From an uncultured Porphyromonadaceae bacterium (GTDB lineage Bacteria; Bacteroidota; Bacteroidia; Bacteroidales; Muribaculaceae), in contig CANPGB010000014.1 of the NCBI GenBank assembly GCA_947573485.1, positions 1 to 64,000 of the forward strand: a DNA stretch of 64,000 nucleotides, read 5' to 3'. A program made the position numbers and the translations under genes. Under the pieces are notes generated by a model. That model saw nothing but the letters and a program-made list of their open reading frames with translations, did no database searches and was not told the DNA's origin. Below are positions 1-64,000 of the stretch, piece by piece (within the stretch, counting starts at the first letter, position 1; each line of letters starts with the position of its first letter).

Positions 1-289
1 CGGAGGCGACGTGCCCCGCTACGTTATTTTTCACGAGGCCTCGGGCCGATGTGCCACGGGAACCAGGAGCGCAGCGATGTTTAGCCGCAGGCGGTTCCCG
101 TGCTCATGGGGGAACCGGCATTGCCGGGGGCGCAGCCCTCCAAAGGAGACGAGCGCAGCGATGTTTACCCCGCAGGGGCGACTTTGGATTTTTTGTGCGG
201 GGATAAAGAATAAGGGCACCATTTCACAATGGCACCCAAACTCCAAAAAAAAAATAAAAAAAACTGGTGACTGTGTATTTTGGTGGCTG
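1..289. other. Intergenic region with short palindromic repeats
   Basis: No convincing gene is visible. A similar phrase, GAGCGCAGCGATGTTTA, occurs twice (about 69-85 and 149-165), each followed by CCGCAGG. The first copy lies inside a 9-bp inverted repeat (ACGGGAACC at 56-64 with GGTTCCCGT at 93-101). A second small hairpin, CCGGCA/TGCCGG, lies at about 117-129. From about 211 the sequence matches the second copy of the duplicated module. It includes a hairpin (CCATT...AATGG) followed on the minus strand by T-rich sequence, a plausible terminator for the gene ending at 290. Confidence 0.5.
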
Positions 290-535
290 TTACTGCTGCG
301 GAATCTCCACTACCATATAACGGCGGTCGTCGAGGTTCTTTATATCCATTAGGGCACGGATTATCACCTCGAGGGTTTCGAGGGCGGCTTCGGCACCAAC
401 CTCTCTTATTGTATCGTAGAAGCCGCCGGGGTTGACGGCGCGGAAGTAAACCTCGGTGAGGTGGTTCTGAATCGTCTGCGGGTCCTCGGTGAAGAGCTCG
501 ATGAGGGCGTCGAGCTTGCAGTCGTTAACGGTCAT
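290..535 (-). CDS. Small acidic phage protein (81 aa), module copy 1
   Basis: I do not recognise the family. The protein is soluble-looking, with several predicted helices, an acidic N-terminal half and a C-terminus ending EIPQQ. Its ATG overlaps the stop of the 101-residue upstream gene as ATGA, which implies translational coupling. A nearly identical protein is encoded at 23138-23383, differing by V/I, M/T and V/I near the C-terminus. Its position after the lysis genes and its pairing with a membrane protein suggest the two act together, but the function is unknown. Confidence 0.75.
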   Translation of the reverse strand: MTVNDCKLDALIELFTEDPQTIQNHLTEVYFRAVNPGGFYDTIREVGAEAALETLEVIIRALMDIKNLDDRRYMVVEIPQQ

Positions 536-837
536 GCCTCACCTCCTTTCGGGGCTTTGCTGCGGCTCAGCAGCGGGTCGACGAAGAAGATGCAGGCCGT
601 GGCCACGGCGCTGCCCACGATAACGGCAGGCTCGCACTCGGCGACGCTGCCGAAGAAGGCGGCGAGTGTGGCTGCAGCTGCGGCGCCGAGGTTGAGCCCG
701 GGTGCGGTGAGGCGTATGCTGCGCAGGGCGCAGAGAGCGCGGCGCAGTACGGTGGGCGACTTGGGCGCCAGGTTGAGTGCCGAGAGTATCACGACTTGGT
801 TGCGGCGTCGTGGAGCCGGCAGGGTTAATGCGTTCAT
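532..837 (-). CDS. Small two-segment membrane protein (101 aa), module copy 1
   Basis: The N-terminal 45 residues are basic (repeated Arg, including RRR near residue 10). They are followed by an Ala-rich hydrophobic segment (about 50-65) and a second one (about 70-87) ending in FFVDPLLSRSK. This looks like a small inner-membrane protein with two membrane segments. The start ATG at 837 lies directly after one arm of a perfect 19-bp inverted repeat, so initiation is probably controlled by RNA structure. The stop overlaps the next start (ATGA). A holin-like, toxin-like or exclusion protein is possible; none is demonstrated. The paralogue is at 23380-23685. Confidence 0.75.
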   Translation of the reverse strand: MNALTLPAPRRRNQVVILSALNLAPKSPTVLRRALCALRSIRLTAPGLNLGAAAAATLAAFFGSVAECEPAVIVGSAVATACIFFVDPLLSRSKAPKGGEA

Positions 838-1036
838 TGCATCATTGTGTTAGCAAGGTAGACAAAAAACGGCTACCGATTCCGTTGCTAACACAATGAT
901 GCAGTCTCTCGCGAGCGCAAAAATTGTCGGAATGGCAGCCGTATATATGGCTACAATATGGGCATAAAAAAAGCCCAGTGTGATGTCGGGCATTAACCGC
1001 GCCCGGGCGAGACAGACGACTGTCATTGTGTTAGCA
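838..1036 (-). promoter_or_regulatory. Three-segment switch-like mRNA leader, copy 1
   Basis: Read on the minus strand, the predicted RNA starts near 1036 with segment A, TGCTAACACAATGA (1036-1023). Further on comes segment B (903-885), TGCATCATTGTGTTAGCAA, and then segment C (856-838), the exact 19-nt complement of B, ending at the ATG of the 101-residue gene. A equals the middle of C, so B can pair with A or with C. B:C would hide the start region and A:B would free it. A short hairpin with a T-run (991-966) lies between A and B. The second module copy keeps the same arrangement with different sequences. Confidence 0.7.
966..991 (-). terminator. Intrinsic terminator inside the leader, copy 1
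   Basis: On the minus strand GCCC (991-988) pairs with GGGC (976-973), followed by seven T (972-966). It falls about 45-70 nt after the predicted transcription start, so it could release a short RNA of about 70 nt carrying segment A, or act as an attenuator. The stem is only four pairs, so its strength is uncertain. Confidence 0.5.
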
Positions 1037-1039
1037 CTG

Positions 1040-1071
1040 CAAAGTTAAGGTGAATTTCTGAGACTACCAAA
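1040..1071 (-). promoter_or_regulatory. Bacteroidetes-type promoter of the leader, copy 1
   Basis: On the minus strand TTTG (1071-1068) is followed by 20 nt and TAACTTTG (1047-1040), an exact match to the -33/-7 pattern of Bacteroidetes promoters. The expected start lies at about 1033-1036, at the beginning of leader segment A. The second module copy has the same layout with TACCTTTG. Confidence 0.75.
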
Positions 1072-1147
1072 AAAAATCTCCCGGGGAGTGGTGGTGTATT
1101 TCGCGGTACACACAGTACACAGCGGTTTACGCCACTCCGGGAGATTG
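1066..1147 (-). terminator. Long-stem terminator ending the phage late operon
   Basis: TCTCCCGG-GAGTGG (1077-1092) and its complement (about 1132-1147) form a long stem. On the minus strand it is followed by a run of eight T. It lies after the spanin stop (1289) and before the leader promoter, so it separates late-operon transcription from the module. Its loop holds two GTACAC sites (1106-1111 and 1115-1120). Between this stem and the spanin gene another inverted repeat (1212-1225 with 1265-1278, one mismatch) encloses three further GTACAC sites. Confidence 0.65.
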
Positions 1148-1288
1148 AGGTAAAGAAATGATATACAAGCAGAAAAAGCTATATTGAAGTGCTGAAAACA
1201 CCTTAATCAGTGGCGAAAAGCAGTGCCCTGAAAGTACACATAGGTACACAAATTCAGTACACATCACTACTTTTCGCCCAATTTCCTC

Positions 1289-1753
1289 TCACTTTTTACG
1301 CAGTAGCAAAAAGAGGAGGAAGGCTGCGGCAAGTATGGCCACGACGACGGCCACGGTGCCGTCGGGTGGATTATAGAGGCGCGTGGTGGCGCTGTGCTCG
1401 CTGCGGGTTTCCGCCGATGAGCGGCGGAAGGCCACGGTGTCGAGGCTGTTGAAAGCCTCGATGCTGTCGCGGCTGCGCGACTGCGTGGCCGCTAAGCGTC
1501 CGCCCACTGCGCGCACACGTACGCGCGGGGGCAAGTCGCCCATAGCTGCGGGCTGCGGCTCAATGGAGACTTCGAGAGTATCGAAGTCGAGCGAGGCGGT
1601 GCTAATAGCCGAGCTGAGCACGGCCATTGCACGGTGACGCTCCGAGAGTGCCACCGAATCGACGGCCACGGCACTCTCGGCAGTGAGCTGCCGCTTGCTC
1701 TTGCACCCGGCAAAGAGCAGAGCTGCGATAATGATAACCAGAGCGTGTTTCAT
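1289..1753 (-). CDS. Putative unimolecular spanin (154 aa lipoprotein with C-terminal membrane segment)
   Basis: The N-terminus is a lipoprotein signal ending LLFAGC (Cys at about 17), predicting outer-membrane lipidation. A long periplasmic stretch follows, then a C-terminal membrane helix (about 131-151) and a basic tail RKK. A lipobox plus a C-terminal transmembrane segment in one protein is the defining layout of u-spanins (T1 gp11 type), which join inner and outer membranes at the last step of lysis. The start codon overlaps the endolysin stop (ATGA). The position right after holin-like and endolysin genes supports the call. No sequence family was recognised. Confidence 0.7.
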   Translation of the reverse strand: MKHALVIIIAALLFAGCKSKRQLTAESAVAVDSVALSERHRAMAVLSSAISTASLDFDTLEVSIEPQPAAMGDLPPRVRVRAVGGRLAATQSRSRDSIEAFNSLDTVAFRRSSAETRSEHSATTRLYNPPDGTVAVVVAILAAAFLLFLLLRKK

Positions 1754-2148
1754 AGCCGGAGAATCTGACGCCGGAGGTCGGCGGGGTCGTAGGAAATATG
1801 TACCCAGGCAAAATCGCTCTCGTCGATAAGCTGAGTGAAAGGCAGCCCGAGGCTGCGCACGAGGTCGAAGAGGTGGCGGTTCTGCACGCGGTCGCCCGTG
1901 GTGATGTCGGCCGCCATGCCGCGCATGTGGTGCGATGTGGCGGCACCGCCCACGGCTTTGTTAAGAGCCGGGCAACGGTAGCCGGAGTTAACGGTTATAG
2001 GCTTGCCCCACGCCCGGCGCAGGGGGTCGAGCACGTTGTCGACGAGCGCCTCAAGAGCCCGCTCGACCTCGGGCGGTAGGGTGTTGTCGATGCCGAGGCG
2101 CGAGGCTGTGGAGCTCCGGCACAGTTCAGGGATAGTAAAATGCTGCAT
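1750..2148 (-). CDS. M15-family peptidase endolysin
   Basis: A 132-residue protein with the M15 (D-Ala-D-Ala carboxypeptidase/VanY-like) zinc pattern: SGYRCPALNKAVGG, then SHHMRGMAAD with zinc ligands His74 (or His73) and Asp81, and the late ligand His117 in WVHISY. It lacks a signal peptide, so it needs a holin for export. It lies between the holin-like genes and the spanin and probably cleaves peptidoglycan stem peptides at host lysis. Length is normal for phage single-domain M15 enzymes. Confidence 0.85.
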   Translation of the reverse strand: MQHFTIPELCRSSTASRLGIDNTLPPEVERALEALVDNVLDPLRRAWGKPITVNSGYRCPALNKAVGGAATSHHMRGMAADITTGDRVQNRHLFDLVRSLGLPFTQLIDESDFAWVHISYDPADLRRQILRL

Positions 2149-2154
2149 ACTGCC

Positions 2155-2379
2155 CTACTCTTTTGCTTTATAATGATAATCGACGCCGAACACGGCGCCT
2201 ACAAATGTGAGAATCTCACCGAAGCCCACGAGGATTGAAGTGTGAATCTCTCCTCGTGGTGCTACCCAAAAGCCGCCCACAAGAAGAGCGGCACCCACAG
2301 CGCTGAGGGCTGCGGCGACTATGAGCTGCACCTTGTGGTCGGGGCGCTCAACTGGCTTTTTAGTGCGTGGTGTTGCCAT
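2155..2379 (-). CDS. Putative holin (74 aa, two membrane segments)
   Basis: The ATG at 2379 gives a basic N-terminus (MATPRTKKPVERPDHK), two hydrophobic segments (about 18-36 and 46-62) and a short charged tail. This is a class II holin-like layout. It ends six bases before the endolysin start, which supports a lysis role. An upstream in-frame extension exists but runs antiparallel to the previous gene and is less likely. Confidence 0.65.
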   Translation of the reverse strand: MATPRTKKPVERPDHKVQLIVAAALSAVGAALLVGGFWVAPRGEIHTSILVGFGEILTFVGAVFGVDYHYKAKE

Positions 2380-2417
2380 ATCTTTTTTATGCAAAGGTAG
2401 CAGGAGGGCAACGCCGC

Positions 2418-2690
2418 CTAAAAGACAGCTATTGTCAGACCGGCTACCCCGGCCCCTCCGGCTACGGTCATGGCAAAATCCACCCAATCCCAGCGGCAGC
2501 CGTGGGCGCGGTCTTTGAACTCAAGGCAGCCTGCTGCCACCGTGGCCGCGAAGAGCGCCCCTGCGGCAGCAGAGAGCGCGGGGGCGCCCGTCACCATAGC
2601 GAGAGCCACGGCAACAGCCGCAATGGCGGCGCCCCCTGTGAGATGCTTGTAACGGTTGCTCGCAGCGAGCCATGCTATAAGCTTTTTCAT
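2418..2690 (-). CDS. Small phage membrane protein (90 aa), possible second holin
   Basis: An Ala/Gly-rich protein with about three hydrophobic segments (residues 18-36, 38-54 and 70-90) and a short polar loop HGCRWDWVD. Its start overlaps the end of the 79-residue gene. With the neighbouring 74-residue protein it gives two membrane proteins before the endolysin, as in phages with holin/antiholin or holin/pinholin pairs. Which one forms the lesion cannot be told. Confidence 0.6.
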   Translation of the reverse strand: MKKLIAWLAASNRYKHLTGGAAIAAVAVALAMVTGAPALSAAAGALFAATVAAGCLEFKDRAHGCRWDWVDFAMTVAGGAGVAGLTIAVF

Positions 2691-2926
2691 TTGCCACCCT
2701 CCTCTCGCATACGTGCATACTCGGCCTCTTTGGCCGCTTCGATTTCGGCGCTGAGAGCGGCCAGCTCATCGCCGCAGACCTCGCGCCATTGCTCGGGCGA
2801 GTCGTTTACGGCGAGATAAACTTTCGGTGTGAGGATGCGGGCCTTCGGCTCCACGGCCTCCGCCTGCGTCAGCATGCAGCCCTCGGAGGCCGAGAGCACG
2901 GTCATTGTGTATTCAGTTCTTTCCAT
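2687..2926 (-). CDS. Small late-operon protein (79 aa), unknown
   Basis: No family recognised. The C-terminal half is strongly helical and charged (repeated Glu/Ala). The N-terminal half contains the beta-like stretch ILTPKVYLAVND. It lies between the large fibre gene and the membrane/lysis genes, four bases from the former and overlapping the latter. A fibre chaperone or small accessory tail protein would fit, but nothing proves it. Confidence 0.55.
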   Translation of the reverse strand: MERTEYTMTVLSASEGCMLTQAEAVEPKARILTPKVYLAVNDSPEQWREVCGDELAALSAEIEAAKEAEYARMREEGGK

Positions 2927-2929
2927 TGC

Positions 2930-4408
2930 TTATTTGTAGACTGTCACAGTGTAGCCCTTGGCCGTGATTGCCGCAAGCTCTTCTGTGGTAAGTTTATTGA
3001 TAGTGTTTTGTGAAGTGTAGATTATAACCCGGTTATACCCCGCAGCGGCGCGGTCGAAAGAATAGTTAAGGAGCGTATCGCGCATATCGTCCACGTTCCA
3101 ATCGCGTATTCTGAGGTAAATGGCATTATGCGCAATGACGGGCTGCGTGCCTATATTGAGGAACCTTGCCCGCACATCATCGGCGCCACGGGTATCCTCA
3201 TCGCACATCCACATGTAGGTGGTGGCACTTCGGGCGTCTATGTCGGGGAACTGCCGAATATTTGTGAGTCCGTGATACAAATGCTCAAGGTCGACGGCAT
3301 TGCCCGTCTCGATTTTTGACGGTAGCTCTACAAAATTCGGGGTATATTGGTCAGGCCAATAGTGGCAGAACGTCTGGCAGAACGATTTGCAATTTATTGT
3401 GTTCCACTCACCGCGCACCCTTTCGAGGTCAGGAAAGTCAACACCCCAGCCGTCGATTTGGTACATAGTAGTGATGTCCTCCATATTGGTCAGCCCCTCG
3501 ATAAGCTTGAGACTGTAACGCTTTTGTGGTAAGGTTCCGTTAATGATTGTCGGTCGTCCGAAATAATTGAAGCCCCGCAAGTCGAAATAATTAATTTCCT
3601 CGCAGTCATAAGGACTTACAGCATTATAGCCCTGGGGTATCTCCTTACGCTTGATTACTCCGTCGGTAGCCTCGACCACCACAAAGTCGTCCGAAGTCTT
3701 GTCTTTCAGCACCAGCCCCTCAGCTTTAAAGACCACAACGCGCCCGTCGGCAGGAGTGCAACGACACACGACCTCCTCCTGCCGCAGTATATCAATATAC
3801 TTTTCGTGCGCTTCGAGGCGCTTGACAGCATCCTCTAACTGCATATACAAGGCCGCGCTCATCACCCCCGCCTTGTCGGCAGTGGCTGCCGGGAGCACAA
3901 CGCGCTCCGTAACCGTTCCCTCCTCCGACACCTTCGGAATCATCAGATTGAGATCGCCCGCATGCTTTATCACAGTCGGAGTCCCTGCATGCACGCCCAA
4001 CTCTGCCAGGAGCGCAGGTACATTCGGGAGCTTCTCAAAGGCTTCGCCGAGGTTTGAGAGCTTCTCAAATGCTACTAATGCCTGCGAGTAGAAGTCGGCT
4101 GTTATCACTCCGGCGAACCTATCCGTAGCCAATGGTATCTTAACGCCCAAACGGTGTGCATCTCCTTTATCGGTGATTGTCCCGAAATACAGTTCTACAA
4201 GATTAGAGTTTCGCTGGGCTGACGGATAACCAACCAAGAATTGGCGATCGACAAACGCCTCCGGCAGCGCGGGCTTGGCCGCTACACCGTCGAGCTCCGT
4301 TTTCAGCGCTGCGAGGCGCTTTTCAAGCTCCGCTATCGACGTGCCTATGTCCTGGATAAGCGCCAACGCGCGGGCGGTCTTGCTTAAAAATGTATCTTTT
4401 TCTTGCAT
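2930..4408 (-). CDS. Putative tail fibre / receptor-binding protein (492 aa)
   Basis: The N-terminus (about 10-45) is a heptad-like helix (IAELEKRLAALKTEL), suggesting a trimeric stalk. Two related repeats follow: FAGVITADFYSQ (about 97) and KAGVMSAALYMQ (about 180). This type of repeat is common in phage fibre shafts. The C-terminal 250 residues are rich in aromatic residues and Cys. They end in a section (LNYSFDRA...TVTVYK) resembling leucine-rich repeat edges of Bacteroidetes surface and fibre proteins. It is the last long gene before lysis, the usual place for host-specificity genes. The receptor is unknown. Confidence 0.65.
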   Translation of the reverse strand: MQEKDTFLSKTARALALIQDIGTSIAELEKRLAALKTELDGVAAKPALPEAFVDRQFLVGYPSAQRNSNLVELYFGTITDKGDAHRLGVKIPLATDRFAGVITADFYSQALVAFEKLSNLGEAFEKLPNVPALLAELGVHAGTPTVIKHAGDLNLMIPKVSEEGTVTERVVLPAATADKAGVMSAALYMQLEDAVKRLEAHEKYIDILRQEEVVCRCTPADGRVVVFKAEGLVLKDKTSDDFVVVEATDGVIKRKEIPQGYNAVSPYDCEEINYFDLRGFNYFGRPTIINGTLPQKRYSLKLIEGLTNMEDITTMYQIDGWGVDFPDLERVRGEWNTINCKSFCQTFCHYWPDQYTPNFVELPSKIETGNAVDLEHLYHGLTNIRQFPDIDARSATTYMWMCDEDTRGADDVRARFLNIGTQPVIAHNAIYLRIRDWNVDDMRDTLLNYSFDRAAAGYNRVIIYTSQNTINKLTTEELAAITAKGYTVTVYK

Positions 4409-4506
4409 ATTATGCCGATTTATTGTAATTTTGTGAAAAGTTCCCGAGTGTGTGATTAGGCGTTGCCTCCTGGCAGCTGCAAGTCAAACTCATCCGGGGG
4501 CTTTTT

Positions 4507-5709
4507 TTATAGCTTCTTGTATCCGAGTCTTGAACAATAAGTGAAATAAGCCCATGGCGAGTACCGTTTCTTTTTGTACACAAAACGCACCCGACAGACA
4601 GCCACAGAGGGGTCGTTTTTACCTTCTACCTTAGAAAATGTCTTGTCTTTGTTTTGGACGAAACGATACCAGTTCATCCACCTCGTGTGGCGGTTTTCTC
4701 CTCTTCCCCCAAATTTACGTCTCTGAAGCTGCATGCGCCGTCCGCTTGCAACCGCCGTCAGAAAATCGGCGAAAGCAGGAATAGCTGCCTCAATTTGCGG
4801 GGACTGAAGAATAACGGGAGCGACTGCGGGCGACTCCGTAATCATTAAGTCCTTTTCGTAAAAAGTTCCGTCGGCATCTCGCACTATATAGGGCGCACGC
4901 GGAGTATAATATATGCGGAATAGATTAAAATCCGAGCTCTCGGGTCTTACAAGATTATAGGAGCCGTCCGGCTCCGGTTCATATTTCCCAGTATTACTCC
5001 CGAAGGTGACCGTCGGTGATTCTAAGAGTCGTATACGTTGCATTTCGGAAGGCGTGATAATACGCGAATTTGTAGAAGCATCTACCCTCACCTTGATATA
5101 CCCCACATTGCGGTACACGCGCCCCGGCTCTGCGTCGAACGGTATCACGCCACGGGTGAGCTCGGTGTTCACCGGGCGCTGCACCCGCACCACCGTCTCA
5201 CCGCCGGAACCTCCCGTGTCGGGAGTACCGGGCTCGCGCCCTAAGATAGCCTCAAGGCGGGCGTTGATTTCGTCGAGCGAGCAGCCGATTGCTTTTTGGA
5301 TTTCGTCGAGGTTCTTTTCGAGGTCGCGCACATAGGCCGGGAGCATGAGCGAGGCCGAGACATCGGCGGGCAGGTCGGCAGCGTCGAGTGTGAGCTCGAT
5401 GTCGAGGAGCGCCACGCGCACCACGGCCTGCGAGCCGTCGGGGTGTGCGCTGTCTGGAATCAGGGCGGTAAACTCGCACTGGAGCACACCAGGGGCGAGC
5501 CCGTGCTTATCGATAGCCACATGTATGCGGCCACCGTCGTTAAAGCAATTCACGGCCACGCCACCCACGCACATTGCCGTAACGCTGCGCTTGGCTGTTG
5601 TGGTGTAGAACTTGGCGCGCCAGTCGAAAGACGGCCACTCTATAGCCTCGCCCCGGGCGTCGGTGAGTTCGAGGCAAAAGTTGAGGTCTTGCTTATAGTT
5701 CTGAGTCAT
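4507..5709 (-). CDS. Putative baseplate/fibre protein (400 aa)
   Basis: The ATG at 5709 overlaps the 3' end of the upstream gene and avoids a long Ser/Thr/Pro-rich out-of-character extension. The N-terminal domain (about 1-130) has a beta pattern like phage upper-baseplate proteins. A short helix (about 130-160, LEKNLDEIQKAIG) and a Gly/Thr linker (about 165-180) lead to a beta-rich middle. The C-terminal end is very basic (RRKFGGRGENRHTRW...). Together with the 492- and 381-residue neighbours it probably builds the host-contact apparatus. The family is not certain. Confidence 0.55.
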   Translation of the reverse strand: MTQNYKQDLNFCLELTDARGEAIEWPSFDWRAKFYTTTAKRSVTAMCVGGVAVNCFNDGGRIHVAIDKHGLAPGVLQCEFTALIPDSAHPDGSQAVVRVALLDIELTLDAADLPADVSASLMLPAYVRDLEKNLDEIQKAIGCSLDEINARLEAILGREPGTPDTGGSGGETVVRVQRPVNTELTRGVIPFDAEPGRVYRNVGYIKVRVDASTNSRIITPSEMQRIRLLESPTVTFGSNTGKYEPEPDGSYNLVRPESSDFNLFRIYYTPRAPYIVRDADGTFYEKDLMITESPAVAPVILQSPQIEAAIPAFADFLTAVASGRRMQLQRRKFGGRGENRHTRWMNWYRFVQNKDKTFSKVEGKNDPSVAVCRVRFVYKKKRYSPWAYFTYCSRLGYKKL

Positions 5710-6049
5710 TGTCGGATTTCGATTTTGCGGATTCGAGTTCTTGCCTTGCTTTAGCTTTGCACTCGGCGCGGAAGGACTGGTAAAAGGCATATTCTTCGGC
5801 GCACTCTCCGGCGTTGTAGTTGTTGATGAGGGCGAGCTCCTGCGCCGTGGTGTAACGTTCGGCGATGAGCTCGGCAACGCGCGCCTCGTAGTCGGCCAGG
5901 CTGTAGGCGGGGCGGCTGTCAACCTCCTCGAAGTCGACCTCGGTGTCGGTGTCGAGCACCGTAGCGCGGCGGAAATAGACGTCGGAGCCCACTCGGCGCA
6001 CCAGGCGCCCTTCGGTGGACGTTACCTGTCGGTTTTCAATCTTTATCAT
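5693..6049 (-). CDS. Small tail-region protein (118 aa), unknown
   Basis: The ATG at 6049 (MIKIENRQVTSTEGR) fits; an upstream extension would run into the preceding gene. The N-terminal 45 residues look like a beta hairpin with many acidic residues. The rest is helical and charged, ending SKSDNDSEL. The start lies just past the stop of the 381-residue gene, and the end overlaps the 400-residue gene. A tail chaperone or small connector would suit this position; no family was recognised. Confidence 0.55.
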   Translation of the reverse strand: MIKIENRQVTSTEGRLVRRVGSDVYFRRATVLDTDTEVDFEEVDSRPAYSLADYEARVAELIAERYTTAQELALINNYNAGECAEEYAFYQSFRAECKAKARQELESAKSKSDNDSEL

Positions 6050-6056
6050 AGTGGTT

Positions 6057-7202
6057 TTACTCTGTGGTTGCAAATGTGATATTCTTTGCGGTGGCATCGG
6101 TGAGCACCTTGTGCCACTCGGCGTTCGTTTCGTCGGTGAGCTTGGCGTAAACGTCGGGGTGAACGGTGATTGTTATGCCCCCGGCGCCTTGCTCGACCAT
6201 GTACTCGAAAGAGCCTAATGTGAGCAGAGGCGAAGTCGAACAGTCGAAGTCCTTTCTGAGAGTTGGTCGGATATACTCCAACTTCGACCACTTGCCCACG
6301 AAAGTAAAAGGATTGGCGGTCTTAGCGGAGTGGCTGCACTTTCCGATTATAGCCCTGAGCTGGTTGTCGCCGCTGAGCGTGAGAGCCCCGGTTAGAACCA
6401 CCGGCATACTCGGATGTGAGAGCATTAGCACCTCCGTGTAAGGATTGTATACCATAACAGCTCCGTCAAGAACCTGTATCTTAGACCCTGACCCACGGTT
6501 ATACCCGAACGGTATAATGTTGGTGCGGGAAGCATTGAAGAAGCTGTCGTAGGTTGTTATTGCCTTTGGGATATTGAGGAGCATACGCACCACCTCCTCA
6601 TAACTTAGGTCGGTGAACTGGTAAGCGTCGACCTCGCCCAGCGAGTACCTCCATTTAATAGAGAAAAGCCCCGTGGTGGCATCGTATCCATAAATTATGT
6701 TTGCACCCAGCGCCGTTGTGAGCTCCTGCCACATGTCGATAATAGCCTGCTTGCGGGCTTGGGGCATAGCTTTATCGAGAGCGTCGACGCGTCCCTGTAT
6801 GCGGTCGTCGTAGAAGTCGATGTTGAGTTTATTAATGTACTTCGAGATATAAGCGAGTTCATCTTCATCGTCGGCAAGCCTTTCGGTGAGCTCGAATTCG
6901 AGGTCGTCGATTCTGTCGTAAAGCTGTATAATCTCATCGACTACGGTAACTAATTCAGAGGAGAGTTCAGCAACAGCATTTTCCGTCCAGTCCGAATCTA
7001 TTTTCAGCTTAGTCTCAACAGTCGACAAGCGCTTAAAAGCATCTGACAGACCTGTCGAGTTCGCATCTGCATCAGAGCGTATGTCGGCGACACAGTCGAC
7101 GATGCGCTGAAGAAGATAACCGAGACTTTCGGGGGAGACCGCATCTTTGGATTGCAGCACCCGAAACTCGCCAATGAGTTTTGTAAGAGAAGTGATAGCC
7201 AT
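6057..7202 (-). CDS. Putative fibre or baseplate protein (381 aa)
   Basis: The first 130 residues are long acidic helices likely to form a coiled coil (ELSSELVTVVDEIIQLYDRIDDLEFEL split across several turns). The remainder is beta-rich with Gly/Thr/Asn, including a FGYNRGSGSK loop and VMVYNPYTEVLML. This is typical of phage fibre or baseplate subunits. It heads the host-contact gene block downstream of the connector genes. A role in adsorption is inferred from order and composition only. Confidence 0.55.
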   Translation of the reverse strand: MAITSLTKLIGEFRVLQSKDAVSPESLGYLLQRIVDCVADIRSDADANSTGLSDAFKRLSTVETKLKIDSDWTENAVAELSSELVTVVDEIIQLYDRIDDLEFELTERLADDEDELAYISKYINKLNIDFYDDRIQGRVDALDKAMPQARKQAIIDMWQELTTALGANIIYGYDATTGLFSIKWRYSLGEVDAYQFTDLSYEEVVRMLLNIPKAITTYDSFFNASRTNIIPFGYNRGSGSKIQVLDGAVMVYNPYTEVLMLSHPSMPVVLTGALTLSGDNQLRAIIGKCSHSAKTANPFTFVGKWSKLEYIRPTLRKDFDCSTSPLLTLGSFEYMVEQGAGGITITVHPDVYAKLTDETNAEWHKVLTDATAKNITFATTE

Positions 7203-7262
7203 ATTGAACGGTAATAATTTACCGCAAAAATATGGCTATCACATTGAGCGTTAAAAGACAGC

Positions 7263-7691
7263 TCAGGGGACGAATCGGCGCGCGACACCGCGCGTGAGCG
7301 CGTTACTGACAACATCGGCAAGGTCACGGCCGATGTTGTCGGCGAAAAACTCGCGCAGATTCATCACCGAGGCATAATATTTGCGCGAGAACCAACGCTT
7401 GCGCTTGCGTTTGTTATCGCGCCCGAGGTCGCCCGGGTTTCCCCTCGGAGTGTTGGAGCCAACTCCGTAGTCGGCATAGAGGCCGTAGAGGTTAAAGGAT
7501 TGGTGTAATGTTATCGACGTATATTTGCCGTCGGCATTCATGCCCGCGGCAATCACAGAGCGGTAGAGCGCCCCGGTATCGACGACACCAAGCAGAGCTA
7601 TCTGCTCGCGCCATATTTTAACCATGGTATCGTTAAAGGCCTGCACATATTTTTGGCGCTCATGCATGGCGCGGTCATCAGCTCCACTCAT
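7263..7691 (-). CDS. HK97 gp10-like head-tail connector protein (142 aa)
   Basis: The pattern DTGALYRSV near residue 42 followed by LYADYGVGSN near residue 75 is characteristic of the HK97 gp10-type neck/tail-completion family. The C-terminal half is very basic (RDNKRKRKRWFSRK). Its start overlaps the end of the 167-residue gene by 14 bases. This kind of protein joins the head connector to the tail. The placement after portal and small connector genes agrees. Confidence 0.65.
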   Translation of the reverse strand: MSGADDRAMHERQKYVQAFNDTMVKIWREQIALLGVVDTGALYRSVIAAGMNADGKYTSITLHQSFNLYGLYADYGVGSNTPRGNPGDLGRDNKRKRKRWFSRKYYASVMNLREFFADNIGRDLADVVSNALTRGVARRFVP

Positions 7692-8181
7692 CAGGGTTCA
7701 AGCGTAAGTCGGTGTAACAATCCACGGCAATTTGAAAGTATGCCCCGGCAGCGCCCGAGAAAAAGTATCGGTCAATCTCATTGAACGATATTCGCGGGTC
7801 AAGATAGATGCAGTTCTGCTCCAACTTGACCTTTTCGAGTATTAGGCGCGAAGCGAACTGCCGGAACAATTCACGCATTATCTCCATGCACTCAGAGCGC
7901 GCCTCCATATCTTCGGCAGAGTGACGCATGGCGAAGAAAACGGTCTTGACGCGCCGAGTGCGGGGCGTATTGTTAAGGTCGGTATAGCCGTCGGCAATAT
8001 CCGACACGCAGACAACAGCCGTAGCCGACTGCATGGAATTAACCGCCTCCTCAAAGCCCTCCAATCCGCTTACACGGCAGAAGATGAAGCCTTCGGTCTG
8101 TGCAAGGCGGTTGGTGGCGGTTAGCTCCTCGAAGAAAGCTGCAGCATCCCACCTTCCGTTTAACTTGTAGTCATTATTCAT
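7678..8181 (-). CDS. Phage connector/neck-region protein (167 aa), unknown
   Basis: A mixed alpha/beta protein without membrane segments or a recognised motif. Size and position between the 247-residue gene and the gp10-like gene suit a tail-terminator or neck protein. The pattern FQIAVDCYTDL near the C-terminus would fit the inner strand of such a fold. This is placement-based inference. Confidence 0.5.
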   Translation of the reverse strand: MNNDYKLNGRWDAAAFFEELTATNRLAQTEGFIFCRVSGLEGFEEAVNSMQSATAVVCVSDIADGYTDLNNTPRTRRVKTVFFAMRHSAEDMEARSECMEIMRELFRQFASRLILEKVKLEQNCIYLDPRISFNEIDRYFFSGAAGAYFQIAVDCYTDLRLNPDEWS

Positions 8182-8192
8182 ATGGCGAGGAC

Positions 8193-8936
8193 TTATTTTT
8201 TGTGTATCTGTTCATTAAGTTGCTTGTACTCCCTGGCCTGGGCATTTAACTCAGTCAAAGCTCTCAAGGTATCGAGAGCAAGAACTTGCGACTCCTTGGT
8301 TACATCACCTTTTGAGAGTGCCCGGATTTGCGCGTTCATGGCCTCCTCTACTGTCATGGCAGGCGTGCCGAGCAAGTTCCCGTCTCCGGCAGAATCGATT
8401 GGCTGAAAGAAATCTGCAAACTTATTGGAGAGCGAAGTCTTGAGAGACGCGAACCAATAGAACACAGCGATGCGCTCGAGAGGCTCGAATTTTAAATCGG
8501 CCCCGTAGAGAGTCGAGCCGAGCATATCGAGAAGCTCATCATTTTGAGTGGAGAGGTAACCTTGGTATAGGTTATCACAAATAATAAAAGTCTCAAACGG
8601 TACCCCGGCAAAATCGGCAGGCAGCGCAGCATGCCGTCGGATTTTGGAGAGCCGGACCGGCACTGCAGGCATCGCCGTGAGCCAGTCGAGATGCGGCAGC
8701 AACTCGGCCAAGGCCAACGGTGACACTTCAAATATAGCTTTCTCCTTTTTGAGGAGATAAGCTCCCGACTCTTGGCGACCGATAACGCGTGCCCCACTCC
8801 AACGAAGGAAGCACAGCGTCTTTATCTCCTCGCCGGAGAACTCGGCGGCGAGGAGTCCGAAAACATAACGCAGTTGTTTGTCGGAAAGCTCAGCCCAGGA
8901 TGAAGGCAGATTAAAATCTATGGTATACGGTTCCAT
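8193..8936 (-). CDS. Phage structural-region protein (247 aa), unknown
   Basis: The N-terminus (DFNLPSSWAELSDKQLRYVFGLL) resembles short helical modules seen in Bacteroidales phage proteins of the connector region. The rest is mainly helical, ending in a Gln/Glu-rich coil (LNAQAREYKQLNEQIHKK). No catalytic motif is visible. Close spacing to both neighbours places it in the same operon. A tail-assembly or head-completion role is inferred. Confidence 0.5.
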   Translation of the reverse strand: MEPYTIDFNLPSSWAELSDKQLRYVFGLLAAEFSGEEIKTLCFLRWSGARVIGRQESGAYLLKKEKAIFEVSPLALAELLPHLDWLTAMPAVPVRLSKIRRHAALPADFAGVPFETFIICDNLYQGYLSTQNDELLDMLGSTLYGADLKFEPLERIAVFYWFASLKTSLSNKFADFFQPIDSAGDGNLLGTPAMTVEEAMNAQIRALSKGDVTKESQVLALDTLRALTELNAQAREYKQLNEQIHKK

Positions 8937-8950
8937 TACAGCCTCACGCT

Positions 8951-9790
8951 TTAAAAAAAGTAACCATTCGCCTTTTTATCATTTCGGAAAACCGGGGGCG
9001 AGAACAATTCGGCAACCGGCGAATTGTGCCATGCGGGAAAATCCGCCGGATTTTGCCGTATATAATTCACGATGTCGGCCAGACGCCGTGAATTGAACGA
9101 GCCTGCCTTCAAGTAATTTATAATTTGGGTGCGTATGGCAGATACTACGAAAGCCTCACGAGCTGCGAGAGTGCCTGTAAGGCGCTTGAAGCGCAGCTCC
9201 GCCAGGAGCTCGAACGAGAACCACTCCTCAGCGAGCGAGGCCTCCAGGTCGATAACCCCCGAGCGAAGTTCGAGGTACTTATCCCACTTTGAGCCATTGG
9301 GAACCCCGAGGCCCTGGAGAACTTCGAAATCCGGGAAGAGCGACTCGCCGAAGAACTCCGCCTGTCGGGTAGCTATCCATTCATCCGTTGTGGGCAACAA
9401 GGCGAGAAGCTCGGCAATATATTCATCGCGGCGCTCAAGCATAGAGCCCACAAACCTGTCGACACGGGCTTTGGATGCCGTCACAAGATTCTGTGTGCCT
9501 ACGGTTGCAAAACCGTTAGGAGTTAGCACAATGTCGAGAGCGGGAATAGCGCGCCGCATAGCCTCGACCATGACGAGGTTTGCAACGATGCGCTTGAGCG
9601 GTGTACTGAAAGTATACGTACATATACGCTCAAATAATTTATTGCCTGTGAAGGTATTGCTCACCCAGGCCTCAGCGCTGTCGAGAAACGGCACGAGTTT
9701 ATCAAAGAGCGGTGCCTCTCCTTTGGCTGTTGGCAAAGTGTTGGCGATGAGCGAGCGCAGCAGCTCATCATTTATTATTATCCGTGGCAT
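8951..9790 (-). CDS. Phage virion-region protein (279 aa), DUF6712-like
   Basis: An all-helical protein with no membrane segment. It overlaps the 3' end of the portal gene by 23 bases, which points to coupled translation. In Bacteroidales prophages a helical protein of this size (I recall it as DUF6712, with limited confidence) is found next to the portal and may be a head-tail adaptor. No motif confirms a specific activity. Confidence 0.5.
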   Translation of the reverse strand: MPRIIINDELLRSLIANTLPTAKGEAPLFDKLVPFLDSAEAWVSNTFTGNKLFERICTYTFSTPLKRIVANLVMVEAMRRAIPALDIVLTPNGFATVGTQNLVTASKARVDRFVGSMLERRDEYIAELLALLPTTDEWIATRQAEFFGESLFPDFEVLQGLGVPNGSKWDKYLELRSGVIDLEASLAEEWFSFELLAELRFKRLTGTLAAREAFVVSAIRTQIINYLKAGSFNSRRLADIVNYIRQNPADFPAWHNSPVAELFSPPVFRNDKKANGYFF

Positions 9791-11090
9791 TAGTTGTCAC
9801 CTCCTTTGCATCTTTATGTTCGTCTAATGTTGTAAGCTGTATGAACGGCACATCGACCTTTACGCCCTGCCAGCCGTTAAACTTGATAATGAGCCGGTGA
9901 ACGGTAAAAAGCAGATCGTGATAAGGTTTTTGGAGAGCCTGTGCAATAGTGTAAAGCTCACGCTTGTCAGAGCCCGAGTTATTAGACTGCGCTTTGCCGG
10001 GCACCGAGCCGACAAGGTTTGAGTGCACACGCATGGTAAAGCATATCATATTGATAGCCTCCTGTATATCGGTCTCCCAGTCGCCGCCCTCTTTGGTTGA
10101 ATCTACCTTCTTGATAACGACGTCGTGCTGCTCCTTGCCGTCGGGGTTTACATAGAACGTCGAGAACCAGGCTTTGCCGGAGTTCTCGGCTCCCGTGAGA
10201 AAGTCGATAATCGACTGCTTCTCGCGCACGATACGCGCCTGCTGCTGTCGGCGGTCGGTTATACCCTCTGCGCGAAATATTGAATCCCAATATTTCGCCG
10301 AGATCTCGATGTGGTATTTAATTGGGGCATGATTCTTAAGTTTCGCCTCCTTAGCCGTACCGATAAGCTGCTTGATATTGTACCAATTACCTTTGAAAAG
10401 CGCAGCGTAGTACGGTATCGGGTAATAGGTAGAATCTACAGTAGGTATGCGCGAGAGCACTGCAAACTTGCGGGTACGGGAGCCTTTGGCAATCCGGGCC
10501 TGCAAGTCGGCCCATGGGGCGGCAGGGTCGAGCAACTCTATAAGCTCAATATCTGACTTAGAGGAAATCGCTTTGCGCCAGTTGGCGTAAAGTATTGCCG
10601 GGATTGTGCCCGAGCTGTCAGCCGGGGCAAATCGGCAATAACAAGCCTCCTTTCTCCGGAGGCGGACGATTTTCGTTGCATCCTCATTAAGGATTATCAC
10701 ACTTACGGCGAAGCCGAAGTGCTTGAAATCCTGACACACTCCGAGGAAGTAGGCGGCGAGGTCGTTATCGAGAAGGAAATCATCGACACTCTCCTTAACC
10801 GAGGCCGAGGCTGCGCACGTATCGTAGCGCAAGCCAGAGCCGTAGCATACCTCTGCATTGAAGCACTGACATGTGGCGAGGGTCTCGTCTTTTTCGATAA
10901 GCTTGAGAATATCAAAAGGCATTTCATTATCCCCTCCCCAGGGGATATAAGAAAGCTTATTGTCGACGTGAACCGGCACAATATCGACGTCCTCTTTAAA
11001 GACCGTACGGGAATTTACAGTGAATACTGCCCGTGCACTGAGGCCGTGCATGTCTTCAACTGAATTGAAGTTAAGGTCGAGATTATACAT
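9768..11090 (-). CDS. Putative portal protein (440 aa)
   Basis: Size and features fit a portal: an acidic N-terminal segment with NEMPFDILKLIEKDETLATC, a middle rich in beta strands (KFAVLSRIPTVDSTYYPIP), and a C-terminal region with long helices (IQEAINMICFTMRVHSNLV and ELYTIAQALQKPYHDLL) and QSNNSGSDKREL, similar to the stem/clip part of Bacteroidetes phage portals. It lies several genes after the terminase, an unusual distance. The assignment rests on general layout, not a unique motif. Confidence 0.6.
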   Translation of the reverse strand: MYNLDLNFNSVEDMHGLSARAVFTVNSRTVFKEDVDIVPVHVDNKLSYIPWGGDNEMPFDILKLIEKDETLATCQCFNAEVCYGSGLRYDTCAASASVKESVDDFLLDNDLAAYFLGVCQDFKHFGFAVSVIILNEDATKIVRLRRKEACYCRFAPADSSGTIPAILYANWRKAISSKSDIELIELLDPAAPWADLQARIAKGSRTRKFAVLSRIPTVDSTYYPIPYYAALFKGNWYNIKQLIGTAKEAKLKNHAPIKYHIEISAKYWDSIFRAEGITDRRQQQARIVREKQSIIDFLTGAENSGKAWFSTFYVNPDGKEQHDVVIKKVDSTKEGGDWETDIQEAINMICFTMRVHSNLVGSVPGKAQSNNSGSDKRELYTIAQALQKPYHDLLFTVHRLIIKFNGWQGVKVDVPFIQLTTLDEHKDAKEVTTNATDNNK

Positions 11091-11107
11091 GATAGTTGAC
11101 TAAGAAA

Positions 11108-11341
11108 TTAAAGAAAAACCTCCAGGCCGTTAACGCGGAATATGCAGCAGTCGCGCACGCGGCGGCACTCGCCGGAGGCGAGAAGCTTGACGTTGCGCCA
11201 GCCACCATAAAATGAATACCGCAGAGAAACAACGTTGCGGAGCTCCAGGATTGAACCGTCGGATTTCCAAACGGAAATATCGACGGGGTCGCCCGAATTA
11301 AGCATTGTACGGGCTGTAGAAATATGTATCGAGCGTGGCAT
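11108..11341 (-). CDS. Small phage protein (77 aa), unknown
   Basis: A small beta-rich protein with two Cys pairs (ECRRVRDCC). Its start directly follows the end of the 366-residue gene; the two share the base at 11341. No family recognised. Position between a structural gene and the portal suggests a small virion or assembly factor. Confidence 0.5.
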   Translation of the reverse strand: MPRSIHISTARTMLNSGDPVDISVWKSDGSILELRNVVSLRYSFYGGWRNVKLLASGECRRVRDCCIFRVNGLEVFL

Positions 11342-12441
11342 CAGTTAAATGCAGGATTATAGACATTATTAAAAATGCCGGGCGAGAGCTTCGCATCGAG
11401 GCTTACAATCTTTCTATCGGCATACTCCCAAGTGAGTTTAACCTGGTTGAGCTCACTGTCGGAGTCTGAAATTTCGCAAGTAAAATCGGTAATCATTATT
11501 GGCACCATAGCTTCAAAATCGGTGTCGTAAAGGTCTGAATAATTTTTATCTATAACCCTTACATCCGATGCCATAAAAAGCTGTTCAGCCTGCTGACACT
11601 CATCTTTTGTAAGCGGTGCCGACTGCAGCTCGTAGGCCATAGTCCGGGCAACGTCATAGAACTGCGACCTTTTGCCAAGAACTGCCGTAGAGCGTTCAAC
11701 CGAAAGCTTTCTTTTTTCCTCCCGGCAAAACACCATAGGCTCGGGTATATTGAAGCAGTTGGTATACCATAGCGGCAATATACCCGAGAGCGCCTCATCG
11801 ATGAAGAAAGTAATGCTGCGGCTACCGCGCCGAACGGTGACCGACAGCAGCTTTACCTCCTCACACTTCTTCGACTTCTTGATTGTATCTACCACGTCAG
11901 CCAGAGGTACCATATCAGACAGCACCCCCTCCTCTGTGGCTTTAAGACTATTTTCCGGGTATAAAGTCCTAAAGGTGTCGCGTTCGCCATTTTCGTTGAA
12001 GAAAGTAGCGCTAATATGCAAGTTCATTGGGTCATTAGCTTTAGTATACCAATATAGCGGCAGGACGCTCTCAGGAGCCACCCGTCGCACGGGTGCGAGT
12101 GTAAGAAAGTTCTCCTGCAGCCACTGTTCAGAATCAAGCCGCAGAGACATGCGGCAGAACATCGAGCAAAAAGTCTTCGAGGCCGTATCTTCGCCATGAG
12201 CGGCTGTCACCGTGAATACGGCGAAGTTGTTGCCGGTGACTTTTTCGAGATACTCTTCCACAATAGAGGATACATCGGTAACGGTAACCACTTTGTTAAG
12301 AGTATAATACCGGCTCTCAAAAATGGCAGAACCATGAACGGATATTGAAACGTCCAGGTATTCATTATCCGTAAAAATGTTGATGTCGGGCAGGTCGCAC
12401 GACAGAACAACTTCCGAAAATTGAAAACCAAATCTTAACAT
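11341..12441 (-). CDS. Phage structural-region protein (366 aa), unknown
   Basis: Predominantly beta strands over the first 250 residues, then helices (VARTMAYELQSAPLTKDECQ) and a C-terminal beta segment that contains LTWEYADRKIV. The layout recalls tail or baseplate proteins with a galectin-like or fibronectin-like part, but I cannot name a family. It starts a tight block with the 77-residue gene and the portal and follows a strong terminator at 12510-12529, so it probably has its own promoter or depends on read-through. Confidence 0.5.
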   Translation of the reverse strand: MLRFGFQFSEVVLSCDLPDINIFTDNEYLDVSISVHGSAIFESRYYTLNKVVTVTDVSSIVEEYLEKVTGNNFAVFTVTAAHGEDTASKTFCSMFCRMSLRLDSEQWLQENFLTLAPVRRVAPESVLPLYWYTKANDPMNLHISATFFNENGERDTFRTLYPENSLKATEEGVLSDMVPLADVVDTIKKSKKCEEVKLLSVTVRRGSRSITFFIDEALSGILPLWYTNCFNIPEPMVFCREEKRKLSVERSTAVLGKRSQFYDVARTMAYELQSAPLTKDECQQAEQLFMASDVRVIDKNYSDLYDTDFEAMVPIMITDFTCEISDSDSELNQVKLTWEYADRKIVSLDAKLSPGIFNNVYNPAFN

Positions 12442-12504
12442 ACCCCAAAGTTACCCACAGGGTAACATCGGAGAAAAGACAAATAAAGCAATGCCGTGAG
12501 CATG

Positions 12505-12529
12505 AAAAAGGTTGACCTTTCGGCCAACC
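12505..12529 (-). terminator. Intrinsic terminator after the 64-aa gene
   Basis: On the minus strand GGTTGGCC (12529-12522) and GGTCAACC (12517-12510) form a perfect eight-pair stem with a GAAA tetraloop, followed by TTTTTC. It ends the monocistronic 64-residue gene. A degraded mirror of the neighbouring sequence follows the dead copy at about 13195-13225. Confidence 0.8.
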
Positions 12530-12548
12530 CTCTCTTTGAGTGGCGGAC

Positions 12549-12743
12549 TTAGCAAAACCAAGAACCTTGAACCATAGTATAGTCTGCGTTCTCAACTTCT
12601 GCTGCGGCCATTTCCTGAGCCTCTGCGGCCGAAGCTGCCGTAACGTATATAATCTCGCTTTCTCCGTCGAAGGTTATTACTTCTATCATATATTCCTTGA
12701 TTTGCGAGGTGGTGTCGTTTGTGAAGTTGCTAACGTATGTCAT
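12549..12743 (-). CDS. Small phage protein (64 aa) behind a palindromic promoter element
   Basis: A short acidic protein with a beta-beta-alpha look: EYMIEVITFDGESEIIYV, then an Ala/Glu-rich helix (SAAEAQEMAAAEVENA) and the tail MVQGSWFC. No family recognised. It is monocistronic, with the shared palindrome upstream (12797-12972) and a terminator downstream. A degraded inverted copy lies at 13018-13195. The intact gene has no good -7 box of its own. Sharing the upstream element with ardA suggests it could be another anti-defence or early-establishment protein (inference). Confidence 0.65.
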   Translation of the reverse strand: MTYVSNFTNDTTSQIKEYMIEVITFDGESEIIYVTAASAAEAQEMAAAEVENADYTMVQGSWFC

Positions 12744-12796
12744 GATTTATATGTTTAACGGGTTTTTAATTAGCGCCGTAGCGCGTTTGATTTTTA

Positions 12797-12972
12797 CACC
12801 GCCAAGTATGCACCCGGGGCAAGACGGCGCATGCCGTCGTTAGCATAGCCATGGGGCCGACGATAAAATACGCTCTTTTTAAAGCTCGACTTGAAAAAGA
12901 GGAAGATTTTATCAAGGACTTGCATGCCCTTGGCTGCGTGTGAACCGGGCGCTAACTTTGCGGAGGAAAATA
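12797..12972. promoter_or_regulatory. Imperfect palindrome P1 with promoter asymmetry
   Basis: About 170 bp, homologous to P2 at 21105-21277. Stems: GATAAAAT (12862-12869) with ATTTTATC (12906-12913); CTCTTTTT (12873-12880) with AAAAAGAG (12894-12901); AGCCATGGG (12847-12855) with CCCTTGGCT (12927-12935, one mismatch). The right arm carries CTTG, 20 nt, TAACTTTG (12953-12960), a near-consensus promoter. The mirror position in the left arm, facing the live gene, reads ATACTTGG and has lost it. A perfect small hairpin GACGGCGCATGCCGTC (12823-12838) occurs only in the left half, as in P2. Confidence 0.75.
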
Positions 12973-13017
12973 TCAATCGTGTTACGAGCGCTCCTTATCT
13001 GCCCGTATAACATAAAA

Positions 13018-13195
13018 ATGACAGACGGTGCACACACAAGCGGCACCGCCTCACGAATTAACACAATGTAGAGGTTATAATTTTCTGAGGAGAAAGCACC
13101 CCCGACTACAGCTTCGGCCGCAGAGGCTCAGGCAATGACTCCTACTCAATGGCGAAGGACTACACCGACATTCATATTTTGGTTTGCCAAGCCCC
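13018..13195 (+). pseudogene. Degraded inverted copy of the 64-aa gene
   Basis: Read on the plus strand, the sequence from ATGACAGACGG (13018) follows the 64-residue gene with many indels and substitutions. The clearest match is GCTTCGGCCGCAGAGGCTCA (about 13109-13128), then TTTGGTTTGCC and GCCACTCAGAGAGAG. The reading frame is destroyed early (TAG by about 13073). The leader before it (12973-13017) also mirrors the leader of the intact gene. It forms the right arm of an inverted duplication centred at about 12887. Confidence 0.75.
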
Positions 13196-13247
13196 GCCAC
13201 TCAGAGAGAGCCTCTGGTGAATCTGCAACCGATTTATATGCGAACAC

Positions 13248-13970
13248 CTACTTATCCGATTTTTTCCGTGCCTCAGCCTTTTTCGCGCGAGACTTAGCAA
13301 AAACCGAATTAAAATAGTTATCCATGTAGGAGACGAGCCCGTCGGGCGACGGCACTACCACATATTTAGTGTCTATTCTGCGGATTGAGTTATCTATGAG
13401 AGAGTCGAGTGGCACCAGCAGGAAGGTTTCAGGAGCAGAAGGAGTGCCACCTATACCCACAGCGAAAACCACCTTACGGCGGTTGGCGCGTTGAAACTGA
13501 CGATAGCGCTCTATCTGCCAGGCCTCGAAAGTAACGCAGTCATCTCTCCATGATGAACGGTATTTGCACTCCAGGAAATAATCGATATCCGACTTACCGA
13601 ATTTCTGTTGAACATGCAAGTCGGGATTCTTGCAAGACTCGGCAACCACACCGGCAGAAGAGACCGCATCGGTTGTGCGGTCGAGTAACTTCAGGCGCCA
13701 ATCAGCAAGAAGGTCGCAAACAAAATTCTCAAATGCATCTCCTTTTTCTTTTGGGGTCAGAGGTTTCTCCTCCTCCTGAACGGATTCAGCGCTGACAGTC
13801 GAAGGAGCAGCAGGCTCCGGATTATATACCGGTGCTGCTATTGCAGGTTTGCTATCAGGGAGTGTAAACGAATACGTCGGTTCCGATTCAGATTCAGATT
13901 CGGATTTCAAAACTAAATTTACACCGGCAATTATAGAAATAATGCCGGCTATAATGAGTGCGTAACCCAT
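13248..13970 (-). CDS. Membrane-anchored PD-(D/E)XK-type nuclease (240 aa)
   Basis: The ATG at 13970 gives an N-terminal membrane helix (GYALIIAGIISIIAGVNLVL), a Ser/Glu/Pro-rich linker (about 25-75), and a C-terminal domain (about 80-220). That domain begins EKGDAFENFVCDLL and contains the nuclease-fold signature DIDYFLECKYRSS (Asp, then ECK) and ERYRQFQRANRRKVVFAVGI. This matches the restriction-endonuclease-like (Mrr/NERD-like) fold. An anchored nuclease at the cytoplasmic face could act on incoming competitor DNA or in phage DNA handling. It lies directly after the terminase gene. Function is inferred from fold. Confidence 0.65.
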   Translation of the reverse strand: MGYALIIAGIISIIAGVNLVLKSESESESEPTYSFTLPDSKPAIAAPVYNPEPAAPSTVSAESVQEEEKPLTPKEKGDAFENFVCDLLADWRLKLLDRTTDAVSSAGVVAESCKNPDLHVQQKFGKSDIDYFLECKYRSSWRDDCVTFEAWQIERYRQFQRANRRKVVFAVGIGGTPSAPETFLLVPLDSLIDNSIRRIDTKYVVVPSPDGLVSYMDNYFNSVFAKSRAKKAEARKKSDK

Positions 13971-14097
13971 GAAAAACAATGATTGATTAAGAAGTGTGTG
14001 ACGCCAACTTAGGTGGCTGTGAGATTTACGGCTGCAAAATTAGTAATTTTTGGGGCTATGCTGCAAAAATTGCGACATAAAAAATGCAGCCGTATAC

Positions 14098-15723
14098 TCA
14101 CAGCACACCCGCCATGGAGAGAGAGAAAGAATCCCTGTAGGGAAATTTCTCACACCCGATATAGAGAGTGTCGAAGGCGTCCGTGCCGTCTGTGCGGTGT
14201 TCGAGAAGGTCTTCCTCGCTCTCGGCGAGCTTCTCACCCGACTTGTCTTTATCAAAGCCGTTGCGGCCACGTCGCACGCCTGCCGACTGGATAGCGAGAA
14301 TAAGGTCGTCATTATTCGAGCGGTTGAAGAAGGGCATAAGGCGTTGTTTACCGGCAAAGGCTTGGTTGATGAGCAGGTACTTCTCCTCTTTGCGCATGGG
14401 GTTGCCGAGGTAAACCGGCTCAACCGTCCAACCATGGCGCTCAAACTCATGCACTACCCACCAACGGAAATCCTGGTCGTTGACGGCATAGTTCGACCCC
14501 AGGGCGGTAGCATCGAAATAAAACACAACGGTTTTATTACGGTGCGCCGAGTAGTAACGGCAAAAATCGTCAATCAAGGCCGGGATTTTCCGCTCGAACT
14601 TAACATAAAACGATTTAATGACGTTGAGGCGGCGGTCGCGCGGCTGACCGGCGACAATCCAGTTAATGTTAGCGTTGTAGTCCATACCTATGCAGATAGG
14701 AGCGTCGGGGTCAACGTCGGCGTCGGCGCGTGCATCGAGCGCGTCGAAGTCATAATCATAACCGAGAGAATCGAGGTATTGATTATCGTTGGCGTCGTAC
14801 TTGTGAGCCTCACGCATTGACGAATAGAATCCGTCTTTGGCAATACCTATGCGTTGGCAAAGTATTGATGTCTGAAATGTAAGAGGCGTGAGGTCGCGCT
14901 TCATCTGCTTGATGTAGTTTTCGCCCAGGAGCTGCAAGTTCTCTATACTGCTGTACTCGCGGTAATATACAGCCACCGACCGCATCTTATTAAGGTTGCG
15001 GTCAAGACGCCGGAGATAGCTCTTCAGGTGAGCCGGAACCATTTCACCTTTGGCATTAATGGCGCGGATACGTTCCTTAGTACGCCATATCTCAAACACC
15101 GTTCCCTCGATAGTCTTTATCAGCTCGGTATCCATTTTATCCTTGTAGTAAAGGAACCACGAGCCTTTGGTTGTCTGCGGCATATCGCTCAATATCATTA
15201 TTGAGTGATTGAAGGAGTGCTTGCCGAAGTGCGACTTAATGCCGCCGTTTGCCGGGAGGGTTTCATCTTTCAGCTTCTGGTAGTCGATGAATTTAGCCTC
15301 ATCGACAAGCAGCCACGACAAAGTAAGCGAGTTGGAGCTGCCCGGGCGGTCCTGAGAGATTATAACGGCTATGCTGCCGTTATAGAACGATATAACATGC
15401 TCATACTCGAACGGCGGCGTTATAGGCTTTTTGAACGACTTGGGGGGCTTTTTGCCCACTACATAATGCACGCCCTCTATAAAGCCCCAGCGTTTCCATG
15501 CAGCGAGCAAGCCCGGGACGGTGTTTGTGAGACCGTGCTTGAACGTCGGCACCACGATGCCGCCGGTCGAGCCGGGCATGCGCTGCATATTGCGAAGCAC
15601 AAACGGGGCTGCAATAGAGTCGGTCTTACCTGTTCGGCGTCCGGCAACAATAACTGTAGTGTTCGCTCCTATAAGCTGAGTAAGGCGCTGCGGCTTGTTA
15701 AAGTATACTTTCTTCCCGCTCAT
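14098..15723 (-). CDS. Terminase large subunit
   Basis: The ATG at 15723 gives 541 residues. Walker A is AGRRTGKT (about 27-34), Walker B is LLVDEAKFI (about 150-160). The C-terminal RNase H-like nuclease starts at CIGMDYNANINWIV (Asp), with a second acidic site in VFYFDATALG. This is the ATP-driven motor and nuclease that packages phage DNA. It overlaps the preceding small-subunit candidate by 26 bases. Length is normal for the family. Confidence 0.9.
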   Translation of the reverse strand: MSGKKVYFNKPQRLTQLIGANTTVIVAGRRTGKTDSIAAPFVLRNMQRMPGSTGGIVVPTFKHGLTNTVPGLLAAWKRWGFIEGVHYVVGKKPPKSFKKPITPPFEYEHVISFYNGSIAVIISQDRPGSSNSLTLSWLLVDEAKFIDYQKLKDETLPANGGIKSHFGKHSFNHSIMILSDMPQTTKGSWFLYYKDKMDTELIKTIEGTVFEIWRTKERIRAINAKGEMVPAHLKSYLRRLDRNLNKMRSVAVYYREYSSIENLQLLGENYIKQMKRDLTPLTFQTSILCQRIGIAKDGFYSSMREAHKYDANDNQYLDSLGYDYDFDALDARADADVDPDAPICIGMDYNANINWIVAGQPRDRRLNVIKSFYVKFERKIPALIDDFCRYYSAHRNKTVVFYFDATALGSNYAVNDQDFRWWVVHEFERHGWTVEPVYLGNPMRKEEKYLLINQAFAGKQRLMPFFNRSNNDDLILAIQSAGVRRGRNGFDKDKSGEKLAESEEDLLEHRTDGTDAFDTLYIGCEKFPYRDSFSLSMAGVL

Positions 15724-16336
15724 CGTCGTGTTGTTTAGGGTCAGAGAAAAGAGTGTCGAGCTCAAGGTCGACCTCTTCGAACTCCACATCTTCAATATCG
15801 ATAGTCTCGGCCCTGTACTTCTGTATCATGGCCGAGATTTTAGCGTTGATATTCGGTATCGGCTCGATACCGAGAACACGCGGGTCATCGGTGGCGGTGA
15901 ACGGCTGCGGCACAATCATGTCGTAAGGCATAGCCTGTTCATCCTCAAGGTCTACACGATTGAGTTTGCCGTAAGCCGTAGCGGCGCGTTCCATGGTTTT
16001 GCTATCCTTGCGCTTCTCTGCCATTTTGTAAGTGGCGATGAGCATTTCATTGGTGCGCCAACGGTGAAAGTCGCGGCTGGCGCTGCCGAGCATAGGCAGC
16101 AGCGACTTTACGACTGCCAGGTCGGAGTACGCCGTTGTGCGGTGTACTCCGTGCCGTTGGCACACCTCCGAAACAAATTCTCGGTCGGTGCCGTCAGGGT
16201 TTGCTATGAACCAGTTGTACATTTCGCGCACGCGAAGTACCTTATCCACAAAAGCTTGTGGATAACGCTCGCGAAGCTCCACCTCTTTAGTGAAGAGCTC
16301 CGCGCGGCACACCTCGATTGCATTAGGGTAGCTCAT
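15698..16336 (-). CDS. Putative terminase small subunit (212 aa)
   Basis: The central part (EVCQRHGVHRTTAYSDLAVVK, in shorter form RTTAYSDLAVV) is a helix-turn-helix of the kind used by small terminase subunits. The C-terminal third is very acidic (EDVEFEEVDLELDTLF). It ends inside the start of the large-subunit gene, the normal arrangement. The 91-residue neighbour also has a helix-turn-helix, so the division of labour between the two is uncertain. Confidence 0.6.
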   Translation of the reverse strand: MSYPNAIEVCRAELFTKEVELRERYPQAFVDKVLRVREMYNWFIANPDGTDREFVSEVCQRHGVHRTTAYSDLAVVKSLLPMLGSASRDFHRWRTNEMLIATYKMAEKRKDSKTMERAATAYGKLNRVDLEDEQAMPYDMIVPQPFTATDDPRVLGIEPIPNINAKISAMIQKYRAETIDIEDVEFEEVDLELDTLFSDPKQHDDEREESIL

Positions 16337-16611
16337 TACTCATCGTCCTCCATATCGAGCAGGTTGCGGTGGGCATTTTCAATGGCCTGCGGAGAGCCAA
16401 CCTGAGCAAGCATCATCTCCTGGGAGTGAAGCTTGACCTTAGAGTTGGCCTTACCGCGACGATATGCCTTCGAGACCTCTGTAGTGCGGTCCGAAATATC
16501 GGAGCGCAACACATCGGCAGGTATGTCAAGAATAACGGCCATGTCGGAGATCTTGAGGTAAATTGAGGCAAAGCGCTCAATTTCCTCCAATTCTTTCTGC
16601 GAATAATTCAT
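16336..16611 (-). CDS. Small helix-turn-helix phage protein (91 aa)
   Basis: Helical throughout. A likely recognition unit is DMAVILDIPADVLRSDI (about 23-39), like the Phage_terminase small-subunit N-terminal type, followed by a basic helix AYRRGKANSKVKLHSQ. Its stop overlaps the start of the 212-residue gene and its start overlaps the end of the PLD-like gene. It may be the DNA-binding half of a split small terminase or a regulator. Confidence 0.55.
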   Translation of the reverse strand: MNYSQKELEEIERFASIYLKISDMAVILDIPADVLRSDISDRTTEVSKAYRRGKANSKVKLHSQEMMLAQVGSPQAIENAHRNLLDMEDDE

Positions 16612-17098
16612 GAAGCGGGACTGACTTTTTGGTGATTAACTCCTCTACCTGCTCATGGAGCCGGGCAAAAATTTCAGGGTCGGTAGAAATGAAAGCTGAC
16701 TCGTGGCGGTTGCCTCGGGTCAGGTTCTGCGATGTGATGACGGAGACCGTATGACCGGACTCCGACTTAACGAGCAGAATCTTGCTGTGGTTGTCGGCGA
16801 GATAAGTACGTTCAATTACCCGGGTAATGAACGCCCACAGCTTGAGTGTCTTGTTGGTAGCCTTGTGGTCGAGCACAAGATTGATACGCGACACTTTATT
16901 TGCTTTGCAAATGAAAAACAGACGCCGCAGAAACTCCTCGGAAATTGAGAAAGAAGTCTGCCATACCTCAGCGATGCCCACTTGTCCCAAAATCCATTCG
17001 AGGATGTCGGCAACCTGCACGGCATTTGAAAGATAAGCCTGAAAAGGAGTATCTTTCAACGGTCGGAGGATTTGGGAAATATCGGCACAGCGCTTCAT
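16577..17098 (-). CDS. Phospholipase-D-like (HKD) protein (173 aa)
   Basis: A single HKD-type motif is visible: NHSKILLV (His, Lys; about 103-110) followed by VITSQNLTRGNRHES (about 118-132), with the Asn/Ser pattern of the GSxN part. The usual Asp eight positions after the His is not evident. Single-motif PLD proteins often act as dimeric nucleases. It lies at the beginning of the terminase block in an overlapping operon. A DNA-processing role during packaging or defence is inferred. It could also be a catalytically weak relative. Confidence 0.6.
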   Translation of the reverse strand: MKRCADISQILRPLKDTPFQAYLSNAVQVADILEWILGQVGIAEVWQTSFSISEEFLRRLFFICKANKVSRINLVLDHKATNKTLKLWAFITRVIERTYLADNHSKILLVKSESGHTVSVITSQNLTRGNRHESAFISTDPEIFARLHEQVEELITKKSVPLHELFAERIGGN

Positions 17099-17661
17099 TT
17101 TTTAGCAGACTTCTTGCGGGTGGCTACTTTCTCAGCTGCGGGCACATAGCGGTCGTAAGCCTCCCAGTTGGCATGCAGCTTCTTGTCGAGCGATATAAGT
17201 TCCTTGAGGAACGGATAACGCTCGGAGTCGGGGCAGGTGGCGTTCTCGAGAGACAGTGAGCGCAATTTCATATGCAGCTCACGCATGCGCTGCAGAAGCG
17301 AGAGGTTCTCAACGTACTTTGCTTTTATATCGTCGGGGAGCGTATCATGGTCGGCTCGGCGACCTTTAGGTTCAGAGTCGGCCTTAGCAGCAAGCGGGAT
17401 ATGCTCCTCGACGATTTTCTCGACTTCGGCCTCCATTTGGGTAACTTCGGCATGAGTGAGCGCCGCAACCCTGAAATTATAATATTTCTGAAGCTGATAC
17501 TCCACGAACTGATGCTGCCGGTCAATCTGCCCTATTAAGTTCTTGTACATAATGCGGTTGCCCGACAGCTTCAGCAGGTAGAGCGCCCCGGCCTTATAGT
17601 CTCTTTCTTCGGCAGGTGTCTCGAGCCATTCTTTTATCTTTTGTGTGAAATTGTGGTCCAT
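17095..17661 (-). CDS. Helical phage protein upstream of terminase (188 aa), unknown
   Basis: Nearly all helical, with coiled-coil stretches (EAEVEKIVEEHIPLAAK and LLQRMRELHMKLRSL) and a Lys-rich tail KSAKK. It overlaps the next gene by four bases. No family recognised. Bacteroidales prophages often have a protein of this type between capsid and terminase genes; a packaging or head-assembly accessory role is a guess. Confidence 0.5.
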   Translation of the reverse strand: MDHNFTQKIKEWLETPAEERDYKAGALYLLKLSGNRIMYKNLIGQIDRQHQFVEYQLQKYYNFRVAALTHAEVTQMEAEVEKIVEEHIPLAAKADSEPKGRRADHDTLPDDIKAKYVENLSLLQRMRELHMKLRSLSLENATCPDSERYPFLKELISLDKKLHANWEAYDRYVPAAEKVATRKKSAKK

Positions 17662-17748
17662 AAGCGGTAGAAAACAAAAGGAGAGGCAGTAAATGACAGG
17701 CGGATATGCCCGGCATTGCCGCCTCTCCTGTGGTTGTGAGAGAATAGA

Positions 17749-18336
17749 TTAAGGCTCGGTTACAGAAGAGCCGGTCTTGCAGTCGATGTCGCCGTCCTCG
17801 GTCTCGAGGGTGCCGACATAGAAGGGCGCAGGCACTTCGTCGGTAGCCTCTACGTTGATTGTTGTAGAGGTAGTGCCGGTTGCACCCTGGCCGAGGTCCT
17901 GAGCAACCGTTGACTTCGTGCTCCACTTATCGTTACCGAGAACGCGGAAGTTGCCTTTCATATCCTCAACGACAAAAACATTGTCGGTGTTGTTGATATA
18001 GGCGGCTGCCGCAGTGGCATCGGAACCGACACCGGGATGAACGGCGACAAGTTTGTTGAGCTGCGTCTGGCTCGGGAGCTCGCCCTGAGCTTCCGAAGTG
18101 AGCTGCGACTTGTCGGGGAGGATGTCGATGTAGCGCCACTTGGCATCGGCGGCGAGAGTGAAGGAGCCGTCGAGAATAGCCGAGGTGGGGCGGCCGAGTT
18201 CATCGCGGGGGAGCTGCGGGAACTCCACAATCAGGCTTTTTGCAAGATAGTAGATTCGGCGCTTCACACCGGGCAGCTCGGGTGTGCCCTGGCACCACCC
18301 GAGCGACTTCTGAATCGAAGTACATTTTGTAGCCAT
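17749..18336 (-). CDS. Phage structural protein after the capsid gene (195 aa)
   Basis: Beta-rich with many Thr/Ser/Gly (for example GQGATGTTSTTINVEA) and an acidic C-terminus (LETEDGDIDC). It starts 13 bases after the capsid stop. The composition and position fit an abundant virion protein such as a head decoration or tail tube subunit. No specific family was recognised. Confidence 0.55.
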   Translation of the reverse strand: MATKCTSIQKSLGWCQGTPELPGVKRRIYYLAKSLIVEFPQLPRDELGRPTSAILDGSFTLAADAKWRYIDILPDKSQLTSEAQGELPSQTQLNKLVAVHPGVGSDATAAAAYINNTDNVFVVEDMKGNFRVLGNDKWSTKSTVAQDLGQGATGTTSTTINVEATDEVPAPFYVGTLETEDGDIDCKTGSSVTEP

Positions 18337-18348
18337 GGAGTAAAGGTA

Positions 18349-19308
18349 TTAAACGGTTATTTCGATTGTTTTGAGGCGGCGTTTGTCGATAGACTCGAAC
18401 TGGACGCCGAAGAACATCGTGGCGATGTACGAGAGGATAAAGGGAGCAAATTCCTTTATCATGACGTTCTCAACGTCGCCCATTTGGTCGTAGCCCACGA
18501 GCATGTTGCTCTTGGTTGATACGTGCATGAATTTCGACCCGGCCTTATTGTAGAGCGGGCAGAACTTGAGCTTGCCGTTGGAACCTTCAACGGCACCCTG
18601 CGCATACTGGGTGTTGTAGGGCAGCCCTCCATGAGTGAGCTGGTAGCCTTCATTGTACTTGTCGACGAAGTCCTGCGAGCAGTAGAGGTAGAGGTCCTGG
18701 CTGCGCAGGCGCGGGTCGAGAGAGTGAAGAATCTCCTTGGCGATATCCACGGCGTTAGCAGCGGTTATCTCGTCGGTGAACTTCATGTAGTTACCCTCTT
18801 CAGCGGCGATAGCACCGGCGGCAATCTCGGTTTCTGTAATGGTGTCGAAGCCGTTGAAGAGGTCGGCGGTTGTATCACCTGCCGGATTTCGCTTACCGGT
18901 CCATATTGCATCGTTAAGGTGCTCGGAGAGCGACTTTGCGATGAGAGCGAGGACGTGGCGCGCCGTTGGCGTGGTCATCTGACCGTCGCCTTTGGTTGCG
19001 CCCGTGCCGAGCAGGGTTGAGATTGCCGAGTTAGGCTCGAACTCTGCAACTACAGAGCCGAAGAAAGTCTCGAGGTCTCGTAACACGATACCGAGATTGA
19101 AGTCGGACTTTCGCTGAGGATTGTAGGGAGCGAACTGGGCATTGCCAGTGAGCTGGCCAACGCGCTCTTTGTATCGGATACCGGGGCGCCCTGTCATGAA
19201 CTTGAGCGTCTCGCCTATACCGATAATAGGCAGCATAAGGAGTTCGGAACGGTATTTTACCGCGGCCTCCTGGTACTCTTGGAGTGTGAATTGGAATTTA
19301 CCGGCCAT
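18349..19308 (-). CDS. Major capsid protein
   Basis: A 319-residue protein directly downstream of the prohead protease. It has an N-terminal helical segment (LQEYQEAAVKYRSELLMLPII), a Gly-rich loop with basic residues (GRPGIRYKERVGQL), long helices (TPTARHVLALIAKSLSEHLND), a central stretch with LDPRLRSQDLYLYCSQDFVDKY, and a beta-rich C-terminus. The arrangement fits an HK97-fold coat protein. No separate N-terminal delta domain is obvious; the scaffold is probably the protease C-terminus. Confidence 0.8.
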   Translation of the reverse strand: MAGKFQFTLQEYQEAAVKYRSELLMLPIIGIGETLKFMTGRPGIRYKERVGQLTGNAQFAPYNPQRKSDFNLGIVLRDLETFFGSVVAEFEPNSAISTLLGTGATKGDGQMTTPTARHVLALIAKSLSEHLNDAIWTGKRNPAGDTTADLFNGFDTITETEIAAGAIAAEEGNYMKFTDEITAANAVDIAKEILHSLDPRLRSQDLYLYCSQDFVDKYNEGYQLTHGGLPYNTQYAQGAVEGSNGKLKFCPLYNKAGSKFMHVSTKSNMLVGYDQMGDVENVMIKEFAPFILSYIATMFFGVQFESIDKRRLKTIEITV

Positions 19309-19329
19309 TGTAAAAATGAGAAAATGAGG

Positions 19330-20316
19330 TTATACTTCGTTGAAGAGCTGCGAGGCTGAGTTAAAGGTATTGACGAAAGCCTCTACCTCATTTTCAGGGG
19401 TAGCCTCACCGTTGCAGGATTTAGAGTCCTCGACAACCTGTTTAGAGGGCTCTGCCGGTTTTTTGGCGAGTTTGGCTTCGAGCTCGGCAATCTTAGCGTC
19501 GCGCTCTTCGATAGTTTTCTTGTTGGCGTCGACGAGGCTGTTGGCCTCTGTGAGACGCGCATTGATGGCGTTGTATTCGTCCTCGCTGTAGGTTTTTGAG
19601 GTGCTTTTTTCTTCAGACATGGTGATTGAATTGGTTTGATTCTTGAAGAGCGACGACAGAGCCGAGAGAAAGCGCCCGAAAGCGCCGTCCTTATCTCTGT
19701 CGGCAATGGGTATGTTCGGTATCGGCATGCCGGCGTTAGCCATTGCCGATGCCAGGGCGTCCGACATGCGCGGAGCCTCATCTTCGGCAAGATTGGTTAT
19801 TTCGTCGACGAAACCCCAGGCGAGCGCTTCATCAGGCGTGAGCCACCCGCCCACTTTCATGAGGTCGAGGAGTTCCTCGGGCTTACGCTTGCATCGGATA
19901 GCGTAGAGGCGGGCAACATTTTGGTCGAGCTTGTCAAGGTCGGCCTTCATCTTCTCGCAGTCGGCAATGAGGGTTGCGAACTGGTCGCTCTTAAGCGAGC
20001 CCCACTCGAAGAAAGCCATTGAGCATTTGTGCACAAGGTACATGGCTCCGGCGTCGATAGAAATGTGAGCGGCGCCGAGAGAGGCGATTGTCGCCGCCGA
20101 GGCATTGAGCCCCACGAAATGCACATTTACCTTACCATGGTTTTTGAAAGCTGCCGAAATAGAGAGGCCGGTGGCGAGCGAGCCGCCTGTCGAGTCTATG
20201 AGAACATTAACCTCCTTGCCGTCGTTCCGCGAGAGCTCGCGGTCGACCGTAGAGCGGTCGAAGTCAGAGCTCCCGACATAGCCCTTCAGCGATATGTTAT
20301 AATTGGTCTTTGCCAT
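19330..20316 (-). CDS. ClpP-like prohead protease with scaffold-like tail (328 aa)
   Basis: Residues 1-170 have the ClpP/crotonase-like S14 fold: DSTGGSLATGLSIS (about 42-55), nucleophile Ser in LNASAATIAS (about 80), His in YLVHKCSMAFFEWG (about 99-103), and GWLTPDEALAWGFVDEI near 160-175. Residues 225-328 are a charged coiled coil (NARLTEANSLVDANKKTIEE and onward) ending in a variable tail, typical of protease-scaffold fusions. It matures the prohead and precedes the major capsid gene. Confidence 0.85.
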   Translation of the reverse strand: MAKTNYNISLKGYVGSSDFDRSTVDRELSRNDGKEVNVLIDSTGGSLATGLSISAAFKNHGKVNVHFVGLNASAATIASLGAAHISIDAGAMYLVHKCSMAFFEWGSLKSDQFATLIADCEKMKADLDKLDQNVARLYAIRCKRKPEELLDLMKVGGWLTPDEALAWGFVDEITNLAEDEAPRMSDALASAMANAGMPIPNIPIADRDKDGAFGRFLSALSSLFKNQTNSITMSEEKSTSKTYSEDEYNAINARLTEANSLVDANKKTIEERDAKIAELEAKLAKKPAEPSKQVVEDSKSCNGEATPENEVEAFVNTFNSASQLFNEV

Positions 20317-20375
20317 TGTGCGGTTGAGTTTTACAATGCAAAACTACCTTTTAGTGAGGATAGGCAAAAAGACAA

Positions 20376-20408
20376 TAAAAATAAGGGCCTCCCCCTGCGG
20401 GAAAGCCC
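20376..20408 (-). terminator. Intrinsic terminator after ardA
   Basis: On the minus strand GGGCTTTCCC and GGGGAGGCCC pair (with wobble) around a GCAG loop at 20408-20385, followed by TTATTTTTATT. The degraded inverted arm has the same stem at about 21908-21937, with TTTCCCGCAGGGGGAGG conserved. This shows that the inverted duplication includes the terminator. Confidence 0.7.
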
Positions 20409-20428
20409 TCGGCACCATGGAGGCGTGC

Positions 20429-21088
20429 TCAACGGCAGAGGTTAAACACGTAGCCGTTAGAGCCCATGTAGTAGTCACACATGAATAAATCGCGGGCGAA
20501 AGCGTCGTAGTCGAAGTAGCAGGAGAGATTGCCCATTGTTTTCTCGAGGTCGTAGCATTCCTCGACTATATTGCGGGCGAAGTCGGCCTCGCTGTCCCAG
20601 CAGCCGCAGTAGGCATCCTCGAAGCCGTCGATAGTATCCTTAATTTCCAGGTAGTCGGCCACAGCCTCGGCACCGTACTTTTCACACAGTTCAGTGTATT
20701 CTTTGATGTTGCCGAAGTCCTCGCGGGTGATGAAGCCTTCATTGTAATACTCGCGGGGGAAGCCTTCGAAGTCCTGAGCCATAAGTTCAGGGGCTGTCTC
20801 ATCGGCATGCAGGGCCTCGCAGAAGTTGATGAAATCGTCGTAGTCGTCGAAGGTAGAGAGGTCTATCCAGAGGCCGCGGAGCGAGCCGTTGTTGTACTTG
20901 CCGTAGGTTCCTACATATACCGAGGGGGTTCCGTCTGCGCAGCTCTTATGCAGGGCGATTGCGGTTTCGAGCTCCGAGACTGTGAAGTCCAGCTCGTGGA
21001 GTCGCTCAGCGACTCTTGAAGTGATTGTGAGTTCTCCGAATTGCAGTTTCATAGTGGTGGTGTTTTGAAGTGTTGTCATGATGTTCAT
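20429..21088 (-). CDS. ardA: Antirestriction protein ArdA
   Basis: The 219-residue protein carries the ArdA layout: acidic throughout, WIDLSTFDDYDDFINFCEAL, a central helical part with ELCEKYGAEAVADYLEI, FEDAYCGCWDSEADFA, and the C-terminal LSCYFDYDAFARDLFMCDYY followed by GSNGYVFNL. ArdA is a DNA mimic that binds and blocks type I restriction enzymes, usually carried by conjugative elements. Start alternatives exist at codons 4 and 13. It is monocistronic between the shared palindrome (21105-21277) and a terminator. A degraded inverted copy lies on the other side of the palindrome. Confidence 0.9.
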   Translation of the reverse strand: MNIMTTLQNTTTMKLQFGELTITSRVAERLHELDFTVSELETAIALHKSCADGTPSVYVGTYGKYNNGSLRGLWIDLSTFDDYDDFINFCEALHADETAPELMAQDFEGFPREYYNEGFITREDFGNIKEYTELCEKYGAEAVADYLEIKDTIDGFEDAYCGCWDSEADFARNIVEECYDLEKTMGNLSCYFDYDAFARDLFMCDYYMGSNGYVFNLCR

Positions 21089-21104
21089 TTTTTGAAGTTT
21101 TACA

Positions 21105-21277
21105 CTGCCAAGTATGCACTTGGAGCAAGACGGCGCATGCCGTCGTTAGCAAGACAAGGGTCCGCGGCACAAATACTCTCTTTTTATAGCTCGTCTTGAA
21201 AAAGAGGAAGATTTGTGTTAGGACTTGCATGCCCTTGTCAGCGTGTGCTCCCGGTGCTAACTTTGCGGGGTAAAACT
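21105..21277. promoter_or_regulatory. Imperfect palindrome P2 upstream of ardA
   Basis: Homologous to P1 at 12797-12972. Stems: GACAAGGG (21153-21160) with CCCTTGTC (21232-21239); CACAAAT (21168-21174) with ATTTGTG (21211-21217); CTCTTTTT with AAAAAGAG around the centre. Several pairs differ from P1 by compensating changes. The right arm has CTTG (21234-21237), 20 nt, TAACTTTG (21258-21265). The left arm, facing ardA, reads ATACTTGG at the mirror position, exactly as in P1. The hairpin GACGGCGCATGCCGTC (21129-21144) lies only in the left half. Confidence 0.75.
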
Positions 21278-21280
21278 CAA

Positions 21281-21970
21281 ATGAACGTTATGACAGCACC
21301 AAAACAACACCCTATGAAAAACTCAATCGGAGAGCGAGCTTCACGTAAAGCGGCCTGCCGCCACGATTGGGCGCCACACAGTCGGCTCGAAGAAGCGGTC
21401 GCCCTTCACAAGAGCTGCTTAGACGGATTCCCCCTACATTTGGAAATGAACGGCAAGTACATAACGGCGTGCCGCCATGGATAGACCTCTCGACCTTCGG
21501 CTACTGCCTCAATCAATTACGCTGCGAGGCCCTGCATGCCGATGAGACAGCCCCTCCCCTACTCACAGCTCAGGACTTCGAGGGTATCCTCCGAGCTCTG
21601 CAACTACTAAGGCTTCATCTCCAGCGAGGACTTTGCCGACATCAATAGCGCTATGGGAAAGTACGGTGCCGAGGCTGTGGCCGCCTACATGGAAATTCAT
21701 CCAATCTAAGCCGAGGGTCACACTGCGGCTGCCGGGACAGCGAGGCCAACTTTGCCCGTAAGCGCGATGAATTTCCTACCTAAAAGCAATGGGCAATCTC
21801 TCCTGCTACTTCGGCTATGAGGCTGCCTCCTTTTACCACAGTGTGACTACTACATGAGCTTTATCGGCTTTCCTTACTTCGCTGAGCTCGCCTCCATGGC
21901 GCCGAGGGATTTCCCGCAGGGGGAGGCCCGCAACAAAAAAAGCCGCCTATCCTCACGGACCGACGGCCTG
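21281..21970 (+). pseudogene. Degraded inverted copy of ardA
   Basis: Read on the plus strand, ATGAACGTTATGACAGC (21281) mirrors the ardA start. Recognisable fragments follow in different frames: EAVALHKSCLDGFP, WIDLSTFGY, CEALHADETAP, AQDFEG, KYGAEAVAAYMEI and GNLSCYF. Stops and frameshifts break it throughout, and the copied terminator region lies at about 21908-21960. Divergence from the live gene is large, so the duplication is old or the dead arm evolves freely. It forms the right arm of an inverted duplication of about 800 bp per arm. Confidence 0.85.
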
Positions 21971-22043
21971 ACACTTCATAATCTAATCCTAAGTTAATGA
22001 AACACCAATTAATAAAGAATCTAACAGACCTATGAAAATATAC

Positions 22044-22469
22044 CTATATCACACACGGCACCAGCGATTTAAGTGCCACATGCGTAATTTCGTAACTATA
22101 AGCTGCGCTTTCGCCTGAAGGCGAGCCTTTATGCTCTTCGACCTTGATTACAGGGAAAGGCGACTCCTTAGCCCCTATCACGAAGTTGCGCCCCGACACA
22201 TCTGTAACCACAAAGGCGAGCTTGCGGCGAAGTGGCAGCCATTGCCCGGAGGAGAACTTCAAGGAGGCAGTATCCTGGTATGAGCCGTTTTTCTTCTCGG
22301 TAGTGCATGTGCACTCCGGAGAATCGAAAAACGCTACCGGCTGCAGCTCGGCAAAAATGCCGACTGCATTGCGGGTGATACCATGCAGCCCGATATTGTC
22401 GGGCAGCAGGCGGCATTCTACAAAGGCTATGCTTTTAATGCCGGGGAGAATTTGCACTGAGGTTTTCAT
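22044..22469 (-). CDS. Phage protein (141 aa), unknown
   Basis: A beta-rich protein with four Cys (including PECTCTTEKK). Phrases such as LKFSSGQWLPLRRKLAFVVT and NFVIGAKESPFPVIKV recall small head-tail or tail-associated phage proteins of Bacteroidales, but I cannot name the family. It is separated from the upstream 156-residue gene by 48 bases and probably belongs to the same transcript. Confidence 0.5.
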   Translation of the reverse strand: MKTSVQILPGIKSIAFVECRLLPDNIGLHGITRNAVGIFAELQPVAFFDSPECTCTTEKKNGSYQDTASLKFSSGQWLPLRRKLAFVVTDVSGRNFVIGAKESPFPVIKVEEHKGSPSGESAAYSYEITHVALKSLVPCVI

Positions 22470-22517
22470 AAATCGGACAAATCGGACTAATCAGTATTCG
22501 GGGGTGCGAAGTCGGTG

Positions 22518-22988
22518 TTATTTTATTGAACCTTTTTGACGGCGACGCATGCGCATGTATATATCGCGCTTGCGTTGGTAACGCTTGGCAATAGCGTTCC
22601 AGTTTTTCTCTGTGAGCTCTATGCCGTGCTTTTCCATAAAGGCATAAATAAGGTTATCCTGGCGCTTAAAGAGTGAGGCGAAGCGGTGGAGCGATTGCCA
22701 CATACATATATCAAAGCGGTTGCGGATACATGCGACGAAAGCCTCGCGGGCTTTCGGAGGCAGGTAATAGTTGCTGCGGGTGTCTTTGTTCCTGAAGTTG
22801 GGAATCTCCACGGCAAGTTTACCCTCACCTCCGAGCTCAGGAACATAACCGGCAGGCGGGGATTGCAGAAACTGCTCGAGCAGGCTTGATTCTATCGAGC
22901 CGCGGATGAGTCGCACAGGCTCGGTTCCGCTATGTTCATGGCGGAACCACTGTGCGAGGTAGTCTTCAAGTTCAATGTAAAGAATCAT
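22518..22988 (-). CDS. Basic helical phage protein (156 aa), unknown
   Basis: The ATG at 22988 (MILYIELEDYLAQWFRHEH) is chosen over an upstream start inside AT-rich sequence. The C-terminal half is helical and strongly basic (IAKRYQRKRDIYMRMRRRQK), suggesting nucleic-acid binding. The N-terminal half has ELEDYLAQWF and RNKDTRSNYYLPPKAREAF. Proteins of this look occur in Bacteroides prophages and mobile elements as hypothetical proteins. No function can be given. Confidence 0.55.
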   Translation of the reverse strand: MILYIELEDYLAQWFRHEHSGTEPVRLIRGSIESSLLEQFLQSPPAGYVPELGGEGKLAVEIPNFRNKDTRSNYYLPPKAREAFVACIRNRFDICMWQSLHRFASLFKRQDNLIYAFMEKHGIELTEKNWNAIAKRYQRKRDIYMRMRRRQKGSIK

Positions 22989-23137
22989 GTGATAATGCAG
23001 TTTTTCAATGCAAATATACAAAATATATTTTGCATTTGCAATGGAAATTAAAATAAAGTAAGGGTACCATTTCACAATGGCACCCAAACTCCAAAAAAAA
23101 AAATAAAAAAACTGGTGACTGTGTATGTTGGTGGCTG

Positions 23138-23383
23138 TTATTGCTGCGGAATCTCCACTATCGTATAACGGCGGTCGTCGAGGTTCTTTATATCCATTAG
23201 GGCACGGATTATAATCTCGAGGGTTTCGAGGGCGGCTTCGGCACCGACCTCTCTTATTGTATCGTAGAAGCCGCCGGGGTTGACGGCGCGGAAGTAAACC
23301 TCGGTGAGGTGGTTCTGAATCGTCTGCGGGTCCTCGGTGAAGAGCTCGATGAGGGCGTCGAGCTTGCAGTCGTTAACGGTCAT
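23138..23383 (-). CDS. Small acidic phage protein (81 aa), module copy 2
   Basis: Nearly identical to the 81-residue protein at 290-535; only three residues near the C-terminus differ, two of them conservative. Its start overlaps the stop of the 101-residue partner (ATGA). The strong conservation against a diverged leader suggests both copies are functional and constrained. The function is unknown. Confidence 0.75.
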   Translation of the reverse strand: MTVNDCKLDALIELFTEDPQTIQNHLTEVYFRAVNPGGFYDTIREVGAEAALETLEIIIRALMDIKNLDDRRYTIVEIPQQ

Positions 23384-23685
23384 GCCTCACCTCCTTTCGG
23401 GGCTTTGCTGCGGCTCAGCAGCGGGTCGACGAAGAAGATGCAGGCGGTGGCCACGGCGCTGCCCACGATAACGGCAGGCTCGCACTCGGCGAGGCTGCCA
23501 AAGAAGGCGGCGAGTGTGGCTGCAGATGCGGCGCAGAGGTTAAGGCCGGGAGCGGTGACGCGGATGCTGCGCAGGGCGCTGAGAGCGCGGCGCAGTGCGG
23601 TGGGCGACTTGGGCGCGAGGTTGAGCGCCGAGAGTATCACGACTTGGTTGCGGCGTCGTGGTGCCGTCAGGGTTAATGCGTTCAT
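23380..23685 (-). CDS. Small two-segment membrane protein (101 aa), module copy 2
   Basis: Differs from the 532-837 protein at seven positions (P7T, V30A, C36S, L43V, G51C, A54S, V65L), all compatible with the same membrane topology. The ATG at 23685 lies one base after the 19-nt leader arm, as in copy 1. An in-frame extension upstream would run through the leader and is not supported by the first copy. Confidence 0.75.
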   Translation of the reverse strand: MNALTLTAPRRRNQVVILSALNLAPKSPTALRRALSALRSIRVTAPGLNLCAASAATLAAFFGSLAECEPAVIVGSAVATACIFFVDPLLSRSKAPKGGEA

Positions 23686-23889
23686 AGCATCGTGGAGTAT
23701 AGCAAGGCAAGACAAAAAACGGCTGCCAATCCGTTGCTATACTCCACGATGCCGTCTCTTACGAGCGCAAAATGAAATCGGATAGGCAGCCGCATATATG
23801 GCTACTCCATGGGCATAAAAAAAGCCCACCGTGATGTCGGGCATTGACCGCGCCCTGGCGAGACAGACAAACTGCCGTGAAGTATAGCA
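23686..23889 (-). promoter_or_regulatory. Three-segment switch-like mRNA leader, copy 2
   Basis: Same plan as copy 1. Segment A (23889-23876) is TGCTATACTTCACG. Segment B (23752-23734) is GCATCGTGGAGTATAGCAA. Segment C (23705-23687) is the exact 19-nt complement of B and abuts the start codon. A differs from C by one base, which still allows a G-U pair with B. Relative to copy 1 all three segments have changed together, as has the inner hairpin after C (GGCA/TGCC here, GGTAG/CTACC there). A short hairpin with T7 (23842-23817) lies between A and B. Confidence 0.7.
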
Positions 23890-23892
23890 CTG

Positions 23893-23924
23893 CAAAGGTA
23901 AGGCGAAATTTTGAATCGTCCAAA
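23893..23924 (-). promoter_or_regulatory. Bacteroidetes-type promoter of the leader, copy 2
   Basis: On the minus strand TTTG (23924-23921), 20 nt, TACCTTTG (23900-23893). Spacing and position relative to segment A equal those of copy 1, so the transcript should begin at segment A in both. A T-rich terminator-like stem lies immediately upstream. Confidence 0.75.
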
Positions 23925-23935
23925 TGGATTGAAAA

Positions 23936-24302
23936 AAAATTTCGCCGGGTGAGTGGTATGTGTTTCTTGGTACACAACGGTATACACGGTACACAAGCCG
24001 CGAAAGGCGATTGTAATGCACTGAGCCTCTTATTATTATCTTTTTCTCTTAAAAAAAATAATATAATAATAGGCTCCCGGCTTGTGGCCTTTTGTGTACC
24101 AAAATTTTCGATGTGTACTAATTGTGTACCGCTTGTGTACTTTTGTGTACCACGCTATATTTTGCAATACACTATATATCAAATAGTTAACCACCGTGTA
24201 CCGTGTAACCCCGAAATGCGCCACTTTTTTGGGAGACTTTTTTTGAGTCAAAAAAAATAACCGTCATATAACATGGCGGTTATTTTGTTGTAGTAGAGTT
24301 AG
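23936..24302. other. Intergenic region with GTGTAC/GTACAC iteron cluster
   Basis: No gene. GTACAC occurs at 23970-23975 and 23989-23994 (with GTATACAC between). In the opposite orientation GTGTAC occurs at 24094, 24113, 24124, 24135, 24145 and 24196, several with TTGTGTACC context and spacings near 10-11 or 20 bases, that is, on one face of the helix. An AT-rich stretch lies at about 24030-24075. A hairpin AATAACCG/CGGTTATT (24256-24284) next to T-runs is a terminator for the gene ending at 24303. This could be a replication origin or a multi-site operator. Five GTACAC sites also lie upstream of module copy 1 (1106-1263). Confidence 0.6.
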
Positions 24303-24638
24303 TTATGCATCGAGATATTCAACAAGTTCTTCGGCTCGGAGCTTGTTGTAATCACGGTCGGCGTCCTCATATGCCCGGATGAGAGTGCGGAACGGGCAGC
24401 CCGCAACCATAACCATGCGCCACACCCGGAACTCGATGTCGCCATGAGGCCGTGCCGTGAATACAACGGTTTTCTCTGCGTTCGCCTGGTGAAAGCGGCT
24501 AATATAAGCCTGGAGTTCGTCAATCTCTTGCCGCTCCTCGATGAGCTCTTTGCGGGCTTTGCGTTCGGCGCGTATGCTCCTCACGAGAGCAACGCAGGCC
24601 ACGCATAGCGCAAGAGCGAGTGAAAGTGTAAGTGTCAT
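24303..24638 (-). CDS. Membrane-anchored coiled-coil phage protein (111 aa)
   Basis: The ATG at 24638 gives a hydrophobic N-terminal helix (TLTLSLALALCVACVALV) followed by a basic charged coil (RAERKARKELIEERQEIDEL) and a small soluble end. This looks like a Cys-containing membrane anchor with a cytoplasmic or periplasmic coil. It follows the primase gene by 28 bases. No family recognised. Confidence 0.55.
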   Translation of the reverse strand: MTLTLSLALALCVACVALVRSIRAERKARKELIEERQEIDELQAYISRFHQANAEKTVVFTARPHGDIEFRVWRMVMVAGCPFRTLIRAYEDADRDYNKLRAEELVEYLDA

Positions 24639-24666
24639 ATTTTTATTGCTTAATTTGGGTATATAG

Positions 24667-27600
24667 TTATTCTTCGTTGTCGAGTTGCTCGTCGTCTTCA
24701 ACTTCTTCGGCTTCAGATAGCCGGAGAGTCTCGAGATTGATGTCGAGAGTACTTTTGAGGCTATCGTAATCAAAACACATGGCCTTTTGATAGTTTCCTT
24801 TAATCACCTTTTGATGATAGGTGCCTGTGTTTATGTATTCCTCATCGAGCTCTCCGTTCTGCTTCATGAACTGAAACCTCTGCAGTTTTCGGCCCATGTA
24901 CTGGGGCAATGATTTGAGGTAAGAACTGAGGGTGTCAACGCTCACAGAATTGCCGTTTTTCGGCTTAGACATACGTTGCTCAAGCAACGAGCGGATAGCA
25001 GGAAAATTAACAAAAATCACTCGCTTTGGCGTTGAAAATACCTTATCTTCCTTAGCCTCGATTGAGCGGAACTTCTCAAGATACTTGATAACATAATGCA
25101 CGCCCTCACGTACCCTGTTATGTGAGTGCAGCGACTCGAGGAAATGCCAGAACTCGGCAGTATCAGAGCTCTTCGTTATCTGATCGTTCTGAAACTTCAT
25201 TCCCTTAACCACAATATCGAAGAGCTCGCTGAACGTGAACGGCAACTCAAGATGTGGCTCCAGCAGACGGAAGGCGGCCAGTGGTACAATCCAATTCTTA
25301 CGGATTCGAGCCTCTATGCCCTTGCCGCGCACTTTCTCGTCGATGTCGGCCGACGTGAGCGAGAAAGCTCCGGCAAAGCCTTTTTCAAAGATTTCGCGCA
25401 GCGGGAGTATTTGAAAAAGCAAATGCGAGTTTCCGGCCAGAGCCATTCTCTGAAGCTTGTTAAAGCGGTTATCCTCGGCGGCGTCAAACGATGTTTTCAT
25501 ATATTGCAGGTGGATGCAGCGAGAGAATATCGCGTCGTCCTCCGGCTTATATTGGCCGCCGAGAATAACTGCTGAAGATACGGGTATTGTTATAGGCTGC
25601 TTATCCTCCATTTTGCTGCGTGATGTACCGCCCCAAATACCTTTAATGATGTCGATTCGCGTATCTTTGAGCTCATTTGTAAACTCATCGAGAATAATCA
25701 CCGTGTTTATCGCGTGTGAGAGCATATAGGCAATAGCCGGAATCGATGTGTTGGAACACGACCACGGCGTGTTTGGCAACACATAAAAAAATGAGGCTAT
25801 TGCTTTTGCCAGTTCTGTTTTTCCCGACCCTTTGCGTCCAAAGAGGTTGAGCATCGGGAAGAACTGTAGCGAATCAAAAACAACATCGCGGAATATGGCA
25901 GCCAGGAGCCAGGCGAAGCACACTTTGGCTCCGTCGCCATATACTTCGGCAAGACTCTGTACGAAGTCGTGCAGAGGTATGCCGTTGCCGGTGTTGTGCC
26001 TGAAGAGCCGCTCGAAATTGAAAGCCGACTTATTACCGAGATAGAGTTCCGACATAGCCGGAAGGAAATAACGTCGGTTTGCAATGGTAACGGTACCGAG
26101 TTTGTCAATAGGCATAAATTTGCCGTCGGCAAATATGCCATTGGCAAAAGAGAAAAAGCGCTCTCGCTCATCCCAACCGATATTTTCTACTCTCGTGGCA
26201 GACTGCGTGACCGCAAAGATATACTCCTGCATGGCAATAAGTGCGGTGCCCGCGTCACTGCGCCACACATAATTGCCTTTATCAATGAGTTTTTTGCGGA
26301 AATCACGCACCGAGACAAAATCGGCAGAGGAAAACTCGATAACCTCTTCTTCTCCGTTTTGATTTATCATTCGGAGAATACGGGTCGATTTTTCCGACTC
26401 CTTGATATGCAGAACTGGCCGGAATATAAAATTGGACCAACGGGCGAGGTTGCCGTCCTTGTCGGGCGCCTGGTAGCAGCCGTCTTTTATAATGATGCCG
26501 AGAGAGCGAAGGCATGTGCGCTCGTGCTCCGTGAAGTCCTTGAGCTCATCAGGGCTGTTCGACTCCTCTTTTATCTTCTTCCCGGCATTGCGCATCGCTT
26601 CGCGCCACAATTTAGCTTTACCAAAGATTTTGCAGAGCTTGTCGATACACATTTCCCGGGTAAGCTCGTCGTCGATATACACCAGGAGCGATGCAACCTC
26701 GGCCACCACCTCCATTTGAAGATTCTGCGCATCGGCGTTGGCAAACCTCTTGGCAGCGTACCATACCACAAAAGGAACATCCTCAAGAGCCGCATATGCC
26801 TCGCGGCAGGTAATGTAGCTGTCGGGGTCGTGTTTTATGTTATTTTTATCATCATCCCGACTGCGCGGTATTTCCCTGACGCTCACCTCAAAACCTTTTT
26901 CAACAGCTAAACGTCCGTGCTTCATGACGGCTGAGATGCCGGGAGGATAAAGGCGCCCTTTGGGCGGGTCGGAGTCGGGAATAAAACGAATAACGTTAGA
27001 TATGCTGCGCATGCTGTCGAGCTGCCGGTCGGTCAGTGCTGTGCCCAGTGGTGCTACAGCCTGGCCTAATCCTATGCTTTGCAAGCGCAACACGTCTGGC
27101 GCTCCCTCTACGACAATAAAGAAATTCGACGCCCGGGCTTGCCTCGAAGCTACATCGATACCAAAAAGAGCCTCGTTCTTTTTGAAAACATCTGATGTCT
27201 TGGAGTTCATATACTTGGCAATATCCTCATTGGCGCCTATGTAGCGGCCAGTGAAAGCAATTATATTGCCGAACTTGTCGCAGATAGGTATAGTAACTCG
27301 CTGCCTTAACTGTGCATAGCGCCTGCCGTCTTTCTCATTGACACCGAGAACACCGAGTGTCTCGGCCACATCTTCCGGCACAGCGTTCTCGCGGAGGTAA
27401 TCGAGCAGCAAGCGAGAGTCTCGCGGAGCGTAGCCAATGCCAACATCCTTGCAGAACTCTTCGCCCCAGCGTTTACAAGCATACTCCCTGGCCTCTTTAG
27501 CCTCTGCGGTTTCTGCGTTAAATTGCTTTGTGTAGAACTCCTGTACTGCGCGAAGAACGGCAAGCTGAGACTCTCGCTTCTGCCGTTCTTCGCGGGCTTT

Positions 27601-27912
27601 GTCGGCGTTCTCTTCGTTGCGTTCGTACTCTACCTCAATGCCGTTATTCTGCGCTATCGTCTTTACCGCCTCGGCAAATGAGAGATTATCCCGTTCTCTG
27701 AGAAAATCAATTGCAGAACCTCCCTTGTTGCACCCGAAGCAATGCCATGAATTTCTTATAGGATTAATGGCAAGTGACGGCGTTTTTTCGCCGTGCAAAG
27801 GGCAGCAACAGAAATACCTCGAGCCTTTGGGCACAAATTGTAGCCCGGAGCGCTCGAGGACTTCCTTAATCGGTAAATCCTTTACCCTCTGTATTGTACT
27901 TTCTTTAATCAT
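24667..27912 (-). CDS. Phage primase-helicase (CHC2 zinc finger, TOPRIM, helicase-like ATPase)
   Basis: The ATG at 27912 overlaps the stop of the HTH gene (ATGA), giving 1081 residues. Domains in order: DnaG-type CHC2 zinc finger (about 33-65; Cys37, His40, Cys58 and Cys61 in CPLHGEK and WHCFGCNKGG), primase core with GNIIAFTGRYIG (about 230), TOPRIM with VVEGAPDVLRLQSIG (about 265-280), and a C-terminal ATPase with Walker A GRKGSGKT (about 690) and Walker B VIILDEF (about 745). It makes primers and probably unwinds DNA at the phage origin. It is the largest gene of the element and begins the leftward early operon. Confidence 0.9.
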   Translation of the reverse strand: MIKESTIQRVKDLPIKEVLERSGLQFVPKGSRYFCCCPLHGEKTPSLAINPIRNSWHCFGCNKGGSAIDFLRERDNLSFAEAVKTIAQNNGIEVEYERNEENADKAREERQKRESQLAVLRAVQEFYTKQFNAETAEAKEAREYACKRWGEEFCKDVGIGYAPRDSRLLLDYLRENAVPEDVAETLGVLGVNEKDGRRYAQLRQRVTIPICDKFGNIIAFTGRYIGANEDIAKYMNSKTSDVFKKNEALFGIDVASRQARASNFFIVVEGAPDVLRLQSIGLGQAVAPLGTALTDRQLDSMRSISNVIRFIPDSDPPKGRLYPPGISAVMKHGRLAVEKGFEVSVREIPRSRDDDKNNIKHDPDSYITCREAYAALEDVPFVVWYAAKRFANADAQNLQMEVVAEVASLLVYIDDELTREMCIDKLCKIFGKAKLWREAMRNAGKKIKEESNSPDELKDFTEHERTCLRSLGIIIKDGCYQAPDKDGNLARWSNFIFRPVLHIKESEKSTRILRMINQNGEEEVIEFSSADFVSVRDFRKKLIDKGNYVWRSDAGTALIAMQEYIFAVTQSATRVENIGWDERERFFSFANGIFADGKFMPIDKLGTVTIANRRYFLPAMSELYLGNKSAFNFERLFRHNTGNGIPLHDFVQSLAEVYGDGAKVCFAWLLAAIFRDVVFDSLQFFPMLNLFGRKGSGKTELAKAIASFFYVLPNTPWSCSNTSIPAIAYMLSHAINTVIILDEFTNELKDTRIDIIKGIWGGTSRSKMEDKQPITIPVSSAVILGGQYKPEDDAIFSRCIHLQYMKTSFDAAEDNRFNKLQRMALAGNSHLLFQILPLREIFEKGFAGAFSLTSADIDEKVRGKGIEARIRKNWIVPLAAFRLLEPHLELPFTFSELFDIVVKGMKFQNDQITKSSDTAEFWHFLESLHSHNRVREGVHYVIKYLEKFRSIEAKEDKVFSTPKRVIFVNFPAIRSLLEQRMSKPKNGNSVSVDTLSSYLKSLPQYMGRKLQRFQFMKQNGELDEEYINTGTYHQKVIKGNYQKAMCFDYDSLKSTLDINLETLRLSEAEEVEDDEQLDNEE

Positions 27913-28115
27913 AGACAAATAGCCTTATCCCAGCATTGCATTATTGATTCTCCGCTGAACCTCGGCCTCTCGGAACCCGGATTTATCGGAAATATAAGGC
28001 CTTGCTCACGGTATTTGCGCAAAGTTTTTGCGCTGACACCGAGAGCTGCCTGCACAGCTTTTACGTTGAATAACTCTTTCGGATTCAAGGCCGGACGTAT
28101 ATTCTTTATAGGCAT
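27909..28115 (-). CDS. Small helix-turn-helix protein (68 aa), excisionase-like
   Basis: The ATG at 28115 (MPIKNIRPALNPKELFN) lies eight bases after the previous gene. The core VKAVQAALGVSAKTLRKYREQGLI with PRFSGESIM is a MerR/HTH_17-type winged helix-turn-helix, as found in excisionases and small mobile-element regulators. Placed in the early operon next to the repressor, it may act as Xis or as an anti-repressor-type switch. The stop overlaps the primase start. Confidence 0.65.
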   Translation of the reverse strand: MPIKNIRPALNPKELFNVKAVQAALGVSAKTLRKYREQGLIFPINPGSERPRFSGESIMQCWDKAICL

Positions 28116-28122
28116 GTTGCTC

Positions 28123-28320
28123 TTATTCGATACGTTTAACTTCAATGATGCGGGCCTCTTTATTTGTCGACGTAATACGCCGCCCCGGCATGATGAGGTT
28201 GCATTTAGAGGTCTGTGCGCGTACTGTGTCAATCCACTCTATAGGGAAAGAGACACTCATTCCAACCTCAAGCCCCCTAATCATTGGGAGCACTTTTTTA
28301 GCTCGGCTTTCTTTGCTCAT
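28123..28320 (-). CDS. Small early phage protein (65 aa), unknown
   Basis: First gene of the leftward early operon. It has a basic N-terminus (MSKESRAKKVLPMIRGL) and a beta-like core (GMSVSFPIEWIDTVRAQTSK, IIEVKRIE). No family recognised. It could be a small regulator of the Cro type in position, although it shows no helix-turn-helix. Confidence 0.55.
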   Translation of the reverse strand: MSKESRAKKVLPMIRGLEVGMSVSFPIEWIDTVRAQTSKCNLIMPGRRITSTNKEARIIEVKRIE

Positions 28321-28439
28321 GGTCTTGTTGATGTAAACCTAAATGTTTAACTTTATACCGCAAAGGTAAAGTATTTTGGTAATTGCAAAATATTTTAGCC
28401 GGTTAAATAATGTTAATATGTAAAGTATAACAGTCCTTA
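28321..28439. promoter_or_regulatory. Divergent early/repressor control region
   Basis: On the minus strand a -7 box TACCTTTG lies at 28367-28360, with an upstream TTTG about 17 nt away, for the early operon. AT-rich repeats AAAGTATTTTGG, AAAATATTTTAG and GTAAAGTATAAC occur at about 28368-28431 and overlap this promoter. They are good candidates for operators of the adjacent XRE repressor. The repressor promoter itself is not clear. Confidence 0.55.
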
Positions 28440-28862
28440 ATGACTTCCAAACATTTAAACACCAATAAGTTACGAGCCACACTCAAAAAGCAACGAATAT
28501 CTCAAGAAGTTCTCGCCCAAAAGTGCGGTATTTCGCGACAAACAATACAAAATATGTTAAAAGGAGATGAAATCGGCCTGCATAAGTTTTTGCAGATTGT
28601 CGATGCTCTCGGGCTTTCTGTAGGCTATCTGTTCGATGAGACTCCCGAACCTCAAGTGAATTCCTGTAATAACATAACCCTGAACCAAAAGAACTCCCTT
28701 GGCTCATCTCAAAAAGTGACGACAAACTCTTGTGACTCAGAAGTCGGAATATTGCGCGAGCTCATCAAAGAAAAAGACGAGCGCATTGCCGACCTTAAGG
28801 AACGTATAATCGAGTTAAAGGCTTTGGCCGGGCATGTTGGAACACGTGTTGCAAACACCTGA
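28440..28862 (+). CDS. XRE-family phage repressor with C-terminal coiled coil (140 aa)
   Basis: Residues 10-65 form a classic XRE helix-turn-helix (LRATLKKQRISQEVLAQKCG, ISRQTIQNMLKGD, ALGLSVGYLFDE). The C-terminal part (about 100-130) is a charged coiled coil (ILRELIKEKDERIADLKERI) for dimerisation. It lacks a LexA-like protease domain, so induction would not follow the RecA self-cleavage route. It is the only rightward gene of the phage in the window and lies divergent from the early operon, next to attR. Confidence 0.8.
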   Translation: MTSKHLNTNKLRATLKKQRISQEVLAQKCGISRQTIQNMLKGDEIGLHKFLQIVDALGLSVGYLFDETPEPQVNSCNNITLNQKNSLGSSQKVTTNSCDSEVGILRELIKEKDERIADLKERIIELKALAGHVGTRVANT

Positions 28863-28914
28863 CGCTTTCTATAAGTCGCAGACATACTAATATTTAACAC
28901 CCTTATTTTTAGGG

Positions 28915-28972
28915 CTGGAAAGCGTGTAGCCGTCAAAAGCGGCTCCCGAGTTCGAATCTCGGTCGCTCCGCA
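28915..28972 (+). tRNA. Truncated 3' half of tRNA-Ser(GGA), putative attR
   Basis: The sequence fits a tRNA-Ser from the anticodon loop (CTGGAAA, anticodon GGA) onward: 3' anticodon strand GCGTG, long variable arm AGCCG...CGGCT, T arm CCGAG TTCGAAT CTCGG (28946-28962), acceptor strand TCGCTCC with discriminator G, then CA. The 5' half is absent; the bases before the loop (TTAGGG) cannot pair with GCGTG. This is the usual remnant after integration into a tRNA 3' half, so an intact tRNA-Ser should stand at the other end of the prophage. Confidence 0.75.
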
Positions 28973-28980
28973 ATGTGATG

Positions 28981-29016
28981 AAAGTCAGTTTTCCAAATGG
29001 GTTAACTGACTTTTTT
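28981..29016 (+). terminator. Terminator of the tRNA-Ser locus
   Basis: AAAGTCAGTT (28981-28990) pairs with AACTGACTTT (29004-29013), followed by a T-rich run. It lies nine bases after the tRNA fragment, as expected for the original host tRNA gene. Confidence 0.7.
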
Positions 29017-29030
29017 ATTAACTTTACACT

Positions 29031-29456
29031 ATGAAAAAGGTATATAAATCAAAAGTTGCCAATTGGTATATATGGTTTTGCGCTATTCTTACCGTAGCTT
29101 TCTTCGGCTCGATATATCTGTGTTATAAGTCTACATGGATTCTGCTCATCGATGTAGTACTCGTTGGCATAGGTGTGCTCATGCTCTACGACATACTTCT
29201 GCATACCGATTACACCATTATAGGACAAAAACTCTATATCCGCTGCGGTTTCTTATTCAAAATGCAGTTGCCTGTTTCCGATATTACCGAGATAACACAC
29301 AAATCCACAATTCTTTCATCGCCGGCATTATCGGCAAAAAGAATCGGACTGAGATATGGCAAAAAGCGTTGGATATATGTCTCGCCCAAGGATCAGGACG
29401 GTTTTATATCCGACTTAAAATCTGTAAATCCTAATATTGAAGTCCTGGGCAACTAA
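29031..29456 (+). CDS. Bacterial PH-domain membrane protein (141 aa)
   Basis: Two membrane segments (about 11-31 and 34-53) precede a compact beta domain (TDYTIIGQKLYIRCGFLFKM and onward) with PVSDITEITHKSTILSSPAL and AKRIGLRYGKKRWIYVSPKD. This is the pattern of small bacterial PH-domain (bPH) proteins of Bacteroidetes. The role is unknown, probably membrane-stress related. It is the first host gene after attR. Confidence 0.65.
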   Translation: MKKVYKSKVANWYIWFCAILTVAFFGSIYLCYKSTWILLIDVVLVGIGVLMLYDILLHTDYTIIGQKLYIRCGFLFKMQLPVSDITEITHKSTILSSPALSAKRIGLRYGKKRWIYVSPKDQDGFISDLKSVNPNIEVLGN

Positions 29457-29536
29457 AGGCAGAGCTCCCAATACAAGGGAATACACAGCGCATTAGCCCC
29501 GGCAAGCGACACATATAGCACGGGGAAATCTTATAC

Positions 29537-29968
29537 TTATGCTTTGCTTGCGGTCATTTCTGCGTTGATATAATCGGCTTTCGCTTTGCTCAGCGGGTAA
29601 ATGCCCGGAGAGGTGAGGATTCCGTTCATACGCAACATGCCACATTGAAGTGGCTTATAGGCGGGGTTGGCGTAGTCTAAAATACGCATACGCACCCAAC
29701 GCCCCTTGGCAGGAGCTTGATTATGGCCAATGTATTTGGCCCAGCGGCCTTGATTGACTTCATCAAAACTTTTGAAGACAGCTATTACCTCCATTTTATA
29801 TAGAATCTGGGCATAGCCAACGGAGACGTATATGTAGACGATGTCGCCTACCGAGGCCGACCTTTTAGCGAGTGAGCTGTAGAATGGTTGGTCTATTTCG
29901 TCTCTTTCATGGAGGCATCGCACCATATCGAACACGTTAGGGTTAGAGGGGAAATACCAGTAAGTCAT
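29537..29968 (-). CDS. EVE/PUA-like domain protein (143 aa)
   Basis: The ATG at 29968 gives MTYWYFPSNPNVFDMVRCL, then SVGDIVYIYVSVGYAQILYK and WVRMRILDYANPAYKPLQCG. This matches the EVE fold (PUA-like), thought to bind modified bases. An upstream extension runs into low-quality sequence. A related protein is at 33331-34092, on the other side of the REP region. The substrate is unknown. Confidence 0.6.
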   Translation of the reverse strand: MTYWYFPSNPNVFDMVRCLHERDEIDQPFYSSLAKRSASVGDIVYIYVSVGYAQILYKMEVIAVFKSFDEVNQGRWAKYIGHNQAPAKGRWVRMRILDYANPAYKPLQCGMLRMNGILTSPGIYPLSKAKADYINAEMTASKA

Positions 29969-30126
29969 TTTGTTGAGTTGTATTATTTTTCTTAAATGTT
30001 TCAGGACCTGGGCTAAGCAGCCGAGATTGACCGGTGGACGTGCCCTACGAATTGCAACTCTTGCATGGCCTTGTCGGGGAAGATCTCTTGCAGTCACTCG
30101 GTAAAGATGTGGTTGTTCTTGTTGGA

Positions 30127-30146
30127 TTGTAAGCCTCCGGCTTGCG
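30127..30146. repeat. REP palindrome, single copy
   Basis: AAGCCTCCGGCTT is a short palindrome of the same family as the clusters around the RAYT gene (GCAAGCC-TCC-GGCTTGC). It lies between the EVE-like gene and the RAYT gene. Confidence 0.65.
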
Positions 30147-30194
30147 TTGATAGTTCTAAATTGGAGCCTATTCCTACGGCTCGCAAAGATTTTT

Positions 30195-30746
30195 TCACCG
30201 CCATATCACGCCGCCTTGATTGATATTCTTTTCTATATAAGCCACAACATTATTGTAATGGTGCTCGTTCCTGATAATTCTGTCCCACGACTCATGATGC
30301 CATAGCTTGCCCGTATTCCCAAGCAAGCGATTAATCTGCAGGGCGCTGAAATTCTTCCAGGACTTGCAAATTTGAGAAAGATCATGAGTCCCGGTCAATT
30401 CAACCAACACATGAACGTGATTTGGCATTATCACGTAGCTGTGAATCAAATAGCGCTCGCCATCAAAATATTCAAGTGCATTCTTCATTATCCTGCTACA
30501 ATCGGCGCTTTTCAGGCAACAGCTGCCGTAGCCTGCATCAAGATAGTTGTTGATAATCAAAGGGAACATTCTGTTAAACCGCGATTTGGTTTCTTCTGAC
30601 CAAGGCTCAGGATTCTGTTTCTTGAAATAATCTTTCATCGCTTGCAAGTCCTCCCTCACCGCTGCGGGCAATGAGTCGGCAAGATGAAAAGTGACAAACT
30701 GTATGCACCGCTCACTATGCCAATGAGGTAGATTTCTGCGCTTCAC
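30195..30746 (-). CDS. REP-associated tyrosine transposase (RAYT, Y1/HUH)
   Basis: The domain starts VKRRNLPHWHSERCIQFVTF (GTG at 30746), the typical RAYT beginning. HUH appears as MPNHVHVLVE and the catalytic Tyr is likely in YNNVVAYIEKNI. RAYTs are domesticated Y1 transposases that recognise REP hairpins. The frame stays open upstream to 30938, but that part (RKPEAYDP, CKPEACAPCG) is only translated REP sequence, so I prefer the GTG start. At least eleven REPs surround the gene. Confidence 0.8.
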   Translation of the reverse strand: MKRRNLPHWHSERCIQFVTFHLADSLPAAVREDLQAMKDYFKKQNPEPWSEETKSRFNRMFPLIINNYLDAGYGSCCLKSADCSRIMKNALEYFDGERYLIHSYVIMPNHVHVLVELTGTHDLSQICKSWKNFSALQINRLLGNTGKLWHHESWDRIIRNEHHYNNVVAYIEKNINQGGVIWR

Positions 30747-30772
30747 CGTAATACCCGGAGTGCCGCATGGAG

Positions 30773-30957
30773 CGCAAGCCTCCGGCTTGCAATTATCGCC
30801 GGTTGGATCGTAAGCCTCCGGCTTGCGATTATCGCCGGACTTACAGTTATCACTATTATCGTTGTATTTATTCATTTTATCGTTTTTGTTATTTTCGCAA
30901 GCCGGAGGCTTACGATCCAATCCAACCTTCCAATCCAATTCAAGCCGGAGGCTTGCG
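30773..30957. repeat. REP cluster 1 (four palindromes)
   Basis: REPs at 30773-30790 and 30810-30827 read GCAAGCCTCCGGCTTGC or a variant. Those at 30896-30913 and 30940-30957 read in the other orientation (GCAAGCCGGAGGCTTAC). The stretch between the inverted pair (GATTATCGC, CAGTTATCA, TTATTCATT and so on) recurs in the other clusters, giving a composite unit of about 110 bp like a bacterial interspersed mosaic element. Confidence 0.8.
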
Positions 30958-31297
30958 TTCCTAACAAATATTTCTTGCTGTTTTTCTTCCAGCCCGCACG
31001 ATATTCTTTATCGGTATATAATATGATGAGGTCAGCCTGATATTCCTTATCTACGAAATACACCTTTTTATCGGCCTGGAAAGGGCGGTCGGTAAAGAAC
31101 CATATGCCCTTGTTTTCGCTTGCCTTAGCGCGATAGTCCTTATCGGTTTCAAACACTATCAAGTCGGCCTTATACTCCTTATCGGTCACAAACACTTTTA
31201 CATCAGCCTCATATGCACGGTCGGTGCTGTAAATCTTCTGGGCGTGGGCTGCTGAGCACATCATGCCCATGACAAGGGCTAAAAGTATCTTTTTCAT
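30872..31297 (-). CDS. Secreted DUF6150-family repeat protein (141 aa)
   Basis: A Sec signal peptide (MKKILLALVMGMMCSAAHA) is followed by repeats of about 12-15 residues: YSTDRAYEADVKVFV, TDKEYKADLIVFE, TDKDYRAKA, FTDRPFQADKKVYFV, VDKEYQADLIILY, TDKEYRAGW. This is the DUF6150 pattern of Bacteroidetes. The last about 28 residues (TQASGLNWIGRLDWIV and onward) are encoded by REP DNA, so an insertion probably replaced the original C-terminus. The function of the family is not known. Confidence 0.8.
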   Translation of the reverse strand: MKKILLALVMGMMCSAAHAQKIYSTDRAYEADVKVFVTDKEYKADLIVFETDKDYRAKASENKGIWFFTDRPFQADKKVYFVDKEYQADLIILYTDKEYRAGWKKNSKKYLLGTQASGLNWIGRLDWIVSLRLAKITKTIK

Positions 31298-31391
31298 AAC
31301 TCTTTCATTTTTCTATAGTGTCAGAGATTGCAAAGATAGTGTTCTTTGACCGCTTTATCACTTTATTTGTTCAGTCATACCAATATTGGAG

Positions 31392-31531
31392 CGCAAGCCT
31401 CCGGCTTGCAATTATCGCCGCTTGGAGCGCAAGCCTCCGGCTTGCGATTATCGCAGGAGTTACTGTTATCAATATTATCGCTCTTTTTATTCATTATATC
31501 GTTTTAATATTTTCGCAAGCCGGAGGCTTAC
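31392..31531. repeat. REP cluster 2 (three palindromes)
   Basis: REPs at 31392-31409, 31428-31446 and (inverted) 31513-31531. The 31428-31535 part is nearly the same unit as in cluster 3 at 33204-33310, including GGAGTTACTGTTATCAATAT and TTCATTATATCGTTTT. It fills the gap between the DUF6150 gene and the thioredoxin-fold gene. Confidence 0.8.
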
Positions 31532-33015
31532 GATCCAATACCAATAATTTTTTCAACCCACTTTTTGTATTCCGCCACACCCGGGAATCCTGTCTGTGCC
31601 TGCACGAGTTCATGGGAGCGATTGAATATTAAATACGAAGGAAATGCTATAAGGCCATACTCTGCTCCCAGTGTTTCAGAATCCTCTTTGCATATGCGGA
31701 GATTGACGCCATCCATGTCGGCCGTGCGTCGTTCCCACTCATCGAAATCCGATGATTCGTCGCTAATATAAAGGAATACGATGTCGGACTCGGGCAGTTC
31801 TTTCCGTAGTATCTCGGTTTTGGCAATGGCGTCGAGGCAAGGACTGCACCAAGTGTTCCACAAATCCACTATTACGGGTTTCCCTTTATACATCTTATCG
31901 ATGTAACGTTTCAAATTGAAGCTGACAGCCGAAAGGTCGAGTACATTTGACTTCTTGGCGCCTGATGCCATAAGTTTAGCGTTCTTACCTATTATTATTT
32001 TGTCAAGGTCATTGCCGGAGAAACCTGTCAGAACATTCGATATCTGGGTTGCTGAAAGGGGCTGCCGATGAATGTCAATCTGCTCAACATACGACATTGC
32101 AGCAAGCAGATCAAGGAGCAACTGAGAAGGATTGGAAACAGCCGTCAACATTTTTTCCTTAGCCCGTGCCTGCCATTGAGCTACAGGTTCCTCTCCAATT
32201 TTTCCGAAACCGCCCTCAGGAAAACGAAGAAGTGCATAGATAAACGACTTCATACCGTTGTATGGCAACCGCATCAAAAGCGAGGTCGAATAATCTAAAT
32301 TGTCAAGAAATGAATACGATTCCATGGGCGGCTCCTCTACTGTTATCCCGTTCAACCGCGCTGCTATAGCAGTGTAGGGAATCGTATTACGCGCTGCATA
32401 GATAGTCTTAAGGCTGTTAACAAACCACTCCGGCGTATTGTCGGGAAGCTCTTCACCTTCGAGTGCATATTTCATCATTTCAGGGAATTGCACAGTCTTC
32501 TCGAAATCCCTCACACGTTCCCAAGAGTCGTACATTTCAGCAGGCACGACAACCGTGTTCTCCAATGATGTAAAGCGTAAGAAAATGGTATTCAGACGTC
32601 GCCAATCCTCTTTTGAAAGCGCATAAGGGTCGCTCGACCTATCTTCTGTAAAAATATAATCGTGGCCAATGGTAAACGTCAGTTCAACGGGTGTATCCTG
32701 ATAAAGGATAGCCATATAACCAAACCCCTTGGAGTCACACTCGAAGCGAATACCAACAACTTCCTGAAGTTGTTCAAGCGGTACCTCGCCTGAAAATACG
32801 TTGCCGTGTCCCTCAAGTTTGAACGTCAGATTGTCGTAAGCATCTACGAAAACAGGAGCAGTATCTACCCAGACGACAGCGTTGTCGATATTCACAGAAT
32901 CAGCATGGTTGATGATAACAGATAGTCTGGCGGTGCCTGTTTTTATATTATTCTCAATCGCAGAACAATAAAAAGAGAGCAGCCCAACGATTAAGAGGAT
33001 AGTGATTCGGCTCAT
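31528..33015 (-). CDS. Secreted TlpA/thioredoxin-fold protein (495 aa)
   Basis: The ATG at 33015 gives a signal peptide (MSRITILLIVGLLSFYCSA). A long N-terminal region of beta and helical character (about 25-350) precedes a C-terminal thioredoxin domain with KPVIVDLWNTWCSPCLDAI (CxxC near 386-389) and GAEYGLIAFPSYLIF carrying the cis-Pro. It likely acts as a periplasmic disulfide reductase of the TlpA/ResA type common in Bacteroidetes. The 3' end of the gene runs into a REP. Confidence 0.75.
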   Translation of the reverse strand: MSRITILLIVGLLSFYCSAIENNIKTGTARLSVIINHADSVNIDNAVVWVDTAPVFVDAYDNLTFKLEGHGNVFSGEVPLEQLQEVVGIRFECDSKGFGYMAILYQDTPVELTFTIGHDYIFTEDRSSDPYALSKEDWRRLNTIFLRFTSLENTVVVPAEMYDSWERVRDFEKTVQFPEMMKYALEGEELPDNTPEWFVNSLKTIYAARNTIPYTAIAARLNGITVEEPPMESYSFLDNLDYSTSLLMRLPYNGMKSFIYALLRFPEGGFGKIGEEPVAQWQARAKEKMLTAVSNPSQLLLDLLAAMSYVEQIDIHRQPLSATQISNVLTGFSGNDLDKIIIGKNAKLMASGAKKSNVLDLSAVSFNLKRYIDKMYKGKPVIVDLWNTWCSPCLDAIAKTEILRKELPESDIVFLYISDESSDFDEWERRTADMDGVNLRICKEDSETLGAEYGLIAFPSYLIFNRSHELVQAQTGFPGVAEYKKWVEKIIGIGS

Positions 33016-33330
33016 ATGGTTTAGGGTTAAAGTTTGGCTTATTCCTTTCTTTGCAAAGAAACAACTAAATTTCCAACCCTCCAAATATTACGTAAAAAAT
33101 AATGTAATGAAAATCAACGCAAAACACATGTTCAAGCCTTCGGCTTGCAATTATCGCCGCATGGAGCGCAAGCCTCCGGCTTGCGATTATCGCCAATTGG
33201 ACCGTAAGCCTCCGGCTTGCGATTATCGCAGGAGTTACTGTTATCAATATTCTCGCTCTTTTTATTCATTATATCGTTTTTGTTATTTTCGCAAGCCGGA
33301 GGCTTACGATCCAATCCAAAGGCTTACGGT
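33016..33330. repeat. Intergenic region with REP cluster 3
   Basis: No gene. REPs at 33132-33149 (loop variant CAAGCCTTCGGCTTG), 33166-33184, 33204-33222 and inverted 33289-33307. The unit 33204-33310 repeats that of cluster 2. Short open frames over the region translate the repeats (KPEAYGP, KPEACAP) and are not genes. Confidence 0.8.
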
Positions 33331-34092
33331 TCAATTGGCAATAATCTTGTCTGATAAAACCTCGATATCGGCTCCGTCGATATTGGTGAGCAGGTAGGTA
33401 TTCTCGAAATCAATGCGCAGGCCCGACAATTGCCGGTCGGCCCGGTTATGTTCCCAATGGCAGCGCAGCACGCCAATGAAAGCGAGTGTGAATAAGCTGC
33501 CGTCCCGCGCCCGTAGTCCGAGTTCTATACGCTCGTCGTCTTCAACATAATTGAGGTAGGCGAGGCTGTAGTCGGCAATGCGCGATGCGAGTTGGCCAAG
33601 CTGAGTGCCATTGACAACACGCTCAAGGGCGACGGGATTAATACCGCCGTCATACTTCATATAAGCCCGCTCGTAACTCGCGGCTTCGTCGAAAGCCCGC
33701 AGCACATATTCGATTTCGCCTTCATGCAGCAGCTTTGGATAAGGCGAGGGCTTGAACTCGGTGTGGTAGTAGAGGCTGCCCCGCTGAAGCGGTTTGAAAG
33801 GGATGGGCGCACACTGTAGTACCCGCAGGCGCATCCACGGGATGCGGGAGTGTGTTTTCGGCCATTTACGGAGGTCGTTTCGCGGATTGGCTTCGCTGAA
33901 ATCAAGGTGATTATCTTCTATCTCAAGTTTGCCTGTAAGCTGGCAGACGGGGCTCGACACATAGATAAACACAATGTCGCCGATCTCGAACTTGAAGCGC
34001 GAGAACGTGGGCCAGTCGAGTGTCTCTCCCGGAACGAGCGCCTCTGCCATCCTGAAGTGCTCGGGTTTGCTTGTAAATACCCAGTATCTCAT
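33331..34092 (-). CDS. EVE/PUA-like domain protein with C-terminal extension (253 aa)
   Basis: The N-terminal about 140 residues (MRYWVFTSKPEHFRMAEAL, EIGDIVFIYVSSPVC, WMRLRVLQCAPIPFKPLQRG) align by eye with the EVE-like protein at 29537-29968. The C-terminal about 110 residues add a helical and beta part (EDDERIELGLRARDGSLFTL and onward) not seen in that paralogue. It overlaps the ZIP transporter stop by four bases. The ligand and role are unknown. Confidence 0.6.
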   Translation of the reverse strand: MRYWVFTSKPEHFRMAEALVPGETLDWPTFSRFKFEIGDIVFIYVSSPVCQLTGKLEIEDNHLDFSEANPRNDLRKWPKTHSRIPWMRLRVLQCAPIPFKPLQRGSLYYHTEFKPSPYPKLLHEGEIEYVLRAFDEAASYERAYMKYDGGINPVALERVVNGTQLGQLASRIADYSLAYLNYVEDDERIELGLRARDGSLFTLAFIGVLRCHWEHNRADRQLSGLRIDFENTYLLTNIDGADIEVLSDKIIAN

Positions 34093-34868
34093 CCTAATAC
34101 AACATCAAGAACCATCATGAGAATAAATCCTACGGCAAAGCCGAGGGTGCCGAGGTCGGAGTGTCGCCCCTCCTGCGTTTCGGGTATAAGTTCCTCGACC
34201 ACGACGTAAAGCATTGCCCCAGCCGCAAAAGAGAGCATATATGGCAAGGCAGGCACAATGAGTTCGGCAAAGATTATGGTTAAGGCAGCTGCAATGGGCT
34301 CTACCACACCGCTTAGCACGCCTATGCCGAAAGCCTTGCCACGACTGTTGCCTGCCGTACGCAGAGGCATCGACACTATCGCGCCCTCGGGGAAGTTCTG
34401 AATTGCAATACCCACCGAGAGTGCGAGAGCGGCCGCCATGGAAATATACGAGCTGTGTTCGAGCGCAGCCGCCAGAGCCACACCCACAGCCATACCCTCG
34501 GGCACGTTGTGAATAGTGACGGCCAAAGCTAATTTTGTGGTGCGCGAGAGCTTGCTCTGCGGCCCCTCGTCTTCATCGCCTGTAAGGTGGTGGTGAGGTG
34601 TTATGCGGTCGAGAATAAGCAGGAAAAGCATACCGGCACCGATTCCGACAGCGGCAGGCACCACACTCATAATTCCCCCGGTGTCACTCATCTCCATGGC
34701 AGGGATAATCAATGACCACACCGAGGCGGCCACCATGACACCGGCGGCAAAACCGAGCATCACCTTCTGAACGCCGGCAGCGAGGCTCTTCTTCATCAAA
34801 TATACCATGGCTGCTCCTGCCGTGGTTCCGGCAAAGGGCACGAGCAAGCCTATCAATAATACTTCCAT
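34089..34868 (-). CDS. ZIP-family divalent metal transporter
   Basis: 259 residues with about eight membrane segments. The family signatures are HNVPEGMAVG (about 118-127) and QNFPEGAIVS (about 155-164), which form the metal path in ZupT-type ZIP proteins. A His-rich loop RITPHHHLTGDEDEG lies before them. It imports zinc or related metals into the cytoplasm. Confidence 0.85.
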   Translation of the reverse strand: MEVLLIGLLVPFAGTTAGAAMVYLMKKSLAAGVQKVMLGFAAGVMVAASVWSLIIPAMEMSDTGGIMSVVPAAVGIGAGMLFLLILDRITPHHHLTGDEDEGPQSKLSRTTKLALAVTIHNVPEGMAVGVALAAALEHSSYISMAAALALSVGIAIQNFPEGAIVSMPLRTAGNSRGKAFGIGVLSGVVEPIAAALTIIFAELIVPALPYMLSFAAGAMLYVVVEELIPETQEGRHSDLGTLGFAVGFILMMVLDVVLG

Positions 34869-34901
34869 AGATTAAAAACGCCACCCGGGCGCGTAATGTT
34901 C

Positions 34902-36311
34902 TCACTCAGGCCAGCACTCGGTCTCGTCGGCAATAGCAGGGATTGTACTGCGCCGATAAGCTGGATCACAACCTGCAAGCCGCTGCCGGCGGTAATCGGC
35001 AAGCAGTGCAAAGGCATAGCGTCCGAGCATAATTATTGCACCGAGGTTGCAAAGAGTCATCAGAGCCATGGTAATATCGGCGAAACCCCACACGAGGTCA
35101 AGCGAAGTAAGGGCACCAAGATAAACTATAGCTGCCACAGCAAGACGGTAGACAGCGATACTGCCCCGCCCTGCCCCGAGATAAATGATATTGGCCTCGC
35201 CGTAATAGTAATTGGCTATAATGCTGGTGAAAGCAAAGAAAAATATGGCCACGCACACAAAAGTGGACCCGTAACTGCCGCCGCCGAGCCCGGCGTCGAT
35301 TGCGTGCTGCGTGAGCACTATCCCGTCGTGACCTCCGGTATAGATACCGCTGCAGAGTATTATAAAAGCAGTGGCAGTGCACACTATGAGCGTGTCGGTA
35401 TACACTCCGAAAGCCTGTATGAGGCCTTGTTTCACAGGGTGACTCACGGCAGCCGTGGCAGCGGCGTTAGGTGTCGAGCCCTCGCCGGCCTCGTTGCTGA
35501 AGAGACCTCGCTTTATACCCATAATCAAAGCCGAGCCGAAAGTGCCACCGAGTACCTCGTCGAAACCGAATGCGTTTTCGCAAATGAGCTTCATAACATA
35601 AGGGAAGCGCTCGGTGTTCATTGCTATAATTATCGCTGCAAGCACTATGTAGGCCACCGCCATGACGGGCACCACAATCTCACTGAAGCGCGACACACGC
35701 CTCACGCCTCCCCACACTATAATTATGGTGAGCAACGCCAGGGCTATGGCTGTAGCCTGGCGGGGAACGCCGAACGACATTGCCATGGCATCGGCCACGG
35801 TATTGCTCTGCACTGAGTTGAACGCGAATCCGAAAGTGAGGGTGATGAGCACGGCGAAAGTTGCCGCCCACCATTTTTTATGCAGACCCTTGGCTATGTA
35901 GTAGGCCGGGCCTCCGATAAAGGAGTGTTTGCCGCGCACTTTGAAGAGCTGCGCGAGGGTCGATTCAACAAAGGCGCTCGCGGCTCCGAGGAGGGCTATC
36001 ACCCACATCCAGAATACGGCACCCGGGCCACCTACGGCTATGGCCGTGGCTACTCCGGCAAGGTTACCCGTACCCACACGCGAGGCTATGGATAGCGCAA
36101 AGGCCTGAAACGAACTTATCGAGCCGTGCGTGCCACCCGTATTACCGCGCTTACCCGAGCGCAGAAGCAGCCGCAGCATTTCGCCAACCATTACAAACTG
36201 CACGCCGCGGGCGCGGAGTGTGAAATAGAGCGCTGCCACCAACAGGAGCGCTACAAGGACGTAGTCGGTGAGAACGCCGCTCACGGCGCCAACTATCTGC
36301 GTAAGATTCAT
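34902..36311 (-). CDS. AGCS-family alanine/glycine:cation symporter
   Basis: 469 residues, about eleven membrane segments. Characteristic stretches are SRVGTGNLAGVATAIAVGGP (about 72-91), FWMWVIALLGAASAFVESTLA, and FSNEAGEGSTPNAAATA (about 270). These define the sodium:alanine symporter family. It takes up small amino acids with Na+. No operon partner is close. Confidence 0.9.
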   Translation of the reverse strand: MNLTQIVGAVSGVLTDYVLVALLLVAALYFTLRARGVQFVMVGEMLRLLLRSGKRGNTGGTHGSISSFQAFALSIASRVGTGNLAGVATAIAVGGPGAVFWMWVIALLGAASAFVESTLAQLFKVRGKHSFIGGPAYYIAKGLHKKWWAATFAVLITLTFGFAFNSVQSNTVADAMAMSFGVPRQATAIALALLTIIIVWGGVRRVSRFSEIVVPVMAVAYIVLAAIIIAMNTERFPYVMKLICENAFGFDEVLGGTFGSALIMGIKRGLFSNEAGEGSTPNAAATAAVSHPVKQGLIQAFGVYTDTLIVCTATAFIILCSGIYTGGHDGIVLTQHAIDAGLGGGSYGSTFVCVAIFFFAFTSIIANYYYGEANIIYLGAGRGSIAVYRLAVAAIVYLGALTSLDLVWGFADITMALMTLCNLGAIIMLGRYAFALLADYRRQRLAGCDPAYRRSTIPAIADETECWPE

Positions 36312-36333
36312 TGTCGGAGTGGGTGAGAAAAAG

Positions 36334-36366
36334 AGAGTGCGGCTCCCGGGCCGGGCGCCGCACTCT
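36334..36366 (-). terminator. Intrinsic terminator after the DPP III gene
   Basis: AGAGTGCGGC (36334-36343) pairs with GCCGCACTCT (36357-36366). It lies between the symporter start and the peptidase stop. On the minus strand it is followed by CTTTTTCTC. Confidence 0.75.
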
Positions 36367-36373
36367 TTGTGAA

Positions 36374-38398
36374 TCAGTGTTTCTTGAGGCCGTTGTAGTC
36401 GCGGCTGTAGCGTAGCATCTGCTCGGGATAACCTTCGGTGTACGATACCTTGACGTCGGTAATCTTGCCATTGGCATCGCGCTCGGCGGTGTACACAGGG
36501 TTAACAAAGCCCTTGTAGGGAGCTATCGAGAGGGTTGCGTAGCGGTCGAGGACTTCTTTGTGGAGCTCGGGGTCTACCTTCACAGCATACGTCTCAACGA
36601 GGTTCTGGGCGGCATCGTAGTCGCCGGTAGAGCGTATGCGCTGGATTTCTGCAAGGAGTTCGCCGAAGAGGCCGCGCAGTGCCTGATAGTCGTTGATTTG
36701 GATGAAAGTCTTGCCGTCGCGCTTGACGAGTTCAATCACATTTGCGTCCTTGCCCTTCTCATAGCACCACTCGGCAATGAGTTTGCGGTTGCGCATGTGA
36801 GCTTCCTCAACATCCTTGCCGGGCTCTATGCGCATGAGCTGCGTCATCATACCGTTGAGGATATATTTGTAGTACTCGGCCTTGTAGGCATCGGGGTTAT
36901 CGAGCAGACCTATTTCAAGAAGCTTCGGGTCGGCAAGATAATAGAGGGCGAAGAGGTCGGCACGGGCTTCCTCGATAGTGGAGCCGTGAGCCTTGAGGGC
37001 GTCGGGGTCAACACCGGGCAGGAGCTTGCCCGAACCGTGGCCAAGGCACTCGTGAAGGTCGGTGTGGAGGTTATCGGTAATGAAGAGGTAGTTGTCGAGG
37101 AGCTCGCGTGTGGGCTGGTCGATAACAAATTCTTCGTTGAAGCCGTCGCCATGCGAGGCAGCGTCGTAAGCCTGTGTGATGTTCTCGAGGGTCACCGACT
37201 TCGAGCCGTGTGCTGCGCGGATCCAGTTGGCGTTAGGCAGGTTGATGCCGATGGGAGTGGCGGGATAAGCATCACCGGCGAGGATAGCTGCGGTGATAAC
37301 CTTGGCCGATACACCTTTCACTTTCTCTTTCTTGAAGCGGGCGTCGACAGGCGAGTTGTTCTCGAACCACTGGGCGTTCGACGAGAGAATCTCGGTGCGC
37401 TCGCTGGCGGGGATGTTCTTGAAGTTAACAATCGACTCCCAGCTGCCGGTCATGCCCAGAGGGTCGCCGTAGCTCTCGATGAAGCCGTTGATGAAGTCGA
37501 CCTGCGATGCGGTGTCTTCGGCCCACTCAATCGAATATTTGTCGAAGTCGGCGAGGTCGCCTGTAGTGTAGAAGTTGATGAGCGATTCAATAATCTGCTT
37601 CTGAGCGGGGTTCTCGGCATAAGCCTTGGCGCTGTCGAGGTTGGCCACGATGTGCTCTATAGCCTCGGTGTAGAGGCCGCCTAAGCGGTAGCGGTCTTCG
37701 ACAATCTTGCCGTTCTCCTTGCGGATGCGGCTGTTGAGACCGTAGGATATAGGAGTGAGGTCGTTGGGCTTCTTGATAGAGTTGAAGTAATCTTCAACTT
37801 CTTTCTGAGTCACGCCTTTCTCATACATGTTGTTGGCGCTGGTGGCAATGAGGTCGGCACCCTCGGCCTGGTTCACGCGCTTAGCATCGAGAGTGGGGTT
37901 GAAGATAAGTTCAACGAGCTCGGCAGTATTGTCGGGGGCAGTGCCTTCGGGGAGAGCCATAATCTGCTCTTCAAGGAAAGCGCGCGAGAACTCGGGCACG
38001 AACTTATCGGTGCTGTAGTGGTGGTGTATACCGTTACCGAACCACACCTGCTTCACATAGGTCTCGAAAGCCTTGTAGTCGGCGTCGTTGCGGTCGCCGC
38101 TATAGTTTGTGTACACAGCCTCGAGGAGGTCGCGCATGTCAAGGTTCGAGGCATTGTTCTGGTCCCAGAGGATGTCGCGGCCCCAGATAGCAGCTTCGGT
38201 AAGGTAGTAAACGAGAATTTTTTGATTGAGAGTCAGACTGTCGAAATCGGGCACCTTGTAGCGGAGTACCTCGATGTCGGCGAAACGGTCAACATGGTAG
38301 TTGAAATCGTCGTCGGGAGCAGCCTTCTGCGCCGTGCGGGAGCAGGAAGGTGCCATCAGCATTGTAGCCATTGCTGCAGCGATAAATAGTTTTTTCAT
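36374..38398 (-). CDS. Dipeptidyl peptidase III (M49), lipoprotein
   Basis: The ATG at 38398 gives 674 residues with a lipoprotein signal (MKKLFIAAAMATMLMAPSCS, Cys at 19). The M49 zinc motif HECLGH (HEXXGH) occurs near 460 and the partner EEARAD about 30 residues later. The family cleaves dipeptides from peptide N-termini. Bacteroidetes homologues are usually about 670-710 residues. Location is likely periplasmic or outer membrane. Confidence 0.85.
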   Translation of the reverse strand: MKKLFIAAAMATMLMAPSCSRTAQKAAPDDDFNYHVDRFADIEVLRYKVPDFDSLTLNQKILVYYLTEAAIWGRDILWDQNNASNLDMRDLLEAVYTNYSGDRNDADYKAFETYVKQVWFGNGIHHHYSTDKFVPEFSRAFLEEQIMALPEGTAPDNTAELVELIFNPTLDAKRVNQAEGADLIATSANNMYEKGVTQKEVEDYFNSIKKPNDLTPISYGLNSRIRKENGKIVEDRYRLGGLYTEAIEHIVANLDSAKAYAENPAQKQIIESLINFYTTGDLADFDKYSIEWAEDTASQVDFINGFIESYGDPLGMTGSWESIVNFKNIPASERTEILSSNAQWFENNSPVDARFKKEKVKGVSAKVITAAILAGDAYPATPIGINLPNANWIRAAHGSKSVTLENITQAYDAASHGDGFNEEFVIDQPTRELLDNYLFITDNLHTDLHECLGHGSGKLLPGVDPDALKAHGSTIEEARADLFALYYLADPKLLEIGLLDNPDAYKAEYYKYILNGMMTQLMRIEPGKDVEEAHMRNRKLIAEWCYEKGKDANVIELVKRDGKTFIQINDYQALRGLFGELLAEIQRIRSTGDYDAAQNLVETYAVKVDPELHKEVLDRYATLSIAPYKGFVNPVYTAERDANGKITDVKVSYTEGYPEQMLRYSRDYNGLKKH

Positions 38399-38461
38399 TT
38401 TATATTGGCGATAATTATCTTCGTTCGGCAAAGATAAGCTTTTTGTCGCACAAAAACAAAG

Positions 38462-38488
38462 AAAAAGAGGTGCTCTCACGAGTACCTC
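38462..38488 (-). terminator. Intrinsic terminator after sodB
   Basis: On the minus strand GAGGTACTC, GTGA loop, GAGCACCTC, then TTTTTC (38488-38462). It lies 54 bases after the superoxide dismutase stop. Confidence 0.75.
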
Positions 38489-38541
38489 CCTTTCCATTCA
38501 TCACATTATGCTTAATTTAAAGTGCTTTCAGTTGTAGGTTT

Positions 38542-39123
38542 TCAGTAGCGGCTTTCTACAGTCTCCCAGTCGACGATGTCCCACAGCTTGTTGAGGGCAT
38601 CGGCACGACGGTTCTGATAGTCAAGATAATAGGCGTGCTCCCATACATCGAAGGTGAGCAGCGGCGTAAGGCCGTCCTGAATAGGATTCTTTGCGTTGGG
38701 GCCCTGGGTTATGAAGAGCTTGCCGCTGTCGTCGCGGCTGAGCCACACCCAGCCCGAGCCGAAGAGGCTCACACCGGCGTCCACAAAGGCTTCTTTGAAT
38801 TTCTCGAAGGAGCCGAAGTCACGGTCGATAGCCTTGCGGAGGTCGCCAGCGGGTTCGCGGCGCCCGTCGGGCGAGAACGTAAAGAAATAGAATATATGGT
38901 TCCATGCCTGCGATGCATTGTTGAAGAGCGGGCCTGTGGCTTTGGCTATGATTTCCTCAAGCTCCTCGTCTTCAAACTCGGTGCCTTTGATAAGCCTGTT
39001 GAGATTGTCGATATAGGCTTTCTCATGCTTTCCATAGTGAAATTCTACGGTGCGACGGCTGATTGCAGGCTCGAGGGCATCTTCAGCATAGGGTAATTCG
39101 GGTTGTTCGTATATCATACTCAT
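38542..39123 (-). CDS. sodB: Fe/Mn superoxide dismutase
   Basis: 193 residues with all metal-ligand regions: His in FHYGKHEKAY (about 29), His in SQAWNHIFYF (about 76), and Asp and His in TFDVWEHAYYLDY (about 158-162). GSGWVWL and QDGLTPLL are also typical. It converts superoxide to H2O2 and O2, a common oxygen defence in Bacteroidales. ATG codons 1 and 3 are both possible starts. Confidence 0.92.
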   Translation of the reverse strand: MSMIYEQPELPYAEDALEPAISRRTVEFHYGKHEKAYIDNLNRLIKGTEFEDEELEEIIAKATGPLFNNASQAWNHIFYFFTFSPDGRREPAGDLRKAIDRDFGSFEKFKEAFVDAGVSLFGSGWVWLSRDDSGKLFITQGPNAKNPIQDGLTPLLTFDVWEHAYYLDYQNRRADALNKLWDIVDWETVESRY

Positions 39124-39224
39124 AGTGTTTTTCGTTTAAGTTACTTATTAAACATCACCACCCGCTACATAGTTCGGCCGAAAACCTTATTTTACATATG
39201 TTAAACACGGTTTTATGAAATTAT

Positions 39225-39240
39225 TTGACTAAATTTGAGC
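39225..39240 (+). promoter_or_regulatory. Promoter deciding the NlpC/P60 gene start
   Basis: TAAATTTG (39230-39237) matches the TAnnTTTG -7 box. Transcription would start near 39244, so an in-frame TTG at 39225 cannot be the start and the GTG at 39258 is favoured. The -33 element is weak. Confidence 0.45.
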
Positions 39241-39257
39241 CGTCAATCCATACCCCC

Positions 39258-40106
39258 GTGCGCCGACTCGCCTTATATACAGCCTTAGCTCTGCTCTGCC
39301 TCTCGTGCGGCACACGCCGCACAGCCACACGAGTGCCCGACGACGGGGGTGCCTCCTACCGCGGCGAAGAGCTCTACGGCAGTAAGGATAAGAAGAATAA
39401 CGGCGGCAAAGGGCTGCCCCCAAAGTTAGCGCTGTCTATTGAGCGCGAAGCCCGCTCGTGGCTCGGTACAAAATACCGCTACGGAGGCAAAGAGCGTAGC
39501 GGCACCGACTGCTCGGGCATGGTAATGGTGGTTTTCGAGAAAGCCGCCGACGTGAAGCTGCCGCGCGACTCGCGCTCGCAGCAGGCATGGTGCAAACCGC
39601 TGCGCCGCTCCGAGCTTGCCAAAGGCGACCTCGTGTTCTTCGCCTCCAAGAGCGGTGGCAGCCGTGTGAGCCATGTGGGCATTTATTTAGGCGACGGCGA
39701 TTTCATACACGCATCAAGCTCGCGCGGGGTAATAATAAGCAATCTCTCGCAGGATTATTACGCGCGTCACTTTCACTCGGCAGGTCGTGTAGGCGCTCTT
39801 GAAAAAGACCTCAAGGGCAGCAAGGCTGAGAAAGAAGAGAATATAATGAAAGAGGAGGTGCCGGAAATAAGTCTCGACGATTTCTTGGCTCAAACCACTC
39901 CGGCTCCGGAGATTATAGAGGCGCCCTTGCCCGCTCAGAGGCCGTCGCAGCACATCCGCCGCAAGGTTTTTGAGATAGTTGAGTGCGACTCCGACTCTAT
40001 TGCCCTACCCGCCCCACAACAAACAACATCGGCCGACACCCTGCGGGCACCGGCCGATGATGCTGATTCGATACGCGCCGAAGTCAGGCGCGCAATGAGT
40101 TTTTAG
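39258..40106 (+). CDS. NlpC/P60 family lipoprotein endopeptidase
   Basis: Starting at GTG 39258 the protein is about 282 residues with a short lipoprotein signal (MRRLALYTALALLCLSC). The NlpC/P60 domain (about 60-175) has the catalytic Cys in GTDCSGM, His in VSHVGIYLG and the third polar residue in FIHASSSRG. It cuts peptidoglycan stem peptides in the periplasm. The C-terminal about 100 residues are low-complexity, acidic and Ala/Pro-rich. Its end overlaps the convergent DUF3332 gene by four bases. Confidence 0.82.
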   Translation: MRRLALYTALALLCLSCGTRRTATRVPDDGGASYRGEELYGSKDKKNNGGKGLPPKLALSIEREARSWLGTKYRYGGKERSGTDCSGMVMVVFEKAADVKLPRDSRSQQAWCKPLRRSELAKGDLVFFASKSGGSRVSHVGIYLGDGDFIHASSSRGVIISNLSQDYYARHFHSAGRVGALEKDLKGSKAEKEENIMKEEVPEISLDDFLAQTTPAPEIIEAPLPAQRPSQHIRRKVFEIVECDSDSIALPAPQQTTSADTLRAPADDADSIRAEVRRAMSF

Positions 40107-40657
40107 CGCGAAGCGAAGCTGCTGCCAGCGTTCACAATCTGGCTGTAGGCATATACACCTGCCTGCGAGATTTCCACAGTGGTATAGTCGTTGCCTGTGC
40201 CCACCGGTACGCGCACGTGGTTGTCGTCGACAAACGAGAAGAGCACGTGGCTCTCGCCGTTCACCTCATAGCTCCACTCCTGGCGCTCGGTGTTGAAGTC
40301 GAGGCGCACCTTGCTGCCGTCGTTGCAGCTGATCACGTCGTAGCCCTTGCCGTCGCATTTCACGAGATAGCGGCCATCGGAGCCTTCGATTACTTTTTCG
40401 CCCTTGGCCATGGGGTTTGAGCCGCTCCAGAACTCGATGCTGTTGAGCACGAGCACGTCGGCGAGGCACGATACCTCATACACGGGAAGCACCCAGAAGC
40501 AGAAGAACACGAGCTCGTTGAGGAACTTGTTGCCTACATGCTGGTTCCAGCCCAGGAGGCGGTTTGTGAGCGAGAAGCTGCCGATACACGAGGGTGTGGT
40601 AATGGTTGTGAGGCAGAGAAGACCTGCCACAGCGGCGGTAATGACTTTTCTTTTCAT
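40103..40657 (-). CDS. DUF3332-family protein (184 aa)
   Basis: The ATG at 40657 gives a signal-like N-terminus with Cys (MKRKVITAAVAGLLCLTTIT, PSCIGSF), then the DUF3332 features SLTNRLLGWNQHVGNKFLNE and FWVLPVYEVSCLADVLVLNS plus FWSGSNPM. The rest is beta-rich. The family is common in Bacteroidetes with unknown function. An upstream in-frame extension lies inside the preceding gene and is rejected. Confidence 0.85.
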   Translation of the reverse strand: MKRKVITAAVAGLLCLTTITTPSCIGSFSLTNRLLGWNQHVGNKFLNELVFFCFWVLPVYEVSCLADVLVLNSIEFWSGSNPMAKGEKVIEGSDGRYLVKCDGKGYDVISCNDGSKVRLDFNTERQEWSYEVNGESHVLFSFVDDNHVRVPVGTGNDYTTVEISQAGVYAYSQIVNAGSSFASR

Positions 40658-40698
40658 TAGATTAAGTATTAATGTTAATTCAAGTGATTTTGAGGTTT

Positions 40699-42090
40699 TT
40701 ATGCGTGGATTTCGCGGCGAGCCTGCTCGTAGAAGTCGGTGATGTTCTTCACATAGTTCACCGTCTCGGTTCCGCGGCAGTAGCCGTATTTGACCACGGG
40801 GTCGTTGTAGTATTTGGGGTTCATCTTCATTAGTATGGCCGTCGACACATTGTCGTCCCACACCTGTGGGTCGAGTCCGTATTTGTCGGCGAGGGCAATG
40901 GCGTCGTAAACGTGCGCTATGCCCACGTTGTAAGCCGCTATCACGAATTTTATACGTTCCTTGTCGTTTGGCACATACTTCATAAGGTAGCGGTCGAGGT
41001 CGGCAATAAACTTCGTGGCCACCTGCACACTCGTCTCGGGGTTATTGAGTTTCGACACCGAAGTGCGGTAACCGCGGGCCGTCTTGGGCATGATCTGCAT
41101 CAGGCCGCGGGCGCCCACCCACGATTTCGCATTGGCTTTGAAACGGCTTTCCTGGAAAGCCTGGGCAGCGAGAAGTCGCCAGTCCCAGCCCACCTCGGGT
41201 GCATATTTCTTGAAGATATTGTCGTACTGCGATATAAAACCTTTCGAGAAATCGAAATTGAAGCGGGGCGTGAATTTCGTCTGCTCGAAATAGCGTTTCA
41301 GAAGGTCGGCGTTTATCTCCTGCGGCTCCTTTTGGGCAAACCATGCGTTAATGGAGTCGGCAAGCCACTGCTTGTCGGGAGCCACAGCCCACGATGCGCG
41401 CTGCGGGAAGCTCACCTCCAAATCAATGTCGAGGTCGGGGTAATATGTACGGTTGAGGCGGGCAATGTCGCTGTCGACAACGGTGAGGGGTATCTTGCCG
41501 TCGCTCACCATTTCGATAAGGTCTTCTGTTATGAGCGTGTCGCCGTCGACCTCATGTATATTGATACCCCCGCCAATCTCGTCGTTCAGGTTCTGCAGGC
41601 GGCGCAGGTACTTGCTGTCGCGCTCAACATACACATCGCGCCCTACAAGCTCGGTTACATCTTCTATCGGGGCCTGACCCTTTACCTTGGGCTGCACGAG
41701 CACCTGGGTGGTGTAGTTCTCGGGGCCGCACGGCAGCACATACTGCTTGTAATGCTGAGTGATAGGCACATCGTAGGCAATAAGGTCAACCTTGCCGGAG
41801 TCGAGCATCTCGACGGCGGCACTCAGAGTGTGCGCCACCTTGAGGTCGAGCACCATGCCTTTCTGCGCGGCGAGGCTGTCGACAAGCGTATAGTCGTAGC
41901 CCATAGGGTCGTCGCGGTATATGAAATAGGATGTGGGGCCGAAGAGGGTCACTACTCTGAGAGTGTCGGGAAGATGATGATCGTCGGCTTCGGCATCGCC
42001 GTGGCGACCCGAACACGATACCACCGACAGCGCAGCGGCGGCTGCCAGCATGGTTCTGCTTACTAACTTGTGTAGAGGCATATGGTGCAT
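40699..42090 (-). CDS. MltF-like membrane-bound lytic transglycosylase
   Basis: The ATG at 42090 gives 463 residues with a lipoprotein signal ending SVVSCSG. Residues 45-270 form a solute-binding-protein-like domain (LRVVTLFGPTSYFIYRD, GYDYTLVDSLAA). Residues 300-450 form the SLT domain with catalytic Glu in AAQAFQESRF, then GARGLMQIMPKTA and IAAYNVGIAHVYDA. This is the MltF (YfhD) architecture for cleaving peptidoglycan glycan strands. The downstream DUF3332 gene starts 42 bases after its stop. Confidence 0.88.
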   Translation of the reverse strand: MHHMPLHKLVSRTMLAAAAALSVVSCSGRHGDAEADDHHLPDTLRVVTLFGPTSYFIYRDDPMGYDYTLVDSLAAQKGMVLDLKVAHTLSAAVEMLDSGKVDLIAYDVPITQHYKQYVLPCGPENYTTQVLVQPKVKGQAPIEDVTELVGRDVYVERDSKYLRRLQNLNDEIGGGINIHEVDGDTLITEDLIEMVSDGKIPLTVVDSDIARLNRTYYPDLDIDLEVSFPQRASWAVAPDKQWLADSINAWFAQKEPQEINADLLKRYFEQTKFTPRFNFDFSKGFISQYDNIFKKYAPEVGWDWRLLAAQAFQESRFKANAKSWVGARGLMQIMPKTARGYRTSVSKLNNPETSVQVATKFIADLDRYLMKYVPNDKERIKFVIAAYNVGIAHVYDAIALADKYGLDPQVWDDNVSTAILMKMNPKYYNDPVVKYGYCRGTETVNYVKNITDFYEQARREIHA

Positions 42091-42137
42091 AATGTGTTGT
42101 GTTATAATAACCAACACACTCCGGCGTCCGTGCTTGC

Positions 42138-43304
42138 TCAGTACTCGAAAGTGCCGAAGGGCGTAACGAGAGTAAGGCTCTTTTCGGCGGCGTCCTCCAC
42201 TCTGCCTATGATCTTGGCGGGAACCCCGAAGCTCTCGGAGATAGCGATTATCTGCGGAGCCACTTCGGCAGGAACATAAATCTCCATACGGTGACCCATG
42301 TTGAACACGCGGTACATTTCCTTGGGGTCGGCGCCCGACTGGCGGCGGATGAGGTCGAACAGCGGCGGAACATCGAAGAGGTTGTCTTTTACAACACGCT
42401 TGCGCTCCACAAAGTTCAGAATCTTGGTCTGCGCGCCTCCCGAGCAGTGAACCATGCCGTGGATAGAGTGGCGGCACGAATCAAGTATCGCCTTGATAAC
42501 AGGGGCATAGGTACGGGTGGGCGAGAGAACAAGCTTACCGGCATCGAGAGGTGCACCCTCAACGGGGTCGGTGAGCTTCTTGCTGCCGCAGTACACCACC
42601 TCCTCGGGCAGGCCTGCGTCGTAGGTCTCGGGGAACTCAGCAGCAACTTCTTTCGAGAATACGTCGTGGCGCGCCGAAGTGAGGCCGTTGCTGCCCATAC
42701 CGCCGTTATACTCTTTCTCATATGCGGCCTGCCCGTAGGAGGCGAGGCCGACAATCACATCACCGGCGGCAATGCGGGCGTTGTCGATGACATCGGCGCG
42801 GCGCATGCGGCAGGTAACGGTACTGTCAACGATTATAGTGCGCACGAGGTCGCCCACGTCGGCGGTCTCGCCGCCGGTGGAGTAGATGTTTACACCTACC
42901 TCGCGAAGTTCGGCAAGGAGTTCCTCGGTGCCGTTGATAATGGCCGATATTACCTCTCCGGGCACGAGGCGCTTGTTGCGCCCTATGGTCGACGAGAGAA
43001 GAATATTATCGGTAGCGCCCACACACAGCAGGTCGTCGATGTTCATTATCAGCGCATCCTGTGCAATGCCCTTCCACACGCTGAGGTCGCCGGTCTTGCG
43101 CCAGTAGGCATATGCGAGCGACGATTTCGTGCCTGCACCGTCGGCGTGCATTATGTTGCACCACTCGGGGTCGCCTCCCAGATAGTCGGGAACTATCTTG
43201 CAGAAGGCTCCGGGAAAGATACCTTTGTCGATGTTCTTTATCGCGGAGTGGACGTCGGTTTTGCTTGCCGACACGCCGCGGCGGTCATAGAGTTCGTTGG
43301 ACAT
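42138..43304 (-). CDS. purM: Phosphoribosylformylglycinamidine cyclo-ligase (PurM-like)
   Basis: 388 residues. AIR-synthase features: MHADGAGTKSSLAYAYWRKT (about 52), DLLCVGATDNILLSSTI, YSTGGETADVGD (about 143), and VFNMGHRMEIYVP near the C-terminus. It makes AIR in purine synthesis with ATP. The length is typical for the Bacteroidetes form, which is longer than the E. coli enzyme. Confidence 0.88.
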   Translation of the reverse strand: MSNELYDRRGVSASKTDVHSAIKNIDKGIFPGAFCKIVPDYLGGDPEWCNIMHADGAGTKSSLAYAYWRKTGDLSVWKGIAQDALIMNIDDLLCVGATDNILLSSTIGRNKRLVPGEVISAIINGTEELLAELREVGVNIYSTGGETADVGDLVRTIIVDSTVTCRMRRADVIDNARIAAGDVIVGLASYGQAAYEKEYNGGMGSNGLTSARHDVFSKEVAAEFPETYDAGLPEEVVYCGSKKLTDPVEGAPLDAGKLVLSPTRTYAPVIKAILDSCRHSIHGMVHCSGGAQTKILNFVERKRVVKDNLFDVPPLFDLIRRQSGADPKEMYRVFNMGHRMEIYVPAEVAPQIIAISESFGVPAKIIGRVEDAAEKSLTLVTPFGTFEY

Positions 43305-43331
43305 TGCTTTAGGTTTTTATATTGGTGTTTG

Positions 43332-45533
43332 TTATTTCAGTCTTATCATCTCGGCAGGGCGCCCCACGAGCCAGAGGCGGTCGCCGGGGCGGAAAACGAG
43401 GTCGGGGCGTGAGTCTATATGTTCGTCGTCGCGGTCGACGGCCACCACAAGGGCGCGGTAACGGTCGGTGAGGCGCGCGGTGAGCGGGGTCTTGCCGATG
43501 AGGGGCGACTTGTCGGTGAGCATTATGCTCGTGAGCCGGAAGTCGGAGGGGTCGGTCACATCGGGGTCCTGCGGGAGCTCGCGCTCCACCACGGGCAGCA
43601 TACGCTCTATCTGGTCGTCGGTACCGATTACCGAAATTATATCGCCGGGGAAAACGCGCGTGGCGCCATTGGGCACGGGAATATACGATGCTCCTCGCTG
43701 TATGCCCACGATATTCACGCCGAAGTTGCGGCGTATGTTGGAGTCGGCAAGGCGCTCTCCCGCAAAGGGGCAACCGGTGGCTACGGTCATGTAGGCCTGG
43801 TGGAGGTCGTAGACAACGGCGTTTTTCTTTCCGCTTCGGCGCAGCTCGCGCTCGTTGAGGTTATCGAAAAATTTATTCTCGATGCGGCGCATGCTCTTGC
43901 GGGCGCGCTTGGAGAAAAACATTGCTATGAGTATCACCACAGCGGCAGCAACCACCAGACCCATGCGTGCTGAGTAGAAGAGCATCACCGTTTTTACTAT
44001 AAAGCCAATGGCGAGCACAAAACGGAATATGCCGAGCACCACGGTAGGTACTTTCTCAGCCTCCCATTGCCCGTCGGTCTTGCGCCCGGCAGCAGGGGGC
44101 AGGAGCATTGCCAACAGGAAAGGCGACATTACGGCTATAGTGATAATGGCGCATATTAGACGGCACCATTCGGGGCTTATGCGTTGCAACAACGGCAGCA
44201 GAAAGCGCTCCGAGAGGATAAGGATTCCTATAAGGATTATGGAGTATACCAATATGCGCGGTACATATTTGCGCAACACACGCCCCCATGGACGCCCTAC
44301 GGCCTCGGAGCGGTCGGCCGATTGGTGGTAGCGGTCGATAAGGAAGTGCAGTTTGGCCGGAAGGTGTTTCTCCACCGCGTTATATGCGGGGTCGGAGAGC
44401 TTTATGAAGTAAGGGGTTGTAAATGTCGTAATTACCGATACTGCAACGACAATAGGATAAATGGTGTTGTCGAGCACGCCGAGCGACATGCCGAGGGTGG
44501 CGATGATAAACGAGAACTCGCCAATCTGTGTTAGTGAGAAACCCGACTGGATAGCCACCTTGAGGCTCTGCCCGGTGACAAGCATACCGGCGGTGCCGAA
44601 TATTATCATGCCCACGATTACCACGAGCGATAGCAGGAGTATCATCGGCCAATATTGAGCAAGCACCGGAGGCTGCACCATCATGCCCACCGAAATAAAG
44701 AACACGGCGCCGAAGAGGTTCTTTACCGGCTCTACGACGTGCTCTATACGCTCGGCATAAGAGGTGCCTGCGAGCACCGAGCCCATGACAAAGGCGCCGA
44801 GCGCAAGCGAGAAGCCGCAGTAGACCGAGAACACGGCCATGCCGAGGCAGAGGCCCATAGAGACCACAAGCAGTGTCTCGCTGTTGAGGAAGCGGCGGAT
44901 ACCGTTCAGGAGCGAGGGCAACACATACACCCCCACCACTATCCAGCTTATAAGGAAGAAAACGAGCTTGCCAACGCTGTAGAGCAGCTCGGTGCCCTCG
45001 ACGCTCTTGTTAATAGCTATCGACGACAGCAACACCATCATTATCACGGCAAAGAGGTCTTCCACCACAAGCACGGCGAGCACCAGCGATGCAAATTTCT
45101 TCTGCCGCAGACCCATATCGGTGAAAGCCTTGAGGATAATGGTGGTTGACGACATAGAGAGCATGCCTCCCAGGAAGAGGCTGTTGATGAAGGTGAACCC
45201 CAACAGATGCCCTAATGCCATGCCCGTGAGCATCATGCCTGTGATTATTATCAAGGCTGTGACCACGGCAGAACCTCCCGAGTTAAGCAACTTCTTGAAA
45301 CTGAACTCAAGACCGAGAGAGAAAAGCAGAACCACGATACCAATCTGAGCCCAGAAGTCGATGTTGGCCTCGTTGGCAACCGAGGGCAGATAGGCGAAAT
45401 GCGGACTGGCAAGAAAACCGGCCACAATATAGCCGAGCACTACCGGCTGCTTTATCCACTTGAAGAGTACTGTAACAAAGGCTCCGAGAAGGAGTATGAA
45501 GGCGAGGTCCGATATTAATCCTTCTACGTTCAT
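43332..45533 (-). CDS. CPA2-family cation:proton antiporter with RCK/TrkA-C domains
   Basis: 733 residues. Residues 1-390 hold about twelve membrane segments including VVLLFSLGLEFSFKKLL and GMLSMSSTTIILKAF, matching Kef/CPA2 transporters. Further membrane segments follow at about 430-530, then two C-terminal TrkA-C/RCK-C ligand-sensing parts (GVNIVGIQRGASYIPVPNGA near 615, RYRALVVAVDRD near 695). There is no full N-terminal RCK. It probably exports K+ or Na+ for pH balance. The MgtC gene lies six bases upstream. Confidence 0.85.
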   Translation of the reverse strand: MNVEGLISDLAFILLLGAFVTVLFKWIKQPVVLGYIVAGFLASPHFAYLPSVANEANIDFWAQIGIVVLLFSLGLEFSFKKLLNSGGSAVVTALIIITGMMLTGMALGHLLGFTFINSLFLGGMLSMSSTTIILKAFTDMGLRQKKFASLVLAVLVVEDLFAVIMMVLLSSIAINKSVEGTELLYSVGKLVFFLISWIVVGVYVLPSLLNGIRRFLNSETLLVVSMGLCLGMAVFSVYCGFSLALGAFVMGSVLAGTSYAERIEHVVEPVKNLFGAVFFISVGMMVQPPVLAQYWPMILLLSLVVIVGMIIFGTAGMLVTGQSLKVAIQSGFSLTQIGEFSFIIATLGMSLGVLDNTIYPIVVAVSVITTFTTPYFIKLSDPAYNAVEKHLPAKLHFLIDRYHQSADRSEAVGRPWGRVLRKYVPRILVYSIILIGILILSERFLLPLLQRISPEWCRLICAIITIAVMSPFLLAMLLPPAAGRKTDGQWEAEKVPTVVLGIFRFVLAIGFIVKTVMLFYSARMGLVVAAAVVILIAMFFSKRARKSMRRIENKFFDNLNERELRRSGKKNAVVYDLHQAYMTVATGCPFAGERLADSNIRRNFGVNIVGIQRGASYIPVPNGATRVFPGDIISVIGTDDQIERMLPVVERELPQDPDVTDPSDFRLTSIMLTDKSPLIGKTPLTARLTDRYRALVVAVDRDDEHIDSRPDLVFRPGDRLWLVGRPAEMIRLK

Positions 45534-45539
45534 TGTTTA

Positions 45540-46262
45540 TCAGATGCTTAGCTGATTGGCAAGAGATATTGATTTTGTGGGATATAGACTCTCGAACTCC
45601 GAGAAAAGCTCGATATAGTCGGTGCTCTCGCGCACCAGCACTATAAGGTTGAGTCGCGTCTCCCCGGCTTCGAAATCATAGTCGACATAAAAGTTGCTCA
45701 GGTGTATGCGGTGCGCCGACAGCACCTTGCGGTAGGCACTTATATCTTTAAGAATCACACCTAAACGTATGCGTATGATACGCGACTCCGACCCGCGGCT
45801 CACCGTTTGCTCTATGCGCTCGAGGAGCACAAGAATAAAGAGTATGAGCAAGCTCGCCACTATCGAGAGCCAGTACATGCCCAGCCCGACGGCCATGCCT
45901 ATGATTGCCACCATCCAGATACCGGCGGCGGTGGTGAGGCCTCGCACCGAGCCTTTCATCTGTATGATAGCTCCGGCGCCGAGGAAACCGATGCCGGTGA
46001 TAACCTGGGCGGCTATTCGGCCGGGGTCGCCGTTCTTCAGACCCATGTATTCCTGGGGCACATATATCGAGAGCAGCATGGCAAGCGTAGCGCCCATAGA
46101 AATCAGGGAGAAAGTGCGCACGCCGGCATTCTGCCCCTTGCGTTTGCGCTCGTAGCCTACAACCGCACCGAGTATCATGCTCAGCACAAGCTTGTAGATG
46201 GAGCCTACGGTGTTGACTTCTATGGCATTGACGGCCTGATATAGCTGTTCGAAAATGGTCAT
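45540..46262 (-). CDS. MgtC/SapB family membrane protein
   Basis: 240 residues with four to five membrane segments at the N-terminus. Family hallmarks: LGAVVGYERKRKGQNAGVRT (about 31-50), ITGIGFLGAGAIIQ (about 87-100), and RGLTTAAGIWMVAIIG. The C-terminal about 80 residues form a soluble ACT-like domain. The family is linked to Mg2+ limitation and membrane potential. It forms an operon with the antiporter and the coiled-coil gene (stop and start overlap at 46262). Confidence 0.88.
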   Translation of the reverse strand: MTIFEQLYQAVNAIEVNTVGSIYKLVLSMILGAVVGYERKRKGQNAGVRTFSLISMGATLAMLLSIYVPQEYMGLKNGDPGRIAAQVITGIGFLGAGAIIQMKGSVRGLTTAAGIWMVAIIGMAVGLGMYWLSIVASLLILFILVLLERIEQTVSRGSESRIIRIRLGVILKDISAYRKVLSAHRIHLSNFYVDYDFEAGETRLNLIVLVRESTDYIELFSEFESLYPTKSISLANQLSI

Positions 46263-47173
46263 TAATTCAGGTTGAAATGGCGCGAGATAAGACGGAAGTT
46301 GTCGGCGAAGAGCTCAACGGTATAGTCACCGGCAATGAGGGGGGTGTTCACATCGTAGTAGATTGTGATGCCGCCAATTTCCTCACCTTCGTATTCTATA
46401 ATCTTCTTGGCAGTGTATTCCACATTGCCGCCTTCAAAAGAGAAGGTGCCTCCATTGCCAAGGAGCTGACCCGAAGGCGAAATTATGCGCATATATATGG
46501 CTTTCTCGCCAACAGGAGTTGAATTGTTCTGAGGGATGGTGAAGGTAGCGGCAAGCTGCACGGCTTTTGCAACTTTCTTTTCGGCTTTACCCTTCTTGTT
46601 GAGCGCCTTGAGGCTGAGGCCGGTCACATTGAGGCGTTCGGCAAGGGTCATGCGCTCGCTCAGTACCTCGTTTTTGCGGGCGGTCTCGCTCACCTGCGAC
46701 GAAAGATGACGGTTCTGCTCCTTAATCTGAGTATTCTCGGAGCGGAGAGCCTCGTTCTCTTTATTGAGACGGTCGATTTCCTCAACATAGTGGCGAAGGA
46801 GTGCGCGCAGGGTGTCGATTTCGCCGCGCAGCTTCGCTATCTCGGCGGCACTCTTGTGCTTCTGGTTGGCAAGCTCCTGCTGCAGCTTCTCAACCTGGAT
46901 GCGGGCAGCCTCATATTTGTCGTTGAGCTCACGCTTCACTGAGTCGTCGGTGATATAGCGGCGCGAGTTCTCGAACTGCTCAAATTCGTCGTTAAGGTCT
47001 TGATATTCGCGTTCGAGGTCGCGCTGGGCGGTCTCAAGCATCAGCTGCTCCATTTCGGTGCGAGCTTTCTCGGCGGCCTTGTTGGCCTTTACGGTTGAAA
47101 AAACAAGCCAACCGGCAAGGATAGCAAGCACTACCATGCCGGCAATGATGAATATATTCTTTTTATTGCCCAT
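46262..47173 (-). CDS. Membrane-anchored coiled-coil protein (303 aa)
   Basis: An N-terminal membrane helix (IFIIAGMVVLAILAGWLVF, about 7-25) is followed by a long coiled coil (about 33-185) and a C-terminal beta domain (about 205-303, AVQLAATFTIPQNNSTPVGE and onward, ending SRHFNLN). The layout suggests a cell-envelope protein. No named family was recognised. It leads the operon with mgtC and the antiporter. Confidence 0.7.
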   Translation of the reverse strand: MGNKKNIFIIAGMVVLAILAGWLVFSTVKANKAAEKARTEMEQLMLETAQRDLEREYQDLNDEFEQFENSRRYITDDSVKRELNDKYEAARIQVEKLQQELANQKHKSAAEIAKLRGEIDTLRALLRHYVEEIDRLNKENEALRSENTQIKEQNRHLSSQVSETARKNEVLSERMTLAERLNVTGLSLKALNKKGKAEKKVAKAVQLAATFTIPQNNSTPVGEKAIYMRIISPSGQLLGNGGTFSFEGGNVEYTAKKIIEYEGEEIGGITIYYDVNTPLIAGDYTVELFADNFRLISRHFNLN

Positions 47174-47234
47174 AGTCGTTCAATGAGTAACTGTTTCGGC
47201 TACAAAATTAATAATTAAAAACGAAATGGCGAAA

Positions 47235-47738
47235 TCAATGCACCAGTATGAGCCCGTAGCAATTCAAGGGCGCATCGGGGGCTGGCGAGGTGTCGACAGG
47301 CAGCCCCAGGCCGCGCACGGTGCCGAAGACGTCGACACCGCAAGCCTCCATAGAGGGTGCCGTGTCGTATGGCCGGGGGCACTCTCCTACCCTGCACTCC
47401 TCGCATAGCGTGCAGGGGCCGGTGCCGAAAGCAAGAGCCTTATAGTAACCGTCGCGGCAGGCCTCGCGCGTTACTTTTATAGCAAGAGGAGTGCCGGCGC
47501 TCATATCGGGCACACTGAATATTATAGCTTCGGAAAACGAATCGAGAATAGCACGCATCTCCTGCCACGCAGGGGCGAAGGGCGGACACGAACGGTTATG
47601 CCCGTAGCGGGGGCAACCGTAGCGGCATTTCATCACAGGCCACGGCGCCGTTACTATTGAATCGGGAGATATTACCCGGGCGATTGTAGCACCGCCCTCG
47701 CGGAGCATATCAACATATTTCGACAGTTCTGCAGTCAC
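47235..47738 (-). CDS. DUF2284 metal-binding protein
   Basis: Starting at GTG 47738 (VTAELSKYVDML), 167 residues with the conserved Cys pattern MKCRYGCPRYGHNRSCPPF (about 36-54) and PCTLCEECRVGECPRPY (about 108-124). This is the DUF2284 arrangement, probably binding an iron-sulfur cluster. A longer frame would begin within the SRP RNA terminator, so the GTG is preferred. The function of the family is unknown. Confidence 0.75.
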   Translation of the reverse strand: MTAELSKYVDMLREGGATIARVISPDSIVTAPWPVMKCRYGCPRYGHNRSCPPFAPAWQEMRAILDSFSEAIIFSVPDMSAGTPLAIKVTREACRDGYYKALAFGTGPCTLCEECRVGECPRPYDTAPSMEACGVDVFGTVRGLGLPVDTSPAPDAPLNCYGLILVH

Positions 47739-47764
47739 TGTAAAAACACTTAGGTATATATACG

Positions 47765-47866
47765 AAAAAAGGGTAAGCTTACTACATCGCACCGCTACGA
47801 CCCGATACCCTTGCTTCGGTCAAGACCTGGGGGATTCTCGGGGAGCTGGTCGTGTAGGACTTACCC
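47765..47866 (-). ncRNA. ffs: Bacterial small SRP RNA (4.5S-like)
   Basis: On the minus strand the RNA starts GGGTAAG (47866-47860) and ends CTTACCC (47777-47771), which pair, followed by a run of T (47770-47765). In the middle is the SRP core: CCCCCAGG, a loop TCTTGACCG, then AAGCAAGGGTA. This matches the small SRP RNA helix 8 seen in Bacteroidetes. It binds Ffh to target membrane proteins. Length is about 96-100 nt. Confidence 0.8.
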
Positions 47867-47871
47867 GGCTG

Positions 47872-47901
47872 CAAAGTTACTGCCTTTTTCGTGCGCTGCA
47901 A
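47872..47901 (-). promoter_or_regulatory. Promoter of SRP RNA
   Basis: TAACTTTG (47879-47872) lies six bases before the predicted RNA 5' end. An ATTG lies 19 nt further upstream (about 47902-47899). The combination is a good Bacteroidetes promoter. Confidence 0.65.
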
Positions 47902-47961
47902 TACCCACAGCCTTGTTTTAACAATATTTTAACACTTGAATAAATTCCCGTTCAACCTATA

Positions 47962-49881
47962 TCAGTGCTGTTCAAGCTTTTGGCGGCACTCTTCACAAAC
48001 ACGCGCAATCGACACTGCGTTGGAGTCGTCCAAGGCATCATTGGCGAGGTAAATATCGAGGGCCTTGCTGTAGTTTTCAAAGGCGAGAGCATAGTTCTGC
48101 AAAGCGCGGTGCACATCACCGATTGAGCCATATACGACCGCGGTATCGGTATGATTGTCACCTAACACAACTTTGCGCATTTCAAGTGCCATATTATTGT
48201 ATTCAAGGGCTTTATCATATTCGCCCATATCCTCGTAAATGCAGCCGATGTTGCTCAGCGACTCTGCAACCTCAGGACTGCTGCTTTTTACCGAGCGTCG
48301 AATTTCGAGAGCCTTGCGATAGTACTCGAGGCCATGCTCATAGTCGGCCTGCTTGTGGTAGGAATAGCCTATGTTGTTAAGCGAGATGGCTACGTCGGGG
48401 TGGTTCTCGCCAAAATACTCTTCCTGTAAGCCCAATGCCACCGCGAGGTAAGGCAAGCCTTCGGCATATTTGCCCATTTTGTTATACAGGAAGCCCAGGT
48501 TATTATATGCCAATGCGAGATACGCCTCCTCTCCCTCCTCGTCGTCAAGTATGTCGACGGCTTGGCGGTAATAGTCCTCAGCCTTGTCGTTATCTCCCAT
48601 ATAATCATACGAAGAGCCGATGTTGATGAGTGTCCCACCAATATGCCCGGCATTGGGTTCGGACTGTGCTTTCTCTATCTCAAGAGACCGAAGTTGATAG
48701 TCAAGGGCTTTATCTACCTCACCCATGTGTAGGTATACCTGCGCGATATTAGCCATAGCTCTGGCATAACGGGTGTTTTTTTCACCATACAACTCCTTGC
48801 GAATGGCCAGCGAGCGCTCGTAATAGCTCAATGCAAGCGAGTCGTCATAATTTACAGAAGCGATGTAACCAAGGTTGTTGAGCGCCAAGGCCGCGTTGTA
48901 GTTAACACCTCCGTCTTTCTCTTGCGCACTTTTCAAAGCCAGCTCAAAGCATTTGGCGGCTTCGTCGTAACGCGCTTCATAGTACACGAAGAAATACCCC
49001 GCCTCTATGAGCCAATCGAGATTGGTGGTGTCGGTGGCTGCAATCGAACGGTAAATCTCGCCTACACGCTCACGGTTTGCGGCTCCGCCGGCAAGCATAA
49101 GCAAGTCGATATTACGTCCGGCCATGGCATACAGCGAATCGGCAGCGGCGGCATCGGCGGCGGCGCTGCTTTCAAGGGCGGCAGCAGCCCTGAGTTTGGC
49201 ATCGCGCTGCGCTATCACGGCGGCGATACTCTCCTTGATACCGAGATTATCGTAGAGCCTGATAGCCTGCTCTATCTCGCCTTGCTCGACAAGCTTTATA
49301 ATCTCGCTTTCGCGCTCCGAGACCTCGCTGAGGTCAATGCGGGCGAAGCGGTCGACATAAGCGTCGAGATTGTCGAGCTGCGACTCATAATCGTCCTGCA
49401 GAGCGCGGATTTCCGCTCTATACTCTTCTTCTTTAAGTTTCCCCTCGGCGAGCTTGGCTTCGAGGGCAGCCTCGGCTTTCTTATACTGGCTATCGTAGCT
49501 TGCCGAAGCCACGCGTTGATATTTATCGCGCAACTTACGGAACTCATCGCTGCGGCACATGACAACGACAAAGGCCTCTTTTGGGTTAAGGTTCCACTGC
49601 TCGAGTGCCTCGGTATTGAAAACCTCATAGCCGGCTTTCTCAACTTTTCGCGCGTTGAGCTTTTCGCCCGGCCCGAGAACTTTAAATACAAGATTGAAAC
49701 TGCCATCAGCCCCGGATACCGTACTCCCGGCATAGGCTACATTGAGTTCAACACCGGGGAGCGGCACCTTCTGTTCACGTCCGCGGTATTCTTTGACAAA
49801 GCCTCTCTGCACGGTTTCTGCGAAAGCGACCGATGGCAACAGTAATAAAAGTATAATGGCAAGTATATGGTTATTTTTCAT
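47962..49881 (-). CDS. Secreted TPR-repeat protein (639 aa)
   Basis: The ATG at 49881 gives a signal peptide (MKNNHILAIILLLLLPSVAFA). A carboxypeptidase-regulatory-like beta domain follows (about 25-110, PLPGVELNVAYAGSTVSGAD), then a coiled coil (about 120-220) and about eight tetratricopeptide repeats (about 310-610; for example ALALNNLGYIASVNYDDSLA, EVAESLSNIGCIYEDMGEYD). It resembles Bacteroidetes sensory or scaffold proteins with long TPR arrays. No enzyme domain is seen. Confidence 0.75.
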   Translation of the reverse strand: MKNNHILAIILLLLLPSVAFAETVQRGFVKEYRGREQKVPLPGVELNVAYAGSTVSGADGSFNLVFKVLGPGEKLNARKVEKAGYEVFNTEALEQWNLNPKEAFVVVMCRSDEFRKLRDKYQRVASASYDSQYKKAEAALEAKLAEGKLKEEEYRAEIRALQDDYESQLDNLDAYVDRFARIDLSEVSERESEIIKLVEQGEIEQAIRLYDNLGIKESIAAVIAQRDAKLRAAAALESSAAADAAAADSLYAMAGRNIDLLMLAGGAANRERVGEIYRSIAATDTTNLDWLIEAGYFFVYYEARYDEAAKCFELALKSAQEKDGGVNYNAALALNNLGYIASVNYDDSLALSYYERSLAIRKELYGEKNTRYARAMANIAQVYLHMGEVDKALDYQLRSLEIEKAQSEPNAGHIGGTLINIGSSYDYMGDNDKAEDYYRQAVDILDDEEGEEAYLALAYNNLGFLYNKMGKYAEGLPYLAVALGLQEEYFGENHPDVAISLNNIGYSYHKQADYEHGLEYYRKALEIRRSVKSSSPEVAESLSNIGCIYEDMGEYDKALEYNNMALEMRKVVLGDNHTDTAVVYGSIGDVHRALQNYALAFENYSKALDIYLANDALDDSNAVSIARVCEECRQKLEQH

Positions 49882-49997
49882 GGCAATGGCAAAATTACAA
49901 AACTTCCGGCGTATAAACAAACAGCGAAGTTTAATCCGGCGCCAATGCCACTTTTTGCCGTCTGACTTGTTCTATAAATAAACTAAAAAATAGAATT

Positions 49998-50468
49998 ATG
50001 AAAAAAATACTCACATCGGCAGCTCTACTGCTTGCCGTAACACTCTCGGCTTCGGCCCTGCCTTTCGATAAATATTCAATCAACCGCGACGACCTCCCCG
50101 AGACCGCGCAGGAATTCCTCAACACCCACTTCCCCAAGGGCAAGGTGAGCATGGTGAAAACCGACAAGCACCTGCTCAAGAAAACCGACTACGACGTAAA
50201 ACTCGTGAACGGCACAAAAATCGACTTCAACAACAAGGGCGAGTGGACCATTGTAGACTGCAAGACAAAAGCCGTGCCCGAGGCTCTGCTAATCAGCCCT
50301 ATTAAGAAATATCTCAAAAAGCACTACAGCGGCCAGACGGTAGTGAAAATCGAAAAGAAAGCCCTGGCCTTCGAGCTTACGCTCGACGATGGCACAGAGC
50401 TTAAATTCGACCGCCTCGGCACTTTCAAGTCGGCCAAGGCGCCTGCTGAGAATGCTGTATCAGAATGA
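49998..50468 (+). CDS. PepSY-like (DUF2874) periplasmic protein (156 aa)
   Basis: The signal peptide is MKKILTSAALLLAVTLSASA. Two related repeats follow, each with LPETAQEFLNTHFPKGKVSM / ISPIKKYLKKHYSGQTVVKI and a beta hairpin ending in KIDFNNKGEW / ELKFDRLGTF. This is the PepSY-like DUF2874 fold of Bacteroidetes. It may inhibit proteases or buffer envelope proteins. It converges on the porin gene with a nine-base overlap. Confidence 0.8.
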   Translation: MKKILTSAALLLAVTLSASALPFDKYSINRDDLPETAQEFLNTHFPKGKVSMVKTDKHLLKKTDYDVKLVNGTKIDFNNKGEWTIVDCKTKAVPEALLISPIKKYLKKHYSGQTVVKIEKKALAFELTLDDGTELKFDRLGTFKSAKAPAENAVSE

Positions 50469-51785
50469 GAACTGGCACATGGCGCCTACACGTCGGGCGC
50501 ACCGGTGTTCTCCTGAGAAATTCTTTCGGAAGCCGAAGTCAAACTCGGCTCCCACCTGGATTCTCGGAGTGAGATTCCAGAAGAGGTTGACGGCTGAGAA
50601 TATTCCATATTTATATTCTTGGCCGCTGACTTCATGTTGTGGCAGGTAGCGTGTCTGGCTCGCCTGCACGCTCATGAAAAGATTGGGGCGGAAGTTATAC
50701 TGCACACCCAGGCACCACCCGAGCATTGCGGGCGCATAGAGGGTGCCGGGTCGTGCGGGGTCGGCGACAAGGTCATAGTTGCCTATGAGGAGGTCGGAGC
50801 CAAGACCTGCATAACCTTTACCGTAGTTGGCGGTGACATATGTGGTGAGCGCCGGATGCGGGTGTGCAACCGAACTGAGCTGCAAGCCCCACCCTACCTC
50901 ATTATGGTTGGCGGCGGCCACGAGGTCGCGGTACGAGAGGGTGCGCACTATCCCCGAGAAGCGCACATGCTGCCCCTGAGCCCACTGGTATTGGGCGAAA
51001 GCGGCCCACTCTGGCATCCAGTTCGAGACCCCGGCGGTTTTGTCGTTATCGGCAGCTATAGATTGCTCGGGCGATTCGCCTGAGACGGCAAACACCCATT
51101 TTTCGCGCACCACGGGCATATAGCGTATGAGCACGCGTGTGGGCGAAATTTTATTATTCGGCCCCTGGGCATCGACGGTAGGAGGTACGGCGGCGGGGTC
51201 GGAGAACGTAGAGGCTGCATAGCCTATGGTGAAATCATTGATAGTGGCATAGGCTTTCTTCAGATGAAAATCGCGGGCCGAGTAGCCGTTGAAATTCGCC
51301 TCTATATAAAGCTGGTAGTTACCCAATATCTTGTTGCGACCTATGACTCTGAAGAACAAGCATGTTCCGGCAGGTGTGGTAGCAAAATGGCGCATGTTGG
51401 TAGGATCGGGCTGCATGGGTATGAGGTAGGGAGCGAAGCCCGGCGAGGGAATTGCGCCGCCCCAGTCGTAATAGCCGCGCATGCGCACTGCCCCGCCTAT
51501 ACCCATGGCAAGCTGCGCATCTTTACTCATAAAGAGGAAATACGGCGCGCCGGGGTCGGAGAAATGGCGGAACTGGTCGTAATAAAATTCAGAGATAACA
51601 CGGCGCACCGAGTCGACATATTGCTGAGTATCCTCCGGCGCGGGTTTCCCGTCGATAAAAATAACTTTATTGGAAGTGAGCGTGCTGTCGATCTGTTGGT
51701 CGGCCAATGAACGCTGCTGAGCCCACGTTGCCGGAGCAACGAGGGCTAACAATGCGATGAAAAGGTTTCGTGCCATATGGCTCAT
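50460..51785 (-). CDS. Outer-membrane porin-like protein (441 aa)
   Basis: The signal peptide is MSHMARNLFIALLALVAPATWA. A short soluble N-terminal stretch precedes a beta-barrel-like body (alternating aromatic and Gly segments, for example AMGIGGAVRMRGYYDWGG, CLFFRVIGRNKILGNYQLYI) ending in ...GAMCQFSF, with a terminal Phe as in outer-membrane barrels. It resembles DcaP-type porins of Bacteroidetes. The substrate is unknown. Confidence 0.7.
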   Translation of the reverse strand: MSHMARNLFIALLALVAPATWAQQRSLADQQIDSTLTSNKVIFIDGKPAPEDTQQYVDSVRRVISEFYYDQFRHFSDPGAPYFLFMSKDAQLAMGIGGAVRMRGYYDWGGAIPSPGFAPYLIPMQPDPTNMRHFATTPAGTCLFFRVIGRNKILGNYQLYIEANFNGYSARDFHLKKAYATINDFTIGYAASTFSDPAAVPPTVDAQGPNNKISPTRVLIRYMPVVREKWVFAVSGESPEQSIAADNDKTAGVSNWMPEWAAFAQYQWAQGQHVRFSGIVRTLSYRDLVAAANHNEVGWGLQLSSVAHPHPALTTYVTANYGKGYAGLGSDLLIGNYDLVADPARPGTLYAPAMLGWCLGVQYNFRPNLFMSVQASQTRYLPQHEVSGQEYKYGIFSAVNLFWNLTPRIQVGAEFDFGFRKNFSGEHRCARRVGAMCQFSF

Positions 51786-51835
51786 GTGTTATGTGTGATG
51801 AATTTAAATGATAACACATGAGCGGCTTCTAAAGT

Positions 51836-52591
51836 TCAGGAAAAAGCGGCGTCGGCGGCAGCAAGTTTCTCGGGTGTGCCTATGTCGTGCCACCTGTAGG
51901 GCCGCTGTGGCGTGAAGGCTTGAATCCGTCGATTGTTGCAATTGTCGAGATACCAATCGACGATACTGAACGGCGCCAAAGGCTCGGGGCCATAGTCGCT
52001 CAACTCTTTGAGCATTTCGGGCGTGAGCACATGGACACCTCCGAAGGGTGCTCCTGTGAGACCTGCGGTGTCGAGCCCCTCGGGGCGTGTCAAACCCTTG
52101 GGTATATTCTGCCACCCGCGCAGCCTGCCGTCGGCGTCGAAAAGAAAGCGGCGTGTGCTCTCTCTGTGAGGGTCTACGAGTATGGCCGCATCGGCCTGCG
52201 CGGCACGGCGGCCGGCGACCATAGAGGCAATGTCGAAGTCGGTGATGATGTCGGCGTTATGCACCACTATATCTTCGTCGGGCGCGGCAGAGCGCACGGT
52301 GGTATTTTCGCGCCATATCTTAGCGAGAGCACCCCCGGTGTCGAGCAGAAGCTCGCGCTCGTCGCTCACCTCTATATCGCGGGCAAAGGGCAGATGCGCC
52401 AAACACTCCTCTACCTGCGAGGCAAAGTGGTGTACGTTAACAATTATCTTGCGTGCTCCGGCCTCGCGTAGCTTGGTGGCAACGCGTACCAAAGCAGGCA
52501 CGCCCGCCACGGGGGCGAGCGCCTTGGGGTGCGAATCGGTAAAGGGTTTAAGCCGCGAGCCTATGCCGGCGGCGAAAATTATTGCTATCAC
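51836..52591 (-). CDS. MurU-like nucleotidyltransferase
   Basis: 251 residues, single nucleotidyltransferase domain. The signature IIFAAGIGSRLKPFTDSHPK (about 4-23) is the GT-A NTP-binding loop. DEDIVVHNADIITDFD carries the metal-binding Asp. It fits N-acetylmuramate-1-phosphate uridylyltransferase (MurU) or a related sugar-1-P transferase. The start overlaps the stop of the kinase-RapZ gene (ATGA), so the two are co-translated. In Pseudomonas the AmgK-MurU pair recycles MurNAc. Confidence 0.75.
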   Translation of the reverse strand: MIAIIFAAGIGSRLKPFTDSHPKALAPVAGVPALVRVATKLREAGARKIIVNVHHFASQVEECLAHLPFARDIEVSDERELLLDTGGALAKIWRENTTVRSAAPDEDIVVHNADIITDFDIASMVAGRRAAQADAAILVDPHRESTRRFLFDADGRLRGWQNIPKGLTRPEGLDTAGLTGAPFGGVHVLTPEMLKELSDYGPEPLAPFSIVDWYLDNCNNRRIQAFTPQRPYRWHDIGTPEKLAAADAAFS

Positions 52592-54030
52592 TCCTTGATA
52601 TTGAATGTCTGCTGCATATCCTGCTCGCGGTGCACGAGCTCTACCTTGATATTGAACTTGCGGGCTATGTGCTCGGCTGTATGCTGGGCGCAGTACACCG
52701 AGCGATGCTGACCGCCGGTGCAGCCGTAGGCCACCATGAGGTTGGTGAAGCCACGCTCTATGTAGCGCTCTACCGAGGCATCGACAAGAGCATAGCAGTG
52801 GTCGAGGAAGGTGAGAACCTCGCCGTCGTCCTCAAGGAATTTGATAACATTAGCGTCAAGGCCGGTGAAAGGCTTGTAGCGCTCATATTTGCCGGGGTTG
52901 TTTATGGCGCGGCAGTCGAAGACATAGCCGCCGCCGTTGCCCGACGTATCGTTGGGAATCCCTTTCTTGTAAGCGAAGCTGAGCACCCGCACGGTGAGCT
53001 TGCGGCCTGCGAGCTCGTCGGTGAACTGCTTCATGTTCACCAGGCGGTGAAGCAGCTCGTTGAGATAGGGATATTCCTCGTAGGGCTCATGCAACAGGGC
53101 TCGCAGGTTGGCTATGGCAAAGGGCACGCTCTGCATGAAGTGGGGCTTCTTCTCGAAGTAACCGCGGAAGCCGTAGGCACCGAGCACCTGCAGCGTGCGG
53201 AAAAGCACGAAGTGGCGCAGGCGCGAGCGGAATTCTTCCTTGCCGATAGGAATGTATTTGTTTACCGACTCAAGGTAGATGTCGAGCAGCTCGTGGCGGA
53301 GACTGTCGGGAAGGTTGGCTTTGGCCTGCCACAGGAAAGATGCCACATCGTAGTAGAAGGGGCCGCGGCGCCCTCCCTGAAAGTCGATGAACCAGGGCTC
53401 GCCGTCGCGTATCATCACATTGCGGCTCTGGAAGTCGCGGTACATGAAGGTGTTGGCGCCGGCCGACTCCATGAGCACACGGCTCATGGCCTGGAAATCG
53501 TCTTCGAGGCGGTCTTCCTGAAATTCGAGACCCGTAGCTTTCAGGAAGCAGTATTTGAAGTAGTTGAGGTCCCAGAGTATGGAGCGGTTATCAAACTCGA
53601 CTGTCGGGTAGCATACCGAGAAATCCATATCCTCGGCGCCCCCGAACTGTATGTCGGGCAGGCGGCTGATAGTCTTGGCGAGTATATCTTTCTCATGAGC
53701 TGAGAAGGAGCGCGTGAGGCGTCCTTTCTCAATCTCGTTGAAAAGGAGCGTGTCGCCGAGGTCGGTCTGCAGGTAGGCCATTTCGTCGTCGCTCACCGCG
53801 AGCACTTCGGGCACGGGGAGCCCCTTCGATGCAAAGTGCCGCGCCATATATATAAACGCGCGGTTCTCTTCCTTGGCAGTGCCGAGAACACCTATGAGAC
53901 TTTTGGCACCCTCGGGGTCGGAGAGCCTGAAATAGCGGCGGTTAGAGCCCGACGAGGGCAGCTCCGTGACTTTCGACGGAGGAGTGCCGCAAACATCGGC
54001 ATACAGTTTTGTCAGAGTTGTGATATCCAT
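52588..54030 (-). CDS. AmgK-like sugar kinase fused to a RapZ C-terminal domain
   Basis: 480 residues. Residues 1-330 are an aminoglycoside-phosphotransferase/AmgK-like kinase: SSGSNRRYFRLSD (about 26-38), catalytic FMYRDFQSRNVMI (Asp near 205), and WFIDFQGGRRGPFYYDVA (about 222). Residues 345-470 match the C-terminal part of RapZ: VRVLSFAYKKGIPNDTSGNG, VFDCRAINNPGKYERYKPFT, then AYGCTGGQHRSVYCAQHTAE. RapZ-C binds glucosamine-6-phosphate in E. coli. The fusion suggests the kinase senses amino-sugar levels. The RapZ N-terminal P-loop domain is absent. Confidence 0.82.
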   Translation of the reverse strand: MDITTLTKLYADVCGTPPSKVTELPSSGSNRRYFRLSDPEGAKSLIGVLGTAKEENRAFIYMARHFASKGLPVPEVLAVSDDEMAYLQTDLGDTLLFNEIEKGRLTRSFSAHEKDILAKTISRLPDIQFGGAEDMDFSVCYPTVEFDNRSILWDLNYFKYCFLKATGLEFQEDRLEDDFQAMSRVLMESAGANTFMYRDFQSRNVMIRDGEPWFIDFQGGRRGPFYYDVASFLWQAKANLPDSLRHELLDIYLESVNKYIPIGKEEFRSRLRHFVLFRTLQVLGAYGFRGYFEKKPHFMQSVPFAIANLRALLHEPYEEYPYLNELLHRLVNMKQFTDELAGRKLTVRVLSFAYKKGIPNDTSGNGGGYVFDCRAINNPGKYERYKPFTGLDANVIKFLEDDGEVLTFLDHCYALVDASVERYIERGFTNLMVAYGCTGGQHRSVYCAQHTAEHIARKFNIKVELVHREQDMQQTFNIKE

Positions 54031-54034
54031 TATC

Positions 54035-56221
54035 TTAGTTTCCGAGGTCGGAAAGGAATTTTATGCGCACGAGGCGTATCTCATCTTCATTGAAAGCCGG
54101 GCAGAGCTCCTTGTAGGCGTCGTTGAGGCTGTCGGAGCTGCTCTGGCGGAAATAGTCGAAAATCTCTTCCTGGTCGTCTTCGTCCATGAGGTCGTTGATG
54201 AAGTAAGAGAGGTTGAGGCGTGTGCCTGCGTTTACAATGCCCTCTATCTCATCAAGCAGGCGATCGAAGTCGATACCGTTGCTCGACGCAATCTCGTTGA
54301 GGTCGATTTTGCGGTCTATAGCCTGGATAATCGAAATCTTGAGTTTGCTCTTGTTGGCCACGGTGCGCACGCGCAGGTCTTCGGGGCGCTCTATCTCGTT
54401 ATCGTCGACATAGGTGCGGATAACCTTGACGAAATCTTCGCCGTAGCGCTTGGCCTTGCCGTTGCCCACGCCGGGGATGTTGGCAAGTTCCTCAAGGGTA
54501 ATGGGATAGGTGGTGGCCATAGACTCCAGCGACGGGTCCTGGAATATGACGTAAGGTGGCAGGTCGAGGCGCTGGGCTATCTTGCGGCGCAGCGAGTTGA
54601 GTATGGCAAAGAGCTCGGGGTCGGCGGCGCATGCTGCGGCATTTGCTGCAACAGGCTCTTCTTCAAGCATATCTTCCGAGAAATCGTTATCCTCCACGAT
54701 TTTGAAAGACACGGGCTTGTTCATGAACTTGCGGCCTTTGGGTGTGATACGCAGTATTCCGTAGTTCTCAATGCCACGCTCTATATATCCTTCGATTATA
54801 GCCTGCTGTATCACGGTGTTGAGGAATTTGGGGCTGGAGCCTTCGCAGCAGCCGAAAACCTCACTTTCGTCGTGACGGTAAGAGCGTACGTCGGCAGATG
54901 CACGACCCATCATCACGTCTACAATATATTCTGATTTGAATTTCTCTTTAAGAGCGGCTATCGTTTCGAGCGCCGCCGATAAATCATCTTTAGCTTCCAC
55001 TTTCTTTTTGGGATTAAGACAGTTGTCGCAGTTCCCGCAATTCTCGGTGTCGAAATGCTCGCCGAAATAGTGCAGAAGGGCACGGCGACGGCATACCGAC
55101 GACTCGGCATACATCGCCGTCTCGGCCAGAAGCTGACGGCCTATCTCCTGCTCGGCAAGAGGTTTGCCCTGCATGAACTTCTCCATTTTCTGGAGGTCTT
55201 TGCGGGCATAGAACGTAAGGCACACGCCTTCTCCGCCATCGCGGCCGGCGCGTCCCGTTTCCTGATAGTAGCCTTCGAGCGACTTGGGCATGTCGTAGTG
55301 TATCACATACCTTACATCGGGCTTGTCGATGCCCATGCCAAAAGCTATCGTGGCAACTATCACGTCGACTTTCTCAAGCAGGAAGGAGTCCTGGTTCTCG
55401 GAGCGGGTCACAGGGTCCATACCGGCATGGTACGGCAAGGCGCGTATGGCATTTACGCGCAGGAGCTCGGCAAGCTCCTCAACCTTCTTTCGCGAGAGGC
55501 AGTAGATGATACCGCTACGGCCGCTGCGCTGCTTGATGAAACGTATTATATCGCGGTCTACGTTGTTGGTCTTCGGCCTTATCTCGTAGTAGAGATTGGC
55601 CCTGTTGAACGACGACTTGAAGACGGCGGCGTCGACCATGGCGAGGTTCTTCTGTATGTCATGCTGCACCTTGGGGGTTGCTGTTGCCGTGAGTGCAATG
55701 ACAGGCCGTGTGCCGATTTCGGTAATTATGGGGCGTATGCGCCGGTATTCGGGGCGGAAATCGTGGCCCCATTCCGAAATACAATGGGCTTCGTCGACAG
55801 CGTAGAAACTTATGGGAACTGTTTTAAGGAATTCAATATTATCTTCTTTGGTAAGCGACTCAGGTGCCACATAAAGCATTTTTGTGCGTCCCTGCACCAC
55901 ATCGGCCTTTACAGCGTCGATAGCGCTCTTGGTGAGCGATGAATTGAGGAAGTGGGCAATGCTGTCGTTCTCGCTGAAGTTGCGCATGGCGTCCACCTGG
56001 TTTTTCATCAGCGCTATCAGAGGAGAGATAATTATTGCCGTGCCCTCGCTCATGAGCGCAGGCAACTGGTAGCAAAGCGACTTGCCACCGCCGGTGGGCA
56101 TGATTACAAAAGTGTCGCGCCCGTCGAGGAGGCTCAACATTATCGACTCCTGGTTGCCTTTGAAGGTATCGAAGCCGAAGTGTTCTTTGAGAGCGTCGGC
56201 AAGTTGCTGTGCTGTTACCAT
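54035..56221 (-). CDS. recQ: ATP-dependent DNA helicase RecQ
   Basis: 728 residues. Helicase motifs: I MPTGGGKSLCYQLPA (about 41), II DEAHCISEWGHDFR (about 142), SALTATAT-type ALTATATPKV, and VI YQETGRAGRDGG (about 313). A zinc-binding RQC part follows with the Cys set CRRRALLHYFGE and CGNCDNC (about 365-390), and an HRDC domain near 590-640 (LRRKIAQRLDLPPYVIFQDP). It unwinds DNA in recombination repair. The stop lies five bases from the kinase start. Confidence 0.92.
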   Translation of the reverse strand: MVTAQQLADALKEHFGFDTFKGNQESIMLSLLDGRDTFVIMPTGGGKSLCYQLPALMSEGTAIIISPLIALMKNQVDAMRNFSENDSIAHFLNSSLTKSAIDAVKADVVQGRTKMLYVAPESLTKEDNIEFLKTVPISFYAVDEAHCISEWGHDFRPEYRRIRPIITEIGTRPVIALTATATPKVQHDIQKNLAMVDAAVFKSSFNRANLYYEIRPKTNNVDRDIIRFIKQRSGRSGIIYCLSRKKVEELAELLRVNAIRALPYHAGMDPVTRSENQDSFLLEKVDVIVATIAFGMGIDKPDVRYVIHYDMPKSLEGYYQETGRAGRDGGEGVCLTFYARKDLQKMEKFMQGKPLAEQEIGRQLLAETAMYAESSVCRRRALLHYFGEHFDTENCGNCDNCLNPKKKVEAKDDLSAALETIAALKEKFKSEYIVDVMMGRASADVRSYRHDESEVFGCCEGSSPKFLNTVIQQAIIEGYIERGIENYGILRITPKGRKFMNKPVSFKIVEDNDFSEDMLEEEPVAANAAACAADPELFAILNSLRRKIAQRLDLPPYVIFQDPSLESMATTYPITLEELANIPGVGNGKAKRYGEDFVKVIRTYVDDNEIERPEDLRVRTVANKSKLKISIIQAIDRKIDLNEIASSNGIDFDRLLDEIEGIVNAGTRLNLSYFINDLMDEDDQEEIFDYFRQSSSDSLNDAYKELCPAFNEDEIRLVRIKFLSDLGN

Positions 56222-56272
56222 TGTGGTTTGCTTTGGTGGGGAGAAATGCTTTATGGGGTTAAGGAGAGTTAC

Positions 56273-57571
56273 TTACACGGCCTCGGCATCGAAGTGTGCG
56301 GCTTCGAGCTGCGCGGCACAGAGCTCGGGGGTTACTGTAAACACCTTCTGGTCGCCCGAGGGTATATCGTACATCGGGTTCATCATTATGGTCTCTACAA
56401 TCGAACGCAAACCGCGTGCGCCGAGCTTGAATTCTATGGCCTTGTCGACGATATAGTCGAGGGCCTCGGGCTCGAAGCGGAGTTCAACGCCGTCCATGGC
56501 AAAGAGCTTCACATACTGGCGCACAATGGCGTTCTTGGGCTCGGTGAGGATACGACGCAGGGCGTCGCGGTCGAGCGGCAGCAGGTGCGTCAGGATAGGC
56601 AGACGGCCTATGATTTCGGGTATGAGTCCGAAAGTGCGCAGGTCCTGCGGCGCCACATGGCTCATGAAGCGGTCGCGCTCGATGCGACGTGTGGCGGCAT
56701 CGGTCGAGAAGCCCACGAAGCTCGAGTTGAGGCGGTGGGCTATGGCCTGCTCTATACCCTCGAAGGCACCGCCGCAGATAAAGAGTATATCTTTGGTATC
56801 CACGGCTATCATAGGCTGCTCGGGGTGCTTGCGGCCGCCTTGGGGCGGAACGTTCACCACAGAGCCTTCGAGGAGCTTGAGGAGACCCTGCTGAACACCC
56901 TCGCCGCCCACGTCGCGGGTAATGGAGGGGTTGTCGCCTTTGCGGGCTATCTTATCTATTTCGTCGATGAAGACTATGCCGCGCTGTGCACGCTCGACGT
57001 CGTAGTCGGCAACCTGGAGCAGACGGGTGAGGAGGCTCTCGATATCCTCGCCAACGTAGCCGGCCTGGGTGAGCACGGTGGCGTCAACGATGGTGAAAGG
57101 CACATCGAGTATGCGGGCTATGGTGCGGGCAATCAATGTTTTGCCCGTACCTGTCGGGCCCACCATGATGATGTTGCTCTTCTCTATTTCAACGCCGTCG
57201 GCATCGACGGGCTGGTCGAGACGCTTGTAGTGGTTGTAGACAGCTACCGAGAGGTATTTTTTAGCCTGGTCCTGGCCGATGATATACTGATCGAGGAACT
57301 CCTTGATCTGGTGCGGCTTGGGAATTTCTTTAATTTCCGCTTTCTTTTCGGGAGCGCCGCCTTTGGTCTGGCGCGATGTGGCGCGGGCGCGTTTCACTGC
57401 ACCTGCCTGCTCATCGTCGCCGTCGAGCATACCGAGCATCGAGGCGGCAGTCTCAATACAGTCAATGCAGATACCGGCGTCTTCTCCGGGCGAAGGGAGG
57501 ATAGTGGCTCCCTGGGCCTCGGTGCGGCCACAGAAACTGCAGTGAAGCTGGTGTTGTTGTTTTTTTGCCAT
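56273..57571 (-). CDS. clpX: ATP-dependent Clp protease ATP-binding subunit ClpX
   Basis: 432 residues. The N-terminal zinc finger has Cys in [11 protein letters not shown] and [13 protein letters not shown]+ Walker A is [11 protein letters not shown] (about 133), Walker B is [11 protein letters not shown] (about 198), and the pore loop is of GYVGED type. It unfolds substrates for ClpP. It lies 12 bases downstream of clpP in the same operon. Confidence 0.95.
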
Positions 57572-57583
57572 TACGCGTGACTC

Positions 57584-58279
57584 TTATTTCTTAGCCTTGA
57601 CGAGGACACGGTCAATCATGCCGTATTCGAGAGCCTCTTCGGCAGTCATCCAGTAGTCGCGGTCGCTGTCGCGCTCCACTTTCTCGAAAGGCTGGCCGGA
57701 GTGCTCCGAAATAATGTGGTAGAGTTCCTGTTTGAGTTTCTTGATTTCGCGCACGGTGATTTCCATGTCGGTGGCCTGACCCTGGGCGCCGCCCATAGGC
57801 TGGTGAATCATCACACGCGAGTGCTTGAGGGCAAAGCGTTTACCCTTCTCACCGGCCACGAGGAGCACGGCAGCCATAGATGCGGCTATGCCGGTGCAGA
57901 TAGTGGTTACGTCCGACGAGATATATTGCATCGTGTCGTAGATGCCGAGGCCTGCATATACCGAGCCGCCGGGCGAGTTGATGTAGATTGATACATCTTT
58001 TCCGGGGTCGGCGCTGTCGAGATACAGGAGCTGTGCCTGTATAACATTGGCAGTATAATCATTGACTTCTGTGCCGAGGAAGATGATGCGGTCCATCATA
58101 AGACGCGAGAAAACATCCATCTGCGCAACATTGAGCGAACGCTCCTCAATAATTGTAGGGCTGATGTATGAATCAACCGGAGTAGCTGCTCGCGAGGTAA
58201 AGGCTGCATACTGGTCGAGAGCGTTACCGCTCATGCCGAGGTGGTGTACGGCGAAGTTTCTGAAATCGTTGTTGCTCAT
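57584..58279 (-). CDS. clpP: ATP-dependent Clp protease proteolytic subunit ClpP
   Basis: 231 residues. The catalytic Ser is in [11 protein letters not shown] (about 129) and His in [13 protein letters not shown] (about 154), with Asp following near 203. [18 protein letters not shown] is the substrate-binding segment. It forms the tetradecameric protease used by ClpX. The usual upstream trigger-factor gene is not next to it here; the next gene upstream reads in the other direction. Confidence 0.95.
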
Positions 58280-58435
58280 ATTATATATATGGTGTAGGGG
58301 CGCAACCGGAGGCGCCTTTCTGTTTTTTCTTCTTCAAAATTAATCATTTTTTCCGACACTGGCAATTATTTCAGCAATGGCCGCTGTTTTTTTTGATGAA
58401 AGATGTAACTTTGCACTACCGACACATTATTATAT

Positions 58436-58972
58436 ATGGATACACCACAATATAACGACATGCAGCAGGTGAAGCGCCACTTCTTTGCGATGCGCAACGG
58501 CATAATAGCCGACACCCTGCGTAAGGCCGGCTCTCCTTTCAAGATAATTTTCGGCCTTAATCTGCCTCAGATTAGCGATATAGCAGCACAGACGCCCCAC
58601 ACTGCCGAGCTCGCGGAACGGCTATGGGCAAACGACACTACCCGTGAGAGCATGCTTCTGGCGCCCATGCTCTACCCTGCCGAAGCTTTCACGGCCGATG
58701 ACGCCCGTCGCTGGGTAGAGGCTATTCCTGCCGCCGAGGTTGCCGACATCCTCTGCCACCGCCTGCTCCGCCACCTACCCTTTGCATGGGAGCTTGCCGA
58801 GGAGCTCACCGATACCGATGACGCGGCCTCGCTCGGGTGCTACACCGGCCTGCGCCTGGCTTTCAACCTCGTTGGCAAAGACCCCGCTCGCGCCGCTGCC
58901 ATAGCGCGCAAAAACCCCGGCGCACCTATTGCGCAGAGGCTTGCCGAGGAGGCTGAGTTTCTTATGATGTAG
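58436..58972 (+). CDS. HEAT-like/AlkD-like helical protein (178 aa)
   Basis: All-helical with repeats similar to the DNA alkylation repair (AlkD) superhelix: HTAELAERLWANDTTRESML, LAPMLYPAEAFTADDARRW, LCHRLLRHLPFAWELAEEL. The usual aromatic and Asp residues for base handling cannot be verified. It is shorter than AlkD (about 230 residues), so it may be a remote relative. It converges on the MATE gene. Confidence 0.5.
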   Translation: MDTPQYNDMQQVKRHFFAMRNGIIADTLRKAGSPFKIIFGLNLPQISDIAAQTPHTAELAERLWANDTTRESMLLAPMLYPAEAFTADDARRWVEAIPAAEVADILCHRLLRHLPFAWELAEELTDTDDAASLGCYTGLRLAFNLVGKDPARAAAIARKNPGAPIAQRLAEEAEFLMM

Positions 58973-58975
58973 GCG

Positions 58976-60313
58976 TTACCGCCTTGCGTAGGCAAGGGCT
59001 ATGACGGCCAGGGTTAGCACCTCCGAGAGGGGTATGGCAAGCCATAGTCCTGCCTCGCCTATGATATGGGGGAGCACAATGAAGCCCGGGACCACAAATA
59101 TCACGCCGCGCAGAAGCATGTAGAGCATGGCACGCCCGGCTTTCTCGCAGCTCTGATAGTAACCGATAAAGGTGATGTTGAGGGCAAAAGGCATGGCACA
59201 AAGCCCGAGCAGCGGCAGCCCTCCGGCGGCAATGCCGTAGGCAGCAACCGAGGAATCAAGAAAAATGGAGGCAAGCACACCCGAGCCGCTCCACATGCCT
59301 GCGGCTATCACCACACCGCAGGCGCAAGCTGTCCACAGCGCGATTTTCAATGTACTGCGCACACGGGTGCTCTGGCGGGCTCCGTAGTTGTAGCTGATGA
59401 TTGGCTGAGCCGATTGTGCCACGGCATTGCTGACTGAGAATATCAGAGGGAAAAGATAGCAGCCCACACTGAAAGCCGCCACTCCGTCTTCGCCGAGGAA
59501 GGCGAGGAACATATAGTTCCCGGCAATCATCATCACTCCAATGGCAAGCTCTGCAATGAAAGTTGCGGAGCCTATTTTTGCCATATAAACGGTATTACGC
59601 AGCGAAAGCCGCAGCGATTTGGCTGTTGCCCGCAGACGGTAAAACCTGAGTTTATCGGCAAAGAATATAAAGTAGGCAATCACCATGAGCCCGGCCACTA
59701 TGCACGAAATGGAGGTGGCTATAGAGGCTCCCTTGATTCCGAGGCCGAGAGGGAAAACCATATACCAGTCAAGGAAAATATTGAGCGCTGCAGCCACTAT
59801 CTGCACGCTCATGGCATAGCGTGGCGAGCCGTCGAGGCGGATAAGCATCATGCCGGCGCATTGCAGGTAAAAGAACACAAGGCCGGGCAAAAGCCACAGC
59901 AGATAGTCGGTGGCGAGGTCCTCGAGCAGTGGGCTGCAGCCCATGGCATAGAGAAGCGGGCGCGTAAAAAGCAGCGACGCGAGAATAACGATACCGAAAA
60001 TCACGGCTCCGGCAATGTAGGCCTGGGTCATGACAATGCGGGCAGCCTTTACATTGCCCTCGGCCAGACGTATGCCACCGATAACAGAGGCTCCGATGCC
60101 AAACATAAGACCGATGCCGGCACACAGCAGGAAAATGGGCGCCACTATATTTATGGCTGCCAAGGCGTTGCTGCCTACACCGTGGCCTACAAACATGCCG
60201 TCGCAAATATTAAGCGCCGAGTTGAAAGCCATGCCTACGAGGGTGGGGAAAAACATGGCACGGAAAAGTTTACCTATATTCCCGTTGCCGAAGTCAAGTT
60301 TATCTCTTTCCAT
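58976..60313 (-). CDS. MATE-family multidrug/organic cation efflux transporter
   Basis: 445 residues with twelve membrane segments in two bundles. Family traits: LFRAMFFPTLVGMAFNSALN, ICDGMFVGHGVGSNALAAIN (about 31-50), and AQPIISYNYGARQSTRVRST near 300. It exports drugs or toxic compounds with Na+ or H+. A -7 box TAACTTTG (60344-60337) lies 24 bases upstream of its start. Confidence 0.9.
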   Translation of the reverse strand: MERDKLDFGNGNIGKLFRAMFFPTLVGMAFNSALNICDGMFVGHGVGSNALAAINIVAPIFLLCAGIGLMFGIGASVIGGIRLAEGNVKAARIVMTQAYIAGAVIFGIVILASLLFTRPLLYAMGCSPLLEDLATDYLLWLLPGLVFFYLQCAGMMLIRLDGSPRYAMSVQIVAAALNIFLDWYMVFPLGLGIKGASIATSISCIVAGLMVIAYFIFFADKLRFYRLRATAKSLRLSLRNTVYMAKIGSATFIAELAIGVMMIAGNYMFLAFLGEDGVAAFSVGCYLFPLIFSVSNAVAQSAQPIISYNYGARQSTRVRSTLKIALWTACACGVVIAAGMWSGSGVLASIFLDSSVAAYGIAAGGLPLLGLCAMPFALNITFIGYYQSCEKAGRAMLYMLLRGVIFVVPGFIVLPHIIGEAGLWLAIPLSEVLTLAVIALAYARR

Positions 60314-60343
60314 AGCATCGTGATGTTTTTGCAGTACAAAGTT

Positions 60344-60380
60344 ACAAAAAAAATCCGCAGCCCCGAAAGACTGCGGATTT
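60344..60380 (-). terminator. Intrinsic terminator upstream of the MATE gene
   Basis: On the minus strand AAATCCGCAG (60360-60351 side) and its complement (60380-60371) form a ten-pair stem around GACTTTCGGGG-type loop, followed by eight T. It closes the transcript that comes from the small gene at 60394-60597. The MATE -7 box lies just beyond the T-run. Confidence 0.8.
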
Positions 60381-60393
60381 TATAAGAGCCACA

Positions 60394-60597
60394 TCAAAGG
60401 ATGCGATGAAACTCCGAAAAGACAGGATTTGAGTGCTCGCCGCCCTTTGTAATCCTCCGGCTCAAGGCACGGCAACCGGAGTTGCCGTTGAGGCCCGCCA
60501 TCGGTCGGCTAAGCTTGTCTCGGTATTTCACGAATAATTGACGAGTTTCCCAATCTACTTTGATGTGGTATGGGGTTTGCGAGCTCTCTCGCTTCAT
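60394..60597 (-). CDS. Small hypothetical protein (67 aa), or short RNA
   Basis: A basic 67-residue frame without a recognised family: MKRESSQTPYHIKVDWETRQ, then LFVKYRDKLSRPMAGLN and RRITKGGEHSNP. A -7 box TAACTTTG lies at about 60617-60610, so the transcript would start a few bases before the ATG, and a strong terminator follows the stop. A defined transcription unit is therefore likely; whether it is translated or is an sRNA is open. Confidence 0.4.
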   Translation of the reverse strand: MKRESSQTPYHIKVDWETRQLFVKYRDKLSRPMAGLNGNSGCRALSRRITKGGEHSNPVFSEFHRIL

Positions 60598-60737
60598 TTC
60601 TATAACGCAAAGTTAAGCACAAGGGTTCAAACCTGCAAATTTTCGGGCAATTTTTTTCTGCATATTTTGCCTCGAAAATATAGAATCAAATGCTCAGGGA
60701 CGCATTAATAATTGGTATTGAGGCGCGAAGCCCGTGG

Positions 60738-62650
60738 TCAGTCGCAATCGTAGCTGTAGTCGGCGGTGCCGTCGACAGTCGATGGCCAACCGGGGTTCTG
60801 GTAGATGACAGAGCTGCCGTAGCCGCCGGTAAGATTAAACTCTTCAATCGGGATTGGTTCAAGATAATGCGGCTTGGGGAAGTTGTAACCGTCGTAAACC
60901 ACTGATGTGGCCGACACCTGCAGCGGGCGCATATATTTAGACACGCCTGACTGCGAGATAGCCGTGCTCGAAGTAATGGAACTGCCCCACATGAGGTACT
61001 GTTTATCCCAGAGGTTCATGCCTTCGGGCTGGTAGTTCTGCATCATATCGAGGGAGCGCCAGCGCTTGAGGTCGTCGAGGCGCATGCCTTCGGCAATGAA
61101 CTCGCAACGGCGCTCGCGGCGTATGTTGTAGAGCGTGGGGTCGATATACTGCCCCTTGCTCCATACGGCGAGGTCGTTCTCCTTTGTGAGGTCGGTGGCC
61201 ACGATAGCCTTGGTATAATCTTCGTCAACGCCTGCTCGCTTCCGCAGGGCCCGCCAAAATTTATCGGCGGTCTCGTCGATGATGCCGTTGCGGAGGTAGG
61301 AAGCCTCAATATATATAAGGTAACACTCGGCTGAACGGAAGACAGGCACTGCCGAGGTATTACCGTAGTTGAGCGCCTGGCTGACATCGTCACGCGTCAC
61401 CCACTTCTCGAGTTCATAGCCTGTGGTGGCCTTCTCGTTGCCTGTGTTGAGGATACTCGGGCGGTGATAGTAGATAGTATCGTTATGGTACTTGCCGTCG
61501 TCGCCGAGGGCGGTCTCTATCTTGCTGCCGCAGGGGCGTATGGAGAGGGTGAGGCGGCGGTCGCGACCCTGAAATTCCTCATAGCTCTCGGCATCGCCGA
61601 GGTAACCCGACCGGCTGTCGTAGATAGGCAGCCCGTTGGTCATCACGTAGCTGTTGACGAGTGCGCGTGTGGCATTGCAACCGCCGCCACCGCGGAGATA
61701 AGATGTGCAGGAGTGCGAGAGAACGCCCGCCTTGTAGTAACGGGCGAGAATTACCTCGTCGGTTGGTCCGAAAGTGCTTGCCCAATTGTTGAACATGCCA
61801 AGGTAGTCGTCGTCGAGCGGGTGCTTAGCGGCAGCCTCTTTCGCGGCCTCCATAGCCCGGTCAAGAAAGAAATTGATTTCAGCCTCCGCCGAACCGGCTT
61901 CCAGGCAAATCCGGGCCAGGTAGCAGCCCCTACCCACTTGCTGTTGCCGGGCACGAAGCATGTGCCTGCGTGGTATTTTTCCCATGTAGCCTCATAGAGA
62001 GCCACACGTGCCTTGAAAGCGAGGGCGACATCGCGGTATACACGGCCCGCCTCGGGGGCTGCGTCTTTCATGAGCGAGGCAGCCTTATCGAGGTCTGCGA
62101 GGATATGACGGGCAACTTCGTTGCGCGGATAGCGCTTGCTTGCTTCCGTGAGCACGGCCTGGTCGTCGGGGAGCATTTCGGTGATTATGGGAGCATCGCC
62201 GAAGTTGGTGAGCAGGCGGTACATGTCGTAAGCCCTGAAAAAGTAGCCCTCACCTATGTAGTGGTTGAGCTCGGCTTCGGCGCCTTGTGCGTGCCCGGTG
62301 GCGACGGCTTCCTCGGCGCTGCTGATAAAGAAGTTGATGCCGCGGAGGTTTGTAAACTGCCATTCCGAGGCTCCTTTGGCAGGCGTTTTCTTCTCGCCCG
62401 GATAGAAAAGGCTCTGAGCGCCTGCGGCTGCCTGGTTATCGCTTACGACATCGGCACTGTACAGCCCTCCCCACAGGGCGTTGTTCTGAGGGAGCATTTC
62501 ATAGAACTTGTTGACCGACAAGGCAAAGTCTTCAGGCGAAGTAAAGTATGCCTCCCTGTCGCCGAACGAGAGCGGCTCTCTTTGCAGAAAGTCGTCGCAT
62601 GACGTGAGGAAAAGCGCCGCAAGAGCGAGTATCGAAATTTTTTTTATCAT
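60738..62650 (-). pseudogene. SusD/RagB-family lipoprotein gene with a frameshift
   Basis: Two overlapping frames make one SusD-like protein. The N-terminal part (62650 to about 61905) has a lipoprotein signal (ALAALFLTSCDDFLQ) and SusD features (FRAYDMYRLLTNFGDAPIIT). The C-terminal part (about 61905 to 60738) continues with AEAEINFFLDRAMEAAKEAA, RRERRCEFIAEGMRLDDLKR and HYLEPIPIEEF. The frame change is at about 61895-61910, after WPGFAWKP, and needs one extra base to be repaired. It could be a true inactivating mutation or a base-calling error. SusD binds glycans with the neighbouring SusC. Confidence 0.85.
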
Positions 62651-62671
62651 TGATTTCTGTAAAGAGAGTGC

Positions 62672-64000
62672 TTAGAAAGTAAGTTCGAGGCCTACGGAAT
62701 AAGTACGGTACTGCGGATAGCACTTGCCGGCGCCAAAACCGCCAAGATTATCAATGGCCTCGGGGTCAAAAATCCGCAACTTGGTGAAAGTAAAGAGATT
62801 CTCGGCCGAAAAATAGAGGCGAGCCTTCTTGACGTAGCGCGAGAGCCCTGCACTTTCGGGCAGACTGAAACCGACGGTAAGATTTTTAAGACGCAGATAT
62901 GAAGCGTCCTGCAAAAAGCGGTCGCAGTACTGTATGTTATTGGCATCGGTGCGCAGACGTCCATAATAAGGGTTCTCGTCGTTGGCTCCGAGCGGACTGC
63001 CGGCAAAACGGAAGTAGTCGAGGTGGTCGACAAAGAGTGTCGATTGCCAGGCCGAGCCACCGTAACCGAAGAAGGTCGATGTGCCTTTGGCAGTGTCGCC
63101 GATGAAATAATCGCGCTTTCCGATACCCTGGAAGTAGGCACGGAAGTCTATGAACTTCCACTGCCCTTCAAGTGTGAAGCTATAGGCGTAGCGTGGGGTT
63201 GTATTGCCTATCACGGTAAGGTCGCCATGGTCATCGAGAGTCTGGGCGCCCTTATTTATAGCGGGATCATCGTCGAGGTTGCGGTACATAATGTCGCCGC
63301 CGCCCCAGTTAGCGCCGATAGAGCTCTGCGGGTGCTCAGCGAGGTAAGCTGCCATTTCGCGGTCGCTTTTTGCTATTCCGACCACTTCAAAACCCCATAT
63401 TTCGCCGAAGGTCTTACCCTGATAATAATTATTAATCTTATTATCCGACGATTTATATTTGGTTATTATCGACTTGTAGTCGGCGAGCGAAGCGCTCACG
63501 CTGTAGTTGAAATCGGAGCCAATACGGTCGCGCCATGCAAGTTCAAGCTCCCAGCCCCGGGTGCGGAGTTCGGCATTATTTGTTCGTGGCGCAGCCGCAC
63601 CGAAAACGCCGGGGAGCGATTGCGCCGGCCCAAGCATATCTTTGGTAGTACGTTGATACCAGTCGAACGCGCCCTGTAGCCGAGAGTTGAAGAAAGCGAA
63701 GTCGACACCGGCACCGGCATTCTCGATTTTCTCCCATGTGAGTGTTGTAGAGAAGGGCGCATATACCGGCAGAGTGGTCACCTGGTTGTCTCCGAGAACC
63801 ACATTCCCTGCCTCGGTGCTCATGTTCTCATAATAGGGGTAGAACGACTCGGTGTTCTGGTTGCCGAGCACACCGTAGCTGCCTCGGAGTTTGAAGTAAT
63901 TCCATACGCTGAAAAGGGGAGCCCAGAAACTTTCCTCCGCTATATTCCAGCCCGCGGAGACCGAAGGGAAATAGCCCCAGCGTTGGTTCCGTGGGAAACG
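62672..64000 (-). CDS. SusC/RagA-family TonB-dependent receptor, C-terminal part
   Basis: The frame is open to the right edge of the window (WGYFPSVSAGWNIAEESF precedes 63871), so only the C-terminal about 440 residues are seen. Beta-barrel strands of the SusC type include DWYQRTTKDMLGPAQSLPGV, NNAELRTRGWELELAWRDRI, and the end YRTYSVGLELTF. It imports glycans or peptides across the outer membrane with SusD. The susD gene starts 22 bases after its stop. Confidence 0.92.
   Translation of the reverse strand, partial: RFPRNQRWGYFPSVSAGWNIAEESFWAPLFSVWNYFKLRGSYGVLGNQNTESFYPYYENMSTEAGNVVLGDNQVTTLPVYAPFSTTLTWEKIENAGAGVDFAFFNSRLQGAFDWYQRTTKDMLGPAQSLPGVFGAAAPRTNNAELRTRGWELELAWRDRIGSDFNYSVSASLADYKSIITKYKSSDNKINNYYQGKTFGEIWGFEVVGIAKSDREMAAYLAEHPQSSIGANWGGGDIMYRNLDDDPAINKGAQTLDDHGDLTVIGNTTPRYAYSFTLEGQWKFIDFRAYFQGIGKRDYFIGDTAKGTSTFFGYGGSAWQSTLFVDHLDYFRFAGSPLGANDENPYYGRLRTDANNIQYCDRFLQDASYLRLKNLTVGFSLPESAGLSRYVKKARLYFSAENLFTFTKLRIFDPEAIDNLGGFGAGKCYPQYRTYSVGLELTF

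What the first reader, a model, noticed from the sequence alone, without database searches (positions are those of the whole stretch)
12797..21277. Two hairpin elements with the geometry of single-stranded-DNA promoters, in front of ardA and a 64-aa gene
Seen: P1 (12797-12972) and P2 (21105-21277) are related imperfect palindromes of about 170 bp with compensating stem changes. In both, the right arm has CTTG-N20-TAACTTTG and points toward a dead gene copy, while the mirror position facing the live gene reads ATACTTGG. Thus in both loci a consensus promoter points at junk and the live gene has none in double-stranded DNA. If the plus strand folds on itself, the right arm supplies the non-template -7 box, mismatched against the left arm, and RNA would be templated leftward through the live gene. 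Known: the F plasmid Frpo/ssi elements work this way to express leading-region genes in newly entered single-stranded DNA, and ardA is a typical leading-region gene. Inferred: this phage, or the element its ardA module came from, has a single-stranded stage in which these genes are switched on first.
Basis: partly seen in the sequence, partly recalled or inferred. Interest (0 to 1): 0.9.

Follow-up and report, generated by a model that had tools for sequence, protein, structure and literature searches.

The report
Folded single-strand promoters with mirrored genes
In a group of gut-bacterial prophages, several small genes, one of them an anti-restriction gene, each sit beside a decayed mirror-image copy that holds the only good promoter, an arrangement suggesting that the gene can be switched on only when one DNA strand folds back on itself.

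Summary
P1 and P2 are centres of inverted repeats spanning a whole transcription unit (core palindrome, leader, gene, stop region). One arm carries the live gene; the other is a decayed, non-coding mirror copy. The layout recurs in related prophages for four gene types (ardA, the 64-aa gene, a ~100-aa two-gene unit, an ~80-aa gene). In 65 distinct units, a Bacteroidota -7 box (TAnnTTTG) lies in the mirror arm of 58 and the live arm of 0; allowing one mismatch to TA[AC]CTTTG, 64 versus 3. When the strand that is template for the live gene is folded, the mirror arm's -33 and -7 boxes pair with the live arm, except the A of the -7 box, unpaired in 53 of 57 units. Arm mismatches favour that strand's stability over the mRNA-like strand's (29 of 34). 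Best reading: a folded-single-strand promoter working like plasmid Frpo/ssi elements, but with Bacteroidota sigma boxes, in temperate tailed phages, extended by a gene-length mirror that may be a stand-in non-template strand. Transcription from the fold, and when the strand becomes single, are not shown.

The parts
12549..12743 (-). live 64-aa gene of unit 1; no Pfam match at E 0.05 and one weak PHROG match (phrog_20011, unknown function, E 0.041)
   Evidence: homologues in 29 of 397 family genomes
12504..12529 (-). hairpin followed by T-run on the - strand, probable terminator of unit 1 (read by eye)
   Evidence: sequence
12459..12884 (-). live arm of unit 1 inverted repeat
12797..12972 (.). 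P1, palindromic promoter core of unit 1
12802..12809 (-). broken -7 position facing the live gene (ATACTTGG)
   Evidence: TAnnTTTG absent from the live arm
12929..12932 (+). -33 CTTG in the mirror arm
12953..12960 (+). -7 box TAACTTTG in the mirror arm, pointing at the dead copy; its first T and A (12953, 12954) and its last T unpaired in the folded + strand
   Evidence: row L020
12890..13279 (+). mirror arm of unit 1: decayed inverted copy of leader, gene and downstream end
20429..21088 (-). live ardA gene of unit 2 (219 aa)
   Evidence: PF07275 E 2.8e-34; phrog_2059 anti-restriction protein
20385..20434 (-). terminator-like GC hairpin region after ardA (read by eye), mirrored at 21880-21929 (92% complementary)
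20354..21185 (-). live arm of unit 2 inverted repeat
21105..21277 (.). P2, palindromic promoter core of unit 2
21108..21115 (-). broken -7 position facing ardA (ATACTTGG)
   Evidence: TAnnTTTG absent from the live arm
21234..21237 (+). -33 CTTG in the mirror arm
21258..21265 (+). -7 box TAACTTTG in the mirror arm, pointing at the dead copy; its first T and A (21258, 21259) and its last T unpaired in the folded + strand
   Evidence: row L050
21199..21956 (+). mirror arm of unit 2: decayed inverted copy of leader, ardA and downstream end

Best explanation
Each element is the promoter end of a self-complementary transcription unit. In ordinary double-stranded DNA the only intact sigma-type promoter points at a decayed mirror copy, so the live gene has no recognisable promoter of its own there. 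When the strand that is template for the live gene (window + strand) becomes single, the unit folds: the mirror arm becomes the non-template strand carrying -33 (CTTG) and -7 (TAACTTTG), the live arm becomes the template, and the key A of the -7 box stays unpaired, which should help opening. Host RNA polymerase would then transcribe the live gene. The rest of the mirror arm, about 75-88% alike at aligned positions (with many small gaps) through the gene to just past the stop, would act as a stand-in non-template strand that helps release the mRNA. Products include an anti-restriction protein. Shown by sequence: anatomy, promoter asymmetry, unpaired A, unit-specific pairing, strand bias, extent of the mirror. 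Inferred: transcription from the fold, silence in dsDNA, the single-stranded occasion, the stand-in-strand role.
For: -7 box in 58 of 65 mirror arms, 0 of 65 live arms; 48 of the 58 have a -33-like CTTG/TTTG/TTG/CTTT 17-22 nt upstream; nonredundant (about 85% identity) 37 of 43 versus 0 of 43; with one mismatch allowed 64 versus 3 of 65. Live side was assigned from protein family, not from promoters. The live-arm segment opposite the box differs between lineages. Fold: mean pairing with the live arm 0.56-0.75 across the -33 box, 0.11 at the A of the -7 box, 0.86 at +4..+9; A unpaired in 53 of 57 and 35 of 41 nonredundant units. Own arms pair at 0.64-0.86, arms swapped across gene families (one random draw each) at 0.18-0.31. 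Arm duplex of the template strand more stable than of the mRNA-like strand in 29 of 34 units, mean 14 kcal/mol, Wilcoxon p 2e-6; excess of G.T mismatches on that strand beyond composition, 310 versus 169 +/- 19, 0 of 400 permutations. Mirror homology ends +11..+84 nt after the stop in 15 of 16 64-aa units and +37..+74 in 13 of 17 ardA units (second scoring; see evidence against). The longest frame beyond the mirror runs against the mirror promoter in 33 of 40 testable units. In 12 of 12 loci with more than one distinct unit all units are co-oriented.
Against: No transcription data. No single-stranded stage is known to me for such a temperate tailed phage; no relaxase gene was found near units and rolling-circle proteins were not searched for. 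Strand bias could partly come from mutation linked to transcription of the mirror arm. In closely related pairs live-arm changes are not followed in the mirror (1 of 56 tracked in the four closest pairs), so any selection on gene-length pairing is slow. Similarity of arms is kept partly in tracts (p < 0.05 in 7 of 10 pairs), so the gene-length mirror may be passively maintained by conversion. Many homologues lack a gene-length mirror (39 of 73 testable named ardA loci); some of them keep the palindromic promoter, but only 8 of the 39 show a -33/-7 pair pointing away. The fit of mirror end to stop codon depends on scoring: a first, gap-lenient run over-extended (Spearman 0.43, n 43), a stricter one gave 0.67, n 41. 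7 of 40 units do have a co-directional frame beyond the mirror. Co-orientation is expected in any phage operon.
Confidence: 0.6

Rival explanations
1. Cruciform promoter in double-stranded DNA. Negative supercoiling extrudes P after entry and circularisation, and RNA polymerase starts on the extruded template-strand hairpin, as phage N4 does with its virion polymerase. No single-stranded genome stage is needed.
For: N4 shows that a dsDNA phage can use supercoil-extruded template-strand hairpins (PMC4496689 passages). The cores fold strongly. Some loci have the palindromic core without a gene-length mirror.
Against: Gene-length imperfect arms should be costly to extrude and are unexplained; only the template strand is favoured in mismatch stability, whereas extrusion forms both hairpins. 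The boxes are of host-sigma type.
Confidence: 0.16
2. Relic plus antisense promoter. An old inverted duplication left a dead copy whose promoter makes a useful non-coding or antisense RNA against the phage operon; live genes are expressed by read-through from the operon.
For: The recognised phage genes around the units are on the same (-) strand as the live genes, so read-through is possible; the mirror arm has no visible coding constraint; conversion tracts keep arms alike.
Against: Does not explain why the live arm keeps pairing around but not at the A of the -7 box, why four gene types share it, the match of mirror length to the transcription unit, or the same promoter orientation in loci outside the phage.
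Confidence: 0.12
3. Fold-back inhibition of read-through mRNA. Operon transcripts contain the mirror as antisense followed by the gene, so they fold and hide the gene's start, as in IS10 (recalled).
For: The geometry would produce a long hairpin in leftward read-through RNA.
Against: Mismatches are biased to stabilise the opposite strand (29 of 34 units; permutation 0 of 400). The conserved mirror-arm promoter and the unpaired A are unexplained. Hiding a start would not need the whole gene.
Confidence: 0.06
4. Invertible promoter caught in the OFF orientation.
For: Invertible promoters between inverted repeats are common in Bacteroides (title and abstract start of PMC4747536 in the listing; otherwise recalled).
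Against: 0 of 65 units have the box facing the live gene and 0 of 34 in the partly overlapping named set. Live-arm lesions opposite the box differ by lineage.
Confidence: 0.02

Closest known systems
Frpo / ssi single-strand promoters of conjugative plasmids (F, ColIb-P9)
   Same: A strand folds to supply promoter boxes read by host RNA polymerase on the strand that is template; used for anti-restriction and other early genes (PMC11541004 and PMC7736820 passages)
   Different: Here in temperate tailed phages of Bacteroidales or in chromosomal stretches; Bacteroidota -33/-7 boxes; the unpaired A of the -7 box is near-universal; the complementarity continues through gene and stop; no relaxase nearby
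Phage N4 early hairpin promoters
   Same: Template-strand hairpin promoter in a dsDNA phage (PMC4496689 passages)
   Different: N4 uses its own virion polymerase and short sequence-specific hairpins; here host-sigma boxes and long arms
M13/G4-type complementary-strand origins (recalled)
   Same: RNA polymerase or primase acts on folded single strands
   Different: They prime replication and do not drive a gene with a mirror copy
IS10 fold-back inhibition (recalled)
   Same: Inverted copy next to a gene can sequester its RNA
   Different: Strand bias points to the other strand

Membership tests
Frpo/ssi single-strand promoters | Promoter boxes brought together by folding one strand, with the gene's template strand as the folded strand | tested here: met
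   (sequence and folding level only)
Frpo/ssi single-strand promoters | Mismatch or unpaired base in the -10/-7 box of the fold (recalled as a feature of Frpo) | tested here: met
   A of TAnnTTTG unpaired in 53 of 57 units
Frpo/ssi single-strand promoters | Lies in the leading region of a conjugative element, on the T-strand | tested here: not met
   PF03432 relaxase absent from 6 of 11 unit-bearing genomes, the window's own included, and in the other 5 not on the unit's contig or more than 700 kb away; phage genes around the window's units. Other relaxase families and T4SS genes not searched
Frpo/ssi single-strand promoters | Active on ssDNA, inactive on dsDNA | not testable with these tools
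   needs in vitro transcription
Frpo/ssi single-strand promoters | Sequence similarity to known Frpo/ssi | not tested
   reference elements not fetched
Phage N4 hairpin promoters | Phage-encoded virion RNA polymerase | not tested
   the incomplete prophage in the window was not searched for one
Invertible (phase-variable) promoters | ON orientation found among homologues | tested here: not met
   0 of 65; 0 of 34 mirrored ardA loci
IS10-type RNA fold-back inhibition | Pairing preserved on the mRNA strand | tested here: not met
   template-strand duplex more stable in 29 of 34 units
ArdA anti-restriction proteins (gene of unit 2) | ArdA domain | tested here: met
   PF07275 E 2.8e-34, bits 119.4 versus cut-off 27

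The most novel reading that the evidence does not exclude
These are hairpin operons: a new gene format in which one DNA strand carries a complete, self-templated transcription unit (promoter, template, stand-in non-template strand and terminator region), so that a dsDNA phage gene is a sensor of its own single-strandedness, for instance when host restriction and resection expose a strand, and answers by making anti-restriction proteins. The decayed mirror copy is then a functional part kept complementary rather than a pseudogene.
Probability: 0.35. Interest if true: 0.96.

Novelty: new variant of a known kind. Interest (0 to 1): 0.86.

Why it matters
If right, single-strand promoters are not confined to conjugative plasmids: temperate phages of gut Bacteroidales use them for several accessory genes, and they have gone further by making the whole gene self-complementary. 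That would offer an answer to how a messenger can be released from a single-stranded template, give a cheap genomic signature (gene plus decayed inverted copy with the promoter on the wrong side) for finding anti-defence genes of unknown function, and raise a direct question about when tailed-phage DNA becomes single-stranded in the cell. Three unknown gene families here (64-aa, ~100-aa pair, ~80-aa) become anti-defence candidates by association with ardA.

Tried and rejected
Invertible promoter: rejected, no ON orientation among 65 units. RNA fold-back: disfavoured by strand bias. Simple single old duplication: disfavoured because each mirror arm resembles its own live arm more than other mirrors (P1 mirror to own live arm 115, to L004 mirror 53.5, to L004 live arm 45), although close relatives keep orthologous mirrors. 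Conjugative leading region: frame lists of L117, L119-L122 and L126 read by eye (L118, L123-L125 and L127 were fetched but not read) and a relaxase search in 11 genomes gave no sign of it. Rfam: only 6S and SRP RNAs in the window, nothing at the units. The 64-aa protein: predicted strand-strand-helix-strand (mean pLDDT 79.6), no PDB match with E <= 0.001. Plasmid collection: 4935 records with an ArdA match, 6 at 60-80% identity, the rest lower; phage collection: 63 records, all below 60%; neither was examined for mirrors. No DNA match to unit 2 in the phage collection; exact core pattern in viral contigs 0 hits. Order-wide search with the 64-aa profile: 4 of 393 genomes, two of them G000 and G003; my narrow script found no matching frame in the two loci from other families. 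Mirror extent: first scoring over-extended, replaced by a stricter one. Literature: searches, 81 of the held PMC library listed no description of gene-length mirror units that I could recognise from titles and abstract starts; only passages of PMC11541004, PMC7736820, PMC4496689 and PMC7366714 were read, the rest as listings.

Rows dropped before counts: one search left out L001-L010 (short or duplicate loci) and L116 (masked N runs); of its 120 units, 4 were unassigned and the rest reduced to 65 by exact identity of the live gene. Some of the 65 are weak (score 55-65). Searches used 57 of 65 (8 without a matching box near the core); one search used 41 of 43 nonredundant units; one search used 34 nonredundant units with score 120 or more; one search used 41 units with full flanks; 18 of 30 64-aa loci had a mirror, 2 lacked upstream DNA, 10 distant homologues had none; 19 of 30 ardA loci had one, 8 did not, 3 were not testable; of 80 loci 73 were testable (6 too short, 1 no frame), a few with a wrongly chosen frame; a mirror was called at 15 above the best of 10 shuffles, 4 of the 34 (L156, L172, L199, L200) are weak, and the set overlaps the earlier one.
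Full report
What is in the sequence. P1 and P2 are as described: related palindromes (83% identical) that fold better than any of 200 shuffles, each with CTTG-N20-TAACTTTG in the right arm and ATACTTGG at the mirror position facing the live gene. But each is only the centre of a longer inverted repeat. On the left is the live gene on the - strand (64-aa gene 12549-12743; ardA 20429-21088); on the right an inverted, frameshifted copy of the same leader, gene and downstream end. In unit 2 the copy differs from ardA about equally at the three codon positions (36 of 194, 36 of 200, 31 of 196) and carries many small deletions, so it has no visible coding function.

How general it is. The 64-aa protein has homologues in 29 of 397 genomes of the family and ArdA in 71 of 397. 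Of 30 loci taken for each, 18 and 19 have an inverted copy of the gene upstream; the others are distant homologues, loci without enough DNA, or unclear. A sliding scan of 20 stretches found mirrors almost only at such units (one other hit in the window, the repeats near 31 kb) and revealed two further gene types with the same layout, a ~100-aa gene followed by a 66-aa gene, and an ~80-aa gene. In named genomes 34 of 73 testable ardA loci have a mirror (4 of them weak), including Duncaniella muris DSM 103720, Leyella stercorea DSM 18206, Prevotellamassilia timonensis and a Paludibacteraceae MAG.

The asymmetry. I assigned the live side by protein family only, then read outward from the palindrome centre. 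TAnnTTTG, the Bacteroidota -7 box (PMC7366714 passage), is in the mirror arm of 58 of 65 distinct units and in the live arm of none; 48 of the 58 have a -33-like motif 17-22 nt upstream. Six of the seven exceptions carry TAACTTCG or TACCTTCG; with one mismatch to TA[AC]CTTTG allowed the count is 64 versus 3 of 65. Nonredundant at about 85% identity it is 37 versus 0 of 43. By chance about 3 of 65 arms would carry such a box (my arithmetic), so the live arms are simply without one while their mirror partners keep it. Of 17 homologues re-read individually, chosen for lacking a gene-length mirror (one, aL073, has one), 15 have a TAnnTTTG pointing away from the gene and none toward it, aL075 outside any palindrome. 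Against this, in the named set only 8 of 39 loci without a mirror show a -33/-7 pair pointing away, and 0 of 39 toward, so the more distant ArdA genes mostly have neither. The longest frame beyond the mirror runs against the mirror promoter in 33 of 40 testable units.

The fold. With DNA energy parameters, the strand that is template for the live gene folds so that the -33 box pairs (0.56-0.75), most of the -7 box and the leader pair (0.6-0.97 from +3 onward), and the A of TA does not (0.11); it is unpaired in 53 of 57 units, 35 of 41 in the nonredundant set. That A is the base flipped out by sigma during opening (recalled). Arms of the same unit pair at 0.64-0.86; swapped between gene families 0.18-0.31. 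Paired positions downstream use all four Watson-Crick types across units (partners there are chosen by the folding itself).

Which strand. Mismatches between arms are not neutral as to strand. The template-strand duplex is more stable than the mRNA-like duplex in 29 of 34 nonredundant units (mean 14 kcal/mol, Wilcoxon p 2e-6), and G.T mismatches on the template strand exceed a within-unit permutation (310 versus 169 +/- 19, 0 of 400). An earlier count on 23 units gave 438 versus 313, with 16 of 22 decided units in that direction. This argues against RNA fold-back and for single-strand DNA folding, with the caveat that transcription of the mirror arm could skew mutation.

Extent and upkeep. The mirror stops just past the gene: +11 to +84 nt after the stop in 15 of 16 64-aa units, +37 to +74 in 13 of 17 ardA units, +10 and +49 in 2 ~80-aa units, and -202 to +118 from the end of the second gene in 6 two-gene units (Spearman 0.67, n 41). 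A more gap-lenient first run over-extended into flanking DNA (Spearman 0.43, n 43). Each mirror is most like its own live arm, yet in the four closest pairs only 1 of 56 live-arm changes is matched, and matched sites cluster in tracts (p < 0.05 in 7 of 10 pairs). So complementarity is restored episodically, probably by conversion between arms, which itself implies that the arms meet.

The host element. Recognised genes around the units are those of a temperate tailed phage: terminase (phrog_2), portal (phrog_11226, weak), Clp-type protease, DnaG-type primase, HTH repressor; a relative (G190) is a compact stretch of about 42 kb between a frame that I read by eye as a tyrosine integrase and a repressor-like frame. 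A relaxase (PF03432) is absent from 6 of 11 unit-bearing genomes, the window's own included, and in the other 5 is not on the unit's contig or, in G173, lies about 757 kb away. In 12 of 12 loci with several distinct units they point the same way.

Interpretation. The pieces fit a promoter that exists only when one strand folds, as in Frpo/ssi. The gene-length mirror is the new part: an RNA made on a bare single strand should tend to stay hybridised, and a partner strand along the whole unit would displace it. This last step is inference. When the strand becomes single (entry, resection after restriction, replication) is unknown. A cruciform reading, as in phage N4, remains possible and needs no single-stranded stage, but does not explain the long arms or the one-strand bias.

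What is known. The searches listed under Tried and rejected showed no earlier description of such units in the held library; subscription papers are mostly missing there.

Noticed in passing
window 203-1147 and 23053-24013: Direct repeat of about 950 bp, 89% identical, one copy at the contig start and one in the early part of the prophage.
   Followed up: no
window 30762-30940, 31387-31544, 33156-33336: Three direct copies of a ~160-180 bp palindrome with CAAGCCGGAGGCTTGCG motifs next to a Y1 (IS200-like) transposase gene at 30195-30938; resembles a REP/RAYT arrangement (recalled).
   Followed up: partly
window 60381-60570 and 47767-47873 (- strand): 6S RNA (RF01693) and small SRP RNA (RF04183), so the right part of the window is host chromosome.
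   Followed up: no
L011 10899-11468; L017 4812-5350; L089 10977-11544: Two-gene mirror unit (~100-aa MAKK protein plus 66-aa protein) next to the 64-aa unit in relatives; neither protein tested has a Pfam or PHROG match.
   Followed up: yes
L102 13853, L107 4262, L110 12996, L094 17528, L017 709: Fourth mirror-unit gene type, ~80 aa (MILPDK...), no family match for the one tested.
   Followed up: partly
core of P elements: Apical hairpin keeps AAATCT(T/C)C...AGTATTT-like flanks with a one-base bulge in many units while stem and loop vary (read by eye); could be a protein-binding feature.
   Followed up: partly
L067 and L069: 94% identical mirror arms but only 78% identical live ardA arms, suggesting allele replacement of the live gene alone.
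   Followed up: no
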